DNA of 64,000 bases from Chloroflexota bacterium. Its GTDB lineage: Bacteria > Chloroflexota > Anaerolineae > UBA4142. Both the position numbers and the translations under genes were made by a program. The notes under the pieces are model-generated. The model made no database searches and was not told where the DNA came from. It worked only from the letters and a program-made list of their open reading frames with translations. Below, piece by piece: positions 1 through 64,000 of this stretch. How positions within the stretch are numbered: position 1 is the first letter of the stretch; each line of letters starts with the position of its first letter. The DNA lies in NCBI GenBank assembly GCA_016215025.1, contig JACRMI010000009.1, positions 1-64,000 of the forward strand. Direction: 5' to 3'.

Positions 1-142
1 AAAACGCAGCGCCGACTCCAAGTCCTGTATCGGTTTCGGCATCATCCACGGCGGTGTCTCAAAGAATTGGAACGTCAATGGGCGGAAGCCGTTCGCCGCA
101 AACCTTAAAAAACTTGTAGGTGGAATTTTGCGGTTACTGAAT
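1..142. other. Left edge, downstream of the T-box terminator; no certain gene
   Basis: This stretch lies just after the T-box terminator on the minus strand and should hold the 5' end of the regulated gene, or the rest of its leader. Two minus-strand frames are open to the edge, one from ATG at 45 (reading MMPKPIQDL) and one from GTG at 49. Neither has a clear ribosome binding site, and neither resembles the usual start of TrpS or TrpE. A plus-strand frame open from the edge to a stop at 106-108 is equally undistinguished. The regulated gene therefore cannot be named. Confidence 0.35.
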
Positions 143-177
143 AAAAAACATCTCATCCCCGGAAAGGGACGAGATGT
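142..177 (-). terminator. T-box intrinsic terminator
   Basis: On the minus strand ACATCTCGTCCC (177-166) pairs with GGGATGAGATGT (159-148), with one G-U pair, followed by a run of six T. The CTCGTCCC side can pair instead with the T-box motif at 196-181, as in canonical T-box antiterminators. This element therefore decides between early stop and read-through into the gene left of the window. Confidence 0.9.
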
Positions 178-535
178 TGTCTCGTGGTGCCACCCTAATT
201 TGAGAACTGGCCCAAGAATAAAAAAATCGCGTTCGTGATGACACGAAACGCGAGCCAGTCTCACTCTTTGCAGGGACGCAGTTCAGATCTCATGTTACAT
301 GTTTCAAGTCGCAAAACCAAATGTTTACTTGCCGCTTGCAACTTGCGACCTGGGACTTAATCCCTTCTGCCGCGATAACGGGGGCGATTCCGTCCACGCA
401 TACTGGCAGGCAACTAAAGTTCCCTACGCGTTCAGCGGGAGACTCGTCGGTCCATTCACCGTCTTTCGAAATGTCGGATTCACACCTAGTTCTACCGACT
501 CTCTGAATTTCGTCTAACGGCTACTTGTCCGAGTC
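143..535 (-). promoter_or_regulatory. T-box riboswitch leader, apparent Trp (UGG) specifier
   Basis: The leader binds an uncharged tRNA and lets transcription continue when that tRNA is uncharged. Read on the minus strand, stem I is closed by GACTCG (535-530) with CGAGTC (446-441). Its distal arm has the conserved AGAGAGTCGG followed by GGTGTGAATCCGAC. The specifier loop reads GTGAA-TGG-A, placing UGG (Trp) at 454-452. A stem III hairpin lies around 205-260, closed by ACTGGC/GCCAGT. The conserved T-box motif AGGGTGGCACCACGAG is at 196-181, and the competing terminator follows. The controlled gene is beyond the left edge, likely trpS, a trp biosynthesis gene or a tryptophan transporter. The T-box itself is clear; the Trp assignment rests on my alignment of the specifier loop. 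Confidence 0.9.
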
Positions 536-551
536 AACGTCGTTAGGCGGC

Positions 552-579
552 ATTATACGGAAATCGGTTGAGTTGTCAA
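552..579 (-). promoter_or_regulatory. Consensus sigma-70 promoter for the T-box transcript
   Basis: A perfect TTGACA (579-574) and a perfect TATAAT (557-552) are separated by 16 bases on the minus strand. The predicted transcript start, near 545, lies about 10 bases before stem I of the T-box. The promoter sits in the short gap after the transporter stop at 595, so the T-box gene is transcribed independently of the transporter. Confidence 0.85.
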
Positions 580-594
580 ATGGCGCGAGCCACC

Positions 595-2058
595 TCATCG
601 AAAGAACCCTTGCCCAATCCAATAGGGAATGACGACGAGCAAGGTCAGCAAACTGGCAACGAAATAGATGCTGCCGTAAACCAGTAATTGATTCGGACGC
701 CAGCCCCTTTCTTTCGCCAGCGATTCGCCGACCAACACAAACGAGTTTTGATAATTCATGAACATGGCATTGATCGGTAGAATGAACAAGCCGATCCAAA
801 CCAACGGATCGATGTGATATGCAGCGGCAATGGCCGGAAGAATCGGAATCAGAATGGCTTCGGTTGGAATCATGATGACGATGTCCACAAAACGCCAAGC
901 GAACAAAAAAATCACGACAGCAAAACAGAACATCCAGGGATTGTGCGCAATCGGCGCAAGCGCGGGCACTACGAGAGACGCAAGCCACTTGGACGTGCCG
1001 GTGAAAGCAACCACCGAGCCAATGCTCAAGCCAGCACCGATAAAAATCACAATGTCCCAATTGATACCAGGTCCAATGTCCTGGGCAGAAATGACGCCGA
1101 TAGAGGTGAGTAAAAAAAATGCCAGCAAGCATGTCGCCGCATCGGGAATTTTATGCAGCGGAGCCGTGACGAACATCAAGAATGCTCCAACCAAAATTCC
1201 TGCGGTCCATTTTTCGGCGCGAGACCACGCACCCAATTTGCGGTACTCGTCGACGAAAACTTGTTTCGTAATCGATTGCGACATCGGCTCGCTGGGTTTC
1301 ATCACGAAATAACCGCCCACCACCAGCAGCACCGTCGTCACAGCCGCTTCCAGCAAGGCGACCTGCGCCCACGAGCTAAAGGTAATGATACCCTGCAAGC
1401 CCTCTGTCGCATTATAGAAACCGATCAGCGTCGGACCGGTCAGCGTTCCCGTCATCCATCCCGCACCCGGCAATATCGCCATTGAAATTGCCGTCAACAA
1501 GATCAACGCGCGTCCTTTGGAACCATTCGGCAGTTTCGCTAAATCACAACAGGTCACGGCAATCGGCGTCATGATCGCCGTGCGCACGGTGATCGATGGT
1601 GTCAACGCCGACAGCACGATGCCGATGATGACCCACGCCAACGTCAAACCGAGATACGAAGGCTCGAACATCCGAATGATCAAGAACGCGAGTCGTCGCC
1701 CTAATCCGGTTTGCGCAAGCGCGAATCCGAAAAAGAGTGCGGGGATAAGAATCCAAATGGCAGGCGACGTATAACCCGAAAAAACATTCGCAGACGGTAT
1801 GCCGCTCGCGAGAAAGATCGCCAGCATCAGTCCGGCAGTAACCGAGAACGGAATGTCGAGCGGTCTGAAAATCCACAATCCTAACGCAACGACCAAACCC
1901 ATCAGCGCCTTGTGTCCGATTGAACCCAGGTCGGGCGCAAAAGGCATTAAAAAACCAATATACACACCCAGCGCCGCTATCAGCACGGCAGCAATCACGC
2001 GGATCGTCTTGCCTGAGAGCGTCATCGTGCGCTCTGTTATCGTACCTTGTCTTTGCAT
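595..2058 (-). CDS. DASS-family (SLC13-like) anion/dicarboxylate transporter
   Basis: A hydrophobic protein of 487 residues with about a dozen predicted membrane segments, typical in length for divalent-anion:Na+ symporters that import dicarboxylates, citrate or sulfate. The family's first re-entrant loop is represented by SALTPSITVRT near residues 150-160, where SIT stands in place of the usual SNT. A second loop in the C-terminal half contains PTEAILIP. An in-frame ATG 12 codons downstream (2025) is an alternative start. The gene begins 6 bp after the CoA-transferase beta stop, so transport and CoA activation look co-transcribed. That suggests import of a carboxylic acid that is then activated to its CoA ester. 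The substrate cannot be read from sequence. Confidence 0.85.
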   Translation of the reverse strand: MQRQGTITERTMTLSGKTIRVIAAVLIAALGVYIGFLMPFAPDLGSIGHKALMGLVVALGLWIFRPLDIPFSVTAGLMLAIFLASGIPSANVFSGYTSPAIWILIPALFFGFALAQTGLGRRLAFLIIRMFEPSYLGLTLAWVIIGIVLSALTPSITVRTAIMTPIAVTCCDLAKLPNGSKGRALILLTAISMAILPGAGWMTGTLTGPTLIGFYNATEGLQGIITFSSWAQVALLEAAVTTVLLVVGGYFVMKPSEPMSQSITKQVFVDEYRKLGAWSRAEKWTAGILVGAFLMFVTAPLHKIPDAATCLLAFFLLTSIGVISAQDIGPGINWDIVIFIGAGLSIGSVVAFTGTSKWLASLVVPALAPIAHNPWMFCFAVVIFLFAWRFVDIVIMIPTEAILIPILPAIAAAYHIDPLVWIGLFILPINAMFMNYQNSFVLVGESLAKERGWRPNQLLVYGSIYFVASLLTLLVVIPYWIGQGFFR

Positions 2059-2064
2059 GAATTA

Positions 2065-2853
2065 CTATTTTCCAATAATCAATCCGGCCGGATCGATCTC
2101 CTCGCGCAAGATTTTGAGTTCTTGATCGGTTGGTTCTGCCGTCGTTAGCACAGGATCCGCAAAGAGGATCTCGAATCCGGTGTTGGCTATCACATCATCT
2201 TTGGTTACGCCGGGATGTAGACTCTCGACACACATGCGTTTGCTCACGCGATCATAACCCATCAACGCCAAGGTACTAATCACTTTGTACGGTCCCGTCC
2301 CTGGCAGTAAACCTGCACATTCGCGTGCGCCGGGTCCGGTGAGATAACCCGGCGTCGTCAGGAAATCCAACTTGGATACAAAGCGGCGTTTGTCGTGCGG
2401 CGTAATGACGAGCGTTTTCCAACACAACGATGCCAAGTCGTTTGCACCGCCGCTGCCGGGCAAGCGCACCTTCGGCTTTTGAAAATTTGTGCCGATCATC
2501 GTCGAGTTGATGTTGCCGTACATGTCGATCTGCGCGCCCCCGAGAAACGTATAATCGACCACGCCGCGCTGACATGCTTCCATGACCTCGTTCATGCTGC
2601 TGTGCATGAGCGCGCGTGTTTGCGTATGCGATGCTGCTACCGTCAGTGGAAGCGCAATCAATTGCGGCGCGATTCCGCCCGCTTCGAACATTGTGATTAA
2701 ATTCGGCGCATGCGTTTTCTGCGCCAACATCGCCGCCGCGAGCGGCATTCCCGTGCCGATGACGGCGGTCTTGCGATCTTCGAGTTGGCGTGCGGCGACA
2801 CACACCATCAACTCCATCAAGTTATAGCGACCGTTTGGGTCTGTCATGATCAC
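2065..2853 (-). CDS. CoA-transferase family I, beta subunit (GctB-like)
   Basis: A protein of 262 residues resembling the B subunit of glutaconate/3-oxoacid CoA-transferases. These enzymes move CoA between acyl-CoA and a free acid through a glutamyl-CoA intermediate. The segment ITMFEAGGI near residue 55 matches the position of the catalytic glutamate (ExG motif) in the beta subunit. Glycine-rich loops such as GSGGANDLAS are typical of the fold. Its ATG overlaps the stop of the alpha-subunit gene by four bases, indicating translational coupling. The neighbouring anion transporter suggests an imported acid as substrate. Glutaconate itself is only a family name here; other dicarboxylates or aromatic acids are possible. 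Confidence 0.85.
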   Translation of the reverse strand: MIMTDPNGRYNLMELMVCVAARQLEDRKTAVIGTGMPLAAAMLAQKTHAPNLITMFEAGGIAPQLIALPLTVAASHTQTRALMHSSMNEVMEACQRGVVDYTFLGGAQIDMYGNINSTMIGTNFQKPKVRLPGSGGANDLASLCWKTLVITPHDKRRFVSKLDFLTTPGYLTGPGARECAGLLPGTGPYKVISTLALMGYDRVSKRMCVESLHPGVTKDDVIANTGFEILFADPVLTTAEPTDQELKILREEIDPAGLIIGK

Positions 2854-3848
2854 ACCTCTCCGCGCTTCAACGGTTCGAGCGCGCGTAATTCTGCCATACG
2901 CGCTTCGCCGCCTTTGAGCGTCAAATATTCAGCGAAGTCTCTTGTGCCGAAGATGTACTTGTCCAAAAATGCATCGAGTGAGGTCTGATCTTTTTCAGCA
3001 TCCATCCATTCGGCGAAATGCGCTTCGTCGGAAAGATATTCATACGGCATGTTGCAGGGATAACTTCCGTACGGGACGAGACAGACCGCGTCGGTCAACC
3101 AATACGGCACCATGGTCTTGGAGGGGTCTCGTCGAATCTCGTCCGTACTGACGATACGCTCGGTCGTGATGATAAGGCGTTTACTCGCGCGGGCAATGTC
3201 CCAATCGGCGACGCTGATGCCATCGACTTGGGCGTTGCCGTACATGTCGGCGCGATGCACGTGAATAATTCCGACATCAGGGAAAAGGGCCGGCACGGCG
3301 ATGAGTTTTTGCCCGGTGAAGGGGCATTCAATTTCTTTAGCGCCGCTGTATTTGAACGTGTCCGTGCCCATGAGCGAACTGGCGGGCAAAAACGGCACAC
3401 CCATCGCGGCGGCTTTGTAGCGCCACCCCAGGGTCGCGTTGCTCCACTCGGTTACGCACACCTGGCCGCTTTCCATGTAGCGGCGCGCGTTGGGCGAGAG
3501 TCCGCGCACTTCCAAGCCGACGATGTACGCCGCATCGCAGCGATCAAAGCAGCGACCCGCCGCGAGGATTTGAAAATCATGGGTCGCGGTATGTCCGGCG
3601 AAACCCAGGTGCGTTATGCGCTGACGCACGATTTCGTGCAAGACGGCGGTCGCGACCCGCACGCTGCCGAATCCGCCGGAGGCGAGATAGTCGCCATCGT
3701 GAACGAAGCGCGTGACGGCGTCACTGACACTCATCAGCTTGGGTGTCATCGCGCGCGATTTATGCGCGAAGAATTCGCGCGCACGGCGAACGTCCGGAAG
3801 CGAGAATAGTTCTCCAATCGATTGCATGCTTGTCTTTTCGTCAATCAT
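2850..3848 (-). CDS. CoA-transferase family I, alpha subunit (GctA-like)
   Basis: A protein of 332 residues, the usual length for the alpha subunit of glutaconate-type CoA-transferases. It shows the N-terminal segment MSVSDAVTRFVHDGDYLASG and a following GGFG loop that forms part of the CoA site. It is first in the operon alpha-beta-transporter, with a four-base overlap to beta. The start is supported by GAGGAG about eight bases upstream, and a near-consensus promoter lies further up. An ATG at codon 8 is a less likely alternative. It should form a heteromer with the 2065-2853 product. Confidence 0.85.
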   Translation of the reverse strand: MIDEKTSMQSIGELFSLPDVRRAREFFAHKSRAMTPKLMSVSDAVTRFVHDGDYLASGGFGSVRVATAVLHEIVRQRITHLGFAGHTATHDFQILAAGRCFDRCDAAYIVGLEVRGLSPNARRYMESGQVCVTEWSNATLGWRYKAAAMGVPFLPASSLMGTDTFKYSGAKEIECPFTGQKLIAVPALFPDVGIIHVHRADMYGNAQVDGISVADWDIARASKRLIITTERIVSTDEIRRDPSKTMVPYWLTDAVCLVPYGSYPCNMPYEYLSDEAHFAEWMDAEKDQTSLDAFLDKYIFGTRDFAEYLTLKGGEARMAELRALEPLKRGEV

Positions 3849-3890
3849 AGTTAATTCTCCTCAACTACGCGATAGCCCTAGTCCTTCATT

Positions 3891-3918
3891 ATCATATCCA
3901 GTGCATCATCTTTGTCAA
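3891..3918 (-). promoter_or_regulatory. Promoter of the CoA-transferase/transporter operon
   Basis: TTGACA (3918-3913) and TATGAT (3896-3891) are 16 bases apart on the minus strand, about 45 bases before the start codon of the alpha subunit. Together with the plus-strand promoter at 4022-4050 it makes this 244-base gap a divergent promoter region. Confidence 0.75.
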
Positions 3919-4021
3919 AAGAGCGATAGCAAGATTCATCTGCCTGAACAAACCTTCACCCAAACTGTTCTTCTGACATGCGCCTAAAATGAAGTGGAAA
4001 TTCCTTCAGGAGTTGGCAACT

Positions 4022-4050
4022 TTGATGTTTAGACCCCATTCCGATATAAT
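4022..4050 (+). promoter_or_regulatory. Promoter of the binding protein-cyclase pair
   Basis: TTGATG (4022-4027) and TATAAT (4045-4050) have a 17-base spacer and end 42 bases before the ATG at 4093. The match is strong at -10 and moderate at -35. Confidence 0.75.
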
Positions 4051-4092
4051 ACAACCGTACTGTTTCCTCACGCTTACTTTCAAGGATGCACC

Positions 4093-5463
4093 ATGAGACT
4101 CGCACAACCCCTATCCGTACTCGGAAGAATCTGCGCTTTGATCGTCGTACTAGGGATGGTCGCTTGCGCCTCGGCTGCGCCCACTCCAACCCCCAAGCTT
4201 GGGACACCTATCGCCACCGTACAAAACCAAGCGACGCCGCCTCCGGTCGAGCTGGTGATCTGGTCAGAATTATTCGTCGTGGGGAAAATGGTGGATGATC
4301 CTAACGGCATGGGACGTTATGGGACCTATCTGAAACAGCAGTTTGAGAAAGAACATCCCGGCGTCACGATCAAATTTGAGTATCATGGTTTTGACGAAGA
4401 ATTGCGCCAAAACTTGGTGACCGCGCTTCGAGTTGGAAATGCGCCAGACATTGTGGTCGGCGAGAATTATTTTCAGCAATATGCCGAATTGCAGGCGCTT
4501 ACGCCGTTGGACGATGTAGTTGCCGACATCAAGAGCAATTTGATCCCTGGGACGTACCGCGCCGCAGAATCGGACAATCACATTTACGGGCTGTCGGCAT
4601 TTACCGGCGTCTTTGGATTTGAACGCAATTGCAAAGTGATCCAAGCAACGGGCTTGAATTGCGATCAGCCGCCGCGAACCTGGAAAGAATTGAGCGATCA
4701 AGTCAAAACGATCACTCAAAAAGGAAATAGCAAATACTATGGCTACTCCTTGCAAGGTCCGGTCGGATTCGCTGTAGGTTCTGTTTTTCGAATCGCTTTA
4801 TTCATGGCACAGTCCGGCGCATCCTTGTGCAAGAACAACTGCACCGATCCTTATTTCAATAATCCTAAAGCAATCCCAGTTTTGGAGTTCATCCGCGAAC
4901 TCAATCGATCCACTCCACCCGGTCTCACGTTCAACCCCGATGAGGAACAAGTTTATAGCCAGTTGTTTCAAGGTATTTCCGCATACCAAATCGCCGGGAG
5001 TTGGCATCCCAAATGGGCGAAGGATTCGGGCTGCGAAGATTGTCGGTATTCTTCGGTCCCCCTGCCTGATGGCGGTAAATCTGCCAGTATGGTCGTCGGC
5101 AATGTAATTTACGTTGTGCTCAAGTCGAGCAAGCATCGCGACATCGCCGCTCAGTGGGTCAAATTCTTGGCGCGCGACGACGTGCAGGATTTGGTCTATC
5201 CCGTGCTGGGTCGCCTCCCTTCCACCAAAAGTGCATTGATGCGGCTCCGCCCCAACGTCAACTCGGCGAACCAAGCATTTATCGATGAACTATTGAATGA
5301 CAGCGAACTAAGTATTCTCCCCCAATGGCGCAAAGAGCCGCAACAATTGTGGACGATCTATAACGATATGCTCAAACAAGTTTTGACGACTGAGCAACCC
5401 ATTCAATCGATCATAGATCAAGCTCAAGTCAAGGCTGACGCGGTAATGCAACAAAAGCCTTAG
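4093..5463 (+). CDS. Family 1 extracellular solute-binding lipoprotein
   Basis: A protein of 456 residues with a signal peptide and lipobox ending GMVAC (Cys25), followed by a Pro/Thr-rich linker and a periplasmic-binding fold of the maltose/sn-glycerol-3-phosphate type. Segments such as TALRVGNAPDIVVG and ARDDVQDLVYPVLGRLPS fit this family. There are no ABC permease or ATPase genes nearby, which is unusual. Instead a double-Cache diguanylate cyclase starts 30 bp downstream on the same transcript. The protein may therefore present a sugar-like ligand to that sensor, or serve a transporter encoded elsewhere. The family is clear; the sensing role is inference from context. Confidence 0.85.
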   Translation: MRLAQPLSVLGRICALIVVLGMVACASAAPTPTPKLGTPIATVQNQATPPPVELVIWSELFVVGKMVDDPNGMGRYGTYLKQQFEKEHPGVTIKFEYHGFDEELRQNLVTALRVGNAPDIVVGENYFQQYAELQALTPLDDVVADIKSNLIPGTYRAAESDNHIYGLSAFTGVFGFERNCKVIQATGLNCDQPPRTWKELSDQVKTITQKGNSKYYGYSLQGPVGFAVGSVFRIALFMAQSGASLCKNNCTDPYFNNPKAIPVLEFIRELNRSTPPGLTFNPDEEQVYSQLFQGISAYQIAGSWHPKWAKDSGCEDCRYSSVPLPDGGKSASMVVGNVIYVVLKSSKHRDIAAQWVKFLARDDVQDLVYPVLGRLPSTKSALMRLRPNVNSANQAFIDELLNDSELSILPQWRKEPQQLWTIYNDMLKQVLTTEQPIQSIIDQAQVKADAVMQQKP

Positions 5464-5493
5464 CACTTTACCAACGCTAAGAAAGAACAAACG

Positions 5494-8400
5494 ATGTCTG
5501 TTCGAAGCAGAGTTTTGCAAACCCGCATCTTTGGCTCGTTGCGCAACAAACTCCTCGTCTGGTTTTTGTTGCTTTCGCTTATGCCCCTTGTTCTCATGGG
5601 CATTATCAACTATGCCGGCGCTCGTGAAAATTTCAAAAAACTCGCGTTTGACCAACTAACCGCGCTCCGACTCGCCAAGACCATCCAAATCGAAAATTAT
5701 TTCAGCGAGCAGCGACGCGACATGGGCGCACTGATCGACGCAGTCATGACGACCCGCGAAGATACCTTTAGTCAGCTCGACGTGGTACGTTCGATTAAGC
5801 AAACGCAAATCCAAGAGTATTTTGAATCTCGCCATCAGGAGCTAGCCGGCCTGGTCGAACTGCTGAACTTGCTGCCCCAAGACGCCTCAGATTCCGTCAC
5901 CCCTTCGACGCGCAGCATTTTGCAAAGCTATCCAACCACGAGTGATATTGTCAACATCTACCTAATTCGTCCGGACGGCTCGGTCTATTTTTCGCTGGTA
6001 CCGGAACTTGATCGCCAAACGAACTTGTTGACAGGTACCTTTCGTAACACCAACCTCGGCAAACTGGTTGCCACGGTGCTTGCGACCAAGCAATTTGCGC
6101 TGAGCGATTTTGAACGGTATGCCCCCCATCAGTATCAACCGGCTGCTTTTCTCGCGCAGCCCCTTCTCCGCAACAATGAGATGGTCGCCATCGTTGCTTT
6201 GCAATTATCGTACGACGGCATCAATCACATCATGCAAGATGGAACGGGCTTGGGCGAGACCGGTGAATCGTATCTGATCGGTGCATTACCATCCAGTCCC
6301 AGTCGCCCTCTATCCCAGTTTTATTTCCGCTCCAATTCTCGACTGAGAGATCCAATCAGCATTCTTAATTCGGCTTACCCAGTCAATACGGTAGCGGCGG
6401 AAAACATTCTTGCCGGAAAGACCGGGCATGGCGTGATTACGAACTATCGCGGTGCACCGGTTTTATCCTCATGGGTTCCGCTCAAGATTGCAGGACTGGA
6501 CTGGGGCATCGTAACTGAAGTGGGTGTTGAAGAAGGTTTTACTCCGCGCAATTCTGCTAGCTCGAAGGACTTTTTTGTTCGCAATAAGGAAAGCTACGGC
6601 GCCCAAGATTTGTTTCTCATCAGTCCAGGGGGCGGTTACATTTTCTATTCTGTAGAGCACAAGTCAGATTATCGAAAGAGCTTGTTCAGCGGACCCTACC
6701 AAAACACAAACCTTGCTCGCTTGATTAATCAAGTGCTCCAGACCAAACAGTTCGGTATGGTCGATTTTGAGCGTTATGAGCCAAGTCAGTTTGCGCCAGC
6801 CGCTTTTATCGCGCAACCCTTGCTCAATGCTCAAGGCAATATCGATATTATCGTCGCCGCGCAGCTTTCGTTGGATCAGATTACGGCGATCATGCAAGAG
6901 CGCACAGGCTTGGGTAACACAGGTGAAACTTATCTCGTTGGACCTGATTTGCTCTGGCGCAGTAATTCACGCTCTGCCGAACAGATGGGAGTCGCGACCA
7001 CCATTCTCAATCCGGATACGGCTGTGAATACCATTGCAACGCGCAGTGCCCTAACAGGCGATCGGGGTACCGCCATTATCGACAACTATCGACAAATTCG
7101 CGTGTTAAGCTCTTGGTCGCCCATCACGTTGAATGCATCCGAAACCAATTCCGAAACCATCCATTGGGCATTGATTGCAGAGATCGACGAGTCCGAAGTC
7201 AATCAGCCCGCCATGCAAACGACGACGACGATTGGTCTAGTGCTCTTCATTGCGATTCTGATTGTCACTTTGGCAACCTTGTTTGTCAGCCGCAGCTTAT
7301 CCGCACCGATCGTCAAGGTGGCCAAGGCAGCTACCAACATCGCAAACGGCGATCTCACTCAACGCGTCACACTGGACACGGGTGATGAAATTCAACAGAT
7401 GGCAAATGCATTTAACCACATGGCAGACGAAATTGGCGAGACCGTCCTTGCTCTAAAAAAAGCAATTGCCGAACACGAACAGGCCCGCTCAGAACTCAAC
7501 CTCCACAATCAAGAACTGGAGACGCTCAACAAATTCTCTGCCGAATTGAACCAGACTGTCAATCCGATTCAAGCACTCGAGAATTCTATCGACCGCGCAT
7601 GGGATTTGCTAAGCTTGAAAGCCGTCTGGTTATTCTTGACGGATTCAAAGGGAAGCTTGGAATTGGCAACGGCACGCGGTCTCCCTCCCACCCTTGAGCA
7701 AAATTTGGTTGATCGAAAAAAACTCTGTGCCTGTCAGCAACAGATGGTTAACGACGAGCATAATTCAGGCATATGTTTGATCCACTGCGAGTGGCTCGCC
7801 TCTTTTGCGGAATACGAATTGACCACCCATGCGAGTGTCCCTTTGCATGTCGGCAAGGCTCAGATTGGCATCCTCAACTTGGCGCGCACCAACTCCACAC
7901 CCTTTTCCGAGGATCATTTTCCGCTCTTGATCGCAATGAGCAACCAGCTTTCGGTTGCGATTGAGCGCGCGCGCTTGTTCGATCAAGTCCAACGCTTGGC
8001 TCTGACCGATCCGCTTACAGGATTGTACAATCGGCGGCATTTCTTTGAATTGGCGGAAAAAGAACTGGACCGCGCTCTCCGCTACGGTCATCCGTTATCC
8101 GTCGTCTTATTCGACATCGATCATTTCAAGCAAGTGAATGACCTTTGGGGACATGCTGTAGGCGATCAAGTCCTATGCCACCTAGTCGATCTCAGTCGAG
8201 AGGGGTTGAGGCAAACGGACATTTTAGGTCGCTATGGCGGCGAAGAATTTATCGCCCTGCTGCCAGAAACTTCATTAGCGAACGCTCAACCCATTGCCGA
8301 ACGCATTCGAACGAATATTGCCGATGCGGCACTAGCGACTTTGAAAGGTACCGTCAAATTCACGGTCAGTGTTGGCGTTGCCGCGATGAATTCCCATGAC

Positions 8401-8523
8401 TCGGCGTTTGACAAAGTGCTGGAACGAGCCGATCAAGCCATGTATGCTTCAAAACAAAGAGGAAGAAATCGGGTGACCCTCTGGCAGAGTGAGATTGACA
8501 GGTTTTCACATGAGGTGAAATAA
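5494..8523 (+). CDS. Double-Cache, HAMP, GAF, GGDEF diguanylate cyclase
   Basis: A membrane sensor of 1009 residues. It has a TM segment near 17-37, a large extracytoplasmic part with two similar Cache-type repeats (each containing DFERY and AAF..QPLL, then TGLG.TGE.YL), a second TM near 580-600, a HAMP domain, a coiled coil, a GAF domain (about 680-835) and a C-terminal GGDEF domain. The active-site loop is GGEEF at 915-919. An RxxD product-inhibition site (RQTD, 906-909) lies five residues before it. It should therefore make c-di-GMP under feedback control. The GAF domain carries four closely placed cysteines (745, 747, 761, 765). It is co-transcribed with a binding lipoprotein. Confidence 0.93.
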   Translation: MSVRSRVLQTRIFGSLRNKLLVWFLLLSLMPLVLMGIINYAGARENFKKLAFDQLTALRLAKTIQIENYFSEQRRDMGALIDAVMTTREDTFSQLDVVRSIKQTQIQEYFESRHQELAGLVELLNLLPQDASDSVTPSTRSILQSYPTTSDIVNIYLIRPDGSVYFSLVPELDRQTNLLTGTFRNTNLGKLVATVLATKQFALSDFERYAPHQYQPAAFLAQPLLRNNEMVAIVALQLSYDGINHIMQDGTGLGETGESYLIGALPSSPSRPLSQFYFRSNSRLRDPISILNSAYPVNTVAAENILAGKTGHGVITNYRGAPVLSSWVPLKIAGLDWGIVTEVGVEEGFTPRNSASSKDFFVRNKESYGAQDLFLISPGGGYIFYSVEHKSDYRKSLFSGPYQNTNLARLINQVLQTKQFGMVDFERYEPSQFAPAAFIAQPLLNAQGNIDIIVAAQLSLDQITAIMQERTGLGNTGETYLVGPDLLWRSNSRSAEQMGVATTILNPDTAVNTIATRSALTGDRGTAIIDNYRQIRVLSSWSPITLNASETNSETIHWALIAEIDESEVNQPAMQTTTTIGLVLFIAILIVTLATLFVSRSLSAPIVKVAKAATNIANGDLTQRVTLDTGDEIQQMANAFNHMADEIGETVLALKKAIAEHEQARSELNLHNQELETLNKFSAELNQTVNPIQALENSIDRAWDLLSLKAVWLFLTDSKGSLELATARGLPPTLEQNLVDRKKLCACQQQMVNDEHNSGICLIHCEWLASFAEYELTTHASVPLHVGKAQIGILNLARTNSTPFSEDHFPLLIAMSNQLSVAIERARLFDQVQRLALTDPLTGLYNRRHFFELAEKELDRALRYGHPLSVVLFDIDHFKQVNDLWGHAVGDQVLCHLVDLSREGLRQTDILGRYGGEEFIALLPETSLANAQPIAERIRTNIADAALATLKGTVKFTVSVGVAAMNSHDSAFDKVLERADQAMYASKQRGRNRVTLWQSEIDRFSHEVK

Positions 8524-8539
8524 GACAATGTTAACAAAA

Positions 8540-8570
8540 TGTGGCAGGTTCATGCCTTGCCACACTTTTT
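8540..8570 (+). terminator. Terminator after the cyclase gene
   Basis: TGTGGCAGG (8540-8548) pairs with CCTTGCCACA (8555-8564) with one bulge, and a T run follows at 8566-8570. It lies 17 bases after the stop codon of the cyclase and ends the binding protein-cyclase transcript. Confidence 0.8.
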
Positions 8571-8729
8571 GATTTCGAATCAAACGAATCTTTCTCCAGT
8601 GTCGGAAATATTACGACAGACCCTCGCCGCTTTTTTTACTCACTTTACGCTTGCCTTCCTCTTGCCGAATAATTTGCTTCATGCTACGTATTAATCACGG
8701 TAGGAAAAGATATTTATATTTCAACAACC

Positions 8730-9566
8730 ATGATGAATCTCTTGATGTTTGTTTTGCTTGCCGTTTTATTCGGCTATTGGCTCGCCAATTATTTTTGGGC
8801 ACGCCAACGGGCTGTACCGGATGTTCGCTTGATTGTGTACACCGTACTTGCCGTTGGTCTGTTTGCGCTTGTCGCGTTTGACGCAACGAGCAATCTTTAC
8901 TCCCCAGACGATGTCGAAATCACGCGCGCCCTGCAAGCATGGCGCTCTCCCTGGCTCGACAATTTCATGATTTTAATAGGATTGCCCGGCACGCCGCCGC
9001 AGACGTTGATTCTCAATGTGCTCTTTGTGCTGATCGTTTTGTTGTGTCGATTAAAACCCGAAGCACTCACGTTAGCTATTTTCGTCCCAACCTTTGGTAC
9101 GCTTGGGACTTGGCTTCGATGCGGCATCAATCGCCCACGCCCTAGCGATGACTTGGTGTTTCTCGTCGGCGAACTCAAAGACCGCAATTGCAGTTACCCC
9201 AGCGGTCACACGATCAACTTTACAGTCGTGTTGGGCTTTATGTTTTTTATCGGACTCACCCAGCTTGCACCTTCATGGCGTCGCAATCTGTTGCTGTCAC
9301 TCTATGCGCTCTACGCCATTTTGATGGAACTATCGCGCATTTATGTAGGCGATCATTGGGCTAGCGATGTGCTCGCTGGTTATTTGCTCGGCAGCGTTTT
9401 TCTGATCTGGATGATTCGGTTTTGCCAATGGGTTTCCTCGCGATTTTTTACTACCGCTCAACCTATGTCGAAGACTGCCGCAGAGATGCGGCTGCTTCTT
9501 TTTTGCATTTGCTCGATTCGAGAGTATAATTCCCTTCGCATCAGTGTGGATGCACTAGGTTCTTGA
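8730..9566 (+). CDS. PAP2-family membrane phosphatase
   Basis: A membrane protein of 278 residues with the three signature segments of the phosphatidic acid phosphatase type 2 family: an Arg-Pro-rich NRPRP (about residue 133), CSYPSGHT (about 154-161) and SRIYVGDHWASD (about 201-212). The last two contain the catalytic histidines. Members remove phosphate from lipid phosphates such as undecaprenyl pyrophosphate or phosphatidic acid at the membrane face. About six membrane segments are visible. The last 30 residues after the final membrane helix show no conservation I recognise, and their DNA contains a promoter for a downstream RNA (9503-9530). No strong ribosome binding site is visible; ATG at 8733 is equally possible. 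Confidence 0.88.
   Translation: MMNLLMFVLLAVLFGYWLANYFWARQRAVPDVRLIVYTVLAVGLFALVAFDATSNLYSPDDVEITRALQAWRSPWLDNFMILIGLPGTPPQTLILNVLFVLIVLLCRLKPEALTLAIFVPTFGTLGTWLRCGINRPRPSDDLVFLVGELKDRNCSYPSGHTINFTVVLGFMFFIGLTQLAPSWRRNLLLSLYALYAILMELSRIYVGDHWASDVLAGYLLGSVFLIWMIRFCQWVSSRFFTTAQPMSKTAAEMRLLLFCICSIREYNSLRISVDALGS
9503..9530 (+). promoter_or_regulatory. Promoter inside the 3' end of the PAP2 gene
   Basis: TTGCAT (9503-9508) and a perfect TATAAT (9525-9530) have a 16-base spacer. They lie within the last codons of the phosphatase gene and point to the structured RNA that follows. Confidence 0.6.
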
Positions 9567-9705
9567 TTGTTTCGCGCAATTAATGCTAGTCCATGGTGAG
9601 ACCGAAATGCCCAGTGTAGGGGAAGGAACAATCGAAAATAATACGGCAATGGCTTGCACCTGCTCAGCGACGTATCTTGGCGCGCGTCGTCAGCAGGTGT
9701 TTTTT
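9537..9705 (+). ncRNA. Unidentified small structured RNA
   Basis: About 170 bases lie between a good promoter and a strong terminator, with no open reading frame of note. The 5' part folds as ACTAG, a small internal loop, then TTGATTG/CAATTAA, closed again by CTAGT. A GATTGTT near 9562 could pair instead with AACAATC near 9626, so alternative structures are possible. It ends well before the next gene, and repeats fill the gap, so it looks like a free small RNA rather than a leader. I could not match it to 6S RNA, SRP RNA or a known riboswitch. Confidence 0.45.
9656..9705 (+). terminator. Strong terminator
   Basis: CACCTGCT followed by CAGCGACG pairs with CGTCG and AGCAGGTG, ending in a run of six T (9700-9705). 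It ends the small RNA and probably any read-through from the PAP2 gene. Confidence 0.85.
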
Positions 9706-9721
9706 ATTCACTCACGACGCA

Positions 9722-9871
9722 CGCTGTCATTCTGAGCGAAGCGAAGAATCTCGTAACCCAGCGCAGCGATACCCTTCGCGGAGTTGACACTGAGCGAAGC
9801 GAAGAGTCTCTCCTTCAGCGCGGGAGATGTTGCGGACGAAGTGCGTCCGACGCTGCGCTCACGCTTTGCGT
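9722..9871. repeat. Dispersed repeat family A, degenerate tandem copies
   Basis: Contains the family core CTGAGCGAAGCGAAG twice (near 9732 and 9793), each after GTCAT- or GACA-type ends, plus a reversed GACGCTGCGCTCACGC half. It fills most of the gap between the small RNA and the FAD oxidase gene. Nothing else was seen here apart from weak palindromes near 9890-9920. Confidence 0.75.
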
Positions 9872-9981
9872 GACAAGTTTCTTTCCCTAAACATGCCCTC
9901 GCGGGCATGACATTCTCAGGGTGTCAAATTCGTGAGCGAAAGGTAAGGTATTCAATCGCGAATGACTAGGCGAGGCGCGAC

Positions 9982-11373
9982 ATGAACTATGAGAATCTAA
10001 CATCGGCGGACTTGGATTTTCTAATCTCGGTCGTCGGCAAAGAATACGTTTCAACCAGAGATGCTGATTTGGACCAGCACTCGAAAGACGAGTCTTTCCA
10101 TCAAGCCGTGCGTCCATCCGTCGTCGTCTGGACACAGTCCGCTGCCGAGATTAGCGCAGTCTTGAAATATGCGAACGATCATCATATTCCTGTGACTCCC
10201 TGGGGAGCTGGCACAAGTCTCGAAGGAAATCCGATTCCGATTTTTGGCGGAATCGTGTTGGATACATCGCGCATGGACAAGGTCATTCAACTTCGCGCGG
10301 ATGATTTCCAGATCGATGTTCAACCGGGGCTGAGATACAAAGAAATGAACGCGACACTCGCGAAGCAAGGATTGTTCTTTCCGCCCGACCCCGGAGCGAA
10401 TGCCAGCATTGGCGGCATGATCGCAAATAACGCAGCGGGCACTCGCACGTTGCGATATGGTACGACGAAAGACAATGTCCTACGCTTGGAAGTTGTTCTG
10501 CCTTCGGGTGAAATTATCCGTACGGGGACACGTGCCAAGAAAACTTCGTCGGGCTTTGATCTCGTCCATCTCTTCATCGGTTCAGAAGGCACGCTCGGCA
10601 TCATCACCGAAGCGACACTGCGCTTGTCGCCATTGCCAGAAAAATTTAGCGCAGCGATTACATCGTTCTCAACAACTGAGGCAGCGACACAAGTCGTAAC
10701 GAACATTATCGGGAGTGGGATTGTTCCCGCCGCGTTAGAATTTTTGGACACCGCAACTGTGCGCGCCATCAGTGCAACCGGCGAGTTTGCGCTCGGCGAG
10801 AATCCAACTCTGCTCATGGAATTTCATAGCGCAACCGATGTTGCATTGAAAGAGGAGTTGAACCAAGTCGAAATAATGTGCAGAGATGGCGGATGTCTCA
10901 ATTTCGAAGCGGGACTCGGTCGAGATGAACGTGATCGATTGTGGCGTGCGCGTCATCGTGCTTACGATATTTTGGTGCGCAGCCGACCGGGCGTTGCGTA
11001 TCTGATCGTCGATGTGGCGGTGCCGATTTCGGAATACTCGCGCTTGGTCAGCGCAGCGCAAGCGGCGTTAGCAGAACAAGGTTTGCAAGGTTATTTGGTT
11101 GGACATGCAGGCGATGGGAATTTGCATCCATTGGTTCCGTACACGCCCGGCGACACGGCGAGCTACACCACGGCATGGGCAGCCGACGAAAAAATCGTCG
11201 AGGCGGCTATTGCAATGGGCGGTACAGCGACCGGCGAACACGGCGTTGGAATTGGCAAACGTCGCTTTATGCCGCTTGAACATGGCGCAAGTTTGAATGC
11301 GATGCGCGCCATCAAAGCCACCTTCGACCCAAACGGCATCCTCAATCCAGGAAAAATTTTTGAGTCGGATTAA
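9982..11373 (+). CDS. glcD: FAD-linked 2-hydroxy-acid oxidase (GlcD / D-lactate dehydrogenase type)
   Basis: A protein of 463 residues with an FAD-binding type 4 domain (PP-loop PWGAGTSLEGN near 72-82, then SIGGMIANNAAGTRTLRYG) and the C-terminal FAD oxidase domain with GHAGDGNLHP (about 374) and GEHGVGIGKR (about 418). This is the architecture of glycolate oxidase GlcD and D-lactate dehydrogenases, which oxidise 2-hydroxy acids to 2-oxo acids. No GlcE or GlcF gene follows directly. A Liv-type importer and a LutB-LutC fusion downstream on the same strand could supply substrate uptake and the iron-sulfur partner. A purine-rich AGGCGAGG precedes the ATG. Lactate and glycolate cannot be distinguished by sequence. 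Confidence 0.88.
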   Translation: MNYENLTSADLDFLISVVGKEYVSTRDADLDQHSKDESFHQAVRPSVVVWTQSAAEISAVLKYANDHHIPVTPWGAGTSLEGNPIPIFGGIVLDTSRMDKVIQLRADDFQIDVQPGLRYKEMNATLAKQGLFFPPDPGANASIGGMIANNAAGTRTLRYGTTKDNVLRLEVVLPSGEIIRTGTRAKKTSSGFDLVHLFIGSEGTLGIITEATLRLSPLPEKFSAAITSFSTTEAATQVVTNIIGSGIVPAALEFLDTATVRAISATGEFALGENPTLLMEFHSATDVALKEELNQVEIMCRDGGCLNFEAGLGRDERDRLWRARHRAYDILVRSRPGVAYLIVDVAVPISEYSRLVSAAQAALAEQGLQGYLVGHAGDGNLHPLVPYTPGDTASYTTAWAADEKIVEAAIAMGGTATGEHGVGIGKRRFMPLEHGASLNAMRAIKATFDPNGILNPGKIFESD

Positions 11374-11380
11374 AGCCAAG

Positions 11381-11490
11381 TGTCATTCTGAGCGAAGCGA
11401 AGAATCTCATTTTCCGAATAATGAGATTCTTCGTCGCTCCAATGAATTCATTTTACAAAGCCATTCTTGACGTGGCTCCTCAGAATGACA
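11381..11490. repeat. Dispersed repeat family A, complete copy with terminal inverted repeats
   Basis: The element is 110 bases long, bounded by perfect 12-base inverted repeats, TGTCATTCTGAG and CTCAGAATGACA. The first half holds CGAAGCGAAGAATCTCATT and the second AATGAGATTCTTCGTCGCTC, so the whole can fold on itself. Together with the copy at 17057-17173 it defines the full-length form. It looks like a non-autonomous MITE-like or REP-type unit. No coding potential. Confidence 0.85.
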
Positions 11491-11541
11491 CTACCAGCCG
11501 CATAATGAACCGATAAACACGCAACCTGACCCTGTTGGTTC

Positions 11542-11571
11542 TTGATTTGTTCATGTAGCTCAAGATACAAT
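11542..11571 (+). promoter_or_regulatory. Possible promoter for the 11625 gene and binding-protein operon
   Basis: TTGATT (11542-11547) and TACAAT (11566-11571) with an 18-base spacer lie just downstream of the family A repeat and 54 bases before the next ATG. The match is moderate. Confidence 0.45.
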
Positions 11572-11624
11572 CGAACTGCGGGGATGCTTTGCACTTTTGA
11601 AATCCTTAGTCGAATTGAACGCTT

Positions 11625-12065
11625 ATGCCTGACAACAACCTCTTCCTCACCGACCAACATCCTTTATCGCGACGATCCGCAGTCTTGGAAGACGACGGCA
11701 CATCGGCTTGGCTCTACCTGACTCAACCCAATCTGCAAATGCCCATCGCCGATGTTTGGGTCTATAATCGGATTCCCGCCCCATCGATGAAAATAATTCC
11801 GTCGTATCGTGACGGTCCGCCGCCGGCTCCAGTCGGTTATGCGCACAATACGGCATTATGCCGGGATCCAGGCACGCATGAATGGTCTTTTATTTGGTCA
11901 GCCGATGGCGAGTCGGTTGCCATCGCCAAAGATGGTCTTCCGGTTGCTTGTATTATTTCTGCCCAAAAATCCGGACATAGTCGCGAATTACTCAAGGATG
12001 GTCCTTGGGGAATGACTTGGTCAGAAGAATTGTTTCGGCACACGTTTCGAATCATGTCGAAATGA
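11625..12065 (+). CDS. Unrecognised protein of 146 residues
   Basis: I do not recognise this protein. It is soluble, with no signal peptide or membrane segment. It is rich in Trp and Pro, with segments such as EDDGTSAWLYLTQP, IADVWVYNRIPAP and DGPPPAPVGYAHN that look like a compact beta-rich fold. The C-terminal part, EWSFIWSADGESVAI, looks like a strand pair. It sits between the FAD oxidase and the Liv-type binding protein on the same strand, with about 100 bases to the latter. A role in that uptake locus is possible but unsupported. The length and composition also fit small cytoplasmic immunity-type or housekeeping proteins. Confidence 0.6.
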   Translation: MPDNNLFLTDQHPLSRRSAVLEDDGTSAWLYLTQPNLQMPIADVWVYNRIPAPSMKIIPSYRDGPPPAPVGYAHNTALCRDPGTHEWSFIWSADGESVAIAKDGLPVACIISAQKSGHSRELLKDGPWGMTWSEELFRHTFRIMSK

Positions 12066-12166
12066 GGGAGGTGACTGCTGGCGTCTTTTTTCAAAACACA
12101 AATGGATTCGGCATCCATCATCATTCCCATTTAATTGGGACAATTCCGAAGGAGGAAAGAAGCACC

Positions 12167-13489
12167 ATGAACAGAAAATTATTTGCCTTAATCGCACTCG
12201 CAATCGTTGTGTTGGCGATGCTCGCCGCTTGCGCCTCGCCGACGGTTGCACCCACCGCTGCACCCCAACCCACGAGCGCACCCGCGTCGTCCGCATCGTC
12301 TGTATCGTCGTCGGCTGCGCCATCTTCGTCCGCCCCATCCGCAGCAAAGTTTGATCGCAACATCAAAATCGGCATCGTCGATACGTACAGCGGACCGCCG
12401 GCCGCGTACGGCAACGACGCCTTGAACGGATTCAAACTCGCGATCAACGAAATCAACAAAGACGGCGTGGGCGGCGTCAAGATCGAATTTGTCACGCGCG
12501 ATGACAAGTATGCGCCCGATGTCGCGCTCAGCATGGCGAAAGAACTCGTGCTCCAAGAAAAAGTCGATGTGCTCGTCGGCACCGTCAACAGCGCAGCCGC
12601 CTTGGCAATCTCGGCGTATGCCAAGGAACAAAAAATTCCGTACATCGTTTGGATTGCAAAGAGTGAAAACGTCACTGGCGCGCAAGGACATCGCTATGTG
12701 TTCATGACGAGCGAGAATACCGCAATGGCGGGTAAAGCGGGTGCGCAAGGTCTCGCCAAGAAACCGTACGTAAAGTATTGGATCGCGGGTGAAGATTACG
12801 AGTACGGTCACGCCCTCGCCGATTCAACTTGGAAAAATCTCCAAGCTCTCAAACCTGGCGTGCAACTCGTCAATCAAACATGGTGGAAGACCGGTGAACC
12901 CGATCTCGTTCCGTACATGACGCAAATTGCCGCCGCGAAACCGGACGCGGTCATCTTTGCGACCGGCGGTGGTGGCATGACGAACGCCATCAAGACCGCC
13001 AAATCGACCGGCTTGCTCGACAAGGTTCCTGCATGGTTCCACACCGGCACCGATTTCACCGTCCTCAAGCCGCTCGGCGCTGACGCACCCGAAGGACTCT
13101 TGGGAACGATGGATTATCATTTCTACTATCCCGATACTCCAGCGAACAAGGCGTTCGTCGCCGCGTTCAACGAAGCGTACAAAACGCCGCCTGGCTTCCC
13201 AGCCTTCCATGCGTACGTCACCGCGAATCTCATCGCCAATGCGTACAAAAAAGCTGGGGCGCTCGATAAAGAAAAATTCATCGACGCGATCGAAGGGTTG
13301 GTCGTACCCTCACCCGCAGGCGATGTAGAAATGCGCAAGTGCGATCACCAAGCCGTACTGCCGATGTTCTTCGGCGTAACGAAGAAGACTTCTGCGTACG
13401 ATTTCCCGATCTCGACCGACATTGTCGCGGTCGCGGGCAAAGACGTGATGCCGTCCTGCGACGATATTACGAAGCTGCGCGCCAAATAA
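12167..13489 (+). CDS. LivK/Leu-Ile-Val-type ABC substrate-binding lipoprotein
   Basis: A protein of 440 residues with a signal peptide and lipobox MLAAC (Cys22), a long Ala/Ser/Pro linker (about 23-60), and a type I periplasmic-binding fold starting IKIGIVDTYSGPPAAYGND. The start at 12167 is fixed by GGAGGAAAG eight bases upstream and by the signal peptide; the frame is open further upstream but that part is not needed. It heads a Liv-type cassette of two permeases and two ATPases. Family members bind branched-chain amino acids, but also amides, urea and small organic acids. The flanking 2-hydroxy-acid oxidase and LutB-LutC genes make a hydroxy or oxo acid a reasonable candidate ligand. Confidence 0.9.
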   Translation: MNRKLFALIALAIVVLAMLAACASPTVAPTAAPQPTSAPASSASSVSSSAAPSSSAPSAAKFDRNIKIGIVDTYSGPPAAYGNDALNGFKLAINEINKDGVGGVKIEFVTRDDKYAPDVALSMAKELVLQEKVDVLVGTVNSAAALAISAYAKEQKIPYIVWIAKSENVTGAQGHRYVFMTSENTAMAGKAGAQGLAKKPYVKYWIAGEDYEYGHALADSTWKNLQALKPGVQLVNQTWWKTGEPDLVPYMTQIAAAKPDAVIFATGGGGMTNAIKTAKSTGLLDKVPAWFHTGTDFTVLKPLGADAPEGLLGTMDYHFYYPDTPANKAFVAAFNEAYKTPPGFPAFHAYVTANLIANAYKKAGALDKEKFIDAIEGLVVPSPAGDVEMRKCDHQAVLPMFFGVTKKTSAYDFPISTDIVAVAGKDVMPSCDDITKLRAK

Positions 13490-13509
13490 TCTAAACGGGC
13501 TACGCCCCC

Positions 13510-13576
13510 TGTCACTCTGAGCGAAGCGAAGGGTCTCTTTCTCTGCATCGAGGTGCTTCGCTCCGCTCAGCATGAC
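13510..13576. repeat. Dispersed repeat family A, short copy
   Basis: TGTCACTCTGAGCGAAGCGAAG at the left is matched by CTTCGCTCCGCTCAGCATGAC at the right, giving a hairpin of about 67 bases. It lies between the binding-protein and permease genes and may act as an intercistronic stem-loop. The ATG at 13572 inside it should not be taken as the permease start. Confidence 0.8.
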
Positions 13577-13628
13577 GTTTTGTTTGGCATACTTGGTCTA
13601 TTTTCAAAACAATTTTAGGATTTCATCC

Positions 13629-14525
13629 GTGGATTTTTTGCAATCGTTGACGTTTGACGCTCTAGCCAGTCAATTGCTGGTAGGTCTCAGCCGCGCCATG
13701 ATTTTGTTTATTGTTTCGGCTGGACTATCATTTGTGCTTGGCGTGCTGCGCGTGCCGAATGTGGCGCACGGCTCGCTCTACATGATCGGCGCATTCGCCG
13801 CGTTCTCTATCGCACAAGTATTCGGCAAAAACCCAGCCGGTTTCTGGATCGCGCTGATCGTTGCGCCGTTGGTCGTCGCGCTCGTCGGTCTGATTTTCGA
13901 GCGCGTGCTATTATCGCACTTGTATCAACGCGAACATCTCATTCTGATTTTGTTCACGTTCGCGACGATGTTGATCCTCAACGATTTGGTCAAGATCGTT
14001 TGGGGTACGGATTATCGCTCGCTCGCCCCTCCCGAAATTTTAAAAGGCGCAGCGAACGTCTTTCAGATTTCCGTTCCGCGCTATAGTCTCTTTCTGCTTC
14101 TGCTCGGACCGATTGTCGCCGTGGGCATGTGGCTGTTCGTGACCAAAACCAAGATCGGCAAAATTTCTCGCGCCGCTGCCGTAGACCGCGAGATGGTTGG
14201 CGTGTTGGGCATCAACGTAAGCTGGGTCTTTGCTGCTGCATTCGTCGTCGGGTGCTATCTCGCCGGATTGGGTGGCGCACTCATTGCGCCGACCACCGCC
14301 GTCACGCTGGGCATGGATCGCACGGTCATCATCGAAGCGTTCCTGATCGTTACGATTGGCGGGCTGGGCAATATTTGGGGCGCGTTGATCGGTTCTCTAA
14401 TATTTGGTATTACACAGTCGATAGGTTTGCTCGTCGTCCCGCAATTTTCGGTTGTGTTTCCGTATGCAGCCGTCGTGATCGTGTTGCTCTTGCGACCGCG
14501 CGGATTGCTAAAGTCGGTTTGGTAA
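13629..14525 (+). CDS. LivH-type ABC permease
   Basis: A protein of 298 residues with about eight membrane segments. It carries the LivH-type early segment SFVLGVLRVPNVAHGSLYM and the late VTIGGLGNIWGALIGSL, the loop that meets the ATPase. The chosen start is GTG at 13629, preceded by AGGA at a good distance and giving a normal N-terminus. An ATG 57 bases upstream lies inside a family A repeat and would add an unlikely tail. It pairs with the LivM-type permease at 14653. Confidence 0.88.
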   Translation: MDFLQSLTFDALASQLLVGLSRAMILFIVSAGLSFVLGVLRVPNVAHGSLYMIGAFAAFSIAQVFGKNPAGFWIALIVAPLVVALVGLIFERVLLSHLYQREHLILILFTFATMLILNDLVKIVWGTDYRSLAPPEILKGAANVFQISVPRYSLFLLLLGPIVAVGMWLFVTKTKIGKISRAAAVDREMVGVLGINVSWVFAAAFVVGCYLAGLGGALIAPTTAVTLGMDRTVIIEAFLIVTIGGLGNIWGALIGSLIFGITQSIGLLVVPQFSVVFPYAAVVIVLLLRPRGLLKSVW

Positions 14526-14534
14526 CATTGCTAC

Positions 14535-14628
14535 TGTCATGCTGAGCGCAGCGAAGCATCTCCCTGCTCTGAATTGCGAGACCCCCCGCGGAGTTTACAC
14601 TGAGCGCAGCGAACGTGCTCAGGATGAC
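14535..14628. repeat. Dispersed repeat family A, variant copy
   Basis: TGTCATGCTGAGCGCAGCGAAG at the left and GCTCAGGATGAC at the right bound 94 bases, with an internal second CTGAGCGCAGCGAA core. It separates the two permease genes. The GCGCAGCGAA core differs from the GCGAAGCGAA of most copies. Confidence 0.75.
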
Positions 14629-14652
14629 GAATAGAAATCTCAAGGACACTGG

Positions 14653-15609
14653 ATGTTCAACGGAATCATAGATACGCGCTGGCGATTTACACTCGCGCTG
14701 ATTGGCATCGCACTAATCGTGCTGCCACTCGTTACGCCAGAATTTTACATTTATATTCTCGCGCTAATTTTGGTGACGGCACTCCTCGCGCTGAGTCTCA
14801 ATTTCGTGTTGGGCTTTGGCGGCATTTATCAATTTCATCACGGCGTTTTTTACGGCGTCGGCGCGTACGCGGTGGCGCTGATGATTACGAAAGCGAGTGT
14901 GCCTTGGTGGCTCGCATTTATTCTGGCGCCATTCGTGTCCGCGCTAATCGGCTTGGTGATCGGCTGGTTCTGCATTCGGCTGACGAAATTGTATTTCGGC
15001 ATGTTGCAGATTTCGCTTGGCTCGCTGATTTGGATCATCGTGTATCGATGGTACGCATTCACCGGCGGCGACAATGGCATTCATTCGATTCCGATGCCAT
15101 CGTTTCTAACCACCACGAATGCCGCATATTATTTTATCGTCGGCGTGGTTGCGATCGCGCTGGCGGTGATGTACTTGCTGATCAAATCGCCGTTCGGCGC
15201 GACGCTCCAAGCGATTCGCGACAATCCACAACGCTGCGAATCAGTCGGCGTCAACGTAAATCACCATCAACTTATCGCCATCGTGATCGCGTCGTTTTTT
15301 GCTGGAATTGCCGGCGCACTCTTTGTCGCGCTCGAACGTTCCGTTTTTCCCGATATGTTGTTCTGGGCGTTCTCGCTCGAATTGTTCGTCATGTGTTTGC
15401 TCGGCGGCTGGTTCACGTTCGCGGGACCGATTCTTGGCGCGGCAATCATCGTCGCGTTGCGGACCTTCACCAGCAAGTACACCGACTATTGGACGCTCAT
15501 CCTCGGCGTCATTTTGATTCTGCTGATCTTCTTTCTACCCGAAGGCGTGATGGGATTCTTGCTCGGAAAATTCAAACCCCAGACAGCCGAAGTGGGGAGC
15601 AATCGATAA
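14653..15609 (+). CDS. LivM-type ABC permease
   Basis: A membrane protein of 318 residues with about nine hydrophobic segments. It shows the LivM hallmark LSLNFVLGFGGIYQFHHGVFYGVGAY near residues 45-70 and the ATPase-contact loop AIRDNPQRCESVGVNV near 190-205. AAGGA precedes the ATG. The stop is directly followed by the start of the LivG-type gene, so the two are translationally linked. It forms the translocation pore with the LivH-type protein. Confidence 0.9.
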   Translation: MFNGIIDTRWRFTLALIGIALIVLPLVTPEFYIYILALILVTALLALSLNFVLGFGGIYQFHHGVFYGVGAYAVALMITKASVPWWLAFILAPFVSALIGLVIGWFCIRLTKLYFGMLQISLGSLIWIIVYRWYAFTGGDNGIHSIPMPSFLTTTNAAYYFIVGVVAIALAVMYLLIKSPFGATLQAIRDNPQRCESVGVNVNHHQLIAIVIASFFAGIAGALFVALERSVFPDMLFWAFSLELFVMCLLGGWFTFAGPILGAAIIVALRTFTSKYTDYWTLILGVILILLIFFLPEGVMGFLLGKFKPQTAEVGSNR

Positions 15610-16356
15610 ATGCTTCAAGTTCAAGGGGTCACCAAATCGTTCGACGATTTTATGGCGGTGAGTCATGCCAACCTTAGCGTACCGAACGGCGCACTCGTCG
15701 CCGTGATTGGACCGAATGGCGCGGGCAAGACGACGCTGTTCAATCTCATTACTGGACAGCACAAACCCGATAATGGCAAGATCGTTTTTTGTGGGCAAGA
15801 GATCGGCGGACTGCCCGCCTATGAAATTTGCCGGCGTGGGATCGGGCGCGCGTTTCAGATCGCCAATATTTTCCATCGGCTGACCGTTTTCGAGAATGTC
15901 CAAGTTGCAGTTTTGGCGCAGCAAAAAAAGAGCACGAATCTATTTCATCCCGCCTCCAGTCTGGTCGTTCACGAAACGAATGCGATTCTCGAACACACCG
16001 GTCTAGCGAAAAAATCGAATCGGCTGGCGGGGATGTTGTCGCATGGCGATCAACGTATTCTCGAAATAGCGATTGCGCTTGGTACGCAACCCAAGCTGTT
16101 GATCCTCGACGAACCGACGGCTGGTATGTCGCCCGAAGAAACGAGCGCGACGATGCAACTCGTCGGTCGGCTCGCTCACCACCAGGGCATTACGATTTTG
16201 TTTTGCGAACACGATATGGATATTGTCTTTTCAGTCGCGCAAAGCATCATGGTGATGCGGCATGGCGAGACGATCATTCAAGGAACGCCCGACGCAGTGC
16301 GGCAAAATCGCGAGGTGCAAGAAGCGTACTTGGGGAGTGACCATGCTGCAAGTTGA
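15610..16356 (+). CDS. LivG-type ABC ATPase
   Basis: A protein of 248 residues with Walker A GPNGAGKTT (about 33-41), signature LSHGDQRILEIA in place of the usual LSGGQ, and Walker B LLILDEPTAGMSPEE. The degenerate signature is normal for LivG proteins. It energises the importer together with the LivF-type subunit. Its last 14 bases overlap the next gene. Confidence 0.92.
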   Translation: MLQVQGVTKSFDDFMAVSHANLSVPNGALVAVIGPNGAGKTTLFNLITGQHKPDNGKIVFCGQEIGGLPAYEICRRGIGRAFQIANIFHRLTVFENVQVAVLAQQKKSTNLFHPASSLVVHETNAILEHTGLAKKSNRLAGMLSHGDQRILEIAIALGTQPKLLILDEPTAGMSPEETSATMQLVGRLAHHQGITILFCEHDMDIVFSVAQSIMVMRHGETIIQGTPDAVRQNREVQEAYLGSDHAAS

Positions 16357-17041
16357 TCGCATCCACACGTACTATGGCTTGAGTCATATCCTCTTCGACG
16401 TGAGTCTTGAGGTCAAAAAAGGCGAAATCGTCGCGCTGCTTGGACGAAATGGCGCGGGCAAGACGACGACGATGAAAAGCATCATCGGTCTGTTGCATCC
16501 CAAGCAAGGATCGATTCGATTCAAAGGCGAAGAAATCACAGGCAAAGAGTCGTTTTTGTTAGCGCGCAAAGGCTTGGGCTATGTTCCCGATGATCGAAAA
16601 ATTTTTGCCGATTTGTCGGTTGGCGAGAATCTGGAAATCGCCGAACGCAAATCGAAAAATAATTCGGGCTGGGATCGCGCCAAGGTGTACGAACTTTTTC
16701 CAACGCTTAAAGAGATCGAATCACGCCGCGGCGGTTATTTGAGCGGAGGCGAGCAGCGCCTGCTGGCGATTGCGCGCGCGCTCATGGGCAATCCCGATTT
16801 TTTATTGCTCGACGAGCCGATGGAAGGACTCGCGCCGTTGATCGTGCGCCTCATCGAAGAGCAAATCCTCAAGCTGCGTGAAACCGGCTTGACGGTGCTG
16901 CTCACGGAGCAAAATGTCGCGTCGGCGCTGCGCCTCATCGATCGCTGCTACATTATCGACGACGGACACATTCGGTTTCAAGGGACCGTGCAAGAGTTAA
17001 AAGATAATGAAGAAGTACGGAAAAAATACTTGCTTGTCTAA
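16343..17041 (+). CDS. LivF-type ABC ATPase
   Basis: A protein of 232 residues, the usual LivF length. It has Walker A GRNGAGKTT, signature LSGGEQRLLAIARAL, Walker B LLLDEPMEGLAP and the switch region LLTEQNVASA. The ATG at 16343 gives the standard start MLQVDRIHTYYG and overlaps livG by 14 bases. The frame extends 27 codons upstream without a ribosome binding site and is not used. It closes the five-gene importer cassette. Confidence 0.92.
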   Translation: MLQVDRIHTYYGLSHILFDVSLEVKKGEIVALLGRNGAGKTTTMKSIIGLLHPKQGSIRFKGEEITGKESFLLARKGLGYVPDDRKIFADLSVGENLEIAERKSKNNSGWDRAKVYELFPTLKEIESRRGGYLSGGEQRLLAIARALMGNPDFLLLDEPMEGLAPLIVRLIEEQILKLRETGLTVLLTEQNVASALRLIDRCYIIDDGHIRFQGTVQELKDNEEVRKKYLLV

Positions 17042-17056
17042 AGTATCTACCCAAGA

Positions 17057-17173
17057 TGTCATTCTGAGCGAAGCGAACGCGACGCGTCTCGCATTTCGGG
17101 ATGGTAAGATTCTTCGTCGCTCTTTTGAATTCAAGGCACAAGAATCTATAACGAATCGCTCCTCAGAATGACA
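17057..17173. repeat. Dispersed repeat family A, complete copy overlapping a start codon
   Basis: The element is 117 bases, bounded by TGTCATTCTGAG and CTCAGAATGACA, with the internal GATTCTTCGTCGCTC half also present at 11381. The right end provides the ATG of the LutB-LutC gene at 17168, so insertion or retention of this unit has shaped that gene's initiation region. Confidence 0.85.
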
Positions 17174-19222
17174 GACAAGGAACCACAACAAGCCAAGTTA
17201 GAAATGCCCCCAATCACTCCCCCTCGTGTCGATTTTCGCAAAAATTCGCAACACATCGATCCACATATTCCAGTGGCGATTCAACGTTCGACCGCACGCC
17301 TCGTCGCCGTGCGCTCCGCATCAGTCGCGCAAATCCCCGAATGGGAAACGTTGCGTCAGACCGCACACGACATCCGCTTGCACACACTCGATCATCTCGC
17401 CGAATACATTACGCAAGTCGAGCAGCAAATCACGCGCGCAGGCGGACACATTCACCACGCGCGTGATGCGGCGGAAGCCAACGCGATTGTCGTCGAGATC
17501 GCGCGCCAGCATAAGGTCAAAACCGTCGTCAAAGGCAAATCGATGGCGTCGGAAGAGATCGGCTTGAATCACGCGCTGGAACACGCTGGAGTGCGCGCTG
17601 TCGAAACCGATGTTGGCGAATTCATCATTCAACTTGCCGACGTTCGCCCATCGCACATTCTGGGTCCGGCGATGCACATGACCAAAGAAGAAATCGCCAC
17701 GCTGTTCACGCAGAAACTGGGCGTAGAGGCACCACCCAACCCACGTCGCCTCACCGACATTGCGCGTGAGCAACTGCGCGAAATTTTTCTGCGCGCAGAG
17801 ATGGGCGTCACCGGCGCAAACTTTATCGTCGCCGAAACCGGAACGGTCGTGCTGGTGACGAACGAAGGCAACGGGCGGATGTGTACGACGCTGCCGGATG
17901 TTCACGTCGCCGTTGCCGGCATCGACAAGATCATTCCAGATTGGAATGCACTCGCCACACTTTTACCGATGCTTGTTCGAAATGCCACTGGACAAAAACT
18001 GTCATCTTGCACATCGTTCATCACCGGCGCGCGGCGTTCCGATGGACACGGTCCGCGCGAATTCCACTTGGTCTTGCTCGACAACGGACGCACGAATATA
18101 TTGCGTGACCCACTCGCGCGCGAAACCTTGCTATGCATTCGGTGCGCGGCGTGCTTGAACATTTGCCCGGTTTACAATCAGGTCGGCGGACATGCCTACG
18201 GCGGAGTTTACTCTGGACCCATCGGCGCGATCTTGTCGCCGCAGTTGCTCGGCATGCGCGTCGCCCGCGATTTGCCGTTCGCATCGACCTTGTGCGGCGC
18301 ATGTGTGGATGTCTGCCCGGTGAAGATTCCGATTCCAAAAATTCTTTTGCACTTGCGCCATCGCATCGCCGAAGGAGACGCGCAAGAGCAAGCGACGATT
18401 GCAAAAACGGCAAGTGCCGCAGCGAAATGGAGCGCACGCGCGCTCAGCACGCCATCACTCTATCGACTCGGCTCGCAACTAGCCCACCTCGCGCAAATTC
18501 CTTTTCGACGCGGCGCGTGGTTACGCGCACTGCCACCGCCATTGAATCGCTGGACACAAGCGCGACCGTTACCGGCGGTCAATGCGACGTTTCGGCGATG
18601 GTGGAAAAAACGGAAGTTGGAAATTGGAAGTTGGAAGTTGGAGATTGGACGTTCGAGACTGGAGGTTGAGAATCGAAGGAGCGAGACGGCAACGACAGAC
18701 GTTGACGAGATCGATCAGTTGATTGGCGAAGTGAATCGATTGGCGGGCAAGGCGCAGCGTGTGAGTGAGCAGCAAATCGGCGAGGCGTTGAAGCAGTTGG
18801 TCGAGATCGAAAACATCAAAAGCGCGGCGCTCTGGGCGACGTCGGAGATTGCGCGACTCAATCTCGCCGAATGCTTGCGGGCATCGGGCGTTGCGATCAT
18901 TCCGCATGATGCCGACAAGCACGCGATTGCTCAAGCCGACCTAGGAATTACCGGCGTCGATTTTGCGCTCGCGGAGAGCGGCACGCTGGGACTGTTTTCA
19001 TCACCGGACAAGCCGCGCGCGATTTCGCTCCTTCCGCGAGTGCATCTTGTGCTCGTTCATCCAAATGCGCTGTGCTCCAATTTGGCGCAAGTGTTCGATC
19101 AAGTCAAGCGAGAGGACTATGCCGTATTCATCACGGGACCGAGTCGCACATCCGACATTGAATCGAATCCCGTCGTCGGCGCGCATGGTCCGAAATCGTT
19201 GTATGTATGGGTGGTCAGCTAA
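17168..19222 (+). CDS. Fused LutB-LutC lactate-utilisation-type iron-sulfur protein
   Basis: A protein of 684 residues joining two usually separate subunits. Residues about 70-300 form a LUD domain. CIRCAACLNICPVY (Cys 323, 326, 329, 333) and LCGACVDVCPVKIP (Cys 376, 379, 383) bind [4Fe-4S] clusters as in LutB. After a Lys/Glu/Arg-rich linker (about 477-520), residues about 540-684 form a second LUD domain as in LutC (TGVDFALAESGTLGL). LutABC oxidises L-lactate to pyruvate. No LutA is present here, so the FAD oxidase at 9982 may be the catalytic partner. The start ATG lies inside a dispersed repeat and has no clear ribosome binding site; ATG at 17204 is an alternative. Confidence 0.88.
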   Translation: MTDKEPQQAKLEMPPITPPRVDFRKNSQHIDPHIPVAIQRSTARLVAVRSASVAQIPEWETLRQTAHDIRLHTLDHLAEYITQVEQQITRAGGHIHHARDAAEANAIVVEIARQHKVKTVVKGKSMASEEIGLNHALEHAGVRAVETDVGEFIIQLADVRPSHILGPAMHMTKEEIATLFTQKLGVEAPPNPRRLTDIAREQLREIFLRAEMGVTGANFIVAETGTVVLVTNEGNGRMCTTLPDVHVAVAGIDKIIPDWNALATLLPMLVRNATGQKLSSCTSFITGARRSDGHGPREFHLVLLDNGRTNILRDPLARETLLCIRCAACLNICPVYNQVGGHAYGGVYSGPIGAILSPQLLGMRVARDLPFASTLCGACVDVCPVKIPIPKILLHLRHRIAEGDAQEQATIAKTASAAAKWSARALSTPSLYRLGSQLAHLAQIPFRRGAWLRALPPPLNRWTQARPLPAVNATFRRWWKKRKLEIGSWKLEIGRSRLEVENRRSETATTDVDEIDQLIGEVNRLAGKAQRVSEQQIGEALKQLVEIENIKSAALWATSEIARLNLAECLRASGVAIIPHDADKHAIAQADLGITGVDFALAESGTLGLFSSPDKPRAISLLPRVHLVLVHPNALCSNLAQVFDQVKREDYAVFITGPSRTSDIESNPVVGAHGPKSLYVWVVS
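18611..18672 (+). repeat. In-frame minisatellite in the LutB-LutC linker
   Basis: Imperfect tandem units of the type GGAAGTTGGAAATT (about seven bases, GAAGTTG, GAAATTG, GAGATTG) run for about 60 bases and are translated as a KLEIGSWKLEIG-like stretch. Units of this type usually lie between genes. Here they form the linker joining the LutB and LutC halves without breaking the frame. Confidence 0.75.
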
Positions 19223-19291
19223 ACCCAAATTAGCGAGCGCAAGACAATTAATAGCAATCAACCTTTGTTCTTTCCTCTTTCCCCCACTAAT

Positions 19292-19320
19292 TTGCCGACC
19301 CCATCGCCCTAGCATATAAT
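19292..19320 (+). promoter_or_regulatory. Probable promoter of the two-component pair
   Basis: TTGCCG (19292-19297) and TATAAT (19315-19320) with a 17-base spacer lie about 60 bases before the kinase start. Confidence 0.6.
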
Positions 19321-19383
19321 CGTGGCATTTCAACTCTCCCGCCCTAGATGTTTTTCGCTCGTGGGTAAAAAGGGTACAACTTG

Positions 19384-21915
19384 ATGCCCAAGAATTCTCT
19401 TGACCAGCATATGCAACTGTTGAATCGGATCTCCAATTTGCGCTGGAGCATTCCTCTGCTCGTCGCGCTATTCGGCGCGGGTTATGTTTGGTTTGAGCGC
19501 ATACCAACGCCGGATGCTCTTTTGCGCGCGCTTGTCTTTCCTCTCTTGGTCATACCTGCACTGTGTTGGATTGGGCTGACGTGGTTGAACAACGCCGTCC
19601 ACGCCGCGATCAATGAGCATCGTGAGCTTGCTTTGCGCGATCGTGAGTTGGTTGTCCTCAATACCATCGGCGAGGTGGCAGGGCAATCGCTCAACTTGGA
19701 AGCGATGCTGCAAGTCGCGTTGGAGCGAATTGTCGAATTGCTAGCATTGCCCGCCGGGGAAATTTGCGCCTTTGAAGGAAATCGGCTCGTCCGCAAGGCG
19801 CACATCGGAACAGTCACAACTGAGGAACGCGAAATATGTTTTCAGCGCGATGAATGCGTGTGCGCCAAATGCGCGCGCTCGAACGAGATCATCGCCTTGA
19901 AGGACCTCGGCGACGAGAATTCTTTGCAGAATGTTCCGTGCGCGCATGAGGGATTTCGTTCCATCATCACGGTTCCGCTCAAGAGTAAAGATCAAGTGCT
20001 CGGCGTGATTTTGTTGGCAAGTCCGCAACCAAATCTATTTAGTCCCGCCGATCAGCGCATCCTCACCGCCATTGCATCGCGCGTGGCGATGGCAGTCGAG
20101 AATGCCCAATTGTACAAAGAGGCGCATCGGCGCGCATTGCACTTGGAGACGGCAAGCTCTTTGGGACAGCGGATAACCGCGCTCTTGGATGTGGATGCGC
20201 CTTTGACCAAGATCGTCAATCTCATTCGCGATAAATTCGGCTACTATTGCGCGCACATCTTTTTGGTCGATGACACGACGAATGATCTCGTGTTGAGAGA
20301 AGCCAGCGGTCCCGGCGCAGACACGCTCAAAATCAAAGGTCTGCGCTTGAAGATTGGTCAAGAAGGCATCGCGGGCTGGGTTGCTCACACCGGTGAAACC
20401 TTGCTGTGCAACGACGTATCGCGCGAGCCGCATTATTTTCGCGCTGAGTTGGTTCCCGCAACTCAATCGGAACTCGCCGTCCCGTTACGCGCAGGCAATC
20501 GAGTGATCGGCGTGTTGGATGTGCAGAGTGATCGCCAAGATGCGTTCGATAAAGAGGATGTCTCCACGCTCCAAATTCTGGGAAATCAGGTGGGAGTCGC
20601 GGTTGAAAATGCGCGCTTGTTTCAAGAGACCAAGCGCCGATACGAAGCGATGATTGCCTTGCACCAAACGTCGCTAGACATCATCGCGCGCTTGGACACG
20701 ACGCAGCTTTTGCAAGCGGTATTGCAGCGAGGTACGCAATTACTTGACGCGGAGGGCGGCGGACTGGCTCTGTACGACGACGAACGCGCCTTCAATTATG
20801 CCACCGTGAGTTACAACACTCAGCCGAAATGGGAGTCGACCGGTGCAGCGCCGCTGGGTGGTCTCGTTGGTCAAGTGATCCAAAGACACGAGCCAATCAT
20901 CGTGAACGATTATCCTCATTGGGAATATCGCGTCAAAGAATACGAGAATCCATCGCGCACACGCATGATCGGCGTGCCGCTCAAATGGGAAAATCACATC
21001 GTCGGTGCAATGGTCATTATGAATTCTCCGAAAAGCAAACCCTTCGACGAAGACGATGTTTCGGTGTTGGCGCAGTTTGCGGACCTGGCAAGCATCGCGA
21101 TCAAGAATGCCGAATTGCATTCACAGATTAAACAGTTCAGCCAGGACTTGGAACTTCAAGTCGATGCCAGAACCCGCGAGTTGTCCACGGCCAAGGAGGA
21201 GATTGCCGCGCGCTCGGAACAACTGCGTTTGCTTTTGGAAAAAACGATTCGCGCGCAAGAAGAAGACCGCGCGCGCATCGCCCGCGACATGCACGACGAC
21301 GTCGTGCAATTGATTACGTCGGCACGCTGGGAAATTCAAACCGCCGAAGCATTCGCGGGAAACGATTTGAAGAGTGCGGCCCGTGACGGTCTCAAGGCAG
21401 CACACGAATTGTTGAACGAGATCGAAAAACAGATTCGCCGCGCGATCTACAATCTACACCCGCCGGTGCTAGACGCCGTTGGCTTGGGATCTGCGCTGCA
21501 AAGCTATGTCGATCAATTTCGAAAAATCTCCGGCATCGCGTGTCGCTTGGAGATCAACGGCAATGCCTTGCGGTTGCCGATCCAAATCGAAAGCAGCATC
21601 TATCATCTCGTCCAAGAAGCCCTGGCAAACATTGCGGCTCACGCCGAAGCCACTGAATCAGCGGTGGTGTTCGTTTACCACGAAGCGATGCTCGACATTA
21701 CGGTTGAGGATAACGGTTGCGGTTTCGATCAGGAACAATGGTTGCAGGACGCGCGGCGCGATGGCAGCCATCTCGGTTTGTTGAGTATGCAAGAGCGCGC
21801 GAAAAGTTTGACCGGAAGTATGCAGGTCGAATCGGCCGCCGGTTGCGGCACCCGCTTGATTTTTAGGATTCCAATCGAAAGGAAGATCGGCGAATGGACC
21901 CCATCCGCGTTTTGA
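19384..21915 (+). CDS. NarL-type sensor histidine kinase with three GAF domains
   Basis: A protein of 843 residues. Two membrane segments near the N-terminus (about 17-35 and 47-70) are followed by three GAF domains (about 95-240, 265-410, 420-580), a coiled coil, a HisKA_3 dimerisation domain with the phospho-acceptor histidine in RDMHDDVVQL (about residue 637) and an HATPase domain ending TRLIFRIPIE. The first GAF has a cysteine group, C152, C158, C160 and C163, then VPCAHEG. TTG at 19381 directly precedes the ATG and could also serve. The response regulator gene overlaps its end by 22 bases. A transporter-redox cluster follows, the likely target. Confidence 0.92.
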   Translation: MPKNSLDQHMQLLNRISNLRWSIPLLVALFGAGYVWFERIPTPDALLRALVFPLLVIPALCWIGLTWLNNAVHAAINEHRELALRDRELVVLNTIGEVAGQSLNLEAMLQVALERIVELLALPAGEICAFEGNRLVRKAHIGTVTTEEREICFQRDECVCAKCARSNEIIALKDLGDENSLQNVPCAHEGFRSIITVPLKSKDQVLGVILLASPQPNLFSPADQRILTAIASRVAMAVENAQLYKEAHRRALHLETASSLGQRITALLDVDAPLTKIVNLIRDKFGYYCAHIFLVDDTTNDLVLREASGPGADTLKIKGLRLKIGQEGIAGWVAHTGETLLCNDVSREPHYFRAELVPATQSELAVPLRAGNRVIGVLDVQSDRQDAFDKEDVSTLQILGNQVGVAVENARLFQETKRRYEAMIALHQTSLDIIARLDTTQLLQAVLQRGTQLLDAEGGGLALYDDERAFNYATVSYNTQPKWESTGAAPLGGLVGQVIQRHEPIIVNDYPHWEYRVKEYENPSRTRMIGVPLKWENHIVGAMVIMNSPKSKPFDEDDVSVLAQFADLASIAIKNAELHSQIKQFSQDLELQVDARTRELSTAKEEIAARSEQLRLLLEKTIRAQEEDRARIARDMHDDVVQLITSARWEIQTAEAFAGNDLKSAARDGLKAAHELLNEIEKQIRRAIYNLHPPVLDAVGLGSALQSYVDQFRKISGIACRLEINGNALRLPIQIESSIYHLVQEALANIAAHAEATESAVVFVYHEAMLDITVEDNGCGFDQEQWLQDARRDGSHLGLLSMQERAKSLTGSMQVESAAGCGTRLIFRIPIERKIGEWTPSAF

Positions 21916-22535
21916 TTGTAGACGATCATCCGATGATCCGGCGCGGCTTGCGTAATTTTTTATCTTCCGCGCCGGATATCCAAGTTGTCGGCGAAGCGGA
22001 AGACAGCGCAACCGCTTTACGCGCGGCGACGGAGTGCGCGCCCGATGTGATCCTGCTCGACATTCAACTGACCGGAGCCGATGGGGTTGCGGTCGCTTCT
22101 CTGTTGCGCCAAGAACAGCCCAACTCCAAAGTCATTATTCTGACCGCGTACGATAATGATGATTATATTCAAGGCGCATTGCGCGCGGGCGCGCATGCGT
22201 ACATCTTGAAAAAAAGTTCAGGCGAAACGGTTGTGGAAACCATTCGCCAGGTGCATCAAGGCAAACGCCTCTTGTCGCCGGAGTTGATGGATCGCGTCTT
22301 GCAACAGTTTCAGGATTTGGCGCAGATCAAAGCCAAGTATGAATCGGGATTAGCCGAAGACGAGGTCAAGGTGCTGGCGTTGATGGCGCAAGGCGCAACC
22401 ATCGAAGAAATTGCGAAAGCAATGTTTTGGGGCGAGCGAACGGTGCGGCGCAAGATCGACGAAATTATCGTCAAGTTGGACGTCAAGAATCGCACGCAAG
22501 CCGTCGCCGAAGCGATTAAAAAGGGGTTGATCTAA
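21894..22535 (+). CDS. NarL/LuxR-type response regulator
   Basis: A protein of 213 residues. The receiver domain has the acidic pair at 10-11 and phospho-acceptor Asp56 in VILLDIQLTG. A linker leads to a LuxR/NarL-type helix-turn-helix (about 150-212) with GATIEEIAKAMFWGERTVRRK. It overlaps the kinase gene, so the pair is made together. The nearest downstream genes, starting at 22877 on the same strand, are its most likely target. No operator could be defined. Confidence 0.92.
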   Translation: MDPIRVLIVDDHPMIRRGLRNFLSSAPDIQVVGEAEDSATALRAATECAPDVILLDIQLTGADGVAVASLLRQEQPNSKVIILTAYDNDDYIQGALRAGAHAYILKKSSGETVVETIRQVHQGKRLLSPELMDRVLQQFQDLAQIKAKYESGLAEDEVKVLALMAQGATIEEIAKAMFWGERTVRRKIDEIIVKLDVKNRTQAVAEAIKKGLI

Positions 22536-22537
22536 CG

Positions 22538-22605
22538 GTCATTTTGAGCGAAGCGAAGAATATTTTGTGGACATGGTGATACTCTTCGCTCCGCTCAGAG
22601 TGACA
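22538..22605. repeat. Dispersed repeat family A, short copy
   Basis: GTCATTTTGAGCGAAGCGAAGA at the left matches TCTTCGCTCCGCTCAGAGTGACA at the right, making a hairpin that starts three bases after the response regulator stop. It may double as a terminator-like structure, but no T run follows. Confidence 0.8.
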
Positions 22606-22876
22606 GTGCTAATGTCCACCCCTGGACACAAATTGACCGTTTTTTCTCTTCCTCTGCGCGACCGTTCGGGTTATAGTCGATGTACCCACGACGGCGCGGA
22701 GACTCGATGCTGAACGATGTTTGTCTCAATCCTCATCTCGTAATTGTTCTGACTCAGCCGGCAAGTTCAATTCCGGTACCCCAATCCTCGCACTCGACTC
22801 CGTTTTCTGCCTCTCTGATTTATATTTACGCAACCATGTCGAATATTGAAAAACTCAAATCAAGGAGGAGAAGAAA
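22606..22876. other. Intergenic region before the family 5 binding protein
   Basis: Holds a small hairpin TGTCCA/TGGACA near 22613-22628, followed within 20 bases by a T run (22639-22644). There is no clear promoter or gene. The strong ribosome binding site AAGGAGGAG (22861-22869) belongs to the gene at 22877. Confidence 0.5.
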
Positions 22877-24568
22877 ATGAAACACCAGCACCTGTACGTC
22901 GCGCTCACGGTCGCACTGATCGCCTTGCTCATTGTCGTCGCGTGCGCGCCCGCACCAACCGCTGTACCACCTACCTCTGCGCCGACCACTGCGGCTCCCA
23001 CTACGGCTGCACCACCAGCGACAAGCGCGCCCCAAGCGACCAAAGCCCCTGCACCAACGGTTGCACCTACCATTGCGCCGGCCGCCGCGCCCACCGCATC
23101 TGCAAAAGCTCCAACGACCGGTGGTGTTCTGAAAATATCCACCGTGCCGGACGCAGACATCCTGGGTTATCCGCCCACGATGACCAAGCTCAACGATTTT
23201 TATTTTGCCGCAACGAGTCTCGAAACGTTGGCCAAGTTCGATGACATTGGCGCGCCGGTTCCGGGTTTGGCTTCGGAATGGAAGGTGGATGTCGCCGCCA
23301 AGACGATTACGCTCTCGCTTCAAAAAGGTGTCAAGTTTCACGACGGTTCAGATTTCAATGCCAAGGTCGCAAAATGGAACTTGGACGGCATTCGTCAATC
23401 CAAGCGCACCGAACTGGCGGCCGTCGGTTCAATCGATGTGGTCGATGACAATACCATTCGACTCAATCTCAGCAAATATGACAGCAGTATTCTCGTAACG
23501 CTCGCCGGTCCCGTTGGTTTGATGATTTCCCAAACTGCCTTTGACAAAAATGGCGGCGCGGCGTGGGCAGAAAAAAATCCCATCGGCACCGGTCCTTTCA
23601 AATTGGTCAGTTGGCAGCGCGACGTCAAGCAGGTCTATACCCGCTTTGATGGTTACTGGCAAAAGGGCAAGCCGTATCTCGACGGCGTGGAATGGACCAT
23701 CATTGCCGATCCGCTCGTGCGCCTAGCGTCCTTCAAAGCGGGCGAGTCGAATGTCACGCAGAACATCGAACCCAAAGATGCCAAGCAACTCGAAGCCGAT
23801 AGCAAGTATCGAATCTCTACGCTCGCGTCGGCGTTGTATGCGCTTGCCCCAGACGGCTCGAATGCAAATTCTGCGTTCGCCAAACTCCCCGTGCGCCAAG
23901 CTGTCGATTACGCCATCGACAAGCAAGCGATTTGCGAAACGCTCGGTTACGGGTATTGGAAACCGCTCTATCAAGCCGCCGCGCCGGGAAGCTGGGCTGA
24001 AAATCCAAAGGTGATGGGCAACAAATACAATCCAACCAAAGCAAAACAATTGCTCACCGATGCCGGTTATCCCAACGGATTGAAGACGACGATCTATACG
24101 CCCAACTCGCCGCAGATCATCGTAGACATGCTGACGGCGGTGCAAGGTTATCTCAAAGCCGTGGGCATCGATGCAAAAATCGAAGCGATGGAACAAGTTC
24201 GCTATGGCGATGTCTATGCGGGCAAAGGGTGGCAAGATGGTCTCGCGATGGCTCCGATGGGACTGTCGCCTAACGAAATCGGTTTGCTCAACCGTTTGTT
24301 CTTGCCCGGCAGTGTCTTGTTGCCTAACGCGCTTCGTCCAGCCGCTTTCCAACAAAAATTGATCGAGGTTGGCGGAGCCGCCGATAACGATACGAAACAA
24401 AAACTAACCTGGGAATTGCAGAAAATCGGAACTGAAGATAACGCAATGATGATTTGGCTGCACACCAGCATCGGCATCACGGCAAGCCAAACCAAAGTCC
24501 ATGACCATGGTTTCAGCAAAACAATCGGCGTGCCGTGGACACCCGCCGAAGCGTGGATGGACAAGTAA
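22877..24568 (+). CDS. Family 5 (peptide/nickel-type) ABC substrate-binding lipoprotein
   Basis: A protein of 563 residues with a signal peptide and lipobox VVAC (Cys23), a very Ala/Pro/Thr-rich linker (about 24-75) and the family 5 fold. It has the typical LTLQ-type start of strands, KFHDGSDFNAKVAKWNLDG near residues 153-171 and YAIDKQAICETLGYG near 344. The start has AAGGAGGAG at optimal distance. Permeases and ATPase of the same class follow three genes later. Family 5 proteins carry peptides, opines, sugars, metal complexes or small organic molecules. The redox genes between binding protein and permeases suggest that the cargo is later reduced or oxidised. Confidence 0.9.
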   Translation: MKHQHLYVALTVALIALLIVVACAPAPTAVPPTSAPTTAAPTTAAPPATSAPQATKAPAPTVAPTIAPAAAPTASAKAPTTGGVLKISTVPDADILGYPPTMTKLNDFYFAATSLETLAKFDDIGAPVPGLASEWKVDVAAKTITLSLQKGVKFHDGSDFNAKVAKWNLDGIRQSKRTELAAVGSIDVVDDNTIRLNLSKYDSSILVTLAGPVGLMISQTAFDKNGGAAWAEKNPIGTGPFKLVSWQRDVKQVYTRFDGYWQKGKPYLDGVEWTIIADPLVRLASFKAGESNVTQNIEPKDAKQLEADSKYRISTLASALYALAPDGSNANSAFAKLPVRQAVDYAIDKQAICETLGYGYWKPLYQAAAPGSWAENPKVMGNKYNPTKAKQLLTDAGYPNGLKTTIYTPNSPQIIVDMLTAVQGYLKAVGIDAKIEAMEQVRYGDVYAGKGWQDGLAMAPMGLSPNEIGLLNRLFLPGSVLLPNALRPAAFQQKLIEVGGAADNDTKQKLTWELQKIGTEDNAMMIWLHTSIGITASQTKVHDHGFSKTIGVPWTPAEAWMDK

Positions 24569-24575
24569 TAAACGA

Positions 24576-24608
24576 ACGTGCGACGCATCGCGGAGATGCG
24601 TCGCACGT
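24576..24608 (+). other. Intercistronic stem-loop after the binding-protein gene
   Basis: ACGTGCGACGCATC and GATGCGTCGCACGT form a perfect 14-pair stem with a 5-base loop. No T run follows, so it is unlikely to be a terminator. Such hairpins after binding-protein genes often protect the upstream mRNA and raise binding protein over the later products. Confidence 0.75.
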
Positions 24609-24629
24609 AACATTCATAGAGAGGTAAGC

Positions 24630-26624
24630 ATGACCTCGTGGTGGAATTATATCCAGCAAACCGCGTCGATTCCGGAATGGGCGTACCCCATCCGCTATGA
24701 TGTCGAAAATCAAGTAACGACCGATGTCCTGGTTCTCGGCGGCGGCATCGCCGGTTGTCATGCCGCGATCAATGCCGCACGCAAAGGTGCGCGCGTTGCC
24801 ATCGTGGACAAGGGCAGCATTCGACGGAGTGGACAAGGCGGCGCAGGCGTCGATCATTGGCAAGCGGCGTGTACGAATCCCTGCAGTAAGGTATCGCCCG
24901 AAGAGTACGCCCAAGCTAGTATCGATAGTTTTGCTGGTTACGATTGCGGTTCCATGCGCTACATCCAATGCCGCGAATCCTGGGACACGCTGCTCGATTG
25001 CGAAAAAATGGGTGTCCAAATCCGCGATGTGCATGACGAATTCAAAGGCGCGGCGTTTCGCGATGATGAAACCAAGTTGATGTTCACATACGATTACGAA
25101 AATCGGCACACGCTGCGCGTCTATGGTCACAACATAAAGCCGCGTCTCCACCGCGAGGTCAAACGACTGGGCGTGCAAATTTTTGATCGCGTGATGGCGA
25201 CCAGTTTGCTAACCGAAGACGGCAAACAAGGGACTCGTGTCGTCGGTGCGACCGGCGTCAACGTGCGCACCGGCGAGTTTTACATCTTCAAAGCGAAAGC
25301 GATTGTCCTAGCGATGGCACATCCGCGTCGCGAGTGGACGTTTTCGACCGAGTTGAACGGCGGCAGCGCAACCTTCGCAGACCTGAACATCGTCGGCGAT
25401 GGTCATGCAATGGGATGGAATGCCGGTGCGGAATTTGCCGCGATGGAACGATCCATCGGCAGCGCAGGTGGCTTTGCTTACATTCAGTACGGCGTTGGCT
25501 ATCCTGACAACACTTGGTACGGCTGCACGATGGTCGATGCGCAAGGCAAACAAGTGCGCTGGTTCAATCGCGATGGTCAAGAACTCAAAACAACTGAGGA
25601 ACGATTTCAACCGGCCCCCGGTCAAAAATTTATTTTGATGGGCGGCGGCTTGGTCGGCGGCGCAATCGGGCGCGAAGTCAAAGGGAATTATATTGACAAT
25701 ACTCTTTCCGATCTGATTCGCAAAGGCGAAATCCAATTGCCGCTCTACGCTGATCTTCCCAGTTTGCCCGAACACGAACGCCGCGCAATTTTCGGTCTCA
25801 TGGTTGGCAACGAAGGCAAGAGCCGCATTCCCGTGTACGACATTTACACCAAAGCCGGTTTCGATCCCGACAAGGATATGCTTCAAGCGCCCGTCATGCC
25901 ACCCGATGCGTATAAAAGTCCACACTATCCGGCGGGCGCGCCTGTTCCGCAATGGCGAGAAATTTTCGGCGGCGGTTTGGTCGCCGATTGGGATATGCGT
26001 TCTAGCTTAGAAGGGCTGTACGCCGGCGGGCGCACCGTGTACGGCGGTGGTGAACATGCCGGTGCGGCGACGAGCGGTCGCTATGCCGGGCGCAAAGCCG
26101 CTGAGTATGCGTTAAACGCGCGAGAGCTAGAACTCGACCAAAAACAAATCGAACGGGAAAAAGCGCGCGTGTATGCGCCACTCCAAAAAAGCACAGACAG
26201 TATCGGCTGGAAAGAGATGAACGCTGGCATCTGTCGTATCATGCAAGACTATTGCGGTCAGTACCGCAACGAAGAAACACTTCAAGCCGGGTTGCGAATA
26301 TTGGCAAGCGTCAGAGAATCAGAATTGACCCAAACCTATGCAGCCAATCCGCATGAGTTAGAGCGTGTGCTTGAATGTCACACGATCATCACCGTTGGAG
26401 AGCTCGTGATGCATGCATCGCTCGCGCGCAAAGCAAGTAGTCGTTATTTGAATTTTTATCGACTGGATTATCCTGAACTTGATCCCGTAGAATGGCACAA
26501 ACTTTTACCGATTCGATTAGAAGATAACCAAGTCAGGGTACGCGAATTGCCCCACGATTATCATCTGCGCGCGCCTTTCGCTTCCAGCTACGAAGAAAAT
26601 TATCAAGCCCATTGTGGTTTGTAG
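24630..26624 (+). CDS. AprA/fumarate-reductase-family FAD flavoprotein
   Basis: A protein of 664 residues. The FAD-binding motif VLVLGGGIAGCHAA (about 33-46) is followed by the acidic end of the second strand (VAIVDKG). The SGQGGAGVDHW loop is typical of the fumarate reductase/succinate dehydrogenase/AprA family. GGRTVYGGGEHAGAATSGRYAGRKAAEYAL closes the FAD domain near 470-500, before a C-terminal helical domain. No signal peptide is seen, so it is cytoplasmic. A two-cluster ferredoxin follows, as in AprAB of sulfur metabolism, but no sulfur genes are nearby. GAGAGGTAA precedes the ATG at 24630. Substrate unknown; it may reduce or dehydrogenate the imported compound. Confidence 0.85.
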   Translation: MTSWWNYIQQTASIPEWAYPIRYDVENQVTTDVLVLGGGIAGCHAAINAARKGARVAIVDKGSIRRSGQGGAGVDHWQAACTNPCSKVSPEEYAQASIDSFAGYDCGSMRYIQCRESWDTLLDCEKMGVQIRDVHDEFKGAAFRDDETKLMFTYDYENRHTLRVYGHNIKPRLHREVKRLGVQIFDRVMATSLLTEDGKQGTRVVGATGVNVRTGEFYIFKAKAIVLAMAHPRREWTFSTELNGGSATFADLNIVGDGHAMGWNAGAEFAAMERSIGSAGGFAYIQYGVGYPDNTWYGCTMVDAQGKQVRWFNRDGQELKTTEERFQPAPGQKFILMGGGLVGGAIGREVKGNYIDNTLSDLIRKGEIQLPLYADLPSLPEHERRAIFGLMVGNEGKSRIPVYDIYTKAGFDPDKDMLQAPVMPPDAYKSPHYPAGAPVPQWREIFGGGLVADWDMRSSLEGLYAGGRTVYGGGEHAGAATSGRYAGRKAAEYALNARELELDQKQIEREKARVYAPLQKSTDSIGWKEMNAGICRIMQDYCGQYRNEETLQAGLRILASVRESELTQTYAANPHELERVLECHTIITVGELVMHASLARKASSRYLNFYRLDYPELDPVEWHKLLPIRLEDNQVRVRELPHDYHLRAPFASSYEENYQAHCGL

Positions 26625-26664
26625 GGTTGGCAAATTCGATTGGATAGATTTGGAGCAAACTCTT

Positions 26665-27009
26665 ATGAGTGATAAAATTTACATGATTCCCAATCCGCCA
26701 ACACCCAATGTGCCGATCCAATTCGATCCGACATTTTGCACCGGGTGCAACGTTTGCGTTGAAGTGTGTCGCACCGATGTGTTGATGCCCAATCCTGAAA
26801 GGAAAAAACCTCCCATCGTGCTTTACCCTGACGAATGTTGGTATTGCGGAATCTGCGTTGAAGATTGCTCCATACCCGGAGCCATTATGATGGTACATCC
26901 GCTTAATCAAAGCGTCGTGGTGAATTGGAAGCGCAAAGAAACGGGCGAGTTTTTCCGACTCGGTATGAAGAATCCACCTCCACCGAATACACGACCGCCC
27001 GCAAAATAG
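26665..27009 (+). CDS. Two-cluster ferredoxin, AprB-like partner of the flavoprotein
   Basis: A protein of 114 residues with two [4Fe-4S] motifs, CTGCNVCVEVC (Cys 25, 28, 31, 35) and CWYCGICVEDC (Cys 58, 61, 64, 68). A C-terminal tail, ending in a Pro-rich stretch, could wrap around the flavoprotein as the AprB tail does. It lies 40 bases after the flavoprotein and should pass electrons to or from its FAD. GGAG precedes the ATG at 26665. The first motif lacks the proline that commonly follows the last cysteine. Confidence 0.88.
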   Translation: MSDKIYMIPNPPTPNVPIQFDPTFCTGCNVCVEVCRTDVLMPNPERKKPPIVLYPDECWYCGICVEDCSIPGAIMMVHPLNQSVVVNWKRKETGEFFRLGMKNPPPPNTRPPAK

Positions 27010-27046
27010 ATTGTATCTGCGATGTGGATGACGAAAGAGAAACCAA

Positions 27047-27994
27047 GTGGTCGTCTTTGTCGTACGCCGATTAATTGAAACAGTGATTGTTCTGGTGATC
27101 GTGAGTCTGATCGCCTTTTCGCTGTTGCATATCACCCCCGGCGACCCCGCCCTCTACATCCTGGGTGATTCGGCGACGGCAGAGCGAATCGATGCACTGC
27201 GTCACGAACTATGGCTCGATCAACCGTTGTGGGTGCAGTATGGACGTTGGGTGACCAATTTGCTTCAAGGCAACCTGGGCAACTCGATTGTGTTTCGCGA
27301 GAGCGTCACCAAATTATTCGCGGTGCGGCTGCCAATCACTTTTCATCTCGGCATCGTCGCGCTCGTCCTCAGTATCCTCTTGAGCATTCCAGCAGGTATC
27401 CTCAGCGCCGTGCGACGTGGCGGCTGGCTCGATTCCATCATCAGCGTCTTCGCCAACCTCGCAATGGCAATCCCCATTTTCTGGTTGGGCATCCTGGGAA
27501 TTTATTTCTTTGCGCTACAACTGGGATGGTTGCCCGTGCAGGGGTACACTTCGCCCGGAGACGATTTTTGGTTGAGCACCCGGCAACTTGTTATGCCCGC
27601 TATTTGTCTTGCACTCGTGCCGCTGGCATCACTCACGCGCCAAACTCGTTCGAGTATGTTGGAAGTGATTCGGCAGGATTATATACGCACGGCGCGCTCC
27701 AAGGGTTTGTCCGAGTGGAACGTGATTACGGGTCACGCGCTAAAGAACGCACTCATTCCGGTCGTAACGTTGTTGGGAATGCAACTGCGGAACTTGGTCG
27801 GCGGGGCAATTCTGGTCGAGCAAGTTTTCAACATTCCTGGGATGGGCCGCTTGCTCGTATCCGGCGTTTTTGGCAAGGATTATATTCTAGTGCAGGGGAT
27901 GGTCATGATCGTGGGGGTGGTCGTCGCGCTAGCAAATCTGGCGGTAGACATTTCCTATGGTTACATCGATCCGCGCATCCGGTACGATGAATAA
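27047..27994 (+). CDS. DppB-type ABC permease
   Basis: A protein of 315 residues with six membrane segments. The N-terminus, RRLIETVIVLVIVSLIAFSLLHITPGDP, is the DppB-family signature, and the ATPase-contact loop IRTARSKGLSEWNVITGHALKNALIP lies near 222-247. The start is GTG at 27047, with only a weak purine-rich site upstream. It works with the DppC-type permease and the fused ATPase. Confidence 0.9.
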   Translation: MVVFVVRRLIETVIVLVIVSLIAFSLLHITPGDPALYILGDSATAERIDALRHELWLDQPLWVQYGRWVTNLLQGNLGNSIVFRESVTKLFAVRLPITFHLGIVALVLSILLSIPAGILSAVRRGGWLDSIISVFANLAMAIPIFWLGILGIYFFALQLGWLPVQGYTSPGDDFWLSTRQLVMPAICLALVPLASLTRQTRSSMLEVIRQDYIRTARSKGLSEWNVITGHALKNALIPVVTLLGMQLRNLVGGAILVEQVFNIPGMGRLLVSGVFGKDYILVQGMVMIVGVVVALANLAVDISYGYIDPRIRYDE

Positions 27995-28012
27995 GGATGC
28001 AAAAAATATTTC

Positions 28013-28077
28013 CCTAGCCGAGGCGGCTCCCATGCCGCCCGCTTCGCCTGGTCGGGCGTGGGAGCCCGCTCCGCTTT
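28013..28077. repeat. Palindromic repeat family C
   Basis: CTAGCCGAGGCGGCTCCCATGCC at the left and GGGCGTGGGAGCC at the right form a hairpin between the two permease genes. A related unit, also containing CTAGCCGA, GGCTCCCATGCC and GTGGGAGCC, lies at 63403-63458 in the opposite direction. Confidence 0.7.
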
Positions 28078-28090
28078 GGAACAATACTGC

Positions 28091-28993
28091 ATGTCAACCA
28101 CAACCGTAACTCTAATTCCTTTTGATGATTCGTTGCAAGCGTCTCGCACGAAAGCATGGCAACGCTTTCTCCGCGTCTTCCTCGGTCGCAAGGTCGTCAT
28201 CTTTGGCACGGTCATTATCGTGATTTTGATTTTCGTCGCGCTCACGGCAGATTGGATTACACTTTACGATCCGTATCAGCAAAACCTGCGCGATGCGCTC
28301 AAGCAACCATCCAGCGCGCATCTGCTCGGAACCGATGCGTTGGGACGCGATACGCTGAGTCGAATCATTTACGGTACACGCACATCACTGGCAGTAGGAA
28401 TCAATTCAGTGGGTTTGGCGGCGCTAATCGGCATGGCGCTGGGGTTGATCGCCGGTTACCTGGGTGGTTGGATCGGCACATTGATTATGCGCTGTGTGGA
28501 CGCGTTGATGGCGATTCCGCCATTGATGCTCGCACTCTCGATTGGAGCAGCGCTGGGCGGTGGACTCACCAACGTGATTATCTCACTCGGCATTTCGTTG
28601 ATACCCACCTATGTGCGCTTGATGCGCGGCCAAGTGCTCGCGGTCAAGCAAGCCGATTATATCAAGGCGAGTGAAGTGACCGGCGCAAGCGACTTGACCA
28701 CGATGCTTGTCCATGTATTTCCAAATTGTCTATCGCCCTTGATCGTTCTCATCACGCTCAATCTGGGTGTCGCGATTATCGCCGAAGCTGGGTTATCGTT
28801 CGTCGGACTCGGTATCACGCCGCCGGGCGCAGCGTGGGGATCGATGGTCAACGATGGTTATCGTTATTTAATGACCAATCCAATTCTATCCATCGCGCCG
28901 GGTTTCTGTGTGATGCTTGTGGTCTTGGCATTCAATCTCGTGGGCGATGGTTTGCGTGACGCGCTCGATCCTCGTTTGCGGGGTACGCTTTAA
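28091..28993 (+). CDS. DppC-type ABC permease
   Basis: A protein of 300 residues. A hydrophobic N-terminal helix is followed by [23 protein letters not shown], the DppC hallmark. The contact loop [22 protein letters not shown] lies near 195-215. It ends in the usual [17 protein letters not shown] at 28091 is preferred because the upstream 11 codons of open frame overlap repeat family C. It is followed 4 bases later by the ATPase gene. Confidence 0.9.
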
Positions 28994-28997
28994 GAAT

Positions 28998-31022
28998 ATG
29001 GCTCATCTGCTCCACGTCCGCAATCTCACCACTCAATTCAAAATCGACGATTGTACCATCCACGCCGTGGATGGCGTTTCGTATCACATCGACGCGGGCG
29101 AAATCGTCAGCATCGTCGGCGAAAGCGGCTGCGGCAAATCGGCGAGTCAACTTTCGGTCTTGCAATTGATTCCGACACCACCGGGCAAAATCGTAGGTGG
29201 CGAGGTTGTCTTCGACGGCGTGGACTTGCTCAAGTTCAAATCGGATAGTTCGCAAATGCGCGCGATTCGCGGCGGCAAGATCGGCATGATCTTTCAAGAA
29301 CCGATGACCTCGCTGAATCCTGTGTTGACGATTGGACAGCAGATCATCGAGTCGTTGGTGCTGCATCTCAAAATGGATCAGGGTAGTGCGCGTTCGCGTG
29401 CGATTGAACTACTCAAATTGGTTGGCATTCCCGATGCGGAACAACGCATCAATCACTACCCGCACCAATTCAGCGGTGGAATGCGACAGCGCGTGATGAT
29501 TGCCATGGCGCTGTGTTGCAATCCCCAGCTGCTCATTGCCGACGAAGCGACGACCGCCGTCGATGTGACGACTCAAGCGCAACTGCTCGAACTCTTGCGA
29601 AAGACCGTCCAACAATTCAATCTGTCTTTGCTCATCGTCACGCACAACCTGGGAATCGTCGCGCGCTATGCTCAAAGAATTTACGTGATGTATGCCGGAC
29701 GCATCGTCGAATCGGGAACCGCGAAAGAAATCTTTGGCGATCCACGTCATCCCTACACACTCGGTCTGCTTAAATCCGTCCCGCGCCTCGATGAACCCAA
29801 AGGACGGCAGCTCATTCCGATTCAAGGTATGCCGCCGAGTCTCACCCATCAAATAACGGGGTGTGCCTTTTATCCACGTTGCTCACGTCACGTCGACGCT
29901 TGCCAGCGCGATTCTATGCCTGTGCTCGAAAATATCGGCGGGCAACATTTTGTGGCTTGTCATTCTTCAGTCAGCCCCTATGACACTCCACGCATTTCGA
30001 GGATTGACAACTTACCTGTCGCCACAGCTGCGCCACGCAGCAAGACCCTGCTTGAAGTACGCAATTTGAAAATGTACTTTCCAATGACCAAGGGAGTGCT
30101 TCGCCGCAAGGTCGCGGACTTGAAAGCGGTTGACGACGTTAGTTTCAGTTTAAAGCGAGGGGAGACGCTGGGGTTGGTCGGCGAAAGTGGCTGCGGCAAG
30201 ACGACGGTCGGGCGTTGCTTGCTGCGGCTTTATCGACCCATCGCCGGAGAGATTCATTTTGAGGGACGCGACATTGCGCCGCTAACAAAAAATCAAATGC
30301 GCGCGATTCGCCACAAGATGCAATTGATCTTCCAAGACCCGTACAGCTCTTTGGATCCGCGTCAAAGTGCAGGCGATATTGTCGGCGAGCCGCTCAAGAT
30401 TCACCATCTGGTCAAGAACAAAAACGAATATCGGGATCGCGTGGCGGAACTTTTTCAAATGGTGGGACTCAATCCCAATCTAGCAGATCGCGTGCCGCAC
30501 GAATTTAGCGGCGGACAACGACAGCGCATCGGCATTGCGCGTGCGCTCGCGACGAATCCATCGTTTATCGTGTGCGACGAGCCAATCTCAGCGCTCGATG
30601 TATCGATCCAAGCGCAGATCGTCAATCTGCTGGATGAGTTGCAAGATCGACTGGGGGTAGCGTATCTGTTTATCGGACACGATTTGTCAGTCGTACGCCA
30701 CATCAGTGATCGCGTGGCGGTCATGTATTTGGGGCGCATCGTCGAAATGACCGATTGCGAATCGTTGTACGCCAATCCGTTGCATCCATACACCCGCGCG
30801 CTTTTATCGGCGGTTCCCATTCCTGATCCGTTTGTCGAAGAAAAGCGCGGGCAAGTGATCTTGCTAAAAGGCGAAGTACCTAGTTTGTTGAACCCACCAA
30901 CGGGGTGCAATTTTCATCAGCGTTGCCCCATCGCCACGCGAGAGTGCAGTCAAGCTGTACCGCTGCTGCGCAACGTCAATTCGAATCATCACGTCGCCTG
31001 CATTCATATGGGCGAGTATTGA
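28998..31022 (+). CDS. Fused DppD-DppF type dual ATPase
   Basis: A protein of 674 residues containing two complete oligopeptide-type ABC ATPases in one chain. The first has Walker A GESGCGKS (41-48), signature [15 protein letters not shown] and a Cys-containing C-terminal segment, GCAFYPRC. The second has GESGCGKT (about 394-401), signature [15 protein letters not shown] and its own tail, GCNFHQRC. The cysteines of each tail fit the iron-sulfur or zinc-like C-terminal motif of the DppD/DppF families. It starts four bases after the DppC stop. Its own stop is only 7 bp from the convergent araD gene, with no visible terminator between. Confidence 0.92.
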
Positions 31023-31029
31023 ACGCCTC

Positions 31030-31692
31030 TTATTTCTTTTGGCTCGCGGCAAAAGACCCGTAGCGATTTTGATAGCGGTCGTAGTTCGCGGCGATCTCTT
31101 CGAACGGTAATTCTTCAATCTGTCCAATCTGCATCGCGAGCCAAACCGTCTTGGCAATATCCTCAACCATGACTGCGGCTTTCACCGCCTTTTGCACCGT
31201 CGCGCCAATCGTGAACACGCCATGTTGCTTCATCAAAATGGCAACCGACTTGCCGATTTTGCGCGTGACCTCTTCGCCGATTTCTTGGTCGCCGATGCGC
31301 ACATACCCCGCGCACGGAATCTCCGTCCCAAATTCATCCGCAATCGCCGTGAGGCAAACGGGAATCGATTTGCCCACCGCTGCGAATGCAGTCGCATAGT
31401 TGGAATGCGTGTGAACGATGCCATTCACGTCAGGACGATGTTTATAGATTGATAAATGCGACGCAGTATCCGTCGAAGGTCCCAGGGTCGCTTCGATCAC
31501 GTTGCCGTCCAAATCGACAATGGCCATATTCTCCGGCGTCAGTTCCCCGAACAAGACACCGCTGGGCTTGATGACGACAAGTCCGGTTGCTGGGTCGCGT
31601 CCGCTTACATTGCCGCTCGTCCACGTGACTAGATGATTGTCAGGCAATGCCATGTTCGCGCGCCAAACTTGTTTGCGCAATTGTTCAAGCAT
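31030..31692 (-). CDS. araD: L-ribulose-5-phosphate 4-epimerase
   Basis: A protein of 220 residues, class II aldolase fold. It interconverts L-ribulose 5-phosphate and D-xylulose 5-phosphate, the last step of the bacterial L-arabinose pathway. Zinc ligands are visible: H94 and H96 in IVHTHSNY and H157 in MKQHGVFTIG, with Asp75 at the position of the E. coli acid (GPSTDT). The phosphate loop SGNVSGRD is at 26-33. Its ATG overlaps the araB stop by one base (TGATG). It is the last gene of the locus. Confidence 0.92.
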   Translation of the reverse strand: MLEQLRKQVWRANMALPDNHLVTWTSGNVSGRDPATGLVVIKPSGVLFGELTPENMAIVDLDGNVIEATLGPSTDTASHLSIYKHRPDVNGIVHTHSNYATAFAAVGKSIPVCLTAIADEFGTEIPCAGYVRIGDQEIGEEVTRKIGKSVAILMKQHGVFTIGATVQKAVKAAVMVEDIAKTVWLAMQIGQIEELPFEEIAANYDRYQNRYGSFAASQKK

Positions 31693-33383
31693 CAGTCACC
31701 CCATGCCTGATGCAGTGCATCGGCTTTGATTTTTTTCAACGTCTTCATCACATTGTTCTCGCCGCGTCCAAAATAGTTATACAAACACAGGTATTCAGAG
31801 TATAATTGATCGTACACTTGTCGATTTGAGGCGATCGGTTTGAACGATTGTTTTTTCAGCCGCGCCATTTTTGGCGTCGCTTCAAAGATCGAATCGTAAC
31901 CGCCAGCCGCGCGCCCTGCCGCGACCGCGCCGTACATCGCCGCGCCAAGCGCCGGCGTCTGCGTCGAGCTGCTCACCTTGATTTCGCGCCCCGTCACATC
32001 GGCGTAAATTTGCATCAACAATTTGTTCTTCTCCGGTAGTCCACCGCAGGCGACGAGCTCATTCACCGCCACGCCATTCTTATCGAATGCTTCGACGATG
32101 ACACGCGTACCGAACGCCGTCGCTTCGATCAACGCGCGATAAATCTCCGGTGCTTTGGTCGCCAGTGTCGCGCCAACGAGCAAACCAGTCAAATCAACAT
32201 CGACCAGCGTCGAGCGATTGCCATTCCACCAATCGAGCGCAAGCAAACCCGATTCGCCCGGCTTTAATTTCGCCGCTTCGAGTTCCAGTGATTTGTGCAA
32301 ATCGATTTTGCGTTTCTTTGCCGCTGCATGATATTCCGGCGGGACTGCATGATCGACAAACCAAGCAAAGATGTCGCCGACGCCGGATTGTCCCGCTTCA
32401 TAGCCGAAATAACCGGGGATGATGCCGTCTTCGACATAGCCGCACATGCCTTCGATGATGCGTTCATTCGTGCCGACAACCATGTGGCAAATGCTCGTGC
32501 CCATCACCATCACCATGCGCCCCGCTTCGACGACAGTCGCCGCGGGAACCGATACATGCGCATCGACATTCGCGACGGCAACCGCAGTCCCAGGTTTCAA
32601 TCCAGTGAAATGCGCGGCGCGTGAAGTGATGCGCCCTGCTCGTCCCCCCAATGGCGCGATTCGCTGCGATAGTTTTTCTTGCACGACATTTGCCAAACGC
32701 GGATCGAGCGCAGCATAATAATCATTGGAAGGAAAACCGTCGCGTTTCGACCACAGCGCTTTGTAACCGGCGGTGCAAGCATTGCGAGTCTCTTCTCCGG
32801 TCAATTGCCACACCACCCAGTCCGCCGCTTCGATGAAACGATCGGCGGCGTTATAAATCTCTGGCGCTTCGTCGAGAATTTGCAGCGTCTTTGAAAAAAA
32901 CCATTCGGATGATATTTTGCCACCGTAGCGCGCAAGCCACTTTTCGCCCATCTGTCGCGCCGTTGCATTGATCTTGTCGGCTTCGGGTTGCGCCGCGTGA
33001 TGCTTCCACAGTTTCACCCAGGCGTGTGGATGGTGGCGATATTCAGGAATCACGCACAGCGGCGTGCCATCGGCTTTGACGGGCAGCATCGTACAGGCCG
33101 TAAAATCAATGCCGACCCCGATCACATCGGCAGGATCGATTTTGGTTTTCTTGAGCACGGCAGGAACCGTGGAGCGAAAAGTGCGAATGTAGTCTTCCGG
33201 GTCTTGGAGTGCCCAGTCCGGCTCTAATCGAATCTTGGTGCCCGGCAAGAATTCATCGATCACGCGATTCTTGTACGGATACACCGCCGTCGCGATTTCT
33301 TTGCCGTTGCTCACATCGACCAGCACTGCGCGGCCGGACTCTGTTCCAAAATCCACTCCAATGGTGTACTTGCGCTTACTCAT
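31692..33383 (-). CDS. araB: L-ribulokinase
   Basis: A protein of 563 residues, the usual length for AraB. It is a FGGY-family sugar kinase with the N-terminal phosphate-binding motif [17 protein letters not shown] and the FGGY-like C-terminal segment [21 protein letters not shown]. It phosphorylates L-ribulose, the product of the arabinose isomerase at 44160. GGGAGGATAAC precedes the ATG. It is separated from the permease genes by 194 bases holding a hairpin, so it may have its own promoter or be at the end of the long transcript. Confidence 0.92.
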
Positions 33384-33512
33384 GTTATCCTCCCGATGAT
33401 TCGATTATCATTTTCAGACACAAAATCATTTTATGCAGTTCAAGCGATTTAATCAATTCTTTGCACGTCATAGAATGTTCGGCAATGTTCCAATCTTCCT
33501 CGCGAAAGTGAC

Positions 33513-33544
33513 AATAGGTTGAACGTGAAACCGTCCAACCTATT
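33513..33544 (-). other. Hairpin between the permease and araB genes
   Basis: AATAGGTTG (33513-33521) pairs with CAACCTATT (33536-33544), loop of 14 bases. On the minus strand it lies upstream of the permease gene and downstream of araB's start region; transcription passes from the permease side to araB. No T run follows, so processing or protection is more likely than termination. Confidence 0.45.
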
Positions 33545-33577
33545 GCACCGAGGAGGAGAACAGCATCACGCGTCCGT

Positions 33578-34609
33578 TTAAGAATGTTTCTTTCGCATAT
33601 AGAACAGACTTTGAATGCCGATAAAAATCAGCGTGAGCACCCCAACGCCGATGCGCGTCCACCACGAACTCAGCGTGCCGTTGAATTGCAGAATCGACAC
33701 GATGGTTCCATGAATCAAGACACCGAAAAGCGTGCCGATCACATTGCCCACGCCACCGGTCAACAATGTGCCGCCCATGACGACGGAGGCAATGGCATCC
33801 AGTTCCATCCCCGTCGCAAATTGTCCATAGCCCGCGAGCAACGAGATGCTAAAGACGATTCCTGCCAAGGCAGAGCAAAGTCCGCTGAAGGAATAGACGA
33901 TGATTTTTGTGCGAGCGACCGGTAACCCCATCAGCAATGCCGATTGCTCGTTGTTGCCAATCGCATAGATGGTACGCCCAAAACGCGTAAAGTAGGTCAG
34001 ATAGAAAGCGATAATGAGCAACAGCGGCGCAACGAAGGTAGAAATATAAACATAGGCATCGACAAAAGGAATCGGAATCGAGGTTAGCGCTAGAAACTTG
34101 TAGAAACTGTCTTTGATGGAAACGGATTCCAGACTGATGATGTACGCCATGCCCCGTGCGAAAAAGAGTCCCATGAGCGTCGCAATAAAGGGCTGCACTT
34201 TGAGAAACTGAATGATGCAACCCATGACAAATCCAAACACGATGCCGATGACGATCATCAAAGGAATCACCACGAATGGACTGACGCCGCCTCTGAGCAT
34301 CGCCGCCGATGCGGCGCTCGTCAGCGCAATCACGCCGCCCACCGAAAGATCAATTCCGCCAGTGATAATCACCAGCGTCATGCCAATCGAAACCAGCAAT
34401 AGACTGGCGTCGTTGATAAACAGATTGAAAAACACCTGCGGCTGCTGCATGGCAGGATACATTTGCCCACCTATGAAATAAGCCAGGAGAAAAATCGAAA
34501 TGGTGGTCAACAGCGGTCCAAAACGCAGCAAGAAAAGTTTGATCCGCTGCGCCAGGTCGATCAGGAATGATTCGTCCCGCGATCGCACGGCTTTAGTTTG
34601 CTGTGCCAT
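33578..34609 (-). CDS. Sugar ABC permease (YjfF/RbsC family), second permease
   Basis: A membrane protein of 343 residues of the ribose/galactofuranose permease family. It has TLVIITGGIDLSVGGVIAL near 90-108 and the late loop ELDAIASVVMGGTLLTGGVGN near 262-282, both typical. It overlaps the first permease gene by 17 bases. Two different permeases with one ATPase is the YtfRT-YjfF arrangement used for furanose sugars, which fits L-arabinose (arabinofuranose) uptake. Confidence 0.9.
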   Translation of the reverse strand: MAQQTKAVRSRDESFLIDLAQRIKLFLLRFGPLLTTISIFLLAYFIGGQMYPAMQQPQVFFNLFINDASLLLVSIGMTLVIITGGIDLSVGGVIALTSAASAAMLRGGVSPFVVIPLMIVIGIVFGFVMGCIIQFLKVQPFIATLMGLFFARGMAYIISLESVSIKDSFYKFLALTSIPIPFVDAYVYISTFVAPLLLIIAFYLTYFTRFGRTIYAIGNNEQSALLMGLPVARTKIIVYSFSGLCSALAGIVFSISLLAGYGQFATGMELDAIASVVMGGTLLTGGVGNVIGTLFGVLIHGTIVSILQFNGTLSSWWTRIGVGVLTLIFIGIQSLFYMRKKHS

Positions 34610-35669
34610 GTTGCGAACCTCTCATCTCGGAGAATCGATTCAAGAATCGCCGAGTATAATCCGAATAAAGGAGAATCACGACCATGACCAGCACCGCCTT
34701 GGCAGCCAATAGCGCATTCGCTGGCACGCCCAGCGTGTACACGGTGAGCGTAAACGTCCAAATCACGACCGCCCCAATCACACTGGCAAGTAAAGAAAAC
34801 CTGCCACCTGTCATCATGGTTCCGCCCATGACTACCGCTAGGATAGCGTCCAATTCGTAATTGAGTCCATTGTTATTTCCATCAGCGCTGTGGACATAGG
34901 AGCTGAGAATCAATCCCGCGATGGCAGCGCAAAACCCACAAAAGGCATACGCGAACAGCTTGACGTTCTTTTCGTTGATGCCGCTATAGTACGACGATTT
35001 GGAATTGATGCCAACAGATTCGATGAACAAGCCGATAGACGTTTTGCGCACGAGCACCCAAGCCAAAAGAAAAACGACCGCCACGATGTAAACCGATACG
35101 GGCAGCCCCAGGATGTATCCGTTGCCAAACCAGAAATACGGCGTGTAGTAAATCGTCATGATTTGCCCATTCGTAATGAGTTGAGCAATGCCTCGTCCGG
35201 CTACCATCAGAATAAGCGTCGCCACCATTGGTTGGATCTTCGCGCGCGAAACAAGAAAGCCATTCCATAGACCACACGCCGTGCCCGCCGCAAGGTCAGC
35301 TAGGACGATAATCGGCAACGGCGTGTTCGTCGCATCCTTGGTGAGAATATCATTTGTGATGAGCACATTGCCCAACGCCGGATTGATCAACACCGCGCCC
35401 ATCGCCGCCGAAATCGCAATCACAGCGCCGACAGAAAGATCGATGCCGCCGGTGGCAATCACCAACGTCATGCCAAGCGCGACCAACATGAGCGGCGCGC
35501 CATTGTTGACGATGTCAATCAGGTTGCCGTACAAATGATCGCCTTGAATTTCGATCTTGAAGAAACTAGGAGCGTAGAAGGCATCGAAAATTAGAATCAA
35601 TACAAGCGCGCCGATAGGCAAAAACAAGGAGCTTTCGCGGATACGCGTGAGCCAAGGCGTGTTTTTCAT
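34593..35669 (-). CDS. Sugar ABC permease (YtfT/RbsC family), first permease
   Basis: A membrane protein of 358 residues with the family segments TLVIATGGIDLSVGAVIAI (about 64-82) and ELDAILAVVMGGTMMTGGRFS near 277-297. A polar insert, TNDILTKDATNTPLP, lies between early membrane segments. Its ATG overlaps the ATPase stop by four bases, so it is translationally coupled. It forms a heteromeric pore with the 33578 product. Confidence 0.9.
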   Translation of the reverse strand: MKNTPWLTRIRESSLFLPIGALVLILIFDAFYAPSFFKIEIQGDHLYGNLIDIVNNGAPLMLVALGMTLVIATGGIDLSVGAVIAISAAMGAVLINPALGNVLITNDILTKDATNTPLPIIVLADLAAGTACGLWNGFLVSRAKIQPMVATLILMVAGRGIAQLITNGQIMTIYYTPYFWFGNGYILGLPVSVYIVAVVFLLAWVLVRKTSIGLFIESVGINSKSSYYSGINEKNVKLFAYAFCGFCAAIAGLILSSYVHSADGNNNGLNYELDAILAVVMGGTMMTGGRFSLLASVIGAVVIWTFTLTVYTLGVPANALLAAKAVLVMVVILLYSDYTRRFLNRFSEMRGSQHGTAN

Positions 35670-37180
35670 AGGTTCCCTGCCATGGTACGAATAATCGTCT
35701 GATCGTCCACGTCGCCAGAATATTCGGCGGCTTTTTTGCGATCACGCAGCACGACGATGCGATTGCTGACACGGAGGACTTCTTCCAACTCAGAAGAGAT
35801 GAACAAGATCGAGATGCCCTCCTTCGCCAAGTCCAAAACCAATTTTTGGATTTCCGCTTTCGCGCCCACATCGATTCCGCGGGTCGGCTCGTCGAGAATC
35901 AAAACTTGAGGACTGGTTGCAAGCCAACGCGCGAGAATAACTTTTTGCTGATTACCGCCACTTAAATTCTTGACTAGTTGATCCGGCGATGGAGTAACGA
36001 TTCCTAACAGCTTGATAAATTTTTCCGCGATCTCATATTGTTTTTGCGACGAAATAAACTTGAACCAACCATAGCGCGCTTGCAATGCCAGGATGATATT
36101 TTCACGAATGGTTAAATCGCCCACCACGCCTTCGGCTTTGCGGTCTTCGGGGCACAATGCGATTCCACGTTTGAGAGATTCGGCCGGCGAAAAATCATTG
36201 ACCTTTTCGCCGTGAAATGCAAGCATGCCAGTGTCCGGTGTCTCGATACCAAAGATCAAGTCCGCCATCTCGGTTCGACCGGAACCAAGCAAACCGGCGA
36301 TGCCGACGACTTCATTCGCGTTCAAATCCAAATCAACCGGTTCTAGGAATCCTGCGCGCCCCAGATTTCTCGCTTCGACCAAGCTTTTTTTCTCACGCGC
36401 TTGCTCGCCCGTCGATTTGATTTTCGACATCGCATCCAAATCAGTTAGACTACGCCCCAACATTTTGGCAACCAACTCCACACGCGGCAGCGACGCCGTC
36501 TCGAACGTGCCGACGAGTTTGCCATTCCGCAGAACGGTGATGCGGTCGGCGACCTGATAAATCTGATCGAGAAAGTGGGTGATGAAAATAATTCCGATAC
36601 CTTCGCTCTTTAGTTTGCGCATGACGTCAAAGAGCAAATTGGTTTCGTGAATGTCGAGACTGGAGGTGGGTTCGTCGAGGATCAGGACTTCTGCAGCCGC
36701 AATTTCAAGCGCGCGGGTGATGGCGACCATTTGCTGAATCGCCACCGAAAAATTCCCCAGCGGTTGGGTTACATCGAGGTCGATCCCTAAGCGCTGGATA
36801 GCTTGGTAAGCCAAGTCGTTCATCTTTTTGTAATGAATACTGCCGAAACGATGCGGCTCGTGTCCCAGCATGATGTTTTCGGCGATGGAAATATTGGTGC
36901 ACAGATTCACTTCTTGATAAACGGTGCTAATGCCGAGTTCTTGGGAATGCTGGGGGGATCGGACTAGAATAGGTTTTCCATTCAGTTCGATAGAACCTTG
37001 GTCGGGCTGCTCTACGCCAGTGAGAACTTTGATGAGCGTGGATTTGCCCGCCCCGTTTTCGCCGACCAAGGCGTGGACTTCGCCTTTTCTCAAAGTAAAA
37101 TCAACGTCCTCAAGGGCGAGAACGCCAGGAAATGATTTGGTAATTCCCTTCATGCTCAAGAGCGGCTGAATATCTGCCAT
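35666..37180 (-). CDS. Sugar ABC ATPase with two nucleotide-binding domains (AraG/YtfR type)
   Basis: A protein of 504 residues containing two ATPase domains, as usual for sugar importers of the RbsA/AraG class. The first has a complete Walker A, GENGAGKST, and a degenerate signature, FSVAIQQMVAI. The second has the typical degenerate Walker A GLLGSGRTE and a good signature, LSGGNQQKVILARWLA, followed by LILDEPTRGIDVGAK. ATG at 37180 is preferred over a TTG two codons earlier. It follows the binding-protein gene at 37501 across 320 bases of repeats and drives uptake for the arabinose locus. Confidence 0.93.
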   Translation of the reverse strand: MADIQPLLSMKGITKSFPGVLALEDVDFTLRKGEVHALVGENGAGKSTLIKVLTGVEQPDQGSIELNGKPILVRSPQHSQELGISTVYQEVNLCTNISIAENIMLGHEPHRFGSIHYKKMNDLAYQAIQRLGIDLDVTQPLGNFSVAIQQMVAITRALEIAAAEVLILDEPTSSLDIHETNLLFDVMRKLKSEGIGIIFITHFLDQIYQVADRITVLRNGKLVGTFETASLPRVELVAKMLGRSLTDLDAMSKIKSTGEQAREKKSLVEARNLGRAGFLEPVDLDLNANEVVGIAGLLGSGRTEMADLIFGIETPDTGMLAFHGEKVNDFSPAESLKRGIALCPEDRKAEGVVGDLTIRENIILALQARYGWFKFISSQKQYEIAEKFIKLLGIVTPSPDQLVKNLSGGNQQKVILARWLATSPQVLILDEPTRGIDVGAKAEIQKLVLDLAKEGISILFISSELEEVLRVSNRIVVLRDRKKAAEYSGDVDDQTIIRTMAGNL

Positions 37181-37230
37181 AGACAAAATCCGCTTTCTTC
37201 GTTCAGAACTTTTGAATGATTACTCAGGAA

Positions 37231-37332
37231 TGTCACCCCGAGCGACACTTACACCTACGGTAACGCAAGTGCAGATGAGCGAAGGGGCTTGTTCTACGGA
37301 AAACGAGATGCTTCGCTTCGCTCAGGATGACG
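37231..37332. repeat. Dispersed repeat family A, variant copy
   Basis: Left end TGTCACCCCGAGCGA, right end GCTTCGCTTCGCTCAGGATGAC; the middle is divergent. With the family B unit at 37433-37488 it fills the 320-base gap between the binding protein and ATPase genes, where nothing else was seen. Confidence 0.65.
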
Positions 37333-37432
37333 GCTTGCGTTGGAATAGGAAGCGGCGTCAGCGCAACGCCGCTTCTACATCTCATTTTTTGTTGCGCGCT
37401 CCCCGGAAACAGGCGCGACAAGAAGACAAGTC

Positions 37433-37488
37433 TAGTCTAGCACCTCATGGGCGTTTAATCAAATTCACGCGCACAAGGAGCTAGACTA
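37433..37488. repeat. Palindromic repeat family B
   Basis: TAGTCTAGC at the left and GCTAGACTA at the right, with partly matching CACCT/AGG and GGGCG/CGCGC internal parts, bound 56 bases. It lies just downstream of the binding-protein stop and closely resembles 43043-43103. Confidence 0.7.
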
Positions 37489-37500
37489 TTTCAACCTATT

Positions 37501-38526
37501 CTAGTACTTGCGAGTCGGAAGCAAGTCCTTGGCTTTGTCGGGATAGTATACGGTTTCATTGGTCAGAACTTCGCGGTCGATGGTTTGACCGTTCATGAGT
37601 TTAAGCGCCATTTCAAAGACCTGGGGACCAAGCAACGGATTGCATTCGACATCGGCTTGGAACCAGCCGTCGACCATCGCTTGGAAACCGCCACGCGTAC
37701 CATCGACGGATACAATCTTGAGATCGCCGGGTTTGACGCCAGCGGCTTTCAACGCTTCGATCGCGCCGATACCCATGTCGTCATTGTGAATGAAGATGCC
37801 CTGGAAATCTGTACCCGCTTTGTACTTTTTCAAGAAAGCTTGCATGACGGGAACGGCTTCTGCGCGGGTAAAGTTGCCAGTTTGCGAATCGAGAATCTTG
37901 ATATTGGCGTTGATTTTGTTTCGGAAACCCTTGGCTCGACCAACCGCCGCGCCAGAACCGGTCGTGCCGGACAATTCGAGAACAGCGCCGCCATTCGGCA
38001 TCATCTTGTTGAATTCAGCCGCGGCCCGTTCGCCTTCCAACACCATGTCGGAACCGATGTGAGAGGCATACAAGGATTTGTCAGCGCTCACGCTGCGATC
38101 GACGACGATAACCGGAATCTTTGCATTCTTAGCTTCGTTGAGAACAGCATCCCAACCATCTTCCACGACGGGAGGCAATGCGATCACATCGACTTTTTGC
38201 TGAATGCAAGCGCGCACAGCCGAGATTTGATTTTCCTGCTTTTGCTGCGCGTCGGAGAACACCAATTGCTTGATGCCTAACGTTTGCGCGGTTTCTTTGA
38301 ACGATGCAGTGTTCGCCGTGCGCCAGTCACTTTCCGCACCGAGTTGTGGGTAGCACAACGTCATATCTTTGTAGGTTTTGGCAGCCGCTTGCGATGCTGC
38401 ACTTGAGGCGGGTGCGGCGCTAGAAGCGGCTGGTGGTTGCGCCGCAGGTGTGGCAGAAGCGCAGCCGACGATAGCGATGAGGGCAACGACTAACACGAAG
38501 AACAACAGGGCCTTTGAGAACTTCAT
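37501..38526 (-). CDS. Sugar ABC binding lipoprotein (transport partner; AraE/YtfQ-like)
   Basis: A protein of 341 residues with lipobox AIVGC (Cys22), an Ala/Ser/Pro linker and a ribose-type binding fold. The segment GAESDWRTANTASFKETAQ and the C-terminal half ECNPLLGPQVFEMALKLMNG are shared with the YtfQ group and with the paralog at 38785. It has its own ribosome binding site (AGGAGGAG) and lies just before the ATPase and permeases, so it is the likely transport partner. The ligand is probably L-arabinose, given the araBAD genes. Confidence 0.88.
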   Translation of the reverse strand: MKFSKALLFFVLVVALIAIVGCASATPAAQPPAASSAAPASSAASQAAAKTYKDMTLCYPQLGAESDWRTANTASFKETAQTLGIKQLVFSDAQQKQENQISAVRACIQQKVDVIALPPVVEDGWDAVLNEAKNAKIPVIVVDRSVSADKSLYASHIGSDMVLEGERAAAEFNKMMPNGGAVLELSGTTGSGAAVGRAKGFRNKINANIKILDSQTGNFTRAEAVPVMQAFLKKYKAGTDFQGIFIHNDDMGIGAIEALKAAGVKPGDLKIVSVDGTRGGFQAMVDGWFQADVECNPLLGPQVFEMALKLMNGQTIDREVLTNETVYYPDKAKDLLPTRKY

Positions 38527-38784
38527 TGTACTCCTCCTTTTCAGTTCTCTGCTTGATTTCGTTACGTCAGATTTGGATGGATATTTCCCCGGGTAGAAAC
38601 AACCATCCTTGCCCTCAGCTTACATCGCAACTCATCCGATAGGAATGCTTTCTTTTGGGAATCTAGTTCGATATTCGATGGTGTTCGCCTTTATCGTACA
38701 CGATTTATGGAAAAAAGGTGCAATTTTTTTTGAAAGAGGTTGAATAACTTTCGACTGTAGCGCGAGCGGCTCGCGGTACAGCAA
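38527..38784 (-). other. Gap between the two binding-protein genes
   Basis: On the minus strand the upstream lipoprotein gene is followed by a hairpin at 38755-38781 (CTGTA + CGCGAGC paired with GCTCGCG + TACAG). After that comes an A/T-rich part with TTGCAC and TACGAT (near 38722-38690, 19-base spacing), a weak candidate promoter for the transporter operon. If the YesN-type regulator has a target in the locus, this gap is the natural place. Confidence 0.4.
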
Positions 38785-39798
38785 TCAATATTTCCGCGTC
38801 GGTAGAATTTGCGCCGCATTGTCCGGATAGAAAATCGATTCCTTGGACGGAATCCACTTTGGAATCGTTTCACCGTTGACGACCTTGAGCGCCATTTCCA
38901 AAAATTCGGGACCGAGCAACGGATTACACTCCACCGTCGCGTTGAGTTTGCCGGCGATCATCGCTTCAAACGCGCCGCGCGCTGCATCGATCGAAACGAT
39001 CTTGATGTCGATGCCAGGTCGCAAGCCATAGTCCTCAATCGCCTTGATCGCGCCGAGCGCCATGTCGTCGTTGTGAGCGAAAACCGCCGTGATGGTCTTG
39101 CCATGCTTTTTCAAAAAGCTCGCCATCACTTCTTTGCCTTTGGCGATGGTAAATTCGCCTTCCTGGGAATCGATGATCTTCATGTCGGGATAGCTCTGCA
39201 AAATTTCTCGAAAGCCGACATAGCGATCATTCGCAGGCGCTGATCCTTTCGTTCCCTGCAACTCGACGATGTTCGCTTTGCCGTTGGTCAGCTTGGCCAT
39301 GATGCGCCCGGCGTTGCGACCTTCATCGACAAAATCAGAACCCATTAGTGTCACGTACAGGTCTTCAGGCACGGCTGCGCGCCGGTCCACGACGATGATC
39401 GGAATGCCCGCGTCTCTCGCTTCTTGAAAGACGGCAACCCAGCCTGTCTCAACAATCGGCGCAACGCCAATCACATCGACCTTTTGCGCGATGAGCGACC
39501 GAATCGCCTTGATTTGATTTTCCTGTTTTTGCTGCGCATCAGAAAAACGCAATTCAACGCCGAGTTGGGCCGCCGCTTCCTTGACCGAGTTGGTGTTCGC
39601 CGTACGCCATTCGCTCTCCGCGCCGAGTTGAACGTATCCGACGATCAAATCCTTGTACGTCTTTTTCGTTTTGACATTCGGCGTTGCCGACTCTTGTGTA
39701 ACTGGTAATGTGGCGGGCGCTGGATTGCAGCCAATCAAGCTCGAGAGCAAAACTAGAATCACTAGAGGAATAAATCGCGATGTCATCATTGTCATCAT
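38785..39798 (-). CDS. Binding lipoprotein linked to the kinase (AraP-like)
   Basis: A protein of 337 residues with signal peptide and lipobox SSLIGC, and a ribose-type binding fold closely similar to the 37501 product over its length (GAESEWRTANTNSVKEA; FSDAQQKQENQIKAIRSLI; ECNPLLGPEFLEMALKVVNG). The ATG at 39798 starts 7 bases after the kinase stop, so it is coupled to the kinase rather than to the transporter. In Geobacillus, AraP is a sugar-binding lipoprotein that signals through AraS/AraT. The position here suggests the same role. A longer frame upstream overlaps the kinase and is not needed. Confidence 0.85.
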   Translation of the reverse strand: MMTMMTSRFIPLVILVLLSSLIGCNPAPATLPVTQESATPNVKTKKTYKDLIVGYVQLGAESEWRTANTNSVKEAAAQLGVELRFSDAQQKQENQIKAIRSLIAQKVDVIGVAPIVETGWVAVFQEARDAGIPIIVVDRRAAVPEDLYVTLMGSDFVDEGRNAGRIMAKLTNGKANIVELQGTKGSAPANDRYVGFREILQSYPDMKIIDSQEGEFTIAKGKEVMASFLKKHGKTITAVFAHNDDMALGAIKAIEDYGLRPGIDIKIVSIDAARGAFEAMIAGKLNATVECNPLLGPEFLEMALKVVNGETIPKWIPSKESIFYPDNAAQILPTRKY

Positions 39799-39805
39799 TC
39801 GATGC

Positions 39806-41425
39806 TCACACCAGTTGCTCAGCCGGTTGACTGGGACTAGATCCAAAGCTCGGTCGCTCGGCGGCGGCGTCTCGAATCGCTGGGATGGTGAGCGTCACGC
39901 GCGTGCCGACGTTGTATTCACTCATCACGGCAAGTCCAGATTGTTTGCCATAGTACAACCGGATTCGCTTTTTGACGTTACCGACACCAAATCCACTTTC
40001 AAGTTTAATATCGCCCGAATCATCTTCCAACTCGGCTTTGAGTTGAGCCAGTTTATCCGGCGTGAATCCGATTCCATCGTCTTCAACTTCGATCAGAATT
40101 TCCTGGTCATTCTTTTGTCGCGCGCGCACGACAATCGTGCCGCCCGTGCGCTTGTTCTTGATGCCGTGATACAGTGCATTTTCGACCAAGGGCTGCAAGA
40201 CCAACTTGAGAATCGTGTACCGCAAAACGGATTCATCGACCTCGATTTTGAAATCCATGATGTCACGATAACGCATGCGTTGAATCGTCAAATAGTTTTT
40301 GACCCGCTCGATCTCTTCGCCGATGGTGATCCAGTCCCGGCCCTTGCTGAGACTGATGCGAAAGAAACTCGACAACGCGCTGACAATCTCGACCACTTGA
40401 TCCGTCTTTTGCGACTCTGCCATCCAGATGATCGTGTCCAGCGTGTTGTACAAAAAATGTGGATTGATCTGGGCTTGGAGCGCGCGGAGTTCTGCTTTTT
40501 GTAGATTTTCCTGCTCTTTGATTTTCGCGTCGAGCAGCTCGCGAATTTTGCCGATCATGATGTTAAAGCTCATCCCTAGCTCGGTAATTTCATCGACGTT
40601 GTCGCGATTCACCAACGCTTGCAAATCGTTTTTGGTGATGGTCGTCGTGACATCGTGCAGGCGCTTGATCGGAATGTAAATACTTTGCGAGATTGCCCAT
40701 GCGGCGATAATGGAGAATGCGATAGCGCCAACCCATAGCAACAGATAGAAAGCTTCCCACTGCGCAAAACCCTGGCTGGTGATGCGGTATTGCTGATCAG
40801 CTTGATTCACTTCAAACAGCACATAGTCTTGCACGACCTCTTCCACTACCGATGAAACGCCGCGAATGTTTTCCAGCACCGCTTCGTTTTCGGCGACCGT
40901 GCTGCCGCGTGCAATTTGCTCGCCCATCAGATCGACATAGCGCGTCAAGGTTTTCATCGTCCGGCTGATAACTTCCAGTTTGAGTTTCGATCCAGCCGAC
41001 ACAGCGTGGTCCGTCATCCATTGCAATTTGCTGTTCACGTTGTTAATGATGTCGTACTGTTTACCTTCGACGAATTGGGTCTTGCCCGCCACAATGTTCC
41101 ACATCTCGGTATCGACGTCAGTCTTGATGTGACCGTTGATACTGTTCGCCGTCGTGATGTTGTTCATCATTGCATCGTACTGGCGGCTATAGTTCGTTAT
41201 CTGGAACATCAATACTACATTGGTCAAGCCCATTAACAAAATGACGATGCCGAGCGAAAGCAGAATCTTCGTGCGGATCGACAGATTCAAGCCTGCCAAA
41301 AAATGCGCGATGCGCCCCATCGAGCGGTGCCAAGTTTGACGCGGGACATTCGTACCCCAGTCCACTTTCGCCAAGTAATCCCTAAAATCAGTAGCAATCG
41401 TTTTCCGAATCATGGTGTGGCTCAC
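39806..41425 (-). CDS. YesM/LytS-type sensor histidine kinase (AraS-like)
   Basis: A protein of 539 residues. One membrane segment lies near 52-74 and another near 225-250, flanking an extracytoplasmic sensor region. A HAMP domain follows, then the His_kinase domain with the phospho-acceptor in INPHFLYNTLD (about residue 323), then HATPase with DDGIGF and ESGFGVGNVKKRI. The start is GTG at 41425, overlapping the regulator stop by four bases; ATG at 41413 is possible. The adjacent sugar-binding lipoprotein probably supplies the signal. Confidence 0.92.
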   Translation of the reverse strand: MSHTMIRKTIATDFRDYLAKVDWGTNVPRQTWHRSMGRIAHFLAGLNLSIRTKILLSLGIVILLMGLTNVVLMFQITNYSRQYDAMMNNITTANSINGHIKTDVDTEMWNIVAGKTQFVEGKQYDIINNVNSKLQWMTDHAVSAGSKLKLEVISRTMKTLTRYVDLMGEQIARGSTVAENEAVLENIRGVSSVVEEVVQDYVLFEVNQADQQYRITSQGFAQWEAFYLLLWVGAIAFSIIAAWAISQSIYIPIKRLHDVTTTITKNDLQALVNRDNVDEITELGMSFNIMIGKIRELLDAKIKEQENLQKAELRALQAQINPHFLYNTLDTIIWMAESQKTDQVVEIVSALSSFFRISLSKGRDWITIGEEIERVKNYLTIQRMRYRDIMDFKIEVDESVLRYTILKLVLQPLVENALYHGIKNKRTGGTIVVRARQKNDQEILIEVEDDGIGFTPDKLAQLKAELEDDSGDIKLESGFGVGNVKKRIRLYYGKQSGLAVMSEYNVGTRVTLTIPAIRDAAAERPSFGSSPSQPAEQLV

Positions 41426-42999
41426 TGCGCCTGCAATCGAAATTCGCGGGGCGATAGTCCCGTGGCTTTTCGAAAGACATGGCTAAAGTAATGCGGATCG
41501 TTGTAGCCAATTTTGTACGAGATTTCCGACGAGCGGTGCGCCGTGGTGCGTAATAATTCTTTCGCTTTGCGGATCCTGATCTCGGTCACGTATTCTTTGA
41601 ACGTCGTGCCACATTCTTGGCTAAAGACCGCGCTGAAATGACTGGGACTAAGATTGACTTGATTCGCCACTTGGTTGAGCGATAATTCAGGATCGAGAAA
41701 ATGCTGGGCAATGTACTCTTTGGCGCGCTGAATCATACCCGCGTATTGATTCGTCGTCTGACTATCGCGAAAAGCCAACGCGCCCATCAGGATTTCTTGC
41801 ACTTGAAATCGAATCTGTTCAATCGTCCGAATATTCGCCAACACGGAGCCAATCGCACTGAAATTCGGAATGACTTGATCGATATTGCCGCCGAGTCCGT
41901 TAACAAATTTTGCCACCGCGACCATCAAGTCGATGAAGATGTAATTTTTGAGCATCGAAGACCGACAAGCCGTTTCACCTATGCGGCGAATGTACGTATC
42001 GAAGAAACGAGCAAAGTCTTCTCTGGCTCCAAACATGAGATAGTGTTCCACCGCCGATTGATCGATTTTGAGCAGCTCGATACCGTCGATGCGAGCATCC
42101 GTCACGGTTGCCGGTTGAGTCGCCGTATTCTTGACGTTCACCATCGCTTCGATAAACGATTGGTAAATATCGGCGATTCGTTTCTTGAGCGTGCCTGACG
42201 CGATGACAAGTTTTGAATTACCGCCGTGTATTGCTTGCTCGATTCGCTTGAGCAGCAGCTCGTTTTCTTCAAGCAAAAATTCGGGCGTGTTGCCTTTCAG
42301 GATAAGCACGAGTTCTTCGGGGTCTTTTTCAAGCAAGAACACATCGGGGTTGTGTTCCACCAAACTCTCAGTCGTCTGGCGCACTTGATGGCATTCTGGA
42401 TAGTTGAACGATGCCAAAGCCTCCGCCCGTTCGATCCGGATGACCGTGACTTGATAGAATCGAGCGACGAGATCAATGTTCAACGCTTGGCTCTGTTCGA
42501 TGGCTTCGGTCGATGGCAGTTCGCCTAGCACGAGTTTAAGCAGGAATTTTTCCTTGAGTGTGGTTTGATACTCTTGCACTTGGGCTTGCAACTTGCGGAC
42601 ACTTTCTTGCTCTCTGCGTTCCGTATCGATTTGTACGGCAATGCGTTGCAGGACATTGTGGAAATCTTGGACCGTGATCGGTTTCAATAGATATTCGGTC
42701 ACGCCGAGTTTGATCGCCTTTTGTGCGTAATCGAACTCGTCGTGTCCACTGAAAATGATGATCTTGACCCAGGACATTCGTTCACGAATGATTTTGCACA
42801 ACTGCAAGCCATCCATAAACGGCATCTTGATGTCTGTAATCAAAACATCGGGGCGCAGCGATTGGATGAGCGGCAGAGCCATTTCGCCATCGGACGCTTC
42901 GCCGCAGAACTCAAAACCATGCCGCTGCCAATCGACATTGTCTCGAATTCCCTCGCGGGTGACGATTTCATCCTCAACGAAAAAAACTTTGTACGGCAT
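41422..42999 (-). CDS. YesN-type response regulator, AraC DNA-binding domain (AraT-like)
   Basis: A protein of 525 residues. The receiver domain has phospho-acceptor Asp56 in VLITDIKMPFMDG and Lys near 106. A long middle region with a coiled coil follows, then an AraC-type double helix-turn-helix at the C-terminus (NQVNLSPSHFSAVFSQ and IGYNDPHYFSHVFRKATG). ATG at 42999 has AAGGAGTGG upstream and begins the receiver correctly. It probably activates the arabinose transport genes, by analogy with AraT. Confidence 0.93.
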   Translation of the reverse strand: MPYKVFFVEDEIVTREGIRDNVDWQRHGFEFCGEASDGEMALPLIQSLRPDVLITDIKMPFMDGLQLCKIIRERMSWVKIIIFSGHDEFDYAQKAIKLGVTEYLLKPITVQDFHNVLQRIAVQIDTERREQESVRKLQAQVQEYQTTLKEKFLLKLVLGELPSTEAIEQSQALNIDLVARFYQVTVIRIERAEALASFNYPECHQVRQTTESLVEHNPDVFLLEKDPEELVLILKGNTPEFLLEENELLLKRIEQAIHGGNSKLVIASGTLKKRIADIYQSFIEAMVNVKNTATQPATVTDARIDGIELLKIDQSAVEHYLMFGAREDFARFFDTYIRRIGETACRSSMLKNYIFIDLMVAVAKFVNGLGGNIDQVIPNFSAIGSVLANIRTIEQIRFQVQEILMGALAFRDSQTTNQYAGMIQRAKEYIAQHFLDPELSLNQVANQVNLSPSHFSAVFSQECGTTFKEYVTEIRIRKAKELLRTTAHRSSEISYKIGYNDPHYFSHVFRKATGLSPREFRLQAQ

Positions 43000-43042
43000 A
43001 CGTCCACTCCTTGTCTCAAGGGAGCAATTCATAAAGCGCCAA

Positions 43043-43103
43043 GTAGTCTAGCGCCTTGGGCGCGTTCTTGTGTGCATTCAACACCTACAAGGGGCTAGAC
43101 TAC
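43043..43103. repeat. Palindromic repeat family B
   Basis: GTAGTCTAGCGCCTTG at the left is mirrored by CAAGGGGCTAGACTAC at the right, 61 bases in all. It lies between the aldo/keto reductase stop and the regulator start, so the regulator transcript must pass through it or start within it. Confidence 0.8.
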
Positions 43104-43113
43104 GAACCTGGCA

Positions 43114-44097
43114 TCACCAATAATGATGCACCTGCTCGCGAATGCGTCGATCATAAATCGCGCGCACCTGCTGCATCGTCGAATCGGAGATGGGCGGCAA
43201 ATCCGCGGCGCGCGAGTTATCTTCGACCTGGCTTGGACGTTTCGCGCCCGGAATTGCGCACGTCACGGCGTCGAACATCAGAATCCAACGCAGTGAAAAT
43301 TCCGCCATCGTCCAGCCCGCCGGCAAGAGTGGGCGTAATTCTTCGACCGTTTGCAACCCCAGGTCATAGTCTACACCTGAAAACGTTTCGCCGCGATCAA
43401 ACGATTCGCCGTGTCGATTGAATGCGCGGTGATCATCTGTCGAGAATGTACTAGTGCGCGTCATCTTCCCAGCAAGCATACCCGACGAAAGCGGCAAGCG
43501 CGCGAGGATACCTACGCGTCTGCGTTTGGCTTGATCGAAAAACAACTCTGCCGGTCGTTGCCGAAAAATATTGAAAATAATTTGCACCGATTGCACACCG
43601 GGATATTCAATCGCCTTGAGCGCTTCTTCCACTTTTTCAACGCTGACGCCATAGTGGCGCAGTTTGCCTTGCTTGACAAGATCATCCAGCACGCCGAAAA
43701 CTTCCGGCATATAATAGACAGCCGTCGGCGGACAGTGTAATTGCACTAAATCCAACGTGTCGGTCTCTAGATTCTTGAGACTGCGCTCAATAAACGCCGT
43801 GAGGTTCTCGCGATTGTATCCGCTGGCGCTGTGTGGGCTGAGTCGGCGACCTGCTTTGGTGACGATGTGAATTTCTTCGCGGCGTTCGCGCTTGAGTTGC
43901 GCCAACAAACGTTCGCTGTGTCCATCGCCATAGACGTCCGCCGTATCGAAAAAATTTACGCCGAGGTCTACGGCGCGCCGAAGCGCATCAAGCGATTCGC
44001 GATCATCCACACTGCCCCACGAACTACCAATCGCCCATGCGCCAAAACTAATCGTCGAAACGCGCCAACCTGTTCGTCCTAGTTCGCGATAATTCAT
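43114..44097 (-). CDS. Aldo/keto reductase
   Basis: A protein of 327 residues with the catalytic tetrad visible: Asp51 and Tyr56 in FFDTADVYG, Lys81 in VTKAG and His121 in VQLHCPP. Members reduce aldehydes or sugars, or oxidise sugars, with NADP(H). ATG at 44097 is supported by GAAAGGG; the 14 codons of open frame before it consist of a short GACTATCC repeat. Its place between araA and the regulators suggests action on arabinose-derived aldehydes or a side route, but nothing in the sequence names the substrate. Confidence 0.88.
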   Translation of the reverse strand: MNYRELGRTGWRVSTISFGAWAIGSSWGSVDDRESLDALRRAVDLGVNFFDTADVYGDGHSERLLAQLKRERREEIHIVTKAGRRLSPHSASGYNRENLTAFIERSLKNLETDTLDLVQLHCPPTAVYYMPEVFGVLDDLVKQGKLRHYGVSVEKVEEALKAIEYPGVQSVQIIFNIFRQRPAELFFDQAKRRRVGILARLPLSSGMLAGKMTRTSTFSTDDHRAFNRHGESFDRGETFSGVDYDLGLQTVEELRPLLPAGWTMAEFSLRWILMFDAVTCAIPGAKRPSQVEDNSRAADLPPISDSTMQQVRAIYDRRIREQVHHYW

Positions 44098-44123
44098 AGA
44101 AACCCTTTCAGTCAAATAGTCGG

Positions 44124-44163
44124 ATAGTCGGATAGTCAATACGAGAGTTGACTATCCGACTAT
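44124..44163. repeat. Perfect inverted repeat at the araA stop
   Basis: ATAGTCGGATAGTCAA (44124-44139) and TTGACTATCCGACTAT (44148-44163) form a 16-pair stem with an 8-base loop. The right arm includes the araA stop codon. Further GACTA units lie on both sides. No T run follows on the minus strand, so it is an intercistronic hairpin or weak terminator. Confidence 0.8.
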
Positions 44164-45662
44164 GCGACTAGACGACTATAGACTAGATCATTCCAACGCA
44201 ATTCATTTTTGAATTGCACCAAATCCGTGTTTTCGCCAATCAACAAAAATTCAATGTTGCACATTTCGGCAAAGTCGCGCAGATGCGCTGATGTGATGGC
44301 TTGGCTAAACGCCGTATGATGCGCGCCGCCCGCATAAATCCAGGCAGCGAGTGCGGTCTTGAAATTCGGCTTGGGTAACCAAACGGCACGCGCCACAGGC
44401 AATTGAGGCAACGCTGCATCGGGCTGCACCACCTCAACTTCATTCACGATCAAACGAAAGCGATTACCCATATCGATCATCGATGCGTTGAGCGCGGGAC
44501 CCGTGCGCGTGTTGAAGATCAGACGCACTGGGTCGGCTTTGCCGCCGATGGAGAGCGGATAAAGTTCCGCAGACGGTTTGCCATCGGCGATAGTTGCGGC
44601 AACCTCGAGCATGTGCGCGCCCAAAACCTTTTCGCCCATTGGGTCCATGTGATACGTATAGTCTTCCATGAACGACGCGCCACCGGGCAGACCTGCGCCT
44701 ATCACATAGACCGCACGCAGCAACGCAGCCGTTTTCCAATCGCCTTCTGCACCGAAACCATAGCCGTCCGCCATCAATCGCTGAACGGCGATGCCGGGCA
44801 ATTGCTTTAACCCTGGCAAATCCTCGAACGTGTCGGTGAATCCTTTGAATTGTCCCGCATCGAGAAAATGGCGCAAACCTAGTTCGATACGCGCCGCATC
44901 ACGCAACGATTCGCGATACTTGCCGCGCGCACGCAACAATTCGGCGACGTGATACTGCGTTTCGTACTCATCGACAAGATGATCGACCTCGGACTCGGCG
45001 ACTTGATTGACCGATTCGACCAAGTCGTGGACGCCGTACCCATTCACGGCATAACCGAATTGGATTTGCGCGGCGACTTTATCGCCTTCGGTCACGGCGA
45101 CCTGGCGCATGTTGTCGCCAAAGCGCGCGAACTTGGCGCACTGCCAATCGAGTCGCGCCGATGCTGCGCGCGTCCACACGCCGATCTCTTGCTGAACCTC
45201 GTCGGTCTGCCAATGCCCAACGACCACTTTACGATTCAAACGCATTCGACTTGCGGCGAAACCAAACTCACGGTCGCCATGCGCCGATTGATTGAGATTC
45301 ATAAAGTTCATATCAATCGTCGCCCAGGGAATATCGCGATTGAACTGCGTGTGCAGATGCAGGAACGGTTTTTGCAGCGCAACCAGTCCGTTGAGCCACA
45401 TCTTGGCAGGCGAAAAAGTATGCATCCACGTAATCAAGCCGATGCAATTCTTGGCACAATTCGCTTCGAGACAAATATCGTAGATGGCTTCGGGCGTTGT
45501 GACCACCGGTTTGAAAACGACTTGGACTGGAATGTGCGGCGAATCGTTGAACGCGCGCGCGATTTGTTGCACGTGTTCGGCGACTTGAACCAACACCTCA
45601 TTCCCATATAAATGCTGACTGCCCGTCACGAACCATACCTCAAACGTCCTAAGGTCTACCAT
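44160..45662 (-). CDS. araA: L-arabinose isomerase
   Basis: A protein of 500 residues, exactly the common AraA length. It converts L-arabinose to L-ribulose. Family segments include [10 protein letters not shown] at the start, [26 protein letters not shown] near residue 306 with one of the metal-binding glutamates, and [10 protein letters not shown] near 331 with the other. ATG at 45662 follows GGAGGAATTAAC. It is the first enzyme gene downstream of the LacI-family regulator, after a strong hairpin. Confidence 0.95.
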
Positions 45663-45695
45663 GTTAATTCCTCCAAAGAATAATGAGAGATAGCA

Positions 45696-45741
45696 AAAGC
45701 CCTTTTGCCGCACTGCAAAATGCACTGGGCAAAAGGGCTTT
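45696..45741 (-). other. Strong hairpin in the araA leader
   Basis: AAAGCCCTTTTGCC and GGCAAAAGGGCTTT form a perfect 14-pair stem with an 18-base loop between the regulator stop (45808) and araA. On the minus strand the stem ends in CTTTT, then GCTATC, so it could be a weak terminator for the regulator gene or a leader structure that tunes araA expression. Confidence 0.65.
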
Positions 45742-45807
45742 CATCGTCGTCGATAGGAAACTCGTAGCTTGCTCATATTTCGTTCTTGAGATTCAATTAA
45801 ATTTCAG

Positions 45808-46884
45808 CTAAGGTGTGGCACTCTGTTTTTCCAATGATTCACTCACCGCGCGCGAACTCTGACGAATCACCAGTTCCGGCGCAAGCGAGGTCGTGGTTGG
45901 CTCGCTGTCTTGTTCGTTTCGCTGCATCTCAATTAATCGATGCAACGTCTGGACTGCCGTGCGTCCTAGTTCGACAACATGTTGGTTGACGGTTGTCAGC
46001 GAAGGCCAGAAATACGCCGATTCGGGAATATCATCAAAACCGACGATGGCAATGTCTTGAGGCACGCACCGTCCCATCGAGTGAATCACACCCAATGCAC
46101 CCAATGCCATTTGATCGTTTCCGGCAAATACAGCATCCATCTCTGGAGCTTGAGCGAGCAATTTCCTCATCCCCTCTTCGCCGCTGCGAGCCGACCAATC
46201 GCCTTCGGAAATTAGACCTGGGTTGACCGCTAACCCTGCTTCAAGACACGTCGCTTTCCATCCTTCGAATCGTTCGCGCGATTCCCACCAATGCATGGGA
46301 CCATTAATGATGCCGATCGTCCGTCGATTTTGTTGGATGAGGTGTTGGGTCGCTTTAACCGCGCCCAATCGATTATCCGCAGCAATGATCGACAAACCGG
46401 GGCGCGCTGCCATGCTAAGGAAAACCGTCGGCGGCAATTGCGCTAACCAATCCGATTTCACCCACGTGCGATTATTGCCAACTTCGGGGACTGCCCAAAC
46501 GATGCCGTCAACCCGGCGCGCGGTCAACGCATCGAGGATTGGACGGACATCGGTACGGTCCGGCTCTGGAATTAAATTGAGCAATAACGAATAACCTAAC
46601 TCTGCCGCCTGTTGTTCAACACCCAAGACAGCGCGTGAAGGTCCGAAGTAATCGATACCCCACGCCACAACCGCTAAGGTATCCGTCCGCCGATTGACCA
46701 GACTACGAGCAAGTATATTCGGTCGATAGCCGGACTGTTCAATCGCAGCTTGGATGCGTTGGCGGGTTGACGCGCTGATCTCGCCTTGATTGTTCACAAC
46801 CCGTGAGACGGTTTTGATCGATACGCCAGAGAGCTTGGCGACATCACGGAGGGTTACATGATTGGGGGAATTTGATTTTGACAT
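45808..46884 (-). CDS. LacI-family transcription regulator of the arabinose locus
   Basis: A protein of 358 residues. The N-terminal LacI helix-turn-helix (TLRDVAKLSGVSIKTVSRVV, residues about 10-29) with hinge YRPNILARSL is followed by a ribose-binding-type effector domain containing IVGFDDIPESAYFWPSLTTV. It is upstream of araA on the same strand and overlooks a promoter and repeated ACGTT motifs. It should repress its own gene and araA until the sugar binds. The effector is presumed to be arabinose or a derivative from context only. Confidence 0.92.
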   Translation of the reverse strand: MSKSNSPNHVTLRDVAKLSGVSIKTVSRVVNNQGEISASTRQRIQAAIEQSGYRPNILARSLVNRRTDTLAVVAWGIDYFGPSRAVLGVEQQAAELGYSLLLNLIPEPDRTDVRPILDALTARRVDGIVWAVPEVGNNRTWVKSDWLAQLPPTVFLSMAARPGLSIIAADNRLGAVKATQHLIQQNRRTIGIINGPMHWWESRERFEGWKATCLEAGLAVNPGLISEGDWSARSGEEGMRKLLAQAPEMDAVFAGNDQMALGALGVIHSMGRCVPQDIAIVGFDDIPESAYFWPSLTTVNQHVVELGRTAVQTLHRLIEMQRNEQDSEPTTTSLAPELVIRQSSRAVSESLEKQSATP

Positions 46885-46887
46885 AGG

Positions 46888-46920
46888 TAATCGATAACGC
46901 TATCGTTAACGTCAACGTTG
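46888..46920 (-). promoter_or_regulatory. Candidate LacI-type operator
   Basis: The segment between the -10 box and the regulator start holds overlapping palindromes: CGATA/TATCG around ACGC, AACG-ATAG-CGTT, and GTTAAC-centred ACGTTAACG, with ACGTT-like units repeated. Such CG-centred palindromes are typical LacI-family sites, and the position suits autorepression. No second copy was found before araA. Confidence 0.5.
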
Positions 46921-46925
46921 TCAGT

Positions 46926-46954
46926 ATTTTAGAGCCATTTTGGACCGATGTCAA
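46926..46954 (-). promoter_or_regulatory. Promoter of the LacI-family regulator gene
   Basis: TTGACA (46954-46949) and TAAAAT (46931-46926) with a 17-base spacer lie on the minus strand, directly upstream of the candidate operator. Confidence 0.75.
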
Positions 46955-46996
46955 TCCGGAACGTTTGGGCTAAATGCAATCAAAAAGTTTCGATGG

Positions 46997-47069
46997 GTAG
47001 CTTGACGTACCTTGCCCGCAAGGGGGGATGTGCTCATACGCGCTGAACGCCGACAAACGGCTAAGCTAC
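46997..47069. repeat. Palindromic repeat family B, diverged
   Basis: GTAGCTT at the left and AAGCTAC at the right, with an inner CCTTGCCCGCAAGG hairpin. It lies between the NarL-type regulator stop and the LacI promoter. Confidence 0.55.
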
Positions 47070-47134
47070 ATTCCACACAATTTTCTTGGGGGAAGATGCC
47101 GTGGAGAGGTGTAATTTGCTTACGGCAGACCGAT

Positions 47135-47803
47135 TCACTTTACCAATGGACTAGCGCTGGGAACCACTAGCCCCATTTCGCTGACAACGCGCAATAATTC
47201 GGCTCGATCATGGACATTGAGTAACCGCATAAGTTGCGCCCGATAGGTATCGAACGTCTTGACGCTAATGTTCAGTTTTTGGCTGATCTCTTTGCGCGAG
47301 TAACCTTCAACCATCAAGGAGAGAATTTCCCGTTGCCTTAGCGTCAGTTGCCCAAAGAGCTTGGTCGTCGCCGAAGTTCCATGAGTATAGGCATTGAGGA
47401 AATAATTGGAAACCGTTGGCGTCAGATAGGTTTCTCCGCGCGCCACCGACCGAATCGCCAGCTCTAGCTCACTCGCCATCGAGTCTTTGAGCAAATATCC
47501 TTTCGCGCCGGCTGCAATCGCTCGTTGAGCATATTCGGGATTCGCATGCATCGAGATGATAATGACCCGCGTCTTTAATTTTTCTTTGGTCACTCGCGCC
47601 GTCGTTTCCAATCCATTCAAACGCGGCATCGCAATGTCCATCAGAACAATATCAGGTCGATGCTTGACGATCATCTGCAGCGCTTCATGCCCATTGCTCG
47701 CCTCACCGATAATTTCTAGTCCTGGAAAATTCTGCAACAACGAACGAAACCCGGCGCGCACTAACGCATGATCGTCCGCCAGCAAGATTCGAATTGGGTT
47801 CAT
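47135..47803 (-). CDS. NarL/LuxR-type response regulator
   Basis: A protein of 222 residues: receiver with Asp56 in IVLMDIAMPRLNG, then a LuxR-type DNA-binding domain (LTLRQREILSLMVEGYSRKEI, SVKTFDTYRAQLMRLL) near 150-210. It overlaps the kinase gene by four bases (ATGA). It is the output of the hybrid kinase at 47800. No DNA target is apparent. Confidence 0.93.
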   Translation of the reverse strand: MNPIRILLADDHALVRAGFRSLLQNFPGLEIIGEASNGHEALQMIVKHRPDIVLMDIAMPRLNGLETTARVTKEKLKTRVIIISMHANPEYAQRAIAAGAKGYLLKDSMASELELAIRSVARGETYLTPTVSNYFLNAYTHGTSATTKLFGQLTLRQREILSLMVEGYSRKEISQKLNISVKTFDTYRAQLMRLLNVHDRAELLRVVSEMGLVVPSASPLVK

Positions 47804-50800
47804 TGTACCCTCCGATGAGCGCGACGATCAATCTTGGGTTTCACGATTGGAAAGCGCGCGATGATTTGTGTGCCATGCCGCGGGCGCGAGTGGATTTCGA
47901 TCTGTCCACCGGCGAGCCGCACGCGTTCTTGCATACCTGCAATCCCTAGGGTGTTTCCATGTCTTGCCCCTTCGAGGACGGCTTGGGTATCAAAGCCCGC
48001 GCCATCGTCGACGATGGTCAGCACCAGTTCCGATTTCTTGCTCTGAACATCCACCCGCTGATGATTCACTCGCAAATCGACCCGCACATTTTTCGCTTGC
48101 GCATGACGTTCGATATTTGTGAGCGCAGATTGAGCGACTCGGAAACAATTGATCGCCAAGGTCTGCGGTAACTTCATCGTGCGTGGAGTTGCCGCAAATT
48201 CGATCACAAAATTCGACCGGCTCGCTTGACGATTAAGATACCACTCGAGCGCGGGCACAAGACCAAAATCGTCTAACAACGCCGGGCGCAGATTCAACGA
48301 CAGGTCCCGCACCTGACGCAGCGCCTGATCGACAATGCCAATACTTTCCTCAAGAAAATTCGCGCTCATCTGGCGATCCGTGAGCATCCGCGATGTTTGC
48401 AGATTGGATTTGACGGCGGTGAGCACTTGTCCAATCTCATCATGTAACTCGCGCGCCACATTACGTCGTTCGGCTTCCTGTGCTTCAAACAGACGCCGCG
48501 ACAAGGTGCTCAGAGTTTCTTCCATTTCTTTGCGTTCTGTAATATCGACGAACGACAGCAAGACTCGTCCAAGGGTGTTTTCAAAACCGGGGACGACAGA
48601 CAGGCGCAAAAGACTATACCTGATTTTGCCAGTCGAATCAAGAAAAGGCAATTCCGCTTCAAAGCGCATTTTGCCTTCCCACAACGCGACGATCTCATTC
48701 TTGAAAACTTGCCACGATCCGTCGACAAAATAGTCCGTTATCTGGTGCTGCTTGATCTCATCTGCGTGATTGACCCGGAAAACGCGCACACTTTCGTGAT
48801 TGACTGAAATGATCTCGACGAGCTTGGCGCAAAAAGCCAGTTGATTCGGATGGGCATCAAAATAAGCGCTGACATCTTGAACGTTCAAACTCGTTAGATG
48901 ATCCTTGACCTTTGAAAAATCCTCTTCCCAAATCGGCACCGCGACATTTTCAAACAAAGCGCGGTACCACAGTTCGCTCGTTTGCAATGCCTCTTCAGCC
49001 CGTTTGCGTTCGGCAACGTCCCAACTCAAATCCGCCAATTGCGTCACAACCTCAACATCGCGTTCGTCATAGTTCGTTGACTTGTTGCCCACGCCAATGA
49101 TCGCCACAATTTTTTCGCCGCGCATAATCGGAATCGATACAAACCGGCGAAGCTCGATACGACCGGCGGGCATCGCTTCACTTGCCGGTATCGCCGCAAA
49201 ATCGTTAACGATGATGGCGCGCCGCTCTCGGATACAATCGTCCCACACTCCGGTTTGAATCAGCGGAGAATGCAAACCCTGATTTTCGACTTGGTAGAAT
49301 TCCTTCAGCATGGGGGTGGACCAATTTTGAGAAGCAGAGGCATTTTGATCGGAAAGCAAAAAATGGAGAAAACCGCCGGAGCTGCCTGTCAACGCTTCGC
49401 ATTCGTCCAAAACCTTTTGCAGAATTTCAGGTAGCGCATGGGTGAGCGAAAAGTGGAGAATGCGCATCCGCGCCGCGGCAACTTGCTCTGCGCGCTTACG
49501 CTCCGTTACATCAAGCGCGATCTCCAACATACAAGGTTCCCCCGCCAGTTCAACCAAACCAATCGAAGTAAGTAAATTCGCCGTTTCACCCGATTTACGC
49601 TGAATTTGAACTTCAATATCGCGAACCGCGTGTTGGACCAGTAAATGCTCGACTAGCTCCGCTTCCTTATCGGATGACATACCAAGTTCTAGCTCACGTT
49701 GCGTACGCCCAATTCCTTCCGTGCGCGTCCAGCCCGTGAGGTTTTCCCATGCCTCGTTGACATCGATCAGTTGTTTATCGGAAAGCCGCGACAAGGCAAT
49801 ACTAAGCGGACTCGCGTGAAAAATCGTCGCGAAACGCTCTTCGCTTTCAATGAGCTGCTGTTCGGCGCGCTTTAAGGAAGAAATATCGGTGACCATCATG
49901 AGCACTTGAGCGCCGTCGCTCGTGTCTACTTTGGCGGTGGAGATGAGAAAATCGAGCGGAATCACTTGCCCATTTTTCTGAATTCGCAAGCGCGCCGTTT
50001 CATTGAAAACAGACCGTCCCGTCTCAAAGGTTTGGTTGATGCGAGTGCGCACTGGACAGATACCACAGTCTGGCGACTTGCCACACCCTTCGCGGAGAGC
50101 ATTGACACAATTGAAAACTTCGCCCGCCAAAAGCTCCACCATTTCGCCGATGGGACGATTGGCAAAATGAGCACCGGCGTGGTTGATTTTTGAGACCCGC
50201 GCTTGCTCATTCACGAGCATCAAGATACTGGGCGAGCTATCAAAAATGGTGGCTAGTAAATCTCTCTGTTCCTGTAACGCCCGCTCGGTGCGTTTGCGCT
50301 CGGTAATATCTCGCTCGACCGACAAAATCATTTGCTTGTCGCGAATCGATACCAGCGTAGGACATACTTCGACATCGAACCAAGACCCATCCTTGCGCTG
50401 ATGCTGAGTTACATGCAAGCGGGGTTCGTTGCCAATCAGCACTTGCAACAACCTCGCGATACTTTCGCACGACAACTGTGGGTCGAGTAAAGCGAGGGGC
50501 TGACCTACAAGCTCCTCGCGTGTGTAACCATGTGCGCGCAATGCCGCTTGGTTCGCATCCACAATGGATAGCATTCCGTCTGAGCCAACTTCCATGACGA
50601 GCGTATAATCCCCAGCTTGCTCGAACAAGGCGCGATACCGTTCCTCGCTCTCTTGCAGCGCCTTTTCCGCCGCTTGTTTTTCTTGACGAATGCGATTCTG
50701 CTTCAGCGCCTCACGCACGGCGAATGGCAAGCGAGCGATGCAGTCTTTGAGCACATAATCCGTCGCCCCTGCCTTGATGCATGCGACTGCTGTCTCTTCG

Positions 50801-51069
50801 TTTCGCGATGCAGTGAACACGATGAATGGCAAGTGAGGATCATGCTCTAACGTCAGTTCTAGCGCGCGCATCCCGTTAAACACCGGCATCGAGTAATCGG
50901 AAATGATAATGTCAGGCTGGAACTCGTGTAACGCGGAAACAAAAGCACTCTCTGTACAGAGAGATAGCGAATCAAATGTAAAATGTTCTTTTTCGAGCGC
51001 GTACTGCGCGAGTTCTACGTCGGCTGACTCATCCTCGACAATTAAAATGCGTAGAGGGTGTTCGTCCAT
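47800..51069 (-). CDS. Receiver-PAS-GAF hybrid histidine kinase, HisKA_3 type
   Basis: A soluble protein of 1089 residues. An N-terminal receiver (Asp in DIIISDYSMPVFNG) is followed by three PAS domains, a GAF domain (about 530-690), a further PAS and then HisKA_3 with VARELHDEIGQVL (about residue 873) and HATPase. The second PAS has a cysteine group, C-x8-C-x5-C-x2-C near 318-337 (VNALREGCGKSPDCGICPVR). ATG at 51069 starts the receiver and has GGAG upstream; the open frame continues 63 codons further but runs through an attenuator-like hairpin. The receiver at the front means it can itself be a target of another kinase. Confidence 0.92.
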   Translation of the reverse strand: MDEHPLRILIVEDESADVELAQYALEKEHFTFDSLSLCTESAFVSALHEFQPDIIISDYSMPVFNGMRALELTLEHDPHLPFIVFTASRNEETAVACIKAGATDYVLKDCIARLPFAVREALKQNRIRQEKQAAEKALQESEERYRALFEQAGDYTLVMEVGSDGMLSIVDANQAALRAHGYTREELVGQPLALLDPQLSCESIARLLQVLIGNEPRLHVTQHQRKDGSWFDVEVCPTLVSIRDKQMILSVERDITERKRTERALQEQRDLLATIFDSSPSILMLVNEQARVSKINHAGAHFANRPIGEMVELLAGEVFNCVNALREGCGKSPDCGICPVRTRINQTFETGRSVFNETARLRIQKNGQVIPLDFLISTAKVDTSDGAQVLMMVTDISSLKRAEQQLIESEERFATIFHASPLSIALSRLSDKQLIDVNEAWENLTGWTRTEGIGRTQRELELGMSSDKEAELVEHLLVQHAVRDIEVQIQRKSGETANLLTSIGLVELAGEPCMLEIALDVTERKRAEQVAAARMRILHFSLTHALPEILQKVLDECEALTGSSGGFLHFLLSDQNASASQNWSTPMLKEFYQVENQGLHSPLIQTGVWDDCIRERRAIIVNDFAAIPASEAMPAGRIELRRFVSIPIMRGEKIVAIIGVGNKSTNYDERDVEVVTQLADLSWDVAERKRAEEALQTSELWYRALFENVAVPIWEEDFSKVKDHLTSLNVQDVSAYFDAHPNQLAFCAKLVEIISVNHESVRVFRVNHADEIKQHQITDYFVDGSWQVFKNEIVALWEGKMRFEAELPFLDSTGKIRYSLLRLSVVPGFENTLGRVLLSFVDITERKEMEETLSTLSRRLFEAQEAERRNVARELHDEIGQVLTAVKSNLQTSRMLTDRQMSANFLEESIGIVDQALRQVRDLSLNLRPALLDDFGLVPALEWYLNRQASRSNFVIEFAATPRTMKLPQTLAINCFRVAQSALTNIERHAQAKNVRVDLRVNHQRVDVQSKKSELVLTIVDDGAGFDTQAVLEGARHGNTLGIAGMQERVRLAGGQIEIHSRPRHGTQIIARFPIVKPKIDRRAHRRVQ

Positions 51070-51120
51070 GAAGATGTCTCCAAGACAGAATGCTTTACCG
51101 GAAGCTAACGCGAAGAAATC

Positions 51121-51157
51121 AAAAATAAAAGCGCCGCCAGCAAATAGAGCTGGCGGG
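51121..51157 (-). terminator. Attenuator-like hairpin in the leader of the hybrid kinase
   Basis: CCGCCAGC and GCTGGCGG form a perfect 8-pair stem with a 7-base loop, followed on the minus strand by CGCTTTTATTTTT. It lies about 35 bases after the predicted transcript start and 50 bases before the kinase ATG, so it would stop most transcripts unless something prevents it. Confidence 0.65.
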
Positions 51158-51199
51158 TCAAGCATCTGCCATATTTTCAATGTGGCTACTGTCACTTGC

Positions 51200-51227
51200 A
51201 TTATATCGCCTGCCGAGGATTTTGCAA
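51200..51227 (-). promoter_or_regulatory. Promoter of the hybrid kinase operon
   Basis: TTGCAA (51227-51222) and TATAAT (51205-51200) on the minus strand, 16-base spacer. Confidence 0.7.
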
Positions 51228-51277
51228 AGGAGCAACAGTCCTTGCTCAAGAGCATCATTCACCTGCCTAAACACAAA

Positions 51278-51312
51278 AACATCAATGGTCACAAAATGTG
51301 ACCATTGATGTT
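51278..51312 (-). terminator. Terminator of the CheW-like gene
   Basis: A perfect 16-pair stem (AACATCAATGGTCACA with its complement) has a 3-base loop and is followed on the minus strand by TTTTTGTGTTT-like sequence. It lies 30 bases after the stop of the two-domain CheW-like gene and closes the chemosensory cluster. Confidence 0.85.
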
Positions 51313-51341
51313 CATTTCAACCAGTCCAGGATTGAGATGGA

Positions 51342-52436
51342 TTAATAACGAAGAATCTGTGGAAGGTCTGGAATCGCCACCGTCTCTTTTTCCAGCTCGA
51401 TTATGCCACTGACAAAATGTTTTTCGATCACTGGGCTAGATTGGCATGGCTTGTACGCTACCGGCAAACGGAGTGCGCGAATAGTTGGGCGAATGACCAA
51501 GCCTGCATACACATCCGTTTTCGATTCGCCGGATGAGCGCACGATCAACAACCGCGACCGCTCATTGCGCCAACCTTCAGCCGAACGCAAACCCAACCGC
51601 GCATTTAGGTCGATAACCGGCACAAGTCGATTGCGCCAATTGATCAGACCCAACACGAACGACGGTGCGCCGGGCACGCGCGTCAGTTGCGCCGTGTTTA
51701 AGATTTCAGGAACTTGGGTAATGCTGAGCGCAAAGGACAACGCGCGTTCGCCCGGCACGGGATCGCTGGTCGAAAAGAGAAGAATCTGTTTATCGCGACG
51801 CGCTTTTTTCTTGGTGTCCGAAAATACCGGCGGTGCGGAGGGAACATGATTCTTGAAATCCGTCGCTGGTCGAAGAGCAGCGTTAGGCGATTGACGCGCG
51901 CGCGGTGCCGCATCGGGATGCACCAGCTCAGGCGCGAGCAGTAAAACCAGTTCCTCTTCCAAGCGAATGGCTCCACGAAAATAATTCGACGAGGAGCAGT
52001 TGACCAGCGCGGGCAAGGGGACAAGCTGCTCGCTCGAAATTTCGACAACCTGCGAAACGCGGTCCACCAACAATGCCCACGGACGATTTGAAATTATGAT
52101 TACGGGATTCAGAACAACGACGCGCCCGTAACTTGCAAGAGTTGTTGTCGTGCGACCCAAGCGGCTGGCGAGACTATAGACTGGGATGTCGCCGTCTTCC
52201 GCTGGCAGCCAACCGATCCTGTTGCGCGCTTCGTCGAAGAAACCTGTTCTCTCGTCTGCTTCCACGTCGTTCTTTGACTTGTCCGCCAAGAAACGGGGCT
52301 TTAGTTCAGCGACGGGCTTGATTTGGTCGGCACGTTGGATACTTCGCACCCAGCTCATATCCAATCCATAGGATTCTTCGCCAATGTTACAGCGGATGAA
52401 GCGTAATTTTCGCATCGCGGTTATTTCGTTCGCCAT
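51342..52436 (-). CDS. CheW-like protein with two CheW domains
   Basis: A protein of 364 residues. The first domain (about 8-175) contains PWALLVDRVSQVVEISSEQLVPLP. After a polar linker (about 180-220), the second domain (about 220-360) contains VLGLINWRNRLVPVIDLNARLGL and ends IPDLPQILRY. CheW domains link receptors to CheA. The first domain has an insert of about 30 residues (ADKSKNDVEADERTG and beyond) before its GDIPVYSLASRL strand. It is the last gene of the chemosensory run, 290 bases after cheB across repeats. ATG at 52436 has GAGAG upstream. Confidence 0.85.
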   Translation of the reverse strand: MANEITAMRKLRFIRCNIGEESYGLDMSWVRSIQRADQIKPVAELKPRFLADKSKNDVEADERTGFFDEARNRIGWLPAEDGDIPVYSLASRLGRTTTTLASYGRVVVLNPVIIISNRPWALLVDRVSQVVEISSEQLVPLPALVNCSSSNYFRGAIRLEEELVLLLAPELVHPDAAPRARQSPNAALRPATDFKNHVPSAPPVFSDTKKKARRDKQILLFSTSDPVPGERALSFALSITQVPEILNTAQLTRVPGAPSFVLGLINWRNRLVPVIDLNARLGLRSAEGWRNERSRLLIVRSSGESKTDVYAGLVIRPTIRALRLPVAYKPCQSSPVIEKHFVSGIIELEKETVAIPDLPQILRY

Positions 52437-52464
52437 AATTATCTCTCGCAACCATCCAGCCCAA

Positions 52465-52593
52465 TGTCATTGCGAGCGGAGCGTCGGACGAACTGCGTCC
52501 GCGCAATCTCCAACCAAGCCGGACGCGTCGCGGCTTCGTCGCTTCGGTGCTCATTGATTGCGACACTTGTTTACGTTGGAACTTACAATGACA
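52465..52593. repeat. Dispersed repeat family A, diverged copy
   Basis: Starts TGTCATTGCGAGCG and ends TACAATGACA, with an inner CGTCGGACGAACTGCGTCCG hairpin and GCGTCGCGGCTTCGTCGC. The core differs from most copies. It lies upstream of the CheW-like gene. Confidence 0.6.
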
Positions 52594-52638
52594 GTCTGGG
52601 TAATAATTTAGGACTTTCGCTTCAAGCGAGTTTTTGCC

Positions 52639-52708
52639 TGTCACCCTGAGCGAAGCGAAGGGTCTAGCTCTGCAAAAAACGAGATGCTTCGCTCCGCTCA
52701 GCATGACA
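52639..52708. repeat. Dispersed repeat family A, short copy
   Basis: TGTCACCCTGAGCGAAGCGAAG at the left and CTTCGCTCCGCTCAGCATGACA at the right, 70 bases, nearly identical to the copy at 13510-13576. It lies just after the cheB stop. Confidence 0.85.
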
Positions 52709-52724
52709 AGCGCAAGTCCTATGA

Positions 52725-53822
52725 TTATCTCTCTCGCTTGGGCGCGCACTCGATTCTCAACAAATGCGCGATTTGCGACGGCGACGCCACATGATCGACC
52801 ACACCCTTTTCAATCGCGCGCTGCGGCATTCCATTCACCACACAACTCTCGGCGTCCTGCGCAAAGGTTTGACCGCCTTTGGAACGAATCGCGACCAAAC
52901 CCAGTGCGCCATCGCTGCCCATCCCCGTTAGCACGACGCCTTTCGCGCGCGCGTTATACCACTGCGCCACCGATTGCATCGTCACATCGATCGAAGGACG
53001 ATGCCCGCCGATTTCGGGACCTTGGTTCAATTCGACCCGCGCATCCGCTCGCACGAGCAAGTGATACCCGCCCGGTGCGATCAACACATTGCCCGCTTGC
53101 AAGCGGTCGCCGTTTTGCGCTTCCTTGACCCGCAAGTTGCTGTGACGATTCAACTGCGCGGCGAGCACGCCGGTAAAAGTGGCGGGAATGTGCTGGACGA
53201 CGATAAGCGCCGCCGGAAAATCGGCGGGCAACGTGCCGATCAATTCACGCACCGCCACCGGGCCACCCGTCGATGCGCCGATGACGATGACCACTCCGGG
53301 CGCAAACGGCGCAGCATCGAAATGAGCCGGTGCTTCGGACGAAATCTCGCTCGGCGCAGGGCTGGGCAGCGCGAATTCCAAATCGGCGACCGAACGCCGC
53401 CGGACGGAACGGATGACGTGAATGCGTGCCGCCGCGCGCACCTTGGCGATAATCTCTTGCCGCAAAGCATCCGGATCAGTATCGACGCCCGGCGTGTATT
53501 TGAGAATGAAATCGACTGCGCCCATTTCCAGAGCGCGCATCGTCACTTGCGCAGCTTGATGACTGACGCCGCTCACCAACACAACCGGCGTTGGACAATC
53601 GTACATGATCGCTTCAAGCGTTTGCTCGCCGTTCATCGCCGGCATTTCCAAATCTAACGTGACGACGTCGGGACGCAGTTCTTTGATCAGCGCCAACGCT
53701 TGCAGTCCGTTCAGCGCGGTTCCCACCACCTTGATGTCCGGTACGGCTTGGAGATGAGACGTCATCAGGCGGCAGATGAATGGCGAATCGTCTACCACCA
53801 CCACGCGCGCTGGAGCGGTCAT
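52725..53822 (-). CDS. cheB: Chemoreceptor methylesterase/deamidase
   Basis: A protein of 365 residues. The receiver has Asp57 in VVTLDLEMPAMNG. After a linker, the esterase domain shows the catalytic serine in IGASTGGPVAV (about 183), the histidine in VQHIPATFT (about 209) and the aspartate in GMGSDGALGL (about 303). It removes methyl groups from the receptor, opposing CheR. Its ATG overlaps the cheA stop by four bases. Confidence 0.94.
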   Translation of the reverse strand: MTAPARVVVVDDSPFICRLMTSHLQAVPDIKVVGTALNGLQALALIKELRPDVVTLDLEMPAMNGEQTLEAIMYDCPTPVVLVSGVSHQAAQVTMRALEMGAVDFILKYTPGVDTDPDALRQEIIAKVRAAARIHVIRSVRRRSVADLEFALPSPAPSEISSEAPAHFDAAPFAPGVVIVIGASTGGPVAVRELIGTLPADFPAALIVVQHIPATFTGVLAAQLNRHSNLRVKEAQNGDRLQAGNVLIAPGGYHLLVRADARVELNQGPEIGGHRPSIDVTMQSVAQWYNARAKGVVLTGMGSDGALGLVAIRSKGGQTFAQDAESCVVNGMPQRAIEKGVVDHVASPSQIAHLLRIECAPKRER

Positions 53823-56755
53823 GCCGAACTGGCTTTCCTCGATCCAAGAATCAGATTGCGGACGGTGTTGACCAGCACATCATCTTGGTAAGGTTTGACA
53901 ATATACTCCGATGCGCCCAACTCCAATGCCTTGCGTCGATGCTTTTCCCCGGCGCGCGACGTGAGCATCGCAATCGGAATCTGGCGATACGCTTCTTGTC
54001 CTTTGAGCGTCGCCATGAGTTCGAATCCACCCATGCGCGGCATCTCAATATCGAGCAAGATCAAATCAGGCAGCTCACTCGCACGCTGAATCATTTCCAA
54101 CGCTTCCAATCCATCTTTCGCAGGGACGGGTTGCCAACCGGCGCGCTGAATCAAATTCGCGACCACGCGGCGTACGCTGACAGAATCATCGACGATCATC
54201 ACCGACCAAGCTTTGTGTACACTCGTCGGCGTGTGAATGGGAAGTTGGATGGAAGGCAGCGTTCGCTCTTCAACTTGAACTTGCGGCGTCAAGAGATCCA
54301 TGGGATTGACGATAAGCACGACCGTGCCATCGCCCATGAGCGTTGCGCCCGCTACACCTTGCACCTGGCGCAAGTGATTGCCCAACGTCTTGATGACGAT
54401 TTCACGCCCCGTGAGCAACTGCTCGACGACGAGCGCGATTTGCTCCGTTCCGGTGTTGACAATCAAGACAGGGATGCGCTCCAGACTTGTGTCGGCAGCT
54501 TGCTTGAGATTCATCAACTCGCCCAAGCGATGCACCGGATAAACGCGACCGCTCACGCGCAGCACCGGCTCTGCGCCAACCGTTTCGATCTCTTTGCGCT
54601 CGACGCGCAGAATTTGCGCGACCGAACTTTGTGGAATGGCAAACGTCTCGCCGTTCGTTTTCACGAGCAAGGCACGCATTACGGCGAGCGTCATCGGCAG
54701 GCGAATGACGAACGTGATGCCTTTGCCCGGTTCTGATTTGACGCTGATCGTACCTTTGAGTTTGTGCACATTCGTCTTGACGATGTCGAGACCGACGCCG
54801 CGTCCAGAAACTTCGCTCACCTCGCGCGATGTGCTCAAGCCCGGCAAGAAGATGAGCGAATACAGTTCCTCATTCGACAGCTTCGCCGCATTCGTCTCCG
54901 AAACAAACCCACCGCGAACCGCCGCCGCGCGGAGCAATTGCGGCTCCAGTCCTGCGCCGTCATCGCTGATTTGAATCACGACCTGGCTGCCTTCGTACGA
55001 TGCTTTCAAAACGATTTTGCCGGTCTCTGGCTTGCCCATCACTTGACGCAGCGCCGGCGGTTCGATCCCATGATCGACAGCGTTGCGCAAGAGGTGCAAG
55101 AGCGGGTCTGCCATTTCTTCTAGCACCGTCTTGTCGAGTTCGATGTGTTCGCCTTGCAAAACCAAATCGACAAGCTTGCCTTGGTCGTGCGCTATCGTCC
55201 GCACGGCGCGATGCAAACGCGTGGCCAGCGTCGCGAGCGGGACCATGCGCACGCGCATCAACTTGTCTTGCAACTCGCTGGACAAACGCCCCTGACGAAC
55301 CAGCACGCTATCCAAATCGCCGACGAGCGCGGCAAATTCGGTCGCGACGGTGCGAATGTCCGTTGTGGTTTCGGTCAGCTCGCGGCGCAGGCGATGAAAC
55401 TCGGTATAGCGATCCATTTCGAGTGCGTCGAATTCCGAGAACGTTGGCGAAATTTGCGGCGCAGTTCCAGCGATGACCGACGCCATTGCTCCACCACCCA
55501 ACGTGCTCGCTTCAAATTGCGTTTCGATGTTGGTGGACACTCGGCGCAAACGTTCGCCGCTCGCACGCAAATCTTCCACCATGCGCGCGAAATCGGTCAT
55601 GCGTTGTTCCAACGTCGTGCGCGAGATGGCGACTTCGCTGACAAGCCGCACCAACTCGTCGAGACGTTCAATCGGCGCACGCACAACTTGCCCAGAGAGA
55701 CGCGGCGCGGTTGGCGCAATCCGTTCTGCCGATTCAGGTTCGTTCGCTTGCTCTAGCCCGGCGAGATCGAGTACGGGTCCTTCGGGCAACGGCTCAACTT
55801 TATGAATCGTGACTGGCGACAAATCCGGCTCGACGGCTGGCGCTTGATCGAGCCAGGTCGAATAGCGCGCGTACAACTCCTGCAAGCGACTTTGCATCGT
55901 CGCATCGTCAAATCCACCGGCGATCAAATCTTCCAACGCATCGGACGATGTAAACAAGAGCCGCATCGTGTCCGGCGTGATCGTCATGTCGCCTTCGTAC
56001 AATTGGTCGAGCAAGTCTTCCATGCGATGTGACAATTGCGAGACGACACGCAGACCAACTGCGCCGGCTGCGCCCTTGAGCGTATGTACGCTGCGGCGAA
56101 TGCTTTGCACCAGATTTTTATCGCCCGGCTGCTTTTCGAGTTCCGAGAGATGCGTTCCGATTTGGCGCAAATGGTCTTCTGCTTCGGTGGAAAATGCTTC
56201 GACGAGTTCAGGCGACAAATCGTCATTGCGCGATGTTTCGATGGGTGGCGTCGACGGCTTGGCTTGCGATTCTATTTTCTCTGGTCGCGATGTCGGAATT
56301 GGCGAGGTGTCTTGAGCGACTTGGACCAAGACTTGCTGGACCACCGCCGCATCATCTATTTCGGGCAAGCCATGCAGACGGCGAAAGCCCAACGTGACCT
56401 TCGTCAGCATCGATTTTTCATCCAAGGTCCCAGCCCAAACCGAGTCTAGATATTTTTTGATAAGGGCAATCGTTTCGCGCATGAGCGCGGCGGCTTGATC
56501 GTTCATCGGCAATTGCTCTGCCGCGATTTCTTCCAACGCCTCTTCGAGACTGAACGCGATATGGCTCAAGCCCGCCAAGCCCACCATCGACGCAGCGCCT
56601 TTGATCGTGTGAACGAGACGATGCGTTTCTTCCAACGCTTCGGTTTGATTTGGATTGGCGCGAAGCACATCGATAAATTTCAAGATGGTCGGCAAATAGC
56701 TTTCGGCTTCTTCGATAAATCCTTGTAGAACTTCGCGGTTGACCGTTCTCACCAT
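53819..56755 (-). CDS. cheA: CheA with two HPt domains and a C-terminal receiver
   Basis: A protein of 978 residues. HPt1 has His49 in VHTIKGAASMVGL and HPt2 has His224 in VHTLKGAAGAVGL. A variable linker, a dimerisation helix pair (about 355-480, with an unusual long insert), the kinase domain (N box LLRNAVDHG near 553; GRGVGLDIVKTNVHKL), a CheW-like domain and a receiver with Asp near 900 (LILLDIEMPRMGG) follow. Multiple HPts plus a receiver recall ChpA/FrzE-type systems for surface motility or other outputs. It is coupled to cheB and preceded by a long hairpin after cheR. Confidence 0.94.
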   Translation of the reverse strand: MVRTVNREVLQGFIEEAESYLPTILKFIDVLRANPNQTEALEETHRLVHTIKGAASMVGLAGLSHIAFSLEEALEEIAAEQLPMNDQAAALMRETIALIKKYLDSVWAGTLDEKSMLTKVTLGFRRLHGLPEIDDAAVVQQVLVQVAQDTSPIPTSRPEKIESQAKPSTPPIETSRNDDLSPELVEAFSTEAEDHLRQIGTHLSELEKQPGDKNLVQSIRRSVHTLKGAAGAVGLRVVSQLSHRMEDLLDQLYEGDMTITPDTMRLLFTSSDALEDLIAGGFDDATMQSRLQELYARYSTWLDQAPAVEPDLSPVTIHKVEPLPEGPVLDLAGLEQANEPESAERIAPTAPRLSGQVVRAPIERLDELVRLVSEVAISRTTLEQRMTDFARMVEDLRASGERLRRVSTNIETQFEASTLGGGAMASVIAGTAPQISPTFSEFDALEMDRYTEFHRLRRELTETTTDIRTVATEFAALVGDLDSVLVRQGRLSSELQDKLMRVRMVPLATLATRLHRAVRTIAHDQGKLVDLVLQGEHIELDKTVLEEMADPLLHLLRNAVDHGIEPPALRQVMGKPETGKIVLKASYEGSQVVIQISDDGAGLEPQLLRAAAVRGGFVSETNAAKLSNEELYSLIFLPGLSTSREVSEVSGRGVGLDIVKTNVHKLKGTISVKSEPGKGITFVIRLPMTLAVMRALLVKTNGETFAIPQSSVAQILRVERKEIETVGAEPVLRVSGRVYPVHRLGELMNLKQAADTSLERIPVLIVNTGTEQIALVVEQLLTGREIVIKTLGNHLRQVQGVAGATLMGDGTVVLIVNPMDLLTPQVQVEERTLPSIQLPIHTPTSVHKAWSVMIVDDSVSVRRVVANLIQRAGWQPVPAKDGLEALEMIQRASELPDLILLDIEMPRMGGFELMATLKGQEAYRQIPIAMLTSRAGEKHRRKALELGASEYIVKPYQDDVLVNTVRNLILGSRKASSA

Positions 56756-56781
56756 ACGATTATCTCCGGTAGCATGGACGG

Positions 56782-56854
56782 AGACCCTAAAGGTTTCTTC
56801 GCCTTTTCAAAATACTGATAAAGGTGTCGGTTACGAAAGAAACCTTTAGGGTCT
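56782..56854. other. Long inverted repeat between cheR and cheA
   Basis: AGACCCTAAAGGTTTCTT (56782-56799) and AAGAAACCTTTAGGGTCT (56837-56854) match over 18 bases with a 37-base loop. The right arm contains the cheR stop codon and its last two codons. No T run follows on the minus strand. It may adjust cheR to cheA expression. Confidence 0.8.
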
Positions 56855-57778
56855 ATACGATGTGCGTTGATAAATTAGCGAATCGGGTTGGCGGACGAGT
56901 TGAATGCCCGGTAGTTTTAACCCGACCACTTCGGCGGGAGCGAGAAAGAGAAATCCACCTGGGTTTAAACATTGACACAGCCGCTGCACAACGGCGAGAC
57001 GGCTCTCCAACTCAAAGTACAGTAAAACGTTCTGACAAAAAATCACATCTTGCGCTGAGACCCAGTACGCTGGGTCGATCAAATTGAGATGTCCAAATTG
57101 AGTGACCGCACGCACTGTATCGACGACTTTGTAGTTGCTTGGCACGCCTTTGTCTTCTGACACGACGCGCACATAGCGATTGCGCTGCGCTTCTGGCATG
57201 TATCGAACTTCGCTGGCTTTGTATTGCGCTCGCCGTGCTTTGTCTAACGCGGGCAAGTCGATGTCGGTACCCGTGACCATGAGCTGCCAACTCGTGCGCG
57301 ACATTCCTTTTTCGTCAATGGGCGGCGTGGATGAGAGAAATTCGAGAAACGTCATCGCGAGCGAGTACGCTTCTTGCCCCGCCGCGCAGCCCGCGCTCCA
57401 CATCGTCATTGATGTGACGCCATGCCGACTTTTTTCTTTCGTCAGTTCCGGCAAGACATACCGCGCAAGCGCATCGAATGACGGCACATGTCTGAAAAAA
57501 CTCGTTTCGTTGTTAAGCAACAGCGTGAGTATTTCTGCCCATTCGTCTCCGCCGCGCGAATTGTAGACCACATAGCGATAGTATTCGCTGTAACTCTTGA
57601 TCGCACAGAGACGCATCCGTTCCCAGAGACGCTGACGCAAATAGCGTTGACGGGTTTGCGTAAAGTACAGTCCGCAGCGGTCTTGGATGAACTTTTGCCA
57701 CACCTCGTACTCGGTGGCCGACATGGCAGGTGGGATGGAGTCTGCTGGAAGATTCCAATTTTCTTCCCGATGCTCCAT
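56846..57778 (-). CDS. cheR: Chemoreceptor methyltransferase
   Basis: A protein of 310 residues. The N-terminal helical domain contains YFTQTRQRYLRQRLWERM. The SAM-binding domain has WSAGCAAGQEAYSLAM, where most CheR proteins have GEEPY. Near the C-terminus CQNVLLYF replaces the usual CRNVLIYF, followed by LNPGGFLFLAP. It methylates the MCP encoded next door. AAAGGAG lies at a good distance from ATG at 57778, but only two bases from an in-frame ATG at 57784, so the second is preferred. Confidence 0.9.
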   Translation of the reverse strand: MEHREENWNLPADSIPPAMSATEYEVWQKFIQDRCGLYFTQTRQRYLRQRLWERMRLCAIKSYSEYYRYVVYNSRGGDEWAEILTLLLNNETSFFRHVPSFDALARYVLPELTKEKSRHGVTSMTMWSAGCAAGQEAYSLAMTFLEFLSSTPPIDEKGMSRTSWQLMVTGTDIDLPALDKARRAQYKASEVRYMPEAQRNRYVRVVSEDKGVPSNYKVVDTVRAVTQFGHLNLIDPAYWVSAQDVIFCQNVLLYFELESRLAVVQRLCQCLNPGGFLFLAPAEVVGLKLPGIQLVRQPDSLIYQRTSYRP

Positions 57779-57815
57779 CTCCATTACTCCTTTGGTCGCT
57801 TGTCGAAGAGAACTC

Positions 57816-57860
57816 GTAGCATAGCCGCTTGTCGGCTTCGCCCACGAGGGGCTATGCTAC
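57816..57860. repeat. Palindromic repeat family B
   Basis: GTAGCATAGCCGCTTGT at the left and ACGAGGGGCTATGCTAC at the right bound 45 bases between the MCP stop and the cheR start. Confidence 0.8.
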
Positions 57861-57875
57861 TTCTCCGACAACCTG

Positions 57876-60800
57876 CTAGTTCTGGGAAGGCGTCGGCAGC
57901 TTGAACGTGCTCACCGAAGAGCGGAGGTCTTCCGCCAACACGGCGAGATTGTTGATCGATACGGCCGCTTGCTTGGTGCCAGCCGCCGTTTGCTGCGTCA
58001 CCTGCGAAATGTCGGTCATGGATTGCGACAGAGTTTCCGCGCCGCGTGCTTGTTGCTTGGACGCGAGTGAAATCGATTGAATCAATTCTGCCAAGCGTGA
58101 CGACACACCTTCGATTTCGGAAAGAGCTTGCCCCGCTTGATTCGCCAGTTTCGATCCTTCCACCACTTCGCGCGTGCTGTCTTCCATAGCCGCGACCGTC
58201 TCGTTGGTTTCACCCTGGATCGTCTTGACCAGTGTTTCGATTTGGCGCGTCGCACTGGTAGAACGTTCTGCCAGCCGCTCAACTTCTTCCGCGACGATGG
58301 CGAAACCACGTCCGGCTTCACCTGCCATTGCCGCTTGGATGGAAGCATTGAGTGCCAGGATGCTGGTGCGGTCGGCAATGTCGTCGATGAGGCGCACGAT
58401 TTCAGAAATTTCCTGCGACGATTCACCAAGGCGCTTGATACGTTTTGAAGTCTCTTGCACTTGATCGCGGATACGGTTCATAGCGCCCATGGTTTCCTGC
58501 ACCGCTTGCGTGCCGCGCTTGGCGTTGTTCAGAGCTTGTTCAGCCACCGTATTGGATAAGATGGCGTTATCGGATACTTGTTGAATCGAGACCGCCATTT
58601 CTTCCAACGCGGCGGACGTATCGACAATTTGTTGGGCTTGCGTTTCCGAACCTTGGGCCAGATGTTCAGCCGTGGTTTGAATTTCGCCCGCCGCCGAGCT
58701 CACTTGCAGGGTTGTATCTTGCACACGACTGATGATCTGACGCAGTTGGGCAATCATGTAATTGAATGCGTCGGCGATAGCACCGGTCATTTCCGCCGTG
58801 ACGGTCGCTTCTTTCGACAAGTCGCCTGCCGCCACGCCGGACACTTCGTCCAGTAGGGACATGATGGAGTTTTGGATCGATTCACGTTGTTCACGGGATT
58901 GGATCAGCGTAAGGGTATTGTCCAACATAGCGTTCAGCGAAGTCGCCATCGTGCCCAATTCGTCAGTGGAGAGGACGGGAGTACGAGCGCCAAATTCACC
59001 GATACCGATTTGGCTGAACAGTCGCATGATCGCGTTGATTTGCCGCACAAGGGCACGCGCCAAAAAGTAGGCGGCGACGACAACGAGGAGGATGGCGAAA
59101 ACGACAAGCCCTATGGTCGTGAGCGCCATCGTCTGAACGGGCGCAAGAATTTCTGCCGCGTCCACTTCGGCGATCACCGCAAGCGCGATACCTTCAGGAT
59201 GAATGGGCGTTGGAGCGTTCAGCACATACGGCGACCATACGGACAATACATCGACACCACGATAGTCTTTGATTTGCTGATAACCCGACTTGCCAGCGAG
59301 CGCCGATTGCGAAGCAATCGTATCCACTTTAAACTTTGGCTCCAAAATTGTTGAGGTGACACCCAGGTCTTTGGCAAAACGCGAGTTGGAATAGAACAGC
59401 TTGTCCGAACTGACGAGGTAGGTTTCACCGGTATTACCGAGACCGGTTCGTTCCTGCATCAACGCCGAGAGTTCGTCCAAGTTGAGCTGAACAGTCACAA
59501 TCAAGTCAACTTCGCCCGTGGCGGCATTGAGGATAGGAGACCCCAAGAAAGCGGCAGGTTCAGCGTTGGAAGGTGCATAGCGCTCGACGTTCGAAATTTG
59601 GAGGGTCTTGGTCTTGATAATGTCGTCGATCAATTTGCCATGGTTGGTGGCTTTGTAAATACCGGTGAGGAGATTCGTATAAAGGTCTGATTCTTTCGCA
59701 ACCGAGAAAAACATATAGCCATCTGGCGAGAACAACATGATGTCATGATACGCATAGCGCTCTTTCATTTGGGTCACGATGTCTTTTTGTTGTCCTGCCG
59801 GCGTCGGAGCCATCAATTCGGCGACGCTTTCGGTTGAGATAATCGCCCAATTGAGATTGAGGAATTGCAGTGGGTACGCTGTCGCAACTTCGTATGCACC
59901 AGTGGAACCCACTTCAAAGTCGGTGACGGCTTTGCCGGCGAGCGCATCGGTGGTATAGTTTTTGTCGGGACGTTCATCGCCAATCTTACCAGTTTTGACG
60001 ACACGATCTGATCGATAAACCAGCTTGTCGCCGACCTTACCAGCCAAGTACGTTTCACCGGTTTTGCCAAAGCCCGTGCGGTCTTGGACAATGGCGTTCA
60101 AGGTTGATATGGGCAAACGATAAGCGAGAATACCCACTTGCGTGTTTCCATCATAGATGGGTGCGCCAATGAACAATGCATACTCATTTCCGTACAGCGC
60201 AAGGTCGGCAATCCATGCCTTGTCCGGTGGAACTGATTTGAGTTGTTGATACAGTTTAGCCAAGCCGCTGTCCTTGAACGCACCGGTCGTCAGGTTCGTG
60301 GCGAATGCGTCATCCTTATTCACGCTGTAGACAACGTTTCCATCGCGGTCGATCAAATACGCATCTTGAAAACCATGGAGCTTGACATAGCCCGCGAAAA
60401 AATTGTGTTGGGCGCGATGCTCCTTGGTGTAATCGCTGCTATCGGCGGCGTCTTCCAATGCGGCTTTGCCAAGATACAAACCGCGCACACGACTAGCACC
60501 CATCGATCGGAACCCAGATGCCAAAAGACTTGTGCCCCGCGTTATATCGGGATCACTCGCCACATCCAACGCATCGGCTTGCCACACCTTGAACGCATCG
60601 AGAATGCGCGCGCGTTTGAGTTGGGTTAGCGAACCCAGCGCACTGAACGCGTCCTGAGAAGTCTGATAAAGGTTCTGACTAATATTTTGAAGATCCCTGC
60701 GGCGTACGTCAAAGTAATCCGTTACGCTTTTGGTTTTAATCGTTTCTACCGCGCGCAGACGGTTGAATGCTTCTTCCGTCAACGAATTCGCAGCAGTTGT

Positions 60801-60944
60801 GTAGCTGACAATACCCAGGATGACCAGGATTGGGATTGACAGCAACAAGAACGCGCCGAGAAGCTTGTTGCGAATACTGTCCGCAAAGAATCGGACTAGG
60901 CGGGAATTGGTAATTCGCCCCCACAACCCTTTTTTCTCTTCCAT
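57876..60944 (-). CDS. Methyl-accepting chemotaxis protein with large Cache sensor region
   Basis: A protein of 1022 residues. The first TM is near 28-48. The large extracytoplasmic region contains two Cache-type parts, the second with [19 protein letters not shown] and [16 protein letters not shown] second TM (about 605-627), HAMP (about 628-680) and a long signalling domain follow, whose tip reads [19 protein letters not shown] near 881. The sensor region is clearly related to that of the cyclase at 5494. It is the only MCP in the window and presumably feeds the adjacent CheA. No CheR-tethering pentapeptide is seen at the end (KLPTPSQN). Confidence 0.95.
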
Positions 60945-61004
60945 GACTCATATCTCCTTTGAGCAGTTGCTTACCCAACCCCCACCCCCGCGCTTCGCGC
61001 TCTC

Positions 61005-61068
61005 CCACCCCTCTCCTGATTTGAACCGCAAAATCAGGAGAGGGGGAGGGGGATGGGGGGATGGGTGA
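61005..61068. repeat. C/G-rich hairpin and G-run tract before the MCP gene
   Basis: CTCTCCTGATTT (61011-61022) pairs with AAATCAGGAGAG (61031-61042). It is followed on the plus strand by four G runs (about 61043-61066: G5, G5, G6, G3 with one- or two-base spacers) and mirrored by C runs to the left. It is non-coding and sits in the gap between cheW and the MCP start. Confidence 0.75.
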
Positions 61069-61077
61069 GGTGAACAG

Positions 61078-62097
61078 TTATGCGATTTCAAACCGGCGTA
61101 TCTCTGGCGAGAGCAATAATTTATCGAAGTCCAACACAACGATCATGCGTCCTTCATGTTCATAGATACCTTGCAAATATGGCGCAATCCGATCTTCAAT
61201 CGTTGCGGTCGGCGGCTTGATTTGATCGATCATCAGAGTCCGCACACCGACCACCCCATCGACGTACATACCAATCGTCACTTCGGCGGAGCGCGTCTGC
61301 GCCATCAAAACGCGCGCGGTGGGGACATAACCCGCTTGCCCCAGACCGAGAAAAGCGCGGAGGTCCACCATCGAAACAATATCGCCGCGCAAGTTGGTGA
61401 CACCCATCACCCAATCCGGCAGGTTCGGCACCATTGTGACGTCGGGCGGGCGTCCGATCTCGATGACGTTGCTCAACGCCGTGCCATACTCCGTCCCTTT
61501 GATCGAAAAAATAATGTATTGCAGAGTTCTGCCGACAGCGTTAGAAAGAGTCGCCGATTCAGATTGAGTCGTGGCGGCAACATTCGGTGACCCTTCAAAA
61601 CTTGCATCGATGTTTTCAATCAACGTCTCAAGCACTGTGTTGGATTCGATTGGAGGTTCGACTTGGGGCGATACTTGTGCCGACGGTTCCAATGTTTCGG
61701 GTGGTACATTCAATTCAGGAGGTATCGCATCGGAATCTTGCACTAACGATTGAAGCAGCGCATCAATCTCAACATCAGAGGCAGCAGATGAATCGAGAAT
61801 GGGCAATTCGATTTCTGGGATATTCGTCGGATCGGGGACAGCTACATCACGCTCCGCTGTTTTTTTGCGACGCCGAGCACTCTTGGCAGTTTTAGGTTTC
61901 GTAGAGCCTGAAGGTTTGGTTATCTTGGCAATGGTGGCGGCAAGCCACGAGGGAACGACTGCTTGCGTTTGATCACCGTCGACAGATTCCGGCTGAACGG
62001 ACTGCGCTGAATCACGCTCTACGATCTCGTCGTCCATCACATCGGCTAATGGGTCGTGCGTAAAACTATGAATGGTTTTCTGTTTATCTTTACCCAT
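61078..62097 (-). CDS. cheW: CheW with long acidic N-terminal extension
   Basis: A protein of 339 residues. The first 185 are charged and low in complexity, with a Lys/Arg-rich patch (TKPKTAKSARRRKKT) and Glu/Pro-rich parts. The CheW domain occupies about 190-335, with LQYIIFSIKGTEYG, DWVMGVTNLRGDIVSMVDLR and MIVVLDFDKLL. Typical CheW proteins are half this length. Its ATG overlaps the end of the ParA-type gene by 8 bases, so the two are made together. The extension could contact ParA or the pole. Confidence 0.88.
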   Translation of the reverse strand: MGKDKQKTIHSFTHDPLADVMDDEIVERDSAQSVQPESVDGDQTQAVVPSWLAATIAKITKPSGSTKPKTAKSARRRKKTAERDVAVPDPTNIPEIELPILDSSAASDVEIDALLQSLVQDSDAIPPELNVPPETLEPSAQVSPQVEPPIESNTVLETLIENIDASFEGSPNVAATTQSESATLSNAVGRTLQYIIFSIKGTEYGTALSNVIEIGRPPDVTMVPNLPDWVMGVTNLRGDIVSMVDLRAFLGLGQAGYVPTARVLMAQTRSAEVTIGMYVDGVVGVRTLMIDQIKPPTATIEDRIAPYLQGIYEHEGRMIVVLDFDKLLLSPEIRRFEIA

Positions 62098-62845
62098 TGT
62101 TCGCAACCCTCTCCACTAGTCGCGCATAATCGAGCGCACCGGCGCTCGTCGGCGCATATTCGTAAATGCTTTTCTGATGTCCTGGAGCCTCAGCCAGCTT
62201 GACGTTCATTCGAATGGGATCGGCAATCTGTCCTGCAAAATGGCGCTGCAAAGTTTCTAGCGTTTCGGCGTCTTTACGCAGGCGATGATCGTAAAAGGTG
62301 GGAACGATGAGTGACAGACTCAAGCAATGTTCTTGCATTCGACCAATCGATTTGAGAGTTTGCACAACTTGGCGCGTGCCGACGAGTGCGAGATAATTCA
62401 TCGCGACGGGAACAATGACTTCTTCAGTATATCGCAGCGCGCTTTCGCCGAGAAGATTGGCGGACGGTGAATAATCGAGGATCACATAGTCGTAGCCCTC
62501 TTGCAGCGACTGGAGGCGCTCGACAAACATTTGATACGCGGCATTCCGATTGCCCATCTTCCAGAATTCACCCTCGGCTTCGAGGAGACTGGCATCACTC
62601 GGAACAATGTCGAGCCGCTGGCGTGCGTTGACAATGCATTGACGCGGCTCGACCATTTTGAGCAACAAGTGCTTCATCGAATACAAAGCGCCGACTCCGA
62701 GATAAGTCGCGAGACTACCTTGCGCGTCAATGTCTACGCACAGTACCCGCGCACCACGCAGAGCCAAGCCCGCTCCAAGATTTACGACGGTGGTCGTTTT
62801 AGCAGTCCCACCTTTATAATTCAGCACTCCGATAATTCGGCACAT
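62090..62845 (-). CDS. ParA/Soj-family ATPase in the chemosensory cluster
   Basis: A protein of 251 residues with the deviant Walker A of the ParA/MinD group (YKGGTAKTT, Lys11 and Lys16), the second motif VLCVDIDAQGSLATYLG and VILDYSPSANLLGE. There is no ParB gene or parS-like site nearby. ParA proteins inside che operons (ParC, PpfA) position chemosensory arrays in the cell. ATG at 62845 is preceded by GGTGA; GTG 62854 and TTG 62857 are in frame upstream. Confidence 0.9.
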   Translation of the reverse strand: MCRIIGVLNYKGGTAKTTTVVNLGAGLALRGARVLCVDIDAQGSLATYLGVGALYSMKHLLLKMVEPRQCIVNARQRLDIVPSDASLLEAEGEFWKMGNRNAAYQMFVERLQSLQEGYDYVILDYSPSANLLGESALRYTEEVIVPVAMNYLALVGTRQVVQTLKSIGRMQEHCLSLSLIVPTFYDHRLRKDAETLETLQRHFAGQIADPIRMNVKLAEAPGHQKSIYEYAPTSAGALDYARLVERVANNG

Positions 62846-62926
62846 GGATTTCACCAATGGTCATCACTCGATCTCGATGCAACCCAATCGAGCAAAGTTG
62901 TCTCAGAACCCGTCTCAAACGTATCC

Positions 62927-62959
62927 GTAGCATCGCACGCGCACAGGGCGCTATGCTAC
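62927..62959. repeat. Palindromic repeat family B, short copy
   Basis: GTAGCATCGC at the left and GCTATGCTAC at the right, 33 bases, between the cheY-like stop and the ParA start. Confidence 0.7.
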
Positions 62960-62974
62960 TTGTCCGTCAGCATG

Positions 62975-63340
62975 TTACAAAAGTTTGGCGACGTTGGAGA
63001 GTAAATCAGCATCGGCAAAGGGCTTGGTCATGTACTCATCTGCGCCTTGCTTGAGTCCCCAAAAGCGATCGGCGTCCTGGGTCTTACTAGTCAAAAGGAG
63101 AATCTTGATATCCTTGGTATCGGGGGCAGTCTTGAGTTGACGGCAAACTTGAAAGCCATTCATTTTGGGCAAGATGACATCCAACACCATCACCTTCGGA
63201 TGTTCGTGCATAGCTTTTTGCAAAGCTTCTTCGCCATCGACAGCCGTCACCACGCGATAACCCTTGTCTTTCAAGGGTGTCGAGATCAATTTCAAATCCG
63301 TGGGACTGTCATCGACGACAAGGATCGTTTCGGTTGGCAT
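62975..63340 (-). CDS. cheY: CheY-like single-domain response regulator
   Basis: A protein of 121 residues consisting of one receiver domain: acidic pair Asp10-Asp11, phospho-acceptor Asp54 in MVLDVILPKMNG, Thr84 and Lys106. ATG at 63340 follows GGAGGAAC. It is the likely phosphate acceptor of the neighbouring CheA. Its sequence (ILLTSKTQDADRFWGLKQGADEY around the switch) resembles PilG/PilH-type receivers of type IV pilus systems as much as flagellar CheY, so the output is open. Confidence 0.92.
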   Translation of the reverse strand: MPTETILVVDDSPTDLKLISTPLKDKGYRVVTAVDGEEALQKAMHEHPKVMVLDVILPKMNGFQVCRQLKTAPDTKDIKILLLTSKTQDADRFWGLKQGADEYMTKPFADADLLSNVAKLL

Positions 63341-63402
63341 TTTGTTCCTCCATGGGATTGTCAACAAAGGATTGGGGACATTCGGTTATTTCATACGATC
63401 AG

Positions 63403-63458
63403 ATAATGGGAGCTTTGGCTCCCACACCAATTTAGGCATGGGAGCCGTTCGGCTAGCC
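63403..63458. repeat. Palindromic repeat family C
   Basis: On the minus strand it reads CTAGCCGAACGGCTCCCATGCC, then GTGGGAGCC and a small GGGAGC/GCTCCC hairpin. It is a relative of the unit at 28013-28077 and lies just after the stop of the edge gene. Confidence 0.65.
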
Positions 63459-63460
63459 TT

Positions 63461-64000
63461 TCAAAAAGATAATTGGTCAACCATGTTGGTCAGATCGGCG
63501 ACAAAAATGTTCACCGCATCTTCGCATTCAGTACGTGCGTGAGGCGTTCGAAAGGCTGAAAGAAAACGCCCCAAGTATTGTTCCAACATGTGTATCATGG
63601 CACGTGTCAATTCGCGCAAATTTTCACGCCGTCGATTTTGTTCACCCTCGCGGAGGGAATACAATTTAGAGATGGCGGAGATCGCCAAGCGGTAATTTCG
63701 AATTTCGAGCAGACGGGCGAGCGGAAATTCGCTTTCAGTTTCGAGCAGGATTAACTCCAAGGTATTCCTGCCATCGCCCGCGTGCCGCATTTCGGTTGCC
63801 CAGAATTCGGTTTCCGAAAATTGCGCCGCTCGGTTCACCAGGTCCGCCAAAATTTGTGCGGCGAGCAAAGTATTTTTCTGAGCCTCTTTGCTGCCCAGCT
63901 TGACCCGCATTTGTTCGAGACTGGCAAGCAAGAGAATCAATTTGTTTTCCAACTCGCTATCTTTGGTGCTATCTTCAGGCGACCAAACCGGCGGTGTCTT
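63461..64000 (-). CDS. C-terminal part of an unrecognised protein (cut by the window edge)
   Basis: The frame is open to the right edge, giving 179 residues without their N-terminus. The visible part is mostly helical and charged (ENKLILLLASLEQMRVKLGS; LAAQILADLVNRAAQFSET; LARLLEIRNYRLAISAISKL), with no motif I recognise. It heads the chemosensory run, 120 bases before cheY. It could be an effector, scaffold or a longer regulator whose known domain lies outside the window. Confidence 0.6.
   Translation of the reverse strand, partial: KTPPVWSPEDSTKDSELENKLILLLASLEQMRVKLGSKEAQKNTLLAAQILADLVNRAAQFSETEFWATEMRHAGDGRNTLELILLETESEFPLARLLEIRNYRLAISAISKLYSLREGEQNRRRENLRELTRAMIHMLEQYLGRFLSAFRTPHARTECEDAVNIFVADLTNMVDQLSF

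Follow-up and report, generated by a model that had tools for sequence, protein, structure and literature searches.

Control of receptors by separate binding proteins is well established, and chemoreceptors, kinases and c-di-GMP enzymes are all described as targets (PMC9602780, PMC6321045). For most receptors the signal has yet to be found, and one suspected cause is that sensing is indirect and goes through binding proteins (PMC11113362). According to the same source, the two genes are adjacent or very close in ten of eleven characterised kinase couples; it also reports three nearby binding proteins of Pseudomonas, two of them lying with a transporter operon, that showed no interaction with kinases (PMC11113362). 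Adjacency of a binding protein and a kinase thus does not always mean interaction.

Several described systems resemble the pair reported here. NspS-MbaA, which occurs in Vibrio cholerae and also in Sinorhizobium meliloti, is presented as an ABC-type periplasmic binding protein that associates, depending on its ligand, with a c-di-GMP enzyme of the membrane and thereby controls it; NspS binds polyamines and MbaA has GGDEF and EAL domains (PMC8967002). The L-arginine response of the Salmonella dCache_1 cyclase STM1987 is reported to require both the Cache domain and the periplasmic binding protein ArtI, and in RmcA-type fusions a binding-protein fold, an SBP_bac_3 domain inside the enzyme, feeds the c-di-GMP output (PMC8846402). 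In LuxP-LuxQ and XylFII-LytS, whose structures are known, the binding protein is docked on a sensor kinase (PMC6321045). A literature search, to which subscription papers were mostly closed, turned up no Chloroflexota pair of this kind. We consider it quite probable that the lipoprotein described below once served transport and has since become the part of the adjacent receptor that captures the ligand, docking on the receptor's tandem Cache region and altering c-di-GMP synthesis.

The two-gene unit

The pair lies on the forward strand of the window, by which we mean the whole analysed stretch of 64,000 nucleotides. It consists of an SBP_bac_1 lipoprotein of 456 aa (4093..5463) and a diguanylate cyclase of 1009 aa (5494..8523), separated by a 30-bp gap (5464..5493) with a purine-rich AAGAAAG stretch ahead of the cyclase start. 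The earlier note had read here a binding protein 30 bp before a sensor cyclase, and both open reading frames bear this out; its further remark, that no transporter gene accompanies them, agrees with a Pfam scan of the flanking genes (2850-11373), in which neither permease nor ATPase was recognised. It had also given the pair a promoter and a terminator of its own. Candidates are suitably placed on the same strand, namely a weak promoter-like -35/-10 arrangement, TTGATG-17-TATAAT (4022..4050), and a statistically weak terminator-like hairpin followed by a T-run (8540..8564). However, the scanned region holds ten -35/-10-type sites against 5.1 expected from shuffles and ten terminator-like hairpins against 5.8, about twice the shuffled expectation, so both signals are plausible and unproven.

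The lipoprotein matches PF01547 (E=2e-26) and PF13416 (E=2e-21) above the gathering score and is of SBP_bac_1/SBP_bac_8 type. Its lipobox with Cys25, matched to what we take to be a PS51257-like pattern, is followed by an Ala/Pro/Thr-rich tether and a domain that is two-lobed by family. The closest solved structures are mostly sugar-binding proteins (best 5ci5, E=2.5e-19), and a plasmid search returned sugar-type binding proteins, all below 60% identity. Predicted structures reached a mean pLDDT of 44 for the binding protein (window and L067-L069) and 38 for the sensor (window cyclase and window MCP), too low to be relied on.

The cyclase probably runs as TM, a tandem pair of Cache copies, TM, HAMP, GAF and GGDEF, with one hydrophobic segment on either side of the Cache pair. 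The first copy spans 5953..6534 (aa 154-347; Pfam dCache_1 at aa 94-341) and the second 6607..7197 (aa 372-568; dCache_1 E=4e-4 at 6586-6945). HAMP (7282..7434, aa 597-647) lies where the second hydrophobic segment (about aa 572-607) ends, followed by GAF (7564..7962, aa 691-823) and GGDEF (7999..8472, aa 836-993), all on the forward strand. Pfam E-values are 2e-48 for GGDEF, 6e-16 for HAMP, 2e-10 for GAF and 4e-10 for dCache_1, the last being a match of 40 bits, under the gathering score of 45 bits. The two Cache copies form an internal repeat, 46% identical across 184 aligned residues, with an alignment score of 365 against 33 +/- 5 for shuffles. The enzyme had earlier been called a double-Cache cyclase; the sensor, built of two tandem copies, exceeds one double Cache. 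GGEEF is intact (aa 915-919), and RQTD five residues upstream presumably represents the I-site, or product-inhibition, pattern. The protein thus carries the GG(D/E)EF sequence expected of an active diguanylate cyclase. The Pfam scan revealed no EAL domain in it and no GAF domain at the matching position of its G132 orthologue.

Other relatives of the tandem Cache sensor are chemoreceptors and kinases. A chemoreceptor encoded in the window (57876-60944, reverse strand) carries the same sensor as the cyclase at 38% identity; it sits within a chemotaxis cluster at about 51342-62106, whose genes were named by reading, the receptor alone being scanned, and it has an orthologue with a similar neighbour in G012 (L038). 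Elsewhere, L159 (2886-8055) encodes a tandem-Cache hybrid kinase with a Peripla_BP_4 binding protein 28 bp upstream.

Gene context and ancestry of the binding protein family

The family of the lipoprotein comprises 21 members at 45-68% identity, the next matches reaching at most 33%. Of the 396 genomes searched in the class, 18 hold a member at 45% identity or above, the window genome among them. Sampling 400 genomes across the phylum added G687 (54%) and three further matches at 31-33%, taken as outgroups; a named genome collection supplied three loci, one of which (L069) is identical to G316 contig L102, leaving L067 and L068 as new. Two more orders (56 and 25 genomes) contributed no additional family member.

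Context is readable for 20 of the 21, the contig of G243 ending directly 3´ of the gene. Half of them (10/20) directly precede a dCache-HAMP receptor, which is a cyclase in the window and in G132 and a histidine kinase in G345, G357, G379, G266, G174, G317, G249 and G387. The other ten adjoin MalF and/or MalG permeases, and both contexts together occur in none of the 20. Gaps between binding protein and receptor are 30, 11, -4, -4, -4, 2 and -4 bp in seven cases and exceed 200 bp in three (224, 229 and 637 bp). The cytosolic parts of the partner kinases vary (GAF, PAS, receiver). In five of nine scanned partner receptors dCache_1 falls under the Pfam gathering score, though always with E at or below 3e-10, and the HAMP match of the G174 kinase is below the cut-off as well. 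A weakly MalG-like gene (E=2e-16) lies 3.9 kb past the kinase at L104 (G249) and was counted as non-cognate. In G082, a single 772-aa open reading frame (L157:6950-9268) matches both binding protein and MalF and is apparently an SBP-permease fusion.

As a baseline, we inspected 43 other SBP loci. MalF or MalG is recognisable within 1.5 kb in 32 of them (counted by eye), and L088 has a divergent kinase-like gene alongside its permeases. A HAMP receptor follows the binding protein in just one (L004), against the ten of 20 family members that stand directly before a dCache receptor. Further, the pair is kept in the window and in G132, which belong to different families, with 65% identity between the binding proteins and 54% between the sensors. 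Both facts speak against the reading that binding protein and cyclase are chance neighbours in one promoter unit; it can draw on the cyclase form occurring in only two genomes and on the weak promoter and terminator calls, but we disfavour it and find it hardly credible. The earlier note had suggested a search for conserved adjacency of the two families in Chloroflexota; adjacency is seen with the dCache receptor, which is found beside all ten proteins of the window's clade, while the cyclase itself is limited to two genomes.

Ancestry was addressed with a tree of 26 proteins (18 members with known context, that of G243 and seven outgroup rows; G387 and G309 were omitted as fragments). The nine receptor-linked proteins fall on a single branch (support 97/98) that arises from within the transporter-linked proteins. 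The two cyclase-linked proteins group at 88/80, under the star threshold, and the tree gives no order for kinase and cyclase pairing. Searches for the cognate permease, which rested on MalF and included several incomplete genomes (55-97%), separated the two groups clearly: the best match in each of ten receptor-linked genomes was at background level (at most 36% identity and 154 bits), whereas all five transporter-linked genomes gave a match at 55-61% and 332-404 bits. In the window genome (G000) the best match was 33% and 153 bits, so that, as judged by MalF, the cognate permease is gone. Cognate MalF is thus missing from 10/10 receptor-linked genomes. Cognate permeases tightly co-occurring with the binding protein, and no co-conservation with the cyclase, had been named beforehand as what would speak against a signalling role; such permeases do exist in cousins (10/20), yet the window's clade always adjoins a dCache receptor (10/10). 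As far as sequences can tell, the receptor-linked lineage is one that lost its permease. Most likely, a binding protein that once served transport was turned into a subunit dedicated to receptors, usually kinases and, in the window, a cyclase.

Across nine receptor-linked and nine transporter-linked binding proteins, 55 columns are invariant, which suggests that the ligand site was retained from the transport ancestor. The sole position fixed differently between the two groups is aa 306, V in transporter-linked and P in receptor-linked proteins (at least 88% each), near the invariant G302-S303-W304. Cysteines at aa 180, 246, 250, 314 and 317 are invariant within the receptor-linked clade and present in just three of nine transporter-linked proteins; these residues possibly form disulfides.

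Binding proteins and their Cache sensors

Identity matrices were compared within a small set, the seven kinase pairs of full length; G387 and both cyclase pairs stood outside it. Divergence of the binding protein follows that of the Cache sensor (r=0.87, reached by 5/5040 permutations) but not that of the kinase core which the sensor's own gene encodes (r=0.05, 1764/5040). Rank correlation behaves likewise (0.83, 4/5040, for the sensor; 0.09, 1810/5040, for the core), and the contrast persists when any pair is left out (0.62-0.91 against -0.10 to 0.29). Since one gene encodes both the sensor half and the kinase half, genome kinship does not readily explain this contrast. The matched divergence suggests a shared ligand or a shared surface.

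This result bears on two other explanations. Firstly, the lipoprotein might still transport, feeding non-cognate MalFG elsewhere, while the neighbouring receptor senses directly and shares nothing but the promoter. Binding proteins of this kind can serve several permeases, the genome contains 24 MalF-like matches, and the columns common to both groups suggest an intact ligand site. We nevertheless regard continued transport as unlikely, given that cognate MalF has disappeared from every receptor-linked genome, that all ten partners are receptors of one design, and that the binding protein diverges with the sensor half and not with the kinase half. Secondly, the Cache domains might bind the ligand directly, the lipoprotein merely concentrating or buffering it near the receptor and never docking. 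dCache domains are described as commonly binding small molecules, for example in the cyclases SpdE and GcbC (PMC8846402). The matched divergence points rather to a shared surface, though a shared ligand fits too, and we hold direct binding to be quite improbable. A docking sensing subunit remains our preferred reading.

The Cache sensors of the kinases are mutually related (26-53% identity). In BLAST, the tandem Cache of the cyclase showed no clear relation to them (best E=0.02, L095-L101), and docking as inferred for the kinases is therefore not automatically transferable to the cyclase. The idea that kinase and cyclase sensors make up one Cache family was set aside on the same BLAST result. 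The binding protein thus seems to have changed partner, to a Cache receptor of a second kind.

Neighbouring genes of this sort recur across the window genome. The genome gave 16 dCache_1 matches (E up to 1e-3) from 15 distinct proteins, and five of these proteins directly adjoin a binding protein: Peripla_BP_6 (L168), SBP_bac_8/6 (L170), SBP_bac_1 (L172), the window pair itself, and SBP_bac_3, in this case downstream (L171). Conversely, three of 29 SBP_bac_1 matches directly precede a dCache_1 gene, for which the chance figure is about 0.06 by a rough estimate assuming 7000 genes. A fourth SBP_bac_1 protein, L189 (the L004 gene), precedes a HAMP-PAS protein that matches sCache very weakly. The receptor at L171:1303-3440 (G000:C91) is a 423-aa dCache-HAMP protein with no output domain recognised, located 23 bp before the SBP_bac_3 lipoprotein. 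At L164:75-3748, a Cache receptor lies directly 3´ of an NMT1 binding protein.

A broader proposal, which we consider about as likely as not, is that this Chloroflexota lineage abandoned transport a single time and has since acted as a sensing subunit that can be exchanged between receptors. It would stay with Cache while kinase cores are swapped, and would have moved at least once onto an unrelated tandem-Cache cyclase. If this is true, binding protein and Cache represent a portable sensing module in these bacteria, and other binding-protein families do likewise in parallel.

Proposed mechanism and its described relatives

In the mechanism that we suggest, the lipoprotein, anchored on the outside of the membrane, would capture a solute that is probably a sugar or a derivative of one. 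It would dock on the tandem Cache region that the cyclase exposes outside the cytoplasm, and the signal would run via the second TM helix and HAMP to GGDEF, resulting in changed c-di-GMP synthesis, and GAF might provide a further cytosolic input to GGDEF. Physical docking, the class of ligand and the sign of the effect are inferred, as is the view that cyclase and kinase pairs function alike. Sugar as ligand class follows from the family names and from GntR-LacI regulators adjoining four transporter-linked loci (L067, L068, L069 and L107). We take these regulators to be AraR-type, and they give a hint, though only that, of an arabinose-like ligand.

The earlier note had proposed that ligand capture by the lipoprotein controls c-di-GMP synthesis as a nutrient signal, and this is borne out in part. 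A sensing role of the lipoprotein is well supported by comparative genomics, as the clade always stands beside a dCache receptor and cognate MalF is gone; the wider pairing is with histidine kinases. Most likely, the lipoprotein acts as a detachable sensing part of a signalling receptor. For c-di-GMP signalling in Chloroflexota it offers a concrete candidate input. The family has receptor- as well as transporter-linked forms, and setting them side by side allows direct tests of how transport gave way to signalling, of the docking surface and of how one sensing module is reused for different outputs.

Taken together, the pair would, by analogy, work like NspS-MbaA or LuxP-LuxQ, and the mechanism itself is already known. 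Like NspS-MbaA, whose genes are adjacent and whose binding protein is related to PotD, it combines a separate binding protein with a c-di-GMP enzyme and lacks a permease of its own, as judged by MalF. It differs in its sugar-type SBP_bac_1/8 protein, its tandem Cache and its HAMP-GAF-GGDEF arrangement; since EAL is absent by Pfam, we liken the pair to NspS-MbaA and do not file it as a member. ArtI is part of a working arginine transporter, whereas the window pair is a two-gene unit whose cognate permease, again on MalF evidence, is gone. Among the cousins of the window protein, those paired with kinases resemble LuxP-LuxQ and XylFII-LytS, and the LuxQ sensor has a double PAS/Cache-like fold. 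The binding-protein families and kinase types of these two systems differ from those of the window lineage, and unlike the window pair, they have no cyclase output. Compared with RmcA-type fusions, the window pair carries its binding-protein fold on a separate lipoprotein.

Follow-up and report, generated by a model that had tools for sequence, protein, structure and literature searches.

A predicted import-and-redox operon in a Chloroflexota genome contains a candidate flavoprotein-ferredoxin family related to AprAB

Introduction

Several described flavoproteins combine the FAD_binding_2 and Succ_DH_flav_C domains, among them FrdA, SdhA and NadB. AprAB (TIGR02061/TIGR02060; Protein Data Bank (PDB) 1jnr) consists of an FAD flavoprotein and a separate small 2[4Fe-4S] ferredoxin subunit, and the FAD/Fe-S PAPS reductase of Methanothermococcus thermolithotrophicus (8a8o) is an alpha/beta pair of flavoprotein and ferredoxin as well. 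In proteobacteria, a further flavoprotein family, PRK08275 (NF006131), is encoded in clusters with a ferredoxin, a NitT/TauT-type ABC importer and a HEAT protein (plus DUF971); no characterisation of this family was found in the literature searched. Family-5 importers of the Dpp/Opp/Nik/Gsi kind comprise a solute-binding protein, two permeases and ATPase domains that can be fused, as in GsiA.

Here, we report a comparative analysis of an operon that resembles parts of all these systems. It lies in the window, that is, the entire 64,000-nucleotide stretch that was analysed (positions 1 to 64,000 of contig JACRMI010000009.1, Chloroflexota bacterium, assembly GCA_016215025.1). An earlier note, made from the DNA sequence alone, had described a Dpp-type importer with an AprAB-like pair inserted behind a two-component system, and had proposed it as a candidate for an undescribed system without a named pathway. 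The reading that we favour, with somewhat better than even confidence, is that the operon is an import-and-redox module for an organic compound, on which the flavoprotein-ferredoxin pair acts after import.

Results

Gene content and layout

All genes named in the earlier note were found on the + strand by open reading frame (ORF) and domain searches:

19381..21915, + strand: histidine kinase (HK) with three GAF domains, HisKA_3 and HATPase
21894..22535, + strand: response regulator (RR) of the NarL/LuxR type
22877..24568, + strand: family-5 solute-binding lipoprotein (SBP; Pfam SBP_bac_5, E 3.5e-73)
24630..26624, + strand: FLAV, an AprA-fold flavoprotein of 664 aa (Pfam FAD_binding_2 and Succ_DH_flav_C)
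26665..27009, + strand: FDX, a two-cluster [4Fe-4S] ferredoxin (Fer4 hits)
27047..27994, + strand: DppB-type permease (BPD_transp_1, E 2.2e-45)
28091..28993, + strand: DppC-type permease (BPD_transp_1, E 1.1e-31; OppC_N; start refined)
28998..31022, + strand: fused DppD-DppF ATPase (two ABC_tran and two oligo_HPY domains; start refined)

The longest ORF of HK begins 3 nt before position 19384, where the gene had previously been placed. From SBP to the ATPase (22877-31022), the genes are collinear and separated by 61, 40, 37, 96 and 4 nt, which suggests that they form one transcription unit; the gap between RR and SBP is 341 nt. A promoter scan gave nothing better than shuffled sequence. The SBP has a lipobox-like LIVVACA at its N-terminus, its start codon is preceded by the Shine-Dalgarno-like AAGGAGGAG, and it scores below all NCBIfam SBP equivalog cut-offs. 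The importer set is complete, as had been claimed (SBP_bac_5, two BPD_transp_1 permeases and two ABC ATPase domains); as a small correction, the two ATPases, DppD and DppF, proved to be one fused ORF and hence a single gene. The location of the flavoprotein and ferredoxin genes between SBP and permeases was borne out (24630-27009), and this insertion of redox genes sets the operon apart from Dpp/Opp/Nik/Gsi importers.

The two-component pair

HK and RR had been regarded as part of the system, a claim that comparison with the two closest relatives of the operon led us to reject. The pair is absent from one of them (L046). In the other (L003), HK is matched over its C-terminal part alone, with the N-terminal half missing, and a 383-aa gene, which from its sequence appears to be HisC-like, separates RR from SBP; about 25 codons of this gene persist as a relic in the RR-SBP gap of the window. 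We therefore consider HK-RR an adjacent neighbour rather than a conserved part of the module. Such pairs do occur near other FLAV copies (L014, L018 and L024), so that regulation by them is possible.

FLAV and FDX as a conserved core

A pattern scan of GTDB contigs recovered 53 FLAV loci that are 39-93% identical. The hosts are mostly Chloroflexota, Deltaproteobacteria, Acidobacteriota and Firmicutes metagenome-assembled genomes (MAGs), along with SAR324 and others, and include a cultured member of the Firmicutes, Moorella sulfitireducens. Some genomes, of deltaproteobacteria and of Moorella, encode several full-length FLAV copies as well as many shorter AprA-like relatives. Within Chloroflexota, the close family is rare (2/400 genomes at E<=1e-60, the source genome included), and it is present in 3 of the 14 listed genomes from the taxonomic family of the source.

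FDX contains two CxxCxxCxxxC motifs with eight cysteines; in an alignment of 28 family members, the second cysteine of the second motif varies and both the N- and C-terminal tails are conserved. A six-frame profile search placed FDX within 600 bp of FLAV, on the same strand, in 53/57 testable copies. The FLAV-FDX pair is thus a true conserved core, and we infer contact between the two subunits. FDX scores only 21.9 bits against the aprB model; its structure was predicted with no more than moderate confidence, and a Foldseek search with this protein by itself yielded nothing at E<=0.001.

Relationship of FLAV to AprA, PRK08275 and FrdA

In Foldseek searches of the PDB, the AlphaFold (AF2) model of FLAV (pLDDT 91.3) matches the PAPS reductase 8a8o best and AprA 1jnr next (TM 0.67-0.68 for the two), with succinate dehydrogenase and fumarate reductase structures ranking after these. 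The description of the pair as AprAB-like accordingly stands as far as the AprA-like fold (TM 0.68) and the separate 2[4Fe-4S] subunit are concerned. Sequence conservation is low: FLAV is about 20% identical to AprA and 22% identical to the PAPS reductase over the alignment, and it reaches 107.3 bits against TIGR02061, where the cut-off is 641.75. Its nearest NCBIfam model is PRK08275 (198.5 bits, with a cut-off of 587), followed by models for adenylyl-sulfate reductase, and none of these scores comes near its cut-off. In a maximum-likelihood tree, a placement that the earlier note had asked for, the 50 FLAV family rows form a clade of their own with 100/100 support on a long stem (1.41), apart from AprA, PRK08275, FrdA/SdhA and NadB. 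Nor was a characterised FLAV orthologue, which by the earlier note would have refuted its proposal, found in PDB, NCBIfam or the literature searched.

The position of the FAD-linking histidine of FrdA (motif RSH) is occupied by glycine in 50/50 FLAV sequences, as in AprA, so that FAD, which FLAV is predicted to bind, is probably held non-covalently. None of FrdA R287, H232, H355 and R390 is conserved in the joint alignment, which is poor around H355 and R390. AprA residues were numbered as in A. fulgidus and verified against 1jnr. N74, W234 and R265, which we take to be catalytic active-site residues, are not kept across the 50 FLAV sequences, the R265 position being G/L/I/A in the family and R in all AprA; H398 falls opposite a gapped FLAV loop (37/50 gaps), near which lies the family-specific R443. 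The FLAV family has a near-invariant set of its own, comprising D75-H76-W77, R132-D133, R144-D145, R163, D303, D375, R384, E395, R443, W454, W527 and E529. As judged from these alignments, the aligned catalytic residues of AprA and FrdA are lost and this other, largely polar set is present in their place. Annotation of FLAV as either AprA or FrdA is therefore inappropriate, even though an AprA-type FAD/ferredoxin way of working is predicted.

Scores, tree and residues together led us to reject assignment to AprAB, FrdA/SdhA or PRK08275. FLAV differs from AprAB also in its linkage to importers, from the PAPS reductase in lacking a sulfur-assimilation context, and from PRK08275 in clade, importer class and accessory genes. 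Compared with fumarate reductase and succinate dehydrogenase, the operon lacks FrdB/SdhB-type and membrane subunits and encodes only a bacterial-type ferredoxin. By these sequence measures, FLAV-FDX is a distinct enzyme family, neither AprAB nor fumarate reductase.

Linkage to importers

The earlier note had made its proposal depend on conservation of gene order, a condition that close relatives bear out. The complete order is kept in L003 and L046 only, close relatives whose FLAV is 93% and 84% identical to that of the window. Together with the 37 family-5 SBPs of the source genome, which make chance proximity no rare event, and the many FLAV copies without nearby Dpp genes, this would suit a chance insertion, in one lineage, of an unrelated FLAV-FDX pair among the genes of an ordinary importer for peptides/dipeptides or nickel. 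We regard such an insertion as unlikely. Rearranged versions of the association occur in several phyla, as SBP-DppB-DppC-FLAV (L006, L014 and L170) or SBP-DppBCDF-FLAV (L023, L041 and L044). With L003 and L046 left out, 9 loci have a family-5 SBP no more than 6 kb away from FLAV, against 1.9 expected from a density of 219 such SBPs in about 60 Mb of 16 genomes (Poisson 1.8e-4, only approximate because the loci are related and not phylogenetically independent).

A stronger sign than this count is that the linked SBPs tend to be those most similar in sequence to the window SBP. With linkage assigned by coordinates, the FLAV-linked SBP is the closest in-genome match in G010, G494, G495 (both), G496 and G005, and linked SBPs rank 2-4 of 12 in G009; the rule is broken, by genome, in G012 and G497 and, by locus, in L041 and L043. 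Chance insertion also sits poorly with the position of the pair between SBP and permeases within one tight transcription unit. Linkage of FLAV-FDX to importers beyond chance is thus supported. Other copies adjoin transporters of the Liv (L004, L008, L016 and L027), TRAP (L010 and L034), SSS (L032 and L036) and RbsC (L047) types, the Liv and RbsC permeases being named partly by inspection of their sequences. Since the transporter class varies, Dpp included, the substrate may differ across the FLAV family.

Gene neighbourhoods and the likely substrate

The FLAV cluster of Moorella encodes a pyrogallol transhydroxylase, whose large and small subunits match the PDB enzyme at E 5.9e-183 and 1.8e-82, together with FDX, a DctP protein and an amidohydrolase-like protein that clusters with an Amidohydro_2 protein of L025. 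FLAV has URO-D/MtaA-like neighbours in L006 and L011, and in L051 it follows another URO-D gene; a reductive dehalogenase is found near FLAV in L034, a glycyl-radical enzyme in L042, and a cyclase with hydrolases in L170. In the source genome, the nearest paralogue of the window SBP is encoded among S15/CocE-type hydrolases and putative CaiB-like/enoyl-CoA genes, not among peptide genes. These neighbours suggest that organic compounds, possibly phenolic ones, are catabolised, the phenolic step depending mainly on the Moorella locus. That locus is also the single case of transhydroxylase-FLAV adjacency, the two lying apart elsewhere in the same genomes, and we rejected a general association. 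A molybdenum enzyme upstream in L046, considered as a transhydroxylase, proved to be DmsA-like, with a score of 855 bits that exceeds the cut-off.

The Moorella locus additionally contains an Arylsulfotrans-type gene, and a sulfatase is encoded near L171.

Use of pyrogallol or aromatics has been inferred for related Chloroflexi (PMC3971608, PMC4959651); in the portions of these two papers that our search covered, the FLAV-FDX pair is not mentioned.

The fold matches to PAPS reductase and AprA, the two sulfur-related neighbours and the NitT/TauT-type importers of PRK08275 relatives would all be compatible with a sulfur-compound enzyme whose substrates are sulfonates, sulfate esters or sulfite brought in by the importer. 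We consider this very unlikely, given the separate FLAV clade, the loss of N74, W234 and R265 across 50 sequences with H398 gapped in most, the lack of any AprA above cut-off in the source genome, and the typical FLAV neighbours, which are not sulfur genes.

The earlier note had raised the possibility that the imported compound serves as an electron acceptor. Terminal reduction by FLAV-FDX would fit the adjacency of redox pair and importer, the reductive dehalogenase (RdhA) next to FLAV-FDX in L034 and the multiple copies in deltaproteobacteria and Moorella. Still, a respiratory role appears quite unlikely: a domain search revealed neither a membrane anchor nor a quinol-oxidising subunit nor a cytochrome in the operon, FLAV and FDX lack an evident signal peptide, and importing an acceptor at the expense of ATP costs energy.

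Discussion

Under the favoured reading, an import-and-redox module, the lipoprotein SBP would capture a small organic compound, which the DppBC-DppDF transporter would bring into the cytoplasm. There, FLAV, with non-covalent FAD in an AprA/PAPS-reductase fold, would exchange a hydride (two electrons) with the compound, and FDX would relay electrons singly, through its two [4Fe-4S] clusters, to or from the low-potential pool of the cell. Most probably the compound serves as a substrate for catabolism, and our best current guess is a hydroxylated aromatic or a ring-derived acid of one. We infer the substrate class, the direction and the electron partner from the evidence above; reduction is slightly favoured over oxidation, a judgement that we base on the ferredoxin and on the reductive neighbours.

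More tentatively, FLAV-FDX might represent a new class of anaerobic, ferredoxin-coupled enzymes that reduce or dehydrogenate (poly)hydroxylated aromatics or cyclic compounds related to them, using catalytic residues that AprA and FrdA do not have, and diversified into many substrate-specific paralogues, each with its own importer.

The literature searched contains no description of the FLAV family or its gene context, and no described pathway with such a gene set, in keeping with the earlier proposal of an undescribed system. What does not hold is uniqueness of the combination of importer, flavoprotein and ferredoxin, which PRK08275 clusters share.

Several genomes of uncultured anaerobes encode multiple copies of FLAV-FDX. 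Current readings as 'fumarate reductase-like' or 'AprA-like' can mislead inferences on sulfur or fumarate respiration, and a tested substrate would give the enzyme family a name of its own. It would also make it possible to trace, in anoxic soil and groundwater, a likely route by which organic carbon is turned over.

Other gene clusters and intergenic sequences in the window

A second stretch of the window likewise has the look of an import-redox cluster, and a sugar cluster of the ordinary kind occupies 31030-37186 on the minus strand:

9982-19222: FAD-linked oxidase, Liv-type ABC importer genes and fused LUD/LutB-like iron-sulfur protein
within 31030-37186, minus strand: class II aldolase/ribulose-5-phosphate epimerase-like gene
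within 31030-37186, minus strand: sugar-kinase-like gene (read from sequence)
within 31030-37186, minus strand: two RbsC-like permeases (read from sequence)
within 31030-37186, minus strand: RbsA-like ATPase (read from sequence)

Between the response regulator and binding-protein genes lies a remnant of a HisC-like gene, comprising roughly the first 25 codons (about 22646-22760); in L003, a close relative with the same operon, an intact HisC-like gene (6679-7830) is found in this position. The gap between the binding-protein and flavoprotein genes contains a perfect 14-bp inverted repeat with a loop of 5 (24576-24608), and the corresponding insert in L003 is longer and different.

AprA-like relatives and other genes in related loci and genomes

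In L162 (G006, contig C309), shorter AprA-like flavoproteins alternate with solo family-5 binding proteins, with no permeases between them. The genome containing L003 (G007) also encodes, on contig C25, an AprA-like protein (L073) that scores 407 bits against aprA, below the 641.75 cut-off. In L034, the flavoprotein-ferredoxin pair and a TRAP transporter are followed directly by a reductive-dehalogenase-like protein (8119-9363; TIGR02486, 238 bits, above the cut-off).

A URO-D/MtaA-like family of about 445 aa is heavily expanded in genomes of the same kinds (G009, G502, G503), with 18 copies in a 2.3-Mb genome. An arylsulfotransferase-type protein is repeatedly paired with a protein of about 288 aa, which in L010 weakly matches glutaredoxin, in Moorella and SAR324:

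L010, 6961-9311: arylsulfotransferase-type/~288-aa pair
L168, 10263-12674: arylsulfotransferase-type/~288-aa pair

A parallel system on proteobacterial plasmids

Three proteobacterial plasmid loci (L067, L068, L069) combine a flavoprotein of the separate PRK08275 family with a ferredoxin, a HEAT protein and a NitT/TauT-type ABC importer, a combination for which a literature search found no description; two of the three also include DUF971. These clusters are a system parallel to the flavoprotein-ferredoxin-importer arrangement.

Follow-up and report, generated by a model that had tools for sequence, protein, structure and literature searches.

A putative T-S-P arabinose sensor with GafA-type binding proteins and a modelled four-helix kinase ectodomain in Chloroflexota

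The 64,000-nucleotide stretch of DNA analyzed here (the window) contains an L-arabinose locus in which the genes of a YesN-type response regulator (T), a YesM-type sensor histidine kinase (S) and a sugar-binding lipoprotein (P) are linked, ahead of a second lipoprotein (E) and an ABC importer. It is likely that T-S-P is a sugar-sensing three-component system in which P serves for sensing and E for transport, with the importer under the control of T. For sequence data, the evidence that P, S and T function together and that the importer is their target is strong. The linkage of genes for a binding protein (SBP), a histidine kinase and a regulator beside the cognate importer is as found in three-component sugar systems. 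All genes of the locus lie on the minus strand and are listed below in their order of reading, with a 258-nt gap between P and E.

45808–46884, minus strand: LacI-family repressor, directly upstream of araA
44160–45725, minus strand: araA, L-arabinose isomerase (NF002795, 800 bits, above cut-off)
43114–44139, minus strand: aldo-keto reductase between araA and T, named from sequence
41422–42999, minus strand: T, YesN-type response regulator of 525 aa, receiver and AraC-type HTH (Response_reg 7.9e-25, HTH_18 1.5e-22)
39806–41425, minus strand: S, YesM-type sensor histidine kinase of 539 aa (HAMP, His_kinase 3.1e-28, HATPase_c)
38785–39798, minus strand: P, GafA-type sugar-binding lipoprotein of 337 aa, proposed sensor SBP (Peripla_BP_4; lipobox LIGC24)
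37501–38526, minus strand: E, GafA-type sugar-binding lipoprotein of 341 aa, proposed transport SBP (lipobox IVGC22)
35666–37186, minus strand: GafB/YtfR-type CUT2 ATPase (NF041861 YtfR best at 683 bits, cut-off 850; AraG 506)
34593–35669, minus strand: YtfT-type permease, permease 1 (NF041862, 325.6 bits, cut-off 535)
33578–34609, minus strand: YjfF-type permease, permease 2 (NF008630, 355.5 bits, cut-off 363)
31692–33383, minus strand: araB, L-ribulokinase (TIGR01234, 770 bits, above cut-off)
31030–31692, minus strand: araD-like class II aldolase/epimerase (Aldolase_II 2.4e-52)

The T and S genes overlap by 4 nt (41422–41425, common GTGA), the start codon of S being GTG, and only 7 nt (39799–39805) lie between S and P, which confirms to the base the linkage of regulator, kinase and binding lipoprotein in the original prediction. 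The paralog of P that was placed ahead of the ABC genes is E, 51% identical to P and followed by the ATPase and the two permeases. An alternative upstream start of T at 43032 is possible. The catalytic residues are present in both S and T, with H323 of S in QINPHFLYNTLD and the phospho-acceptor D56 of T in LITDIKMP. The locus is assigned to L-arabinose because araA and araB exceed the NCBI curated cut-offs, and on these gene assignments a complete araBAD locus surrounds T-S-P and the importer. The arabinose context that had been proposed is thereby supported by the araBAD genes around the cassette, and the proposed Chloroflexota host agrees with the source, which belongs to the class Anaerolineae of this phylum. 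Each of the four importer components has its best match in the YtfQ, YtfR, YtfT or YjfF model, all below the NCBI equivalog cut-offs, and the importer is, judged from these scores, of the GafABCD/YtfQRT-YjfF type at the family level only.

The same cassette occurs in other genomes of the phylum. S, counted as present at E ≤ 1e-60, is encoded by 19 of the 396 class genomes, each time adjoined by a P-type SBP with 57–80% identity to P. Among the 396 genomes searched, those lacking S contain no P-type SBP, the SBPs of the family there being more distant. T-S-P is followed in the relatives by E or by a second P-like SBP and then by the same transporter. Because this order and this transporter recur in many other genomes, the linkage of T, S and P is not due to chance. 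A search with a profile of the S ectodomain gave eight further genomes elsewhere in the phylum, in other classes, with loci of the order T-S-P-E-transporter except for one (G666), where the order is T-S-P-transporter. A single SBP also lies between S and the transporter, 200–300 nt behind S, at L071, L076, L077, L103 and L192, and the loci L069 and L070 end near P. The cultured type strain Herpetosiphon aurantiacus 114-95T (PMC3368417) carries the cassette as well. Within the genomes searched, the cassette is widespread but patchy in Chloroflexota.

Control of the importer by T is suggested by a conserved element in the gap between P and E. Upstream of 38526, where the original prediction expected a regulator site, a conserved direct repeat with a 21-bp period was found and is predicted to be the operator of T; a possible second pair lies closer to the promoter.

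38718–38755, minus strand: direct repeat GTCGAAAGTTATTCAAC / TTCAAAAAAAATTGCAC with the starts of the two copies 21 bp apart, proposed operator of T (PWM 40.1 bits)
38645–38682, minus strand: possible further repeat pair on the promoter side, ACCATCGAATATCGAAC / TTCCCAAAAGAAAGCAT (weak, tentative)

The candidate operator comprises 38 bp located 191–229 nt upstream of E, and the conserved footprint in the gap is ATCnAAAAATATTCAAC-n4-ATCnAAAAAAATTnCAC. A matrix that was built without the window and has a 21-bp period (z about 5) scores 40.1 bits at this position, compared with 14.3 bits for the next best site in the 64 kb, and in 13 other genomes the best matrix site is positioned in the same gap. 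An AraC-type protein that binds in tandem is expected to show such a 21-bp spacing. With up to 3 mismatches allowed, the 7.74-Mb genome contains no second copy of the candidate operator. A site is present in the expected gap at 28 of 30 kinase-bearing loci and upstream of the SBP at 0 of 18 kinase-less loci (Fisher 3e-11), although the kinase-bearing loci are related, so that the rows are not independent and the counts suggest more independent cases than there are. Loci L102 and L189 have the cassette with no operator site in the expected place, and the Herpetosiphon-type loci give weak scores of 8–15 bits. The operator is always located ahead of the first gene of the transport operon, which at single-SBP and Chloroflexia loci places it directly after S. 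These observations fit T acting at the predicted operator and probably nowhere else in this locus. The first half of the second repeat pair scores 4.6 bits as a half-site, and this pair is partly conserved in the alignment. Several relatives have a palindrome, CATTTC..CCCGGG..GAAATG, 56–77 nt upstream of E, which is weak in the window and absent at kinase-less E loci. Scans for sigma-70 promoters and terminators gave no more matches than in shuffled sequences.

The LacI-family gene (45808–46884) lies directly upstream of araA, and many kinase-less relatives have a LacI gene ahead of this type of transporter, which could indicate that arabinose regulation of the entire locus is the task of the LacI-family protein and that T-S-P contributes only minor tuning. 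We assign this little probability, as what is conserved ahead of E in genomes with the kinase is a T-type operator and not a LacI-type palindrome, and the T-type operator is missing where only LacI is present. LacI and T may act in parallel.

The assignment of P and E to the GafA type is based on profiles, structures and pocket residues. YtfQ is the best NCBIfam model for both proteins (335 bits for P, below the equivalog cut-off), whereas P reaches only 61 bits with the XylF-type model TIGR02634 (cut-off 390) and is hence not of the XylF type. Among solved structures, the GafA proteins 6hyh/6hbd/6hb0, 5ocp and 2vk2 are nearest to P and E; of these, 5ocp is the L-arabinofuranose-specific GafA of Shewanella sp. 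ANA-3 (PMC10191376). The solved GafA proteins have identical binding-site residues, Phe40 is thought to give the Shewanella protein its arabinose selectivity, and the mycobacterial GafA binds both arabinofuranose and galactofuranose (PMC10191376). The GafA pocket residues are retained as E61/E65, D138/D143 and W64/W68 in P/E, where E61 and D138 of P and E65 and D143 of E align with mycobacterial Glu28 and Asp105. The Phe residue of GafA that supports the sugar is replaced by Tyr in both (Y55 in P, Y59 in E), and the position of Phe40 holds Asn in P, E and the mycobacterial protein alike. From these residues, P and E should bind the same sugars, with arabinofuranose put first because of the surrounding ara genes and galactofuranose as a possible ligand. 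Differing sugar specificities of the two lipoproteins, which the original prediction regarded as evidence against itself, are not suggested by pockets with the same residues. A system that senses and imports mainly D-galactofuranose instead of arabinose would agree with YtfQ, a galactofuranose model, as the best match of P and E and with the Asn shared with the two-sugar mycobacterial protein (PMC10191376). Such a system is distinctly unlikely, however, given the araBAD surroundings and the ara genes with the same arrangement in many relatives.

P and E have the binding-site motifs of the family in common, and their acylated cysteine is invariant across all aligned relatives. A tree of 83 SBPs unites the 19 P proteins encoded behind S in two-SBP Anaerolineae in a sensor clade (support 96/86, 94% of bootstrap trees), while E is found in a separate clade together with the SBPs of the kinase-less operons L078–L081. 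A LacI-family gene lies upstream of the kinase-less operon at L078, L079 and L081, and a LacI-type gene is often present upstream of the transport operon in kinase-less relatives. The "duplicated" binding protein of the original prediction therefore stands as a paralog (51% identity) and not as a recent copy; a recent duplication giving P and E was rejected, as the trees put them in different, old clades. The proposal that one binding protein senses and the other transports in a three-component system is supported, both roles being predicted from the constant position of P beside S and from the kinase-less transport operons that share the clade of E. The transport SBP of families f37 and G324 resembles P yet falls outside the sensor clade, the single SBPs are scattered at several positions among kinase-linked SBPs, and the Chloroflexia P proteins group with the G666 single SBP. 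Read most simply, the trees would imply that one ancestral SBP did both jobs and that the two-SBP state originated more than once, the number of origins being unsure since the backbone has open forks (L070 is unlabelled in the second SBP tree). The division between sensing and transport would be derived, because one protein appears to do both in related genomes.

A different role for P, as a second SBP that feeds the same importer with another affinity or sugar form, while S senses something different or binds sugar directly, would account for the pocket residues being alike in the two GafA-type lipoproteins and for the Chloroflexia loci, where both SBPs are encoded downstream of the operator in the transport operon. 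This is unlikely in view of the absence of P wherever S is absent, the location of the Anaerolineae P genes upstream of the operator with T and S, their products forming one clade, and the retention of S beside the SBP in single-SBP relatives. A dedicated sensing role of P is the preferred reading. Residue F124 of P is Phe in 23 of 23 kinase-linked Chloroflexota P proteins compared and Leu in nearly all transport-only SBPs. It was rejected as a signature of kinase contact, Phe being present too in the transport copy L068 and in four Bacillota proteins, and may be an ancestral state that was lost twice; it is retained solely as a lead. A mirror-tree test (n = 11) gave a partial correlation of 0.30 between ectodomain and P compared with −0.10 between ectodomain and E, which is weak and in the expected direction, the number of genomes being too small for it to carry weight.

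The fold of the S ectodomain was modelled.

40718–41230, minus strand: S ectodomain with the ends of both TM helices (S residues 66–236), modelled four-helix bundle (pLDDT 88)

The ectodomain of about 150 residues is conserved across classes of the phylum. No Pfam family matches it, and a sequence search of the PDB with its profile returned nothing relevant. Mean pairwise identity among relatives is 56% for the ectodomain and 66% for the kinase core, the former being high for a sensor domain. A model of full-length S gave an uninformative fold search for this part, and the ectodomain was therefore folded alone. In the Foldseek comparison of this model with the PDB, 4k0d is the best match and LytSN (5xsj_L) the third best (TM 0.84 by target, 2.4 Å, 121 columns, prob 1.00, E only 0.016), and many other four-helix structures also match, including 6its. 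XylFII binds helices H3 and H4 of LytS (PMC9769921). The conserved stretches KLEVISRTMKTL..MG.QI and ENIRGVS..VQDYVLFEV of S fall in the model helices that correspond to H3/H4. The modelled fold is compatible with SBP binding, but as four-helix bundles are common this indicates compatibility and not contact. Since four-helix bundles can bind small ligands, with 6its among the matches, direct sugar binding by S would also agree with the model. The original prediction would be weakened by a kinase with no matching extracytoplasmic surface; the modelled ectodomain has a fold that is known to bind an SBP.

In the proposed mechanism, P is a lipoprotein anchored outside the membrane that would bind the furanose form of L-arabinose and possibly D-galactofuranose. 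Closed, sugar-bound P would dock on helices 3 and 4 of the S ectodomain, and S would phosphorylate T. T would then bind the 21-bp direct repeat upstream of E as a tandem pair and activate the GafABCD-type importer (E, YtfR, YtfT, YjfF), probably with araB and araD, so that P would serve sensing alone and E transport.

AraPST/AraEGH, the system to which the locus had been compared, has been described for Geobacillus (PMC4194401, PMC4428132, PMC13068155), with one SBP for sensing and one for uptake (PMC10384115). The comparators used here are AraPST-like Bacillales loci from a search for ChvE-type SBPs, not the G. stearothermophilus T-6 proteins. Some of them carry araA, araB and araD, and relatives of the aldo-keto reductase adjoin some of these loci. 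A true AraPST/AraEGH ortholog would have the features that are found here, namely the same roles, separate SBPs for sensing and transport, and three linked genes for an SBP, a YesM kinase and a YesN regulator that adjoin araBAD and the genes of a CUT2 arabinose transporter. Orthology is nevertheless highly improbable, being contradicted by the SBPs, ectodomain, permease number and gene order of the Bacillales loci. Their kinase has a dCache ectodomain (dCache_1 6.5e-25), whereas S is modelled as a four-helix bundle with no dCache, and the similarity (42%) between the two kinases extends only from the HAMP region on (S residue 226). Their transport SBP is of the ChvE type and is combined with one permease, in contrast to the YtfQ-type E and two permeases here; E is 20% identical to a ChvE-type AraE-like protein over 142 aa. 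Their sensor SBPs have an N-terminal hydrophobic anchor and other best NCBIfam families, and identity to P is about 27% for the one that was compared. The genes are in the order P-S-T there and T-S-P here. The specific match to AraPST plus AraEGH is thus not upheld; the system works by a logic like that of AraPST and XylFII-LytS and by membership is neither.

XylFII-LytS-YesN of Clostridium beijerinckii (PDB 5xsj) resembles the proposed system in having a Peripla_BP_4 SBP dedicated to sensing, a separate transport SBP, a YesM/LytS-type kinase and a YesN-type regulator, and its four-helix kinase ectodomain is matched by the model of S (TM 0.84 by target). It differs in that the sensor SBP here is of the GafA type and not the XylF type, and that the locus is an arabinose locus in Chloroflexota; sequence identity between the S ectodomain and LytSN is 9%. 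The GafABCD/YtfQRT-YjfF importers of E. coli, Shewanella sp. ANA-3 and Mycobacterium (MSMEG_1712) have an SBP, an ATPase and two different permeases, as here, and the GafA pocket residues are kept in both P and E, but a GafA-type protein is here proposed to signal. Our literature search found no report of a GafABCD-type importer with a three-component sensor. The kinase core of S has its nearest solved counterpart in GanS (6swj/6swk, 33% identity) of the Geobacillus stearothermophilus GanPST, a galactan system with a different SBP. In CuaDSR with CuaABC of Ruminiclostridium cellulolyticum a second SBP likewise adjoins a two-component system, and the sensor SBP binds the kinase ectodomain while the transport SBP does not (PMC10384115). 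Unlike T-S-P, that system involves cellobiose, a family 1 SBP and a larger alpha/beta ectodomain.

The locus very probably represents a three-component arabinose switch made from GafA-type SBPs and a kinase with a predicted LytS-like four-helix ectodomain, a new make-up on a known plan. A more tentative reading, on which we remain somewhat doubtful, is that the sensor is tuned to the furanose form and that the sensing SBP arose more than once from an SBP with a dual role. If true, the sensor would report L-arabinofuranose fresh from arabinan or arabinoxylan, before its conversion to the pyranose form, and the stages with a single SBP, with tandem P and with P plus E would survive in living genomes. 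Isolated pairs are usually the basis for inferring how an import protein turned into a signalling protein. In the present case, a single kinase family is accompanied by one SBP, by two that are similar or by two that are old and diverged, and a conserved candidate operator would mark the genes under control. Because of this range of SBPs beside one kinase family and the operator, the division between sensing and transport is directly testable, partly in Herpetosiphon aurantiacus. With this system, the furanose-binding GafA family would join the SBPs that have a known signalling role, and Chloroflexota would have a defined arabinose switch that probably operates through a single site.

Residue 124 of P, the GafA-type lipoprotein proposed as the sensor, is phenylalanine in all of the kinase-linked Chloroflexota P proteins compared (23 of 23), and the position is occupied by leucine in nearly all transport-only GafA proteins. 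Within the window, Phe-124 of P corresponds to Leu-129 of E, the proposed transport lipoprotein. Upstream of E lies a palindrome, CATTTC..CCCGGG..GAAATG, located 56–77 nt from the gene in L060–L067 with the promoter on the other side; its place in the window is:

about 38585–38602, palindrome centred on CCCGGG

The CCCGGG palindrome is seen in several kinase-bearing loci and was not found in the kinase-less E loci L078–L081. It may be an operator or an RNA hairpin. The gap between E and the ATPase gene (37187–37500) contains a repeat-like insert (GTGACATT...GAGCGAAGCGAAGCATCTC...), and another, hairpin-like insert lies immediately upstream of the operator in the P–E gap of L065 (9275–9653); both look like small mobile elements within the operon.

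The window also contains the following features:

4093–5463, + strand, SBP_bac_1 solute-binding protein gene
5494–8523, + strand, diguanylate cyclase gene (Cache-like/HAMP/GAF/GGDEF)
51342–62106, − strand, chemotaxis cluster

The first two, separated by 30 nt, are possibly a second SBP-coupled sensor with cyclic-di-GMP as its output. The chemotaxis cluster comprises CheW-like proteins, CheB, a CheA that carries Hpt and receiver domains, and an MCP containing dCache domains.

In five Bacillota loci (L104, L105, L107, L149, and L120), a YesM/YesN pair accompanies a Gaf-type transporter, along with one or two additional, diverged SBPs. The portion of these kinases upstream of HAMP shows no match to S, the YesM-type kinase of the window, so Gaf importers may have gained sensors of this kind independently.
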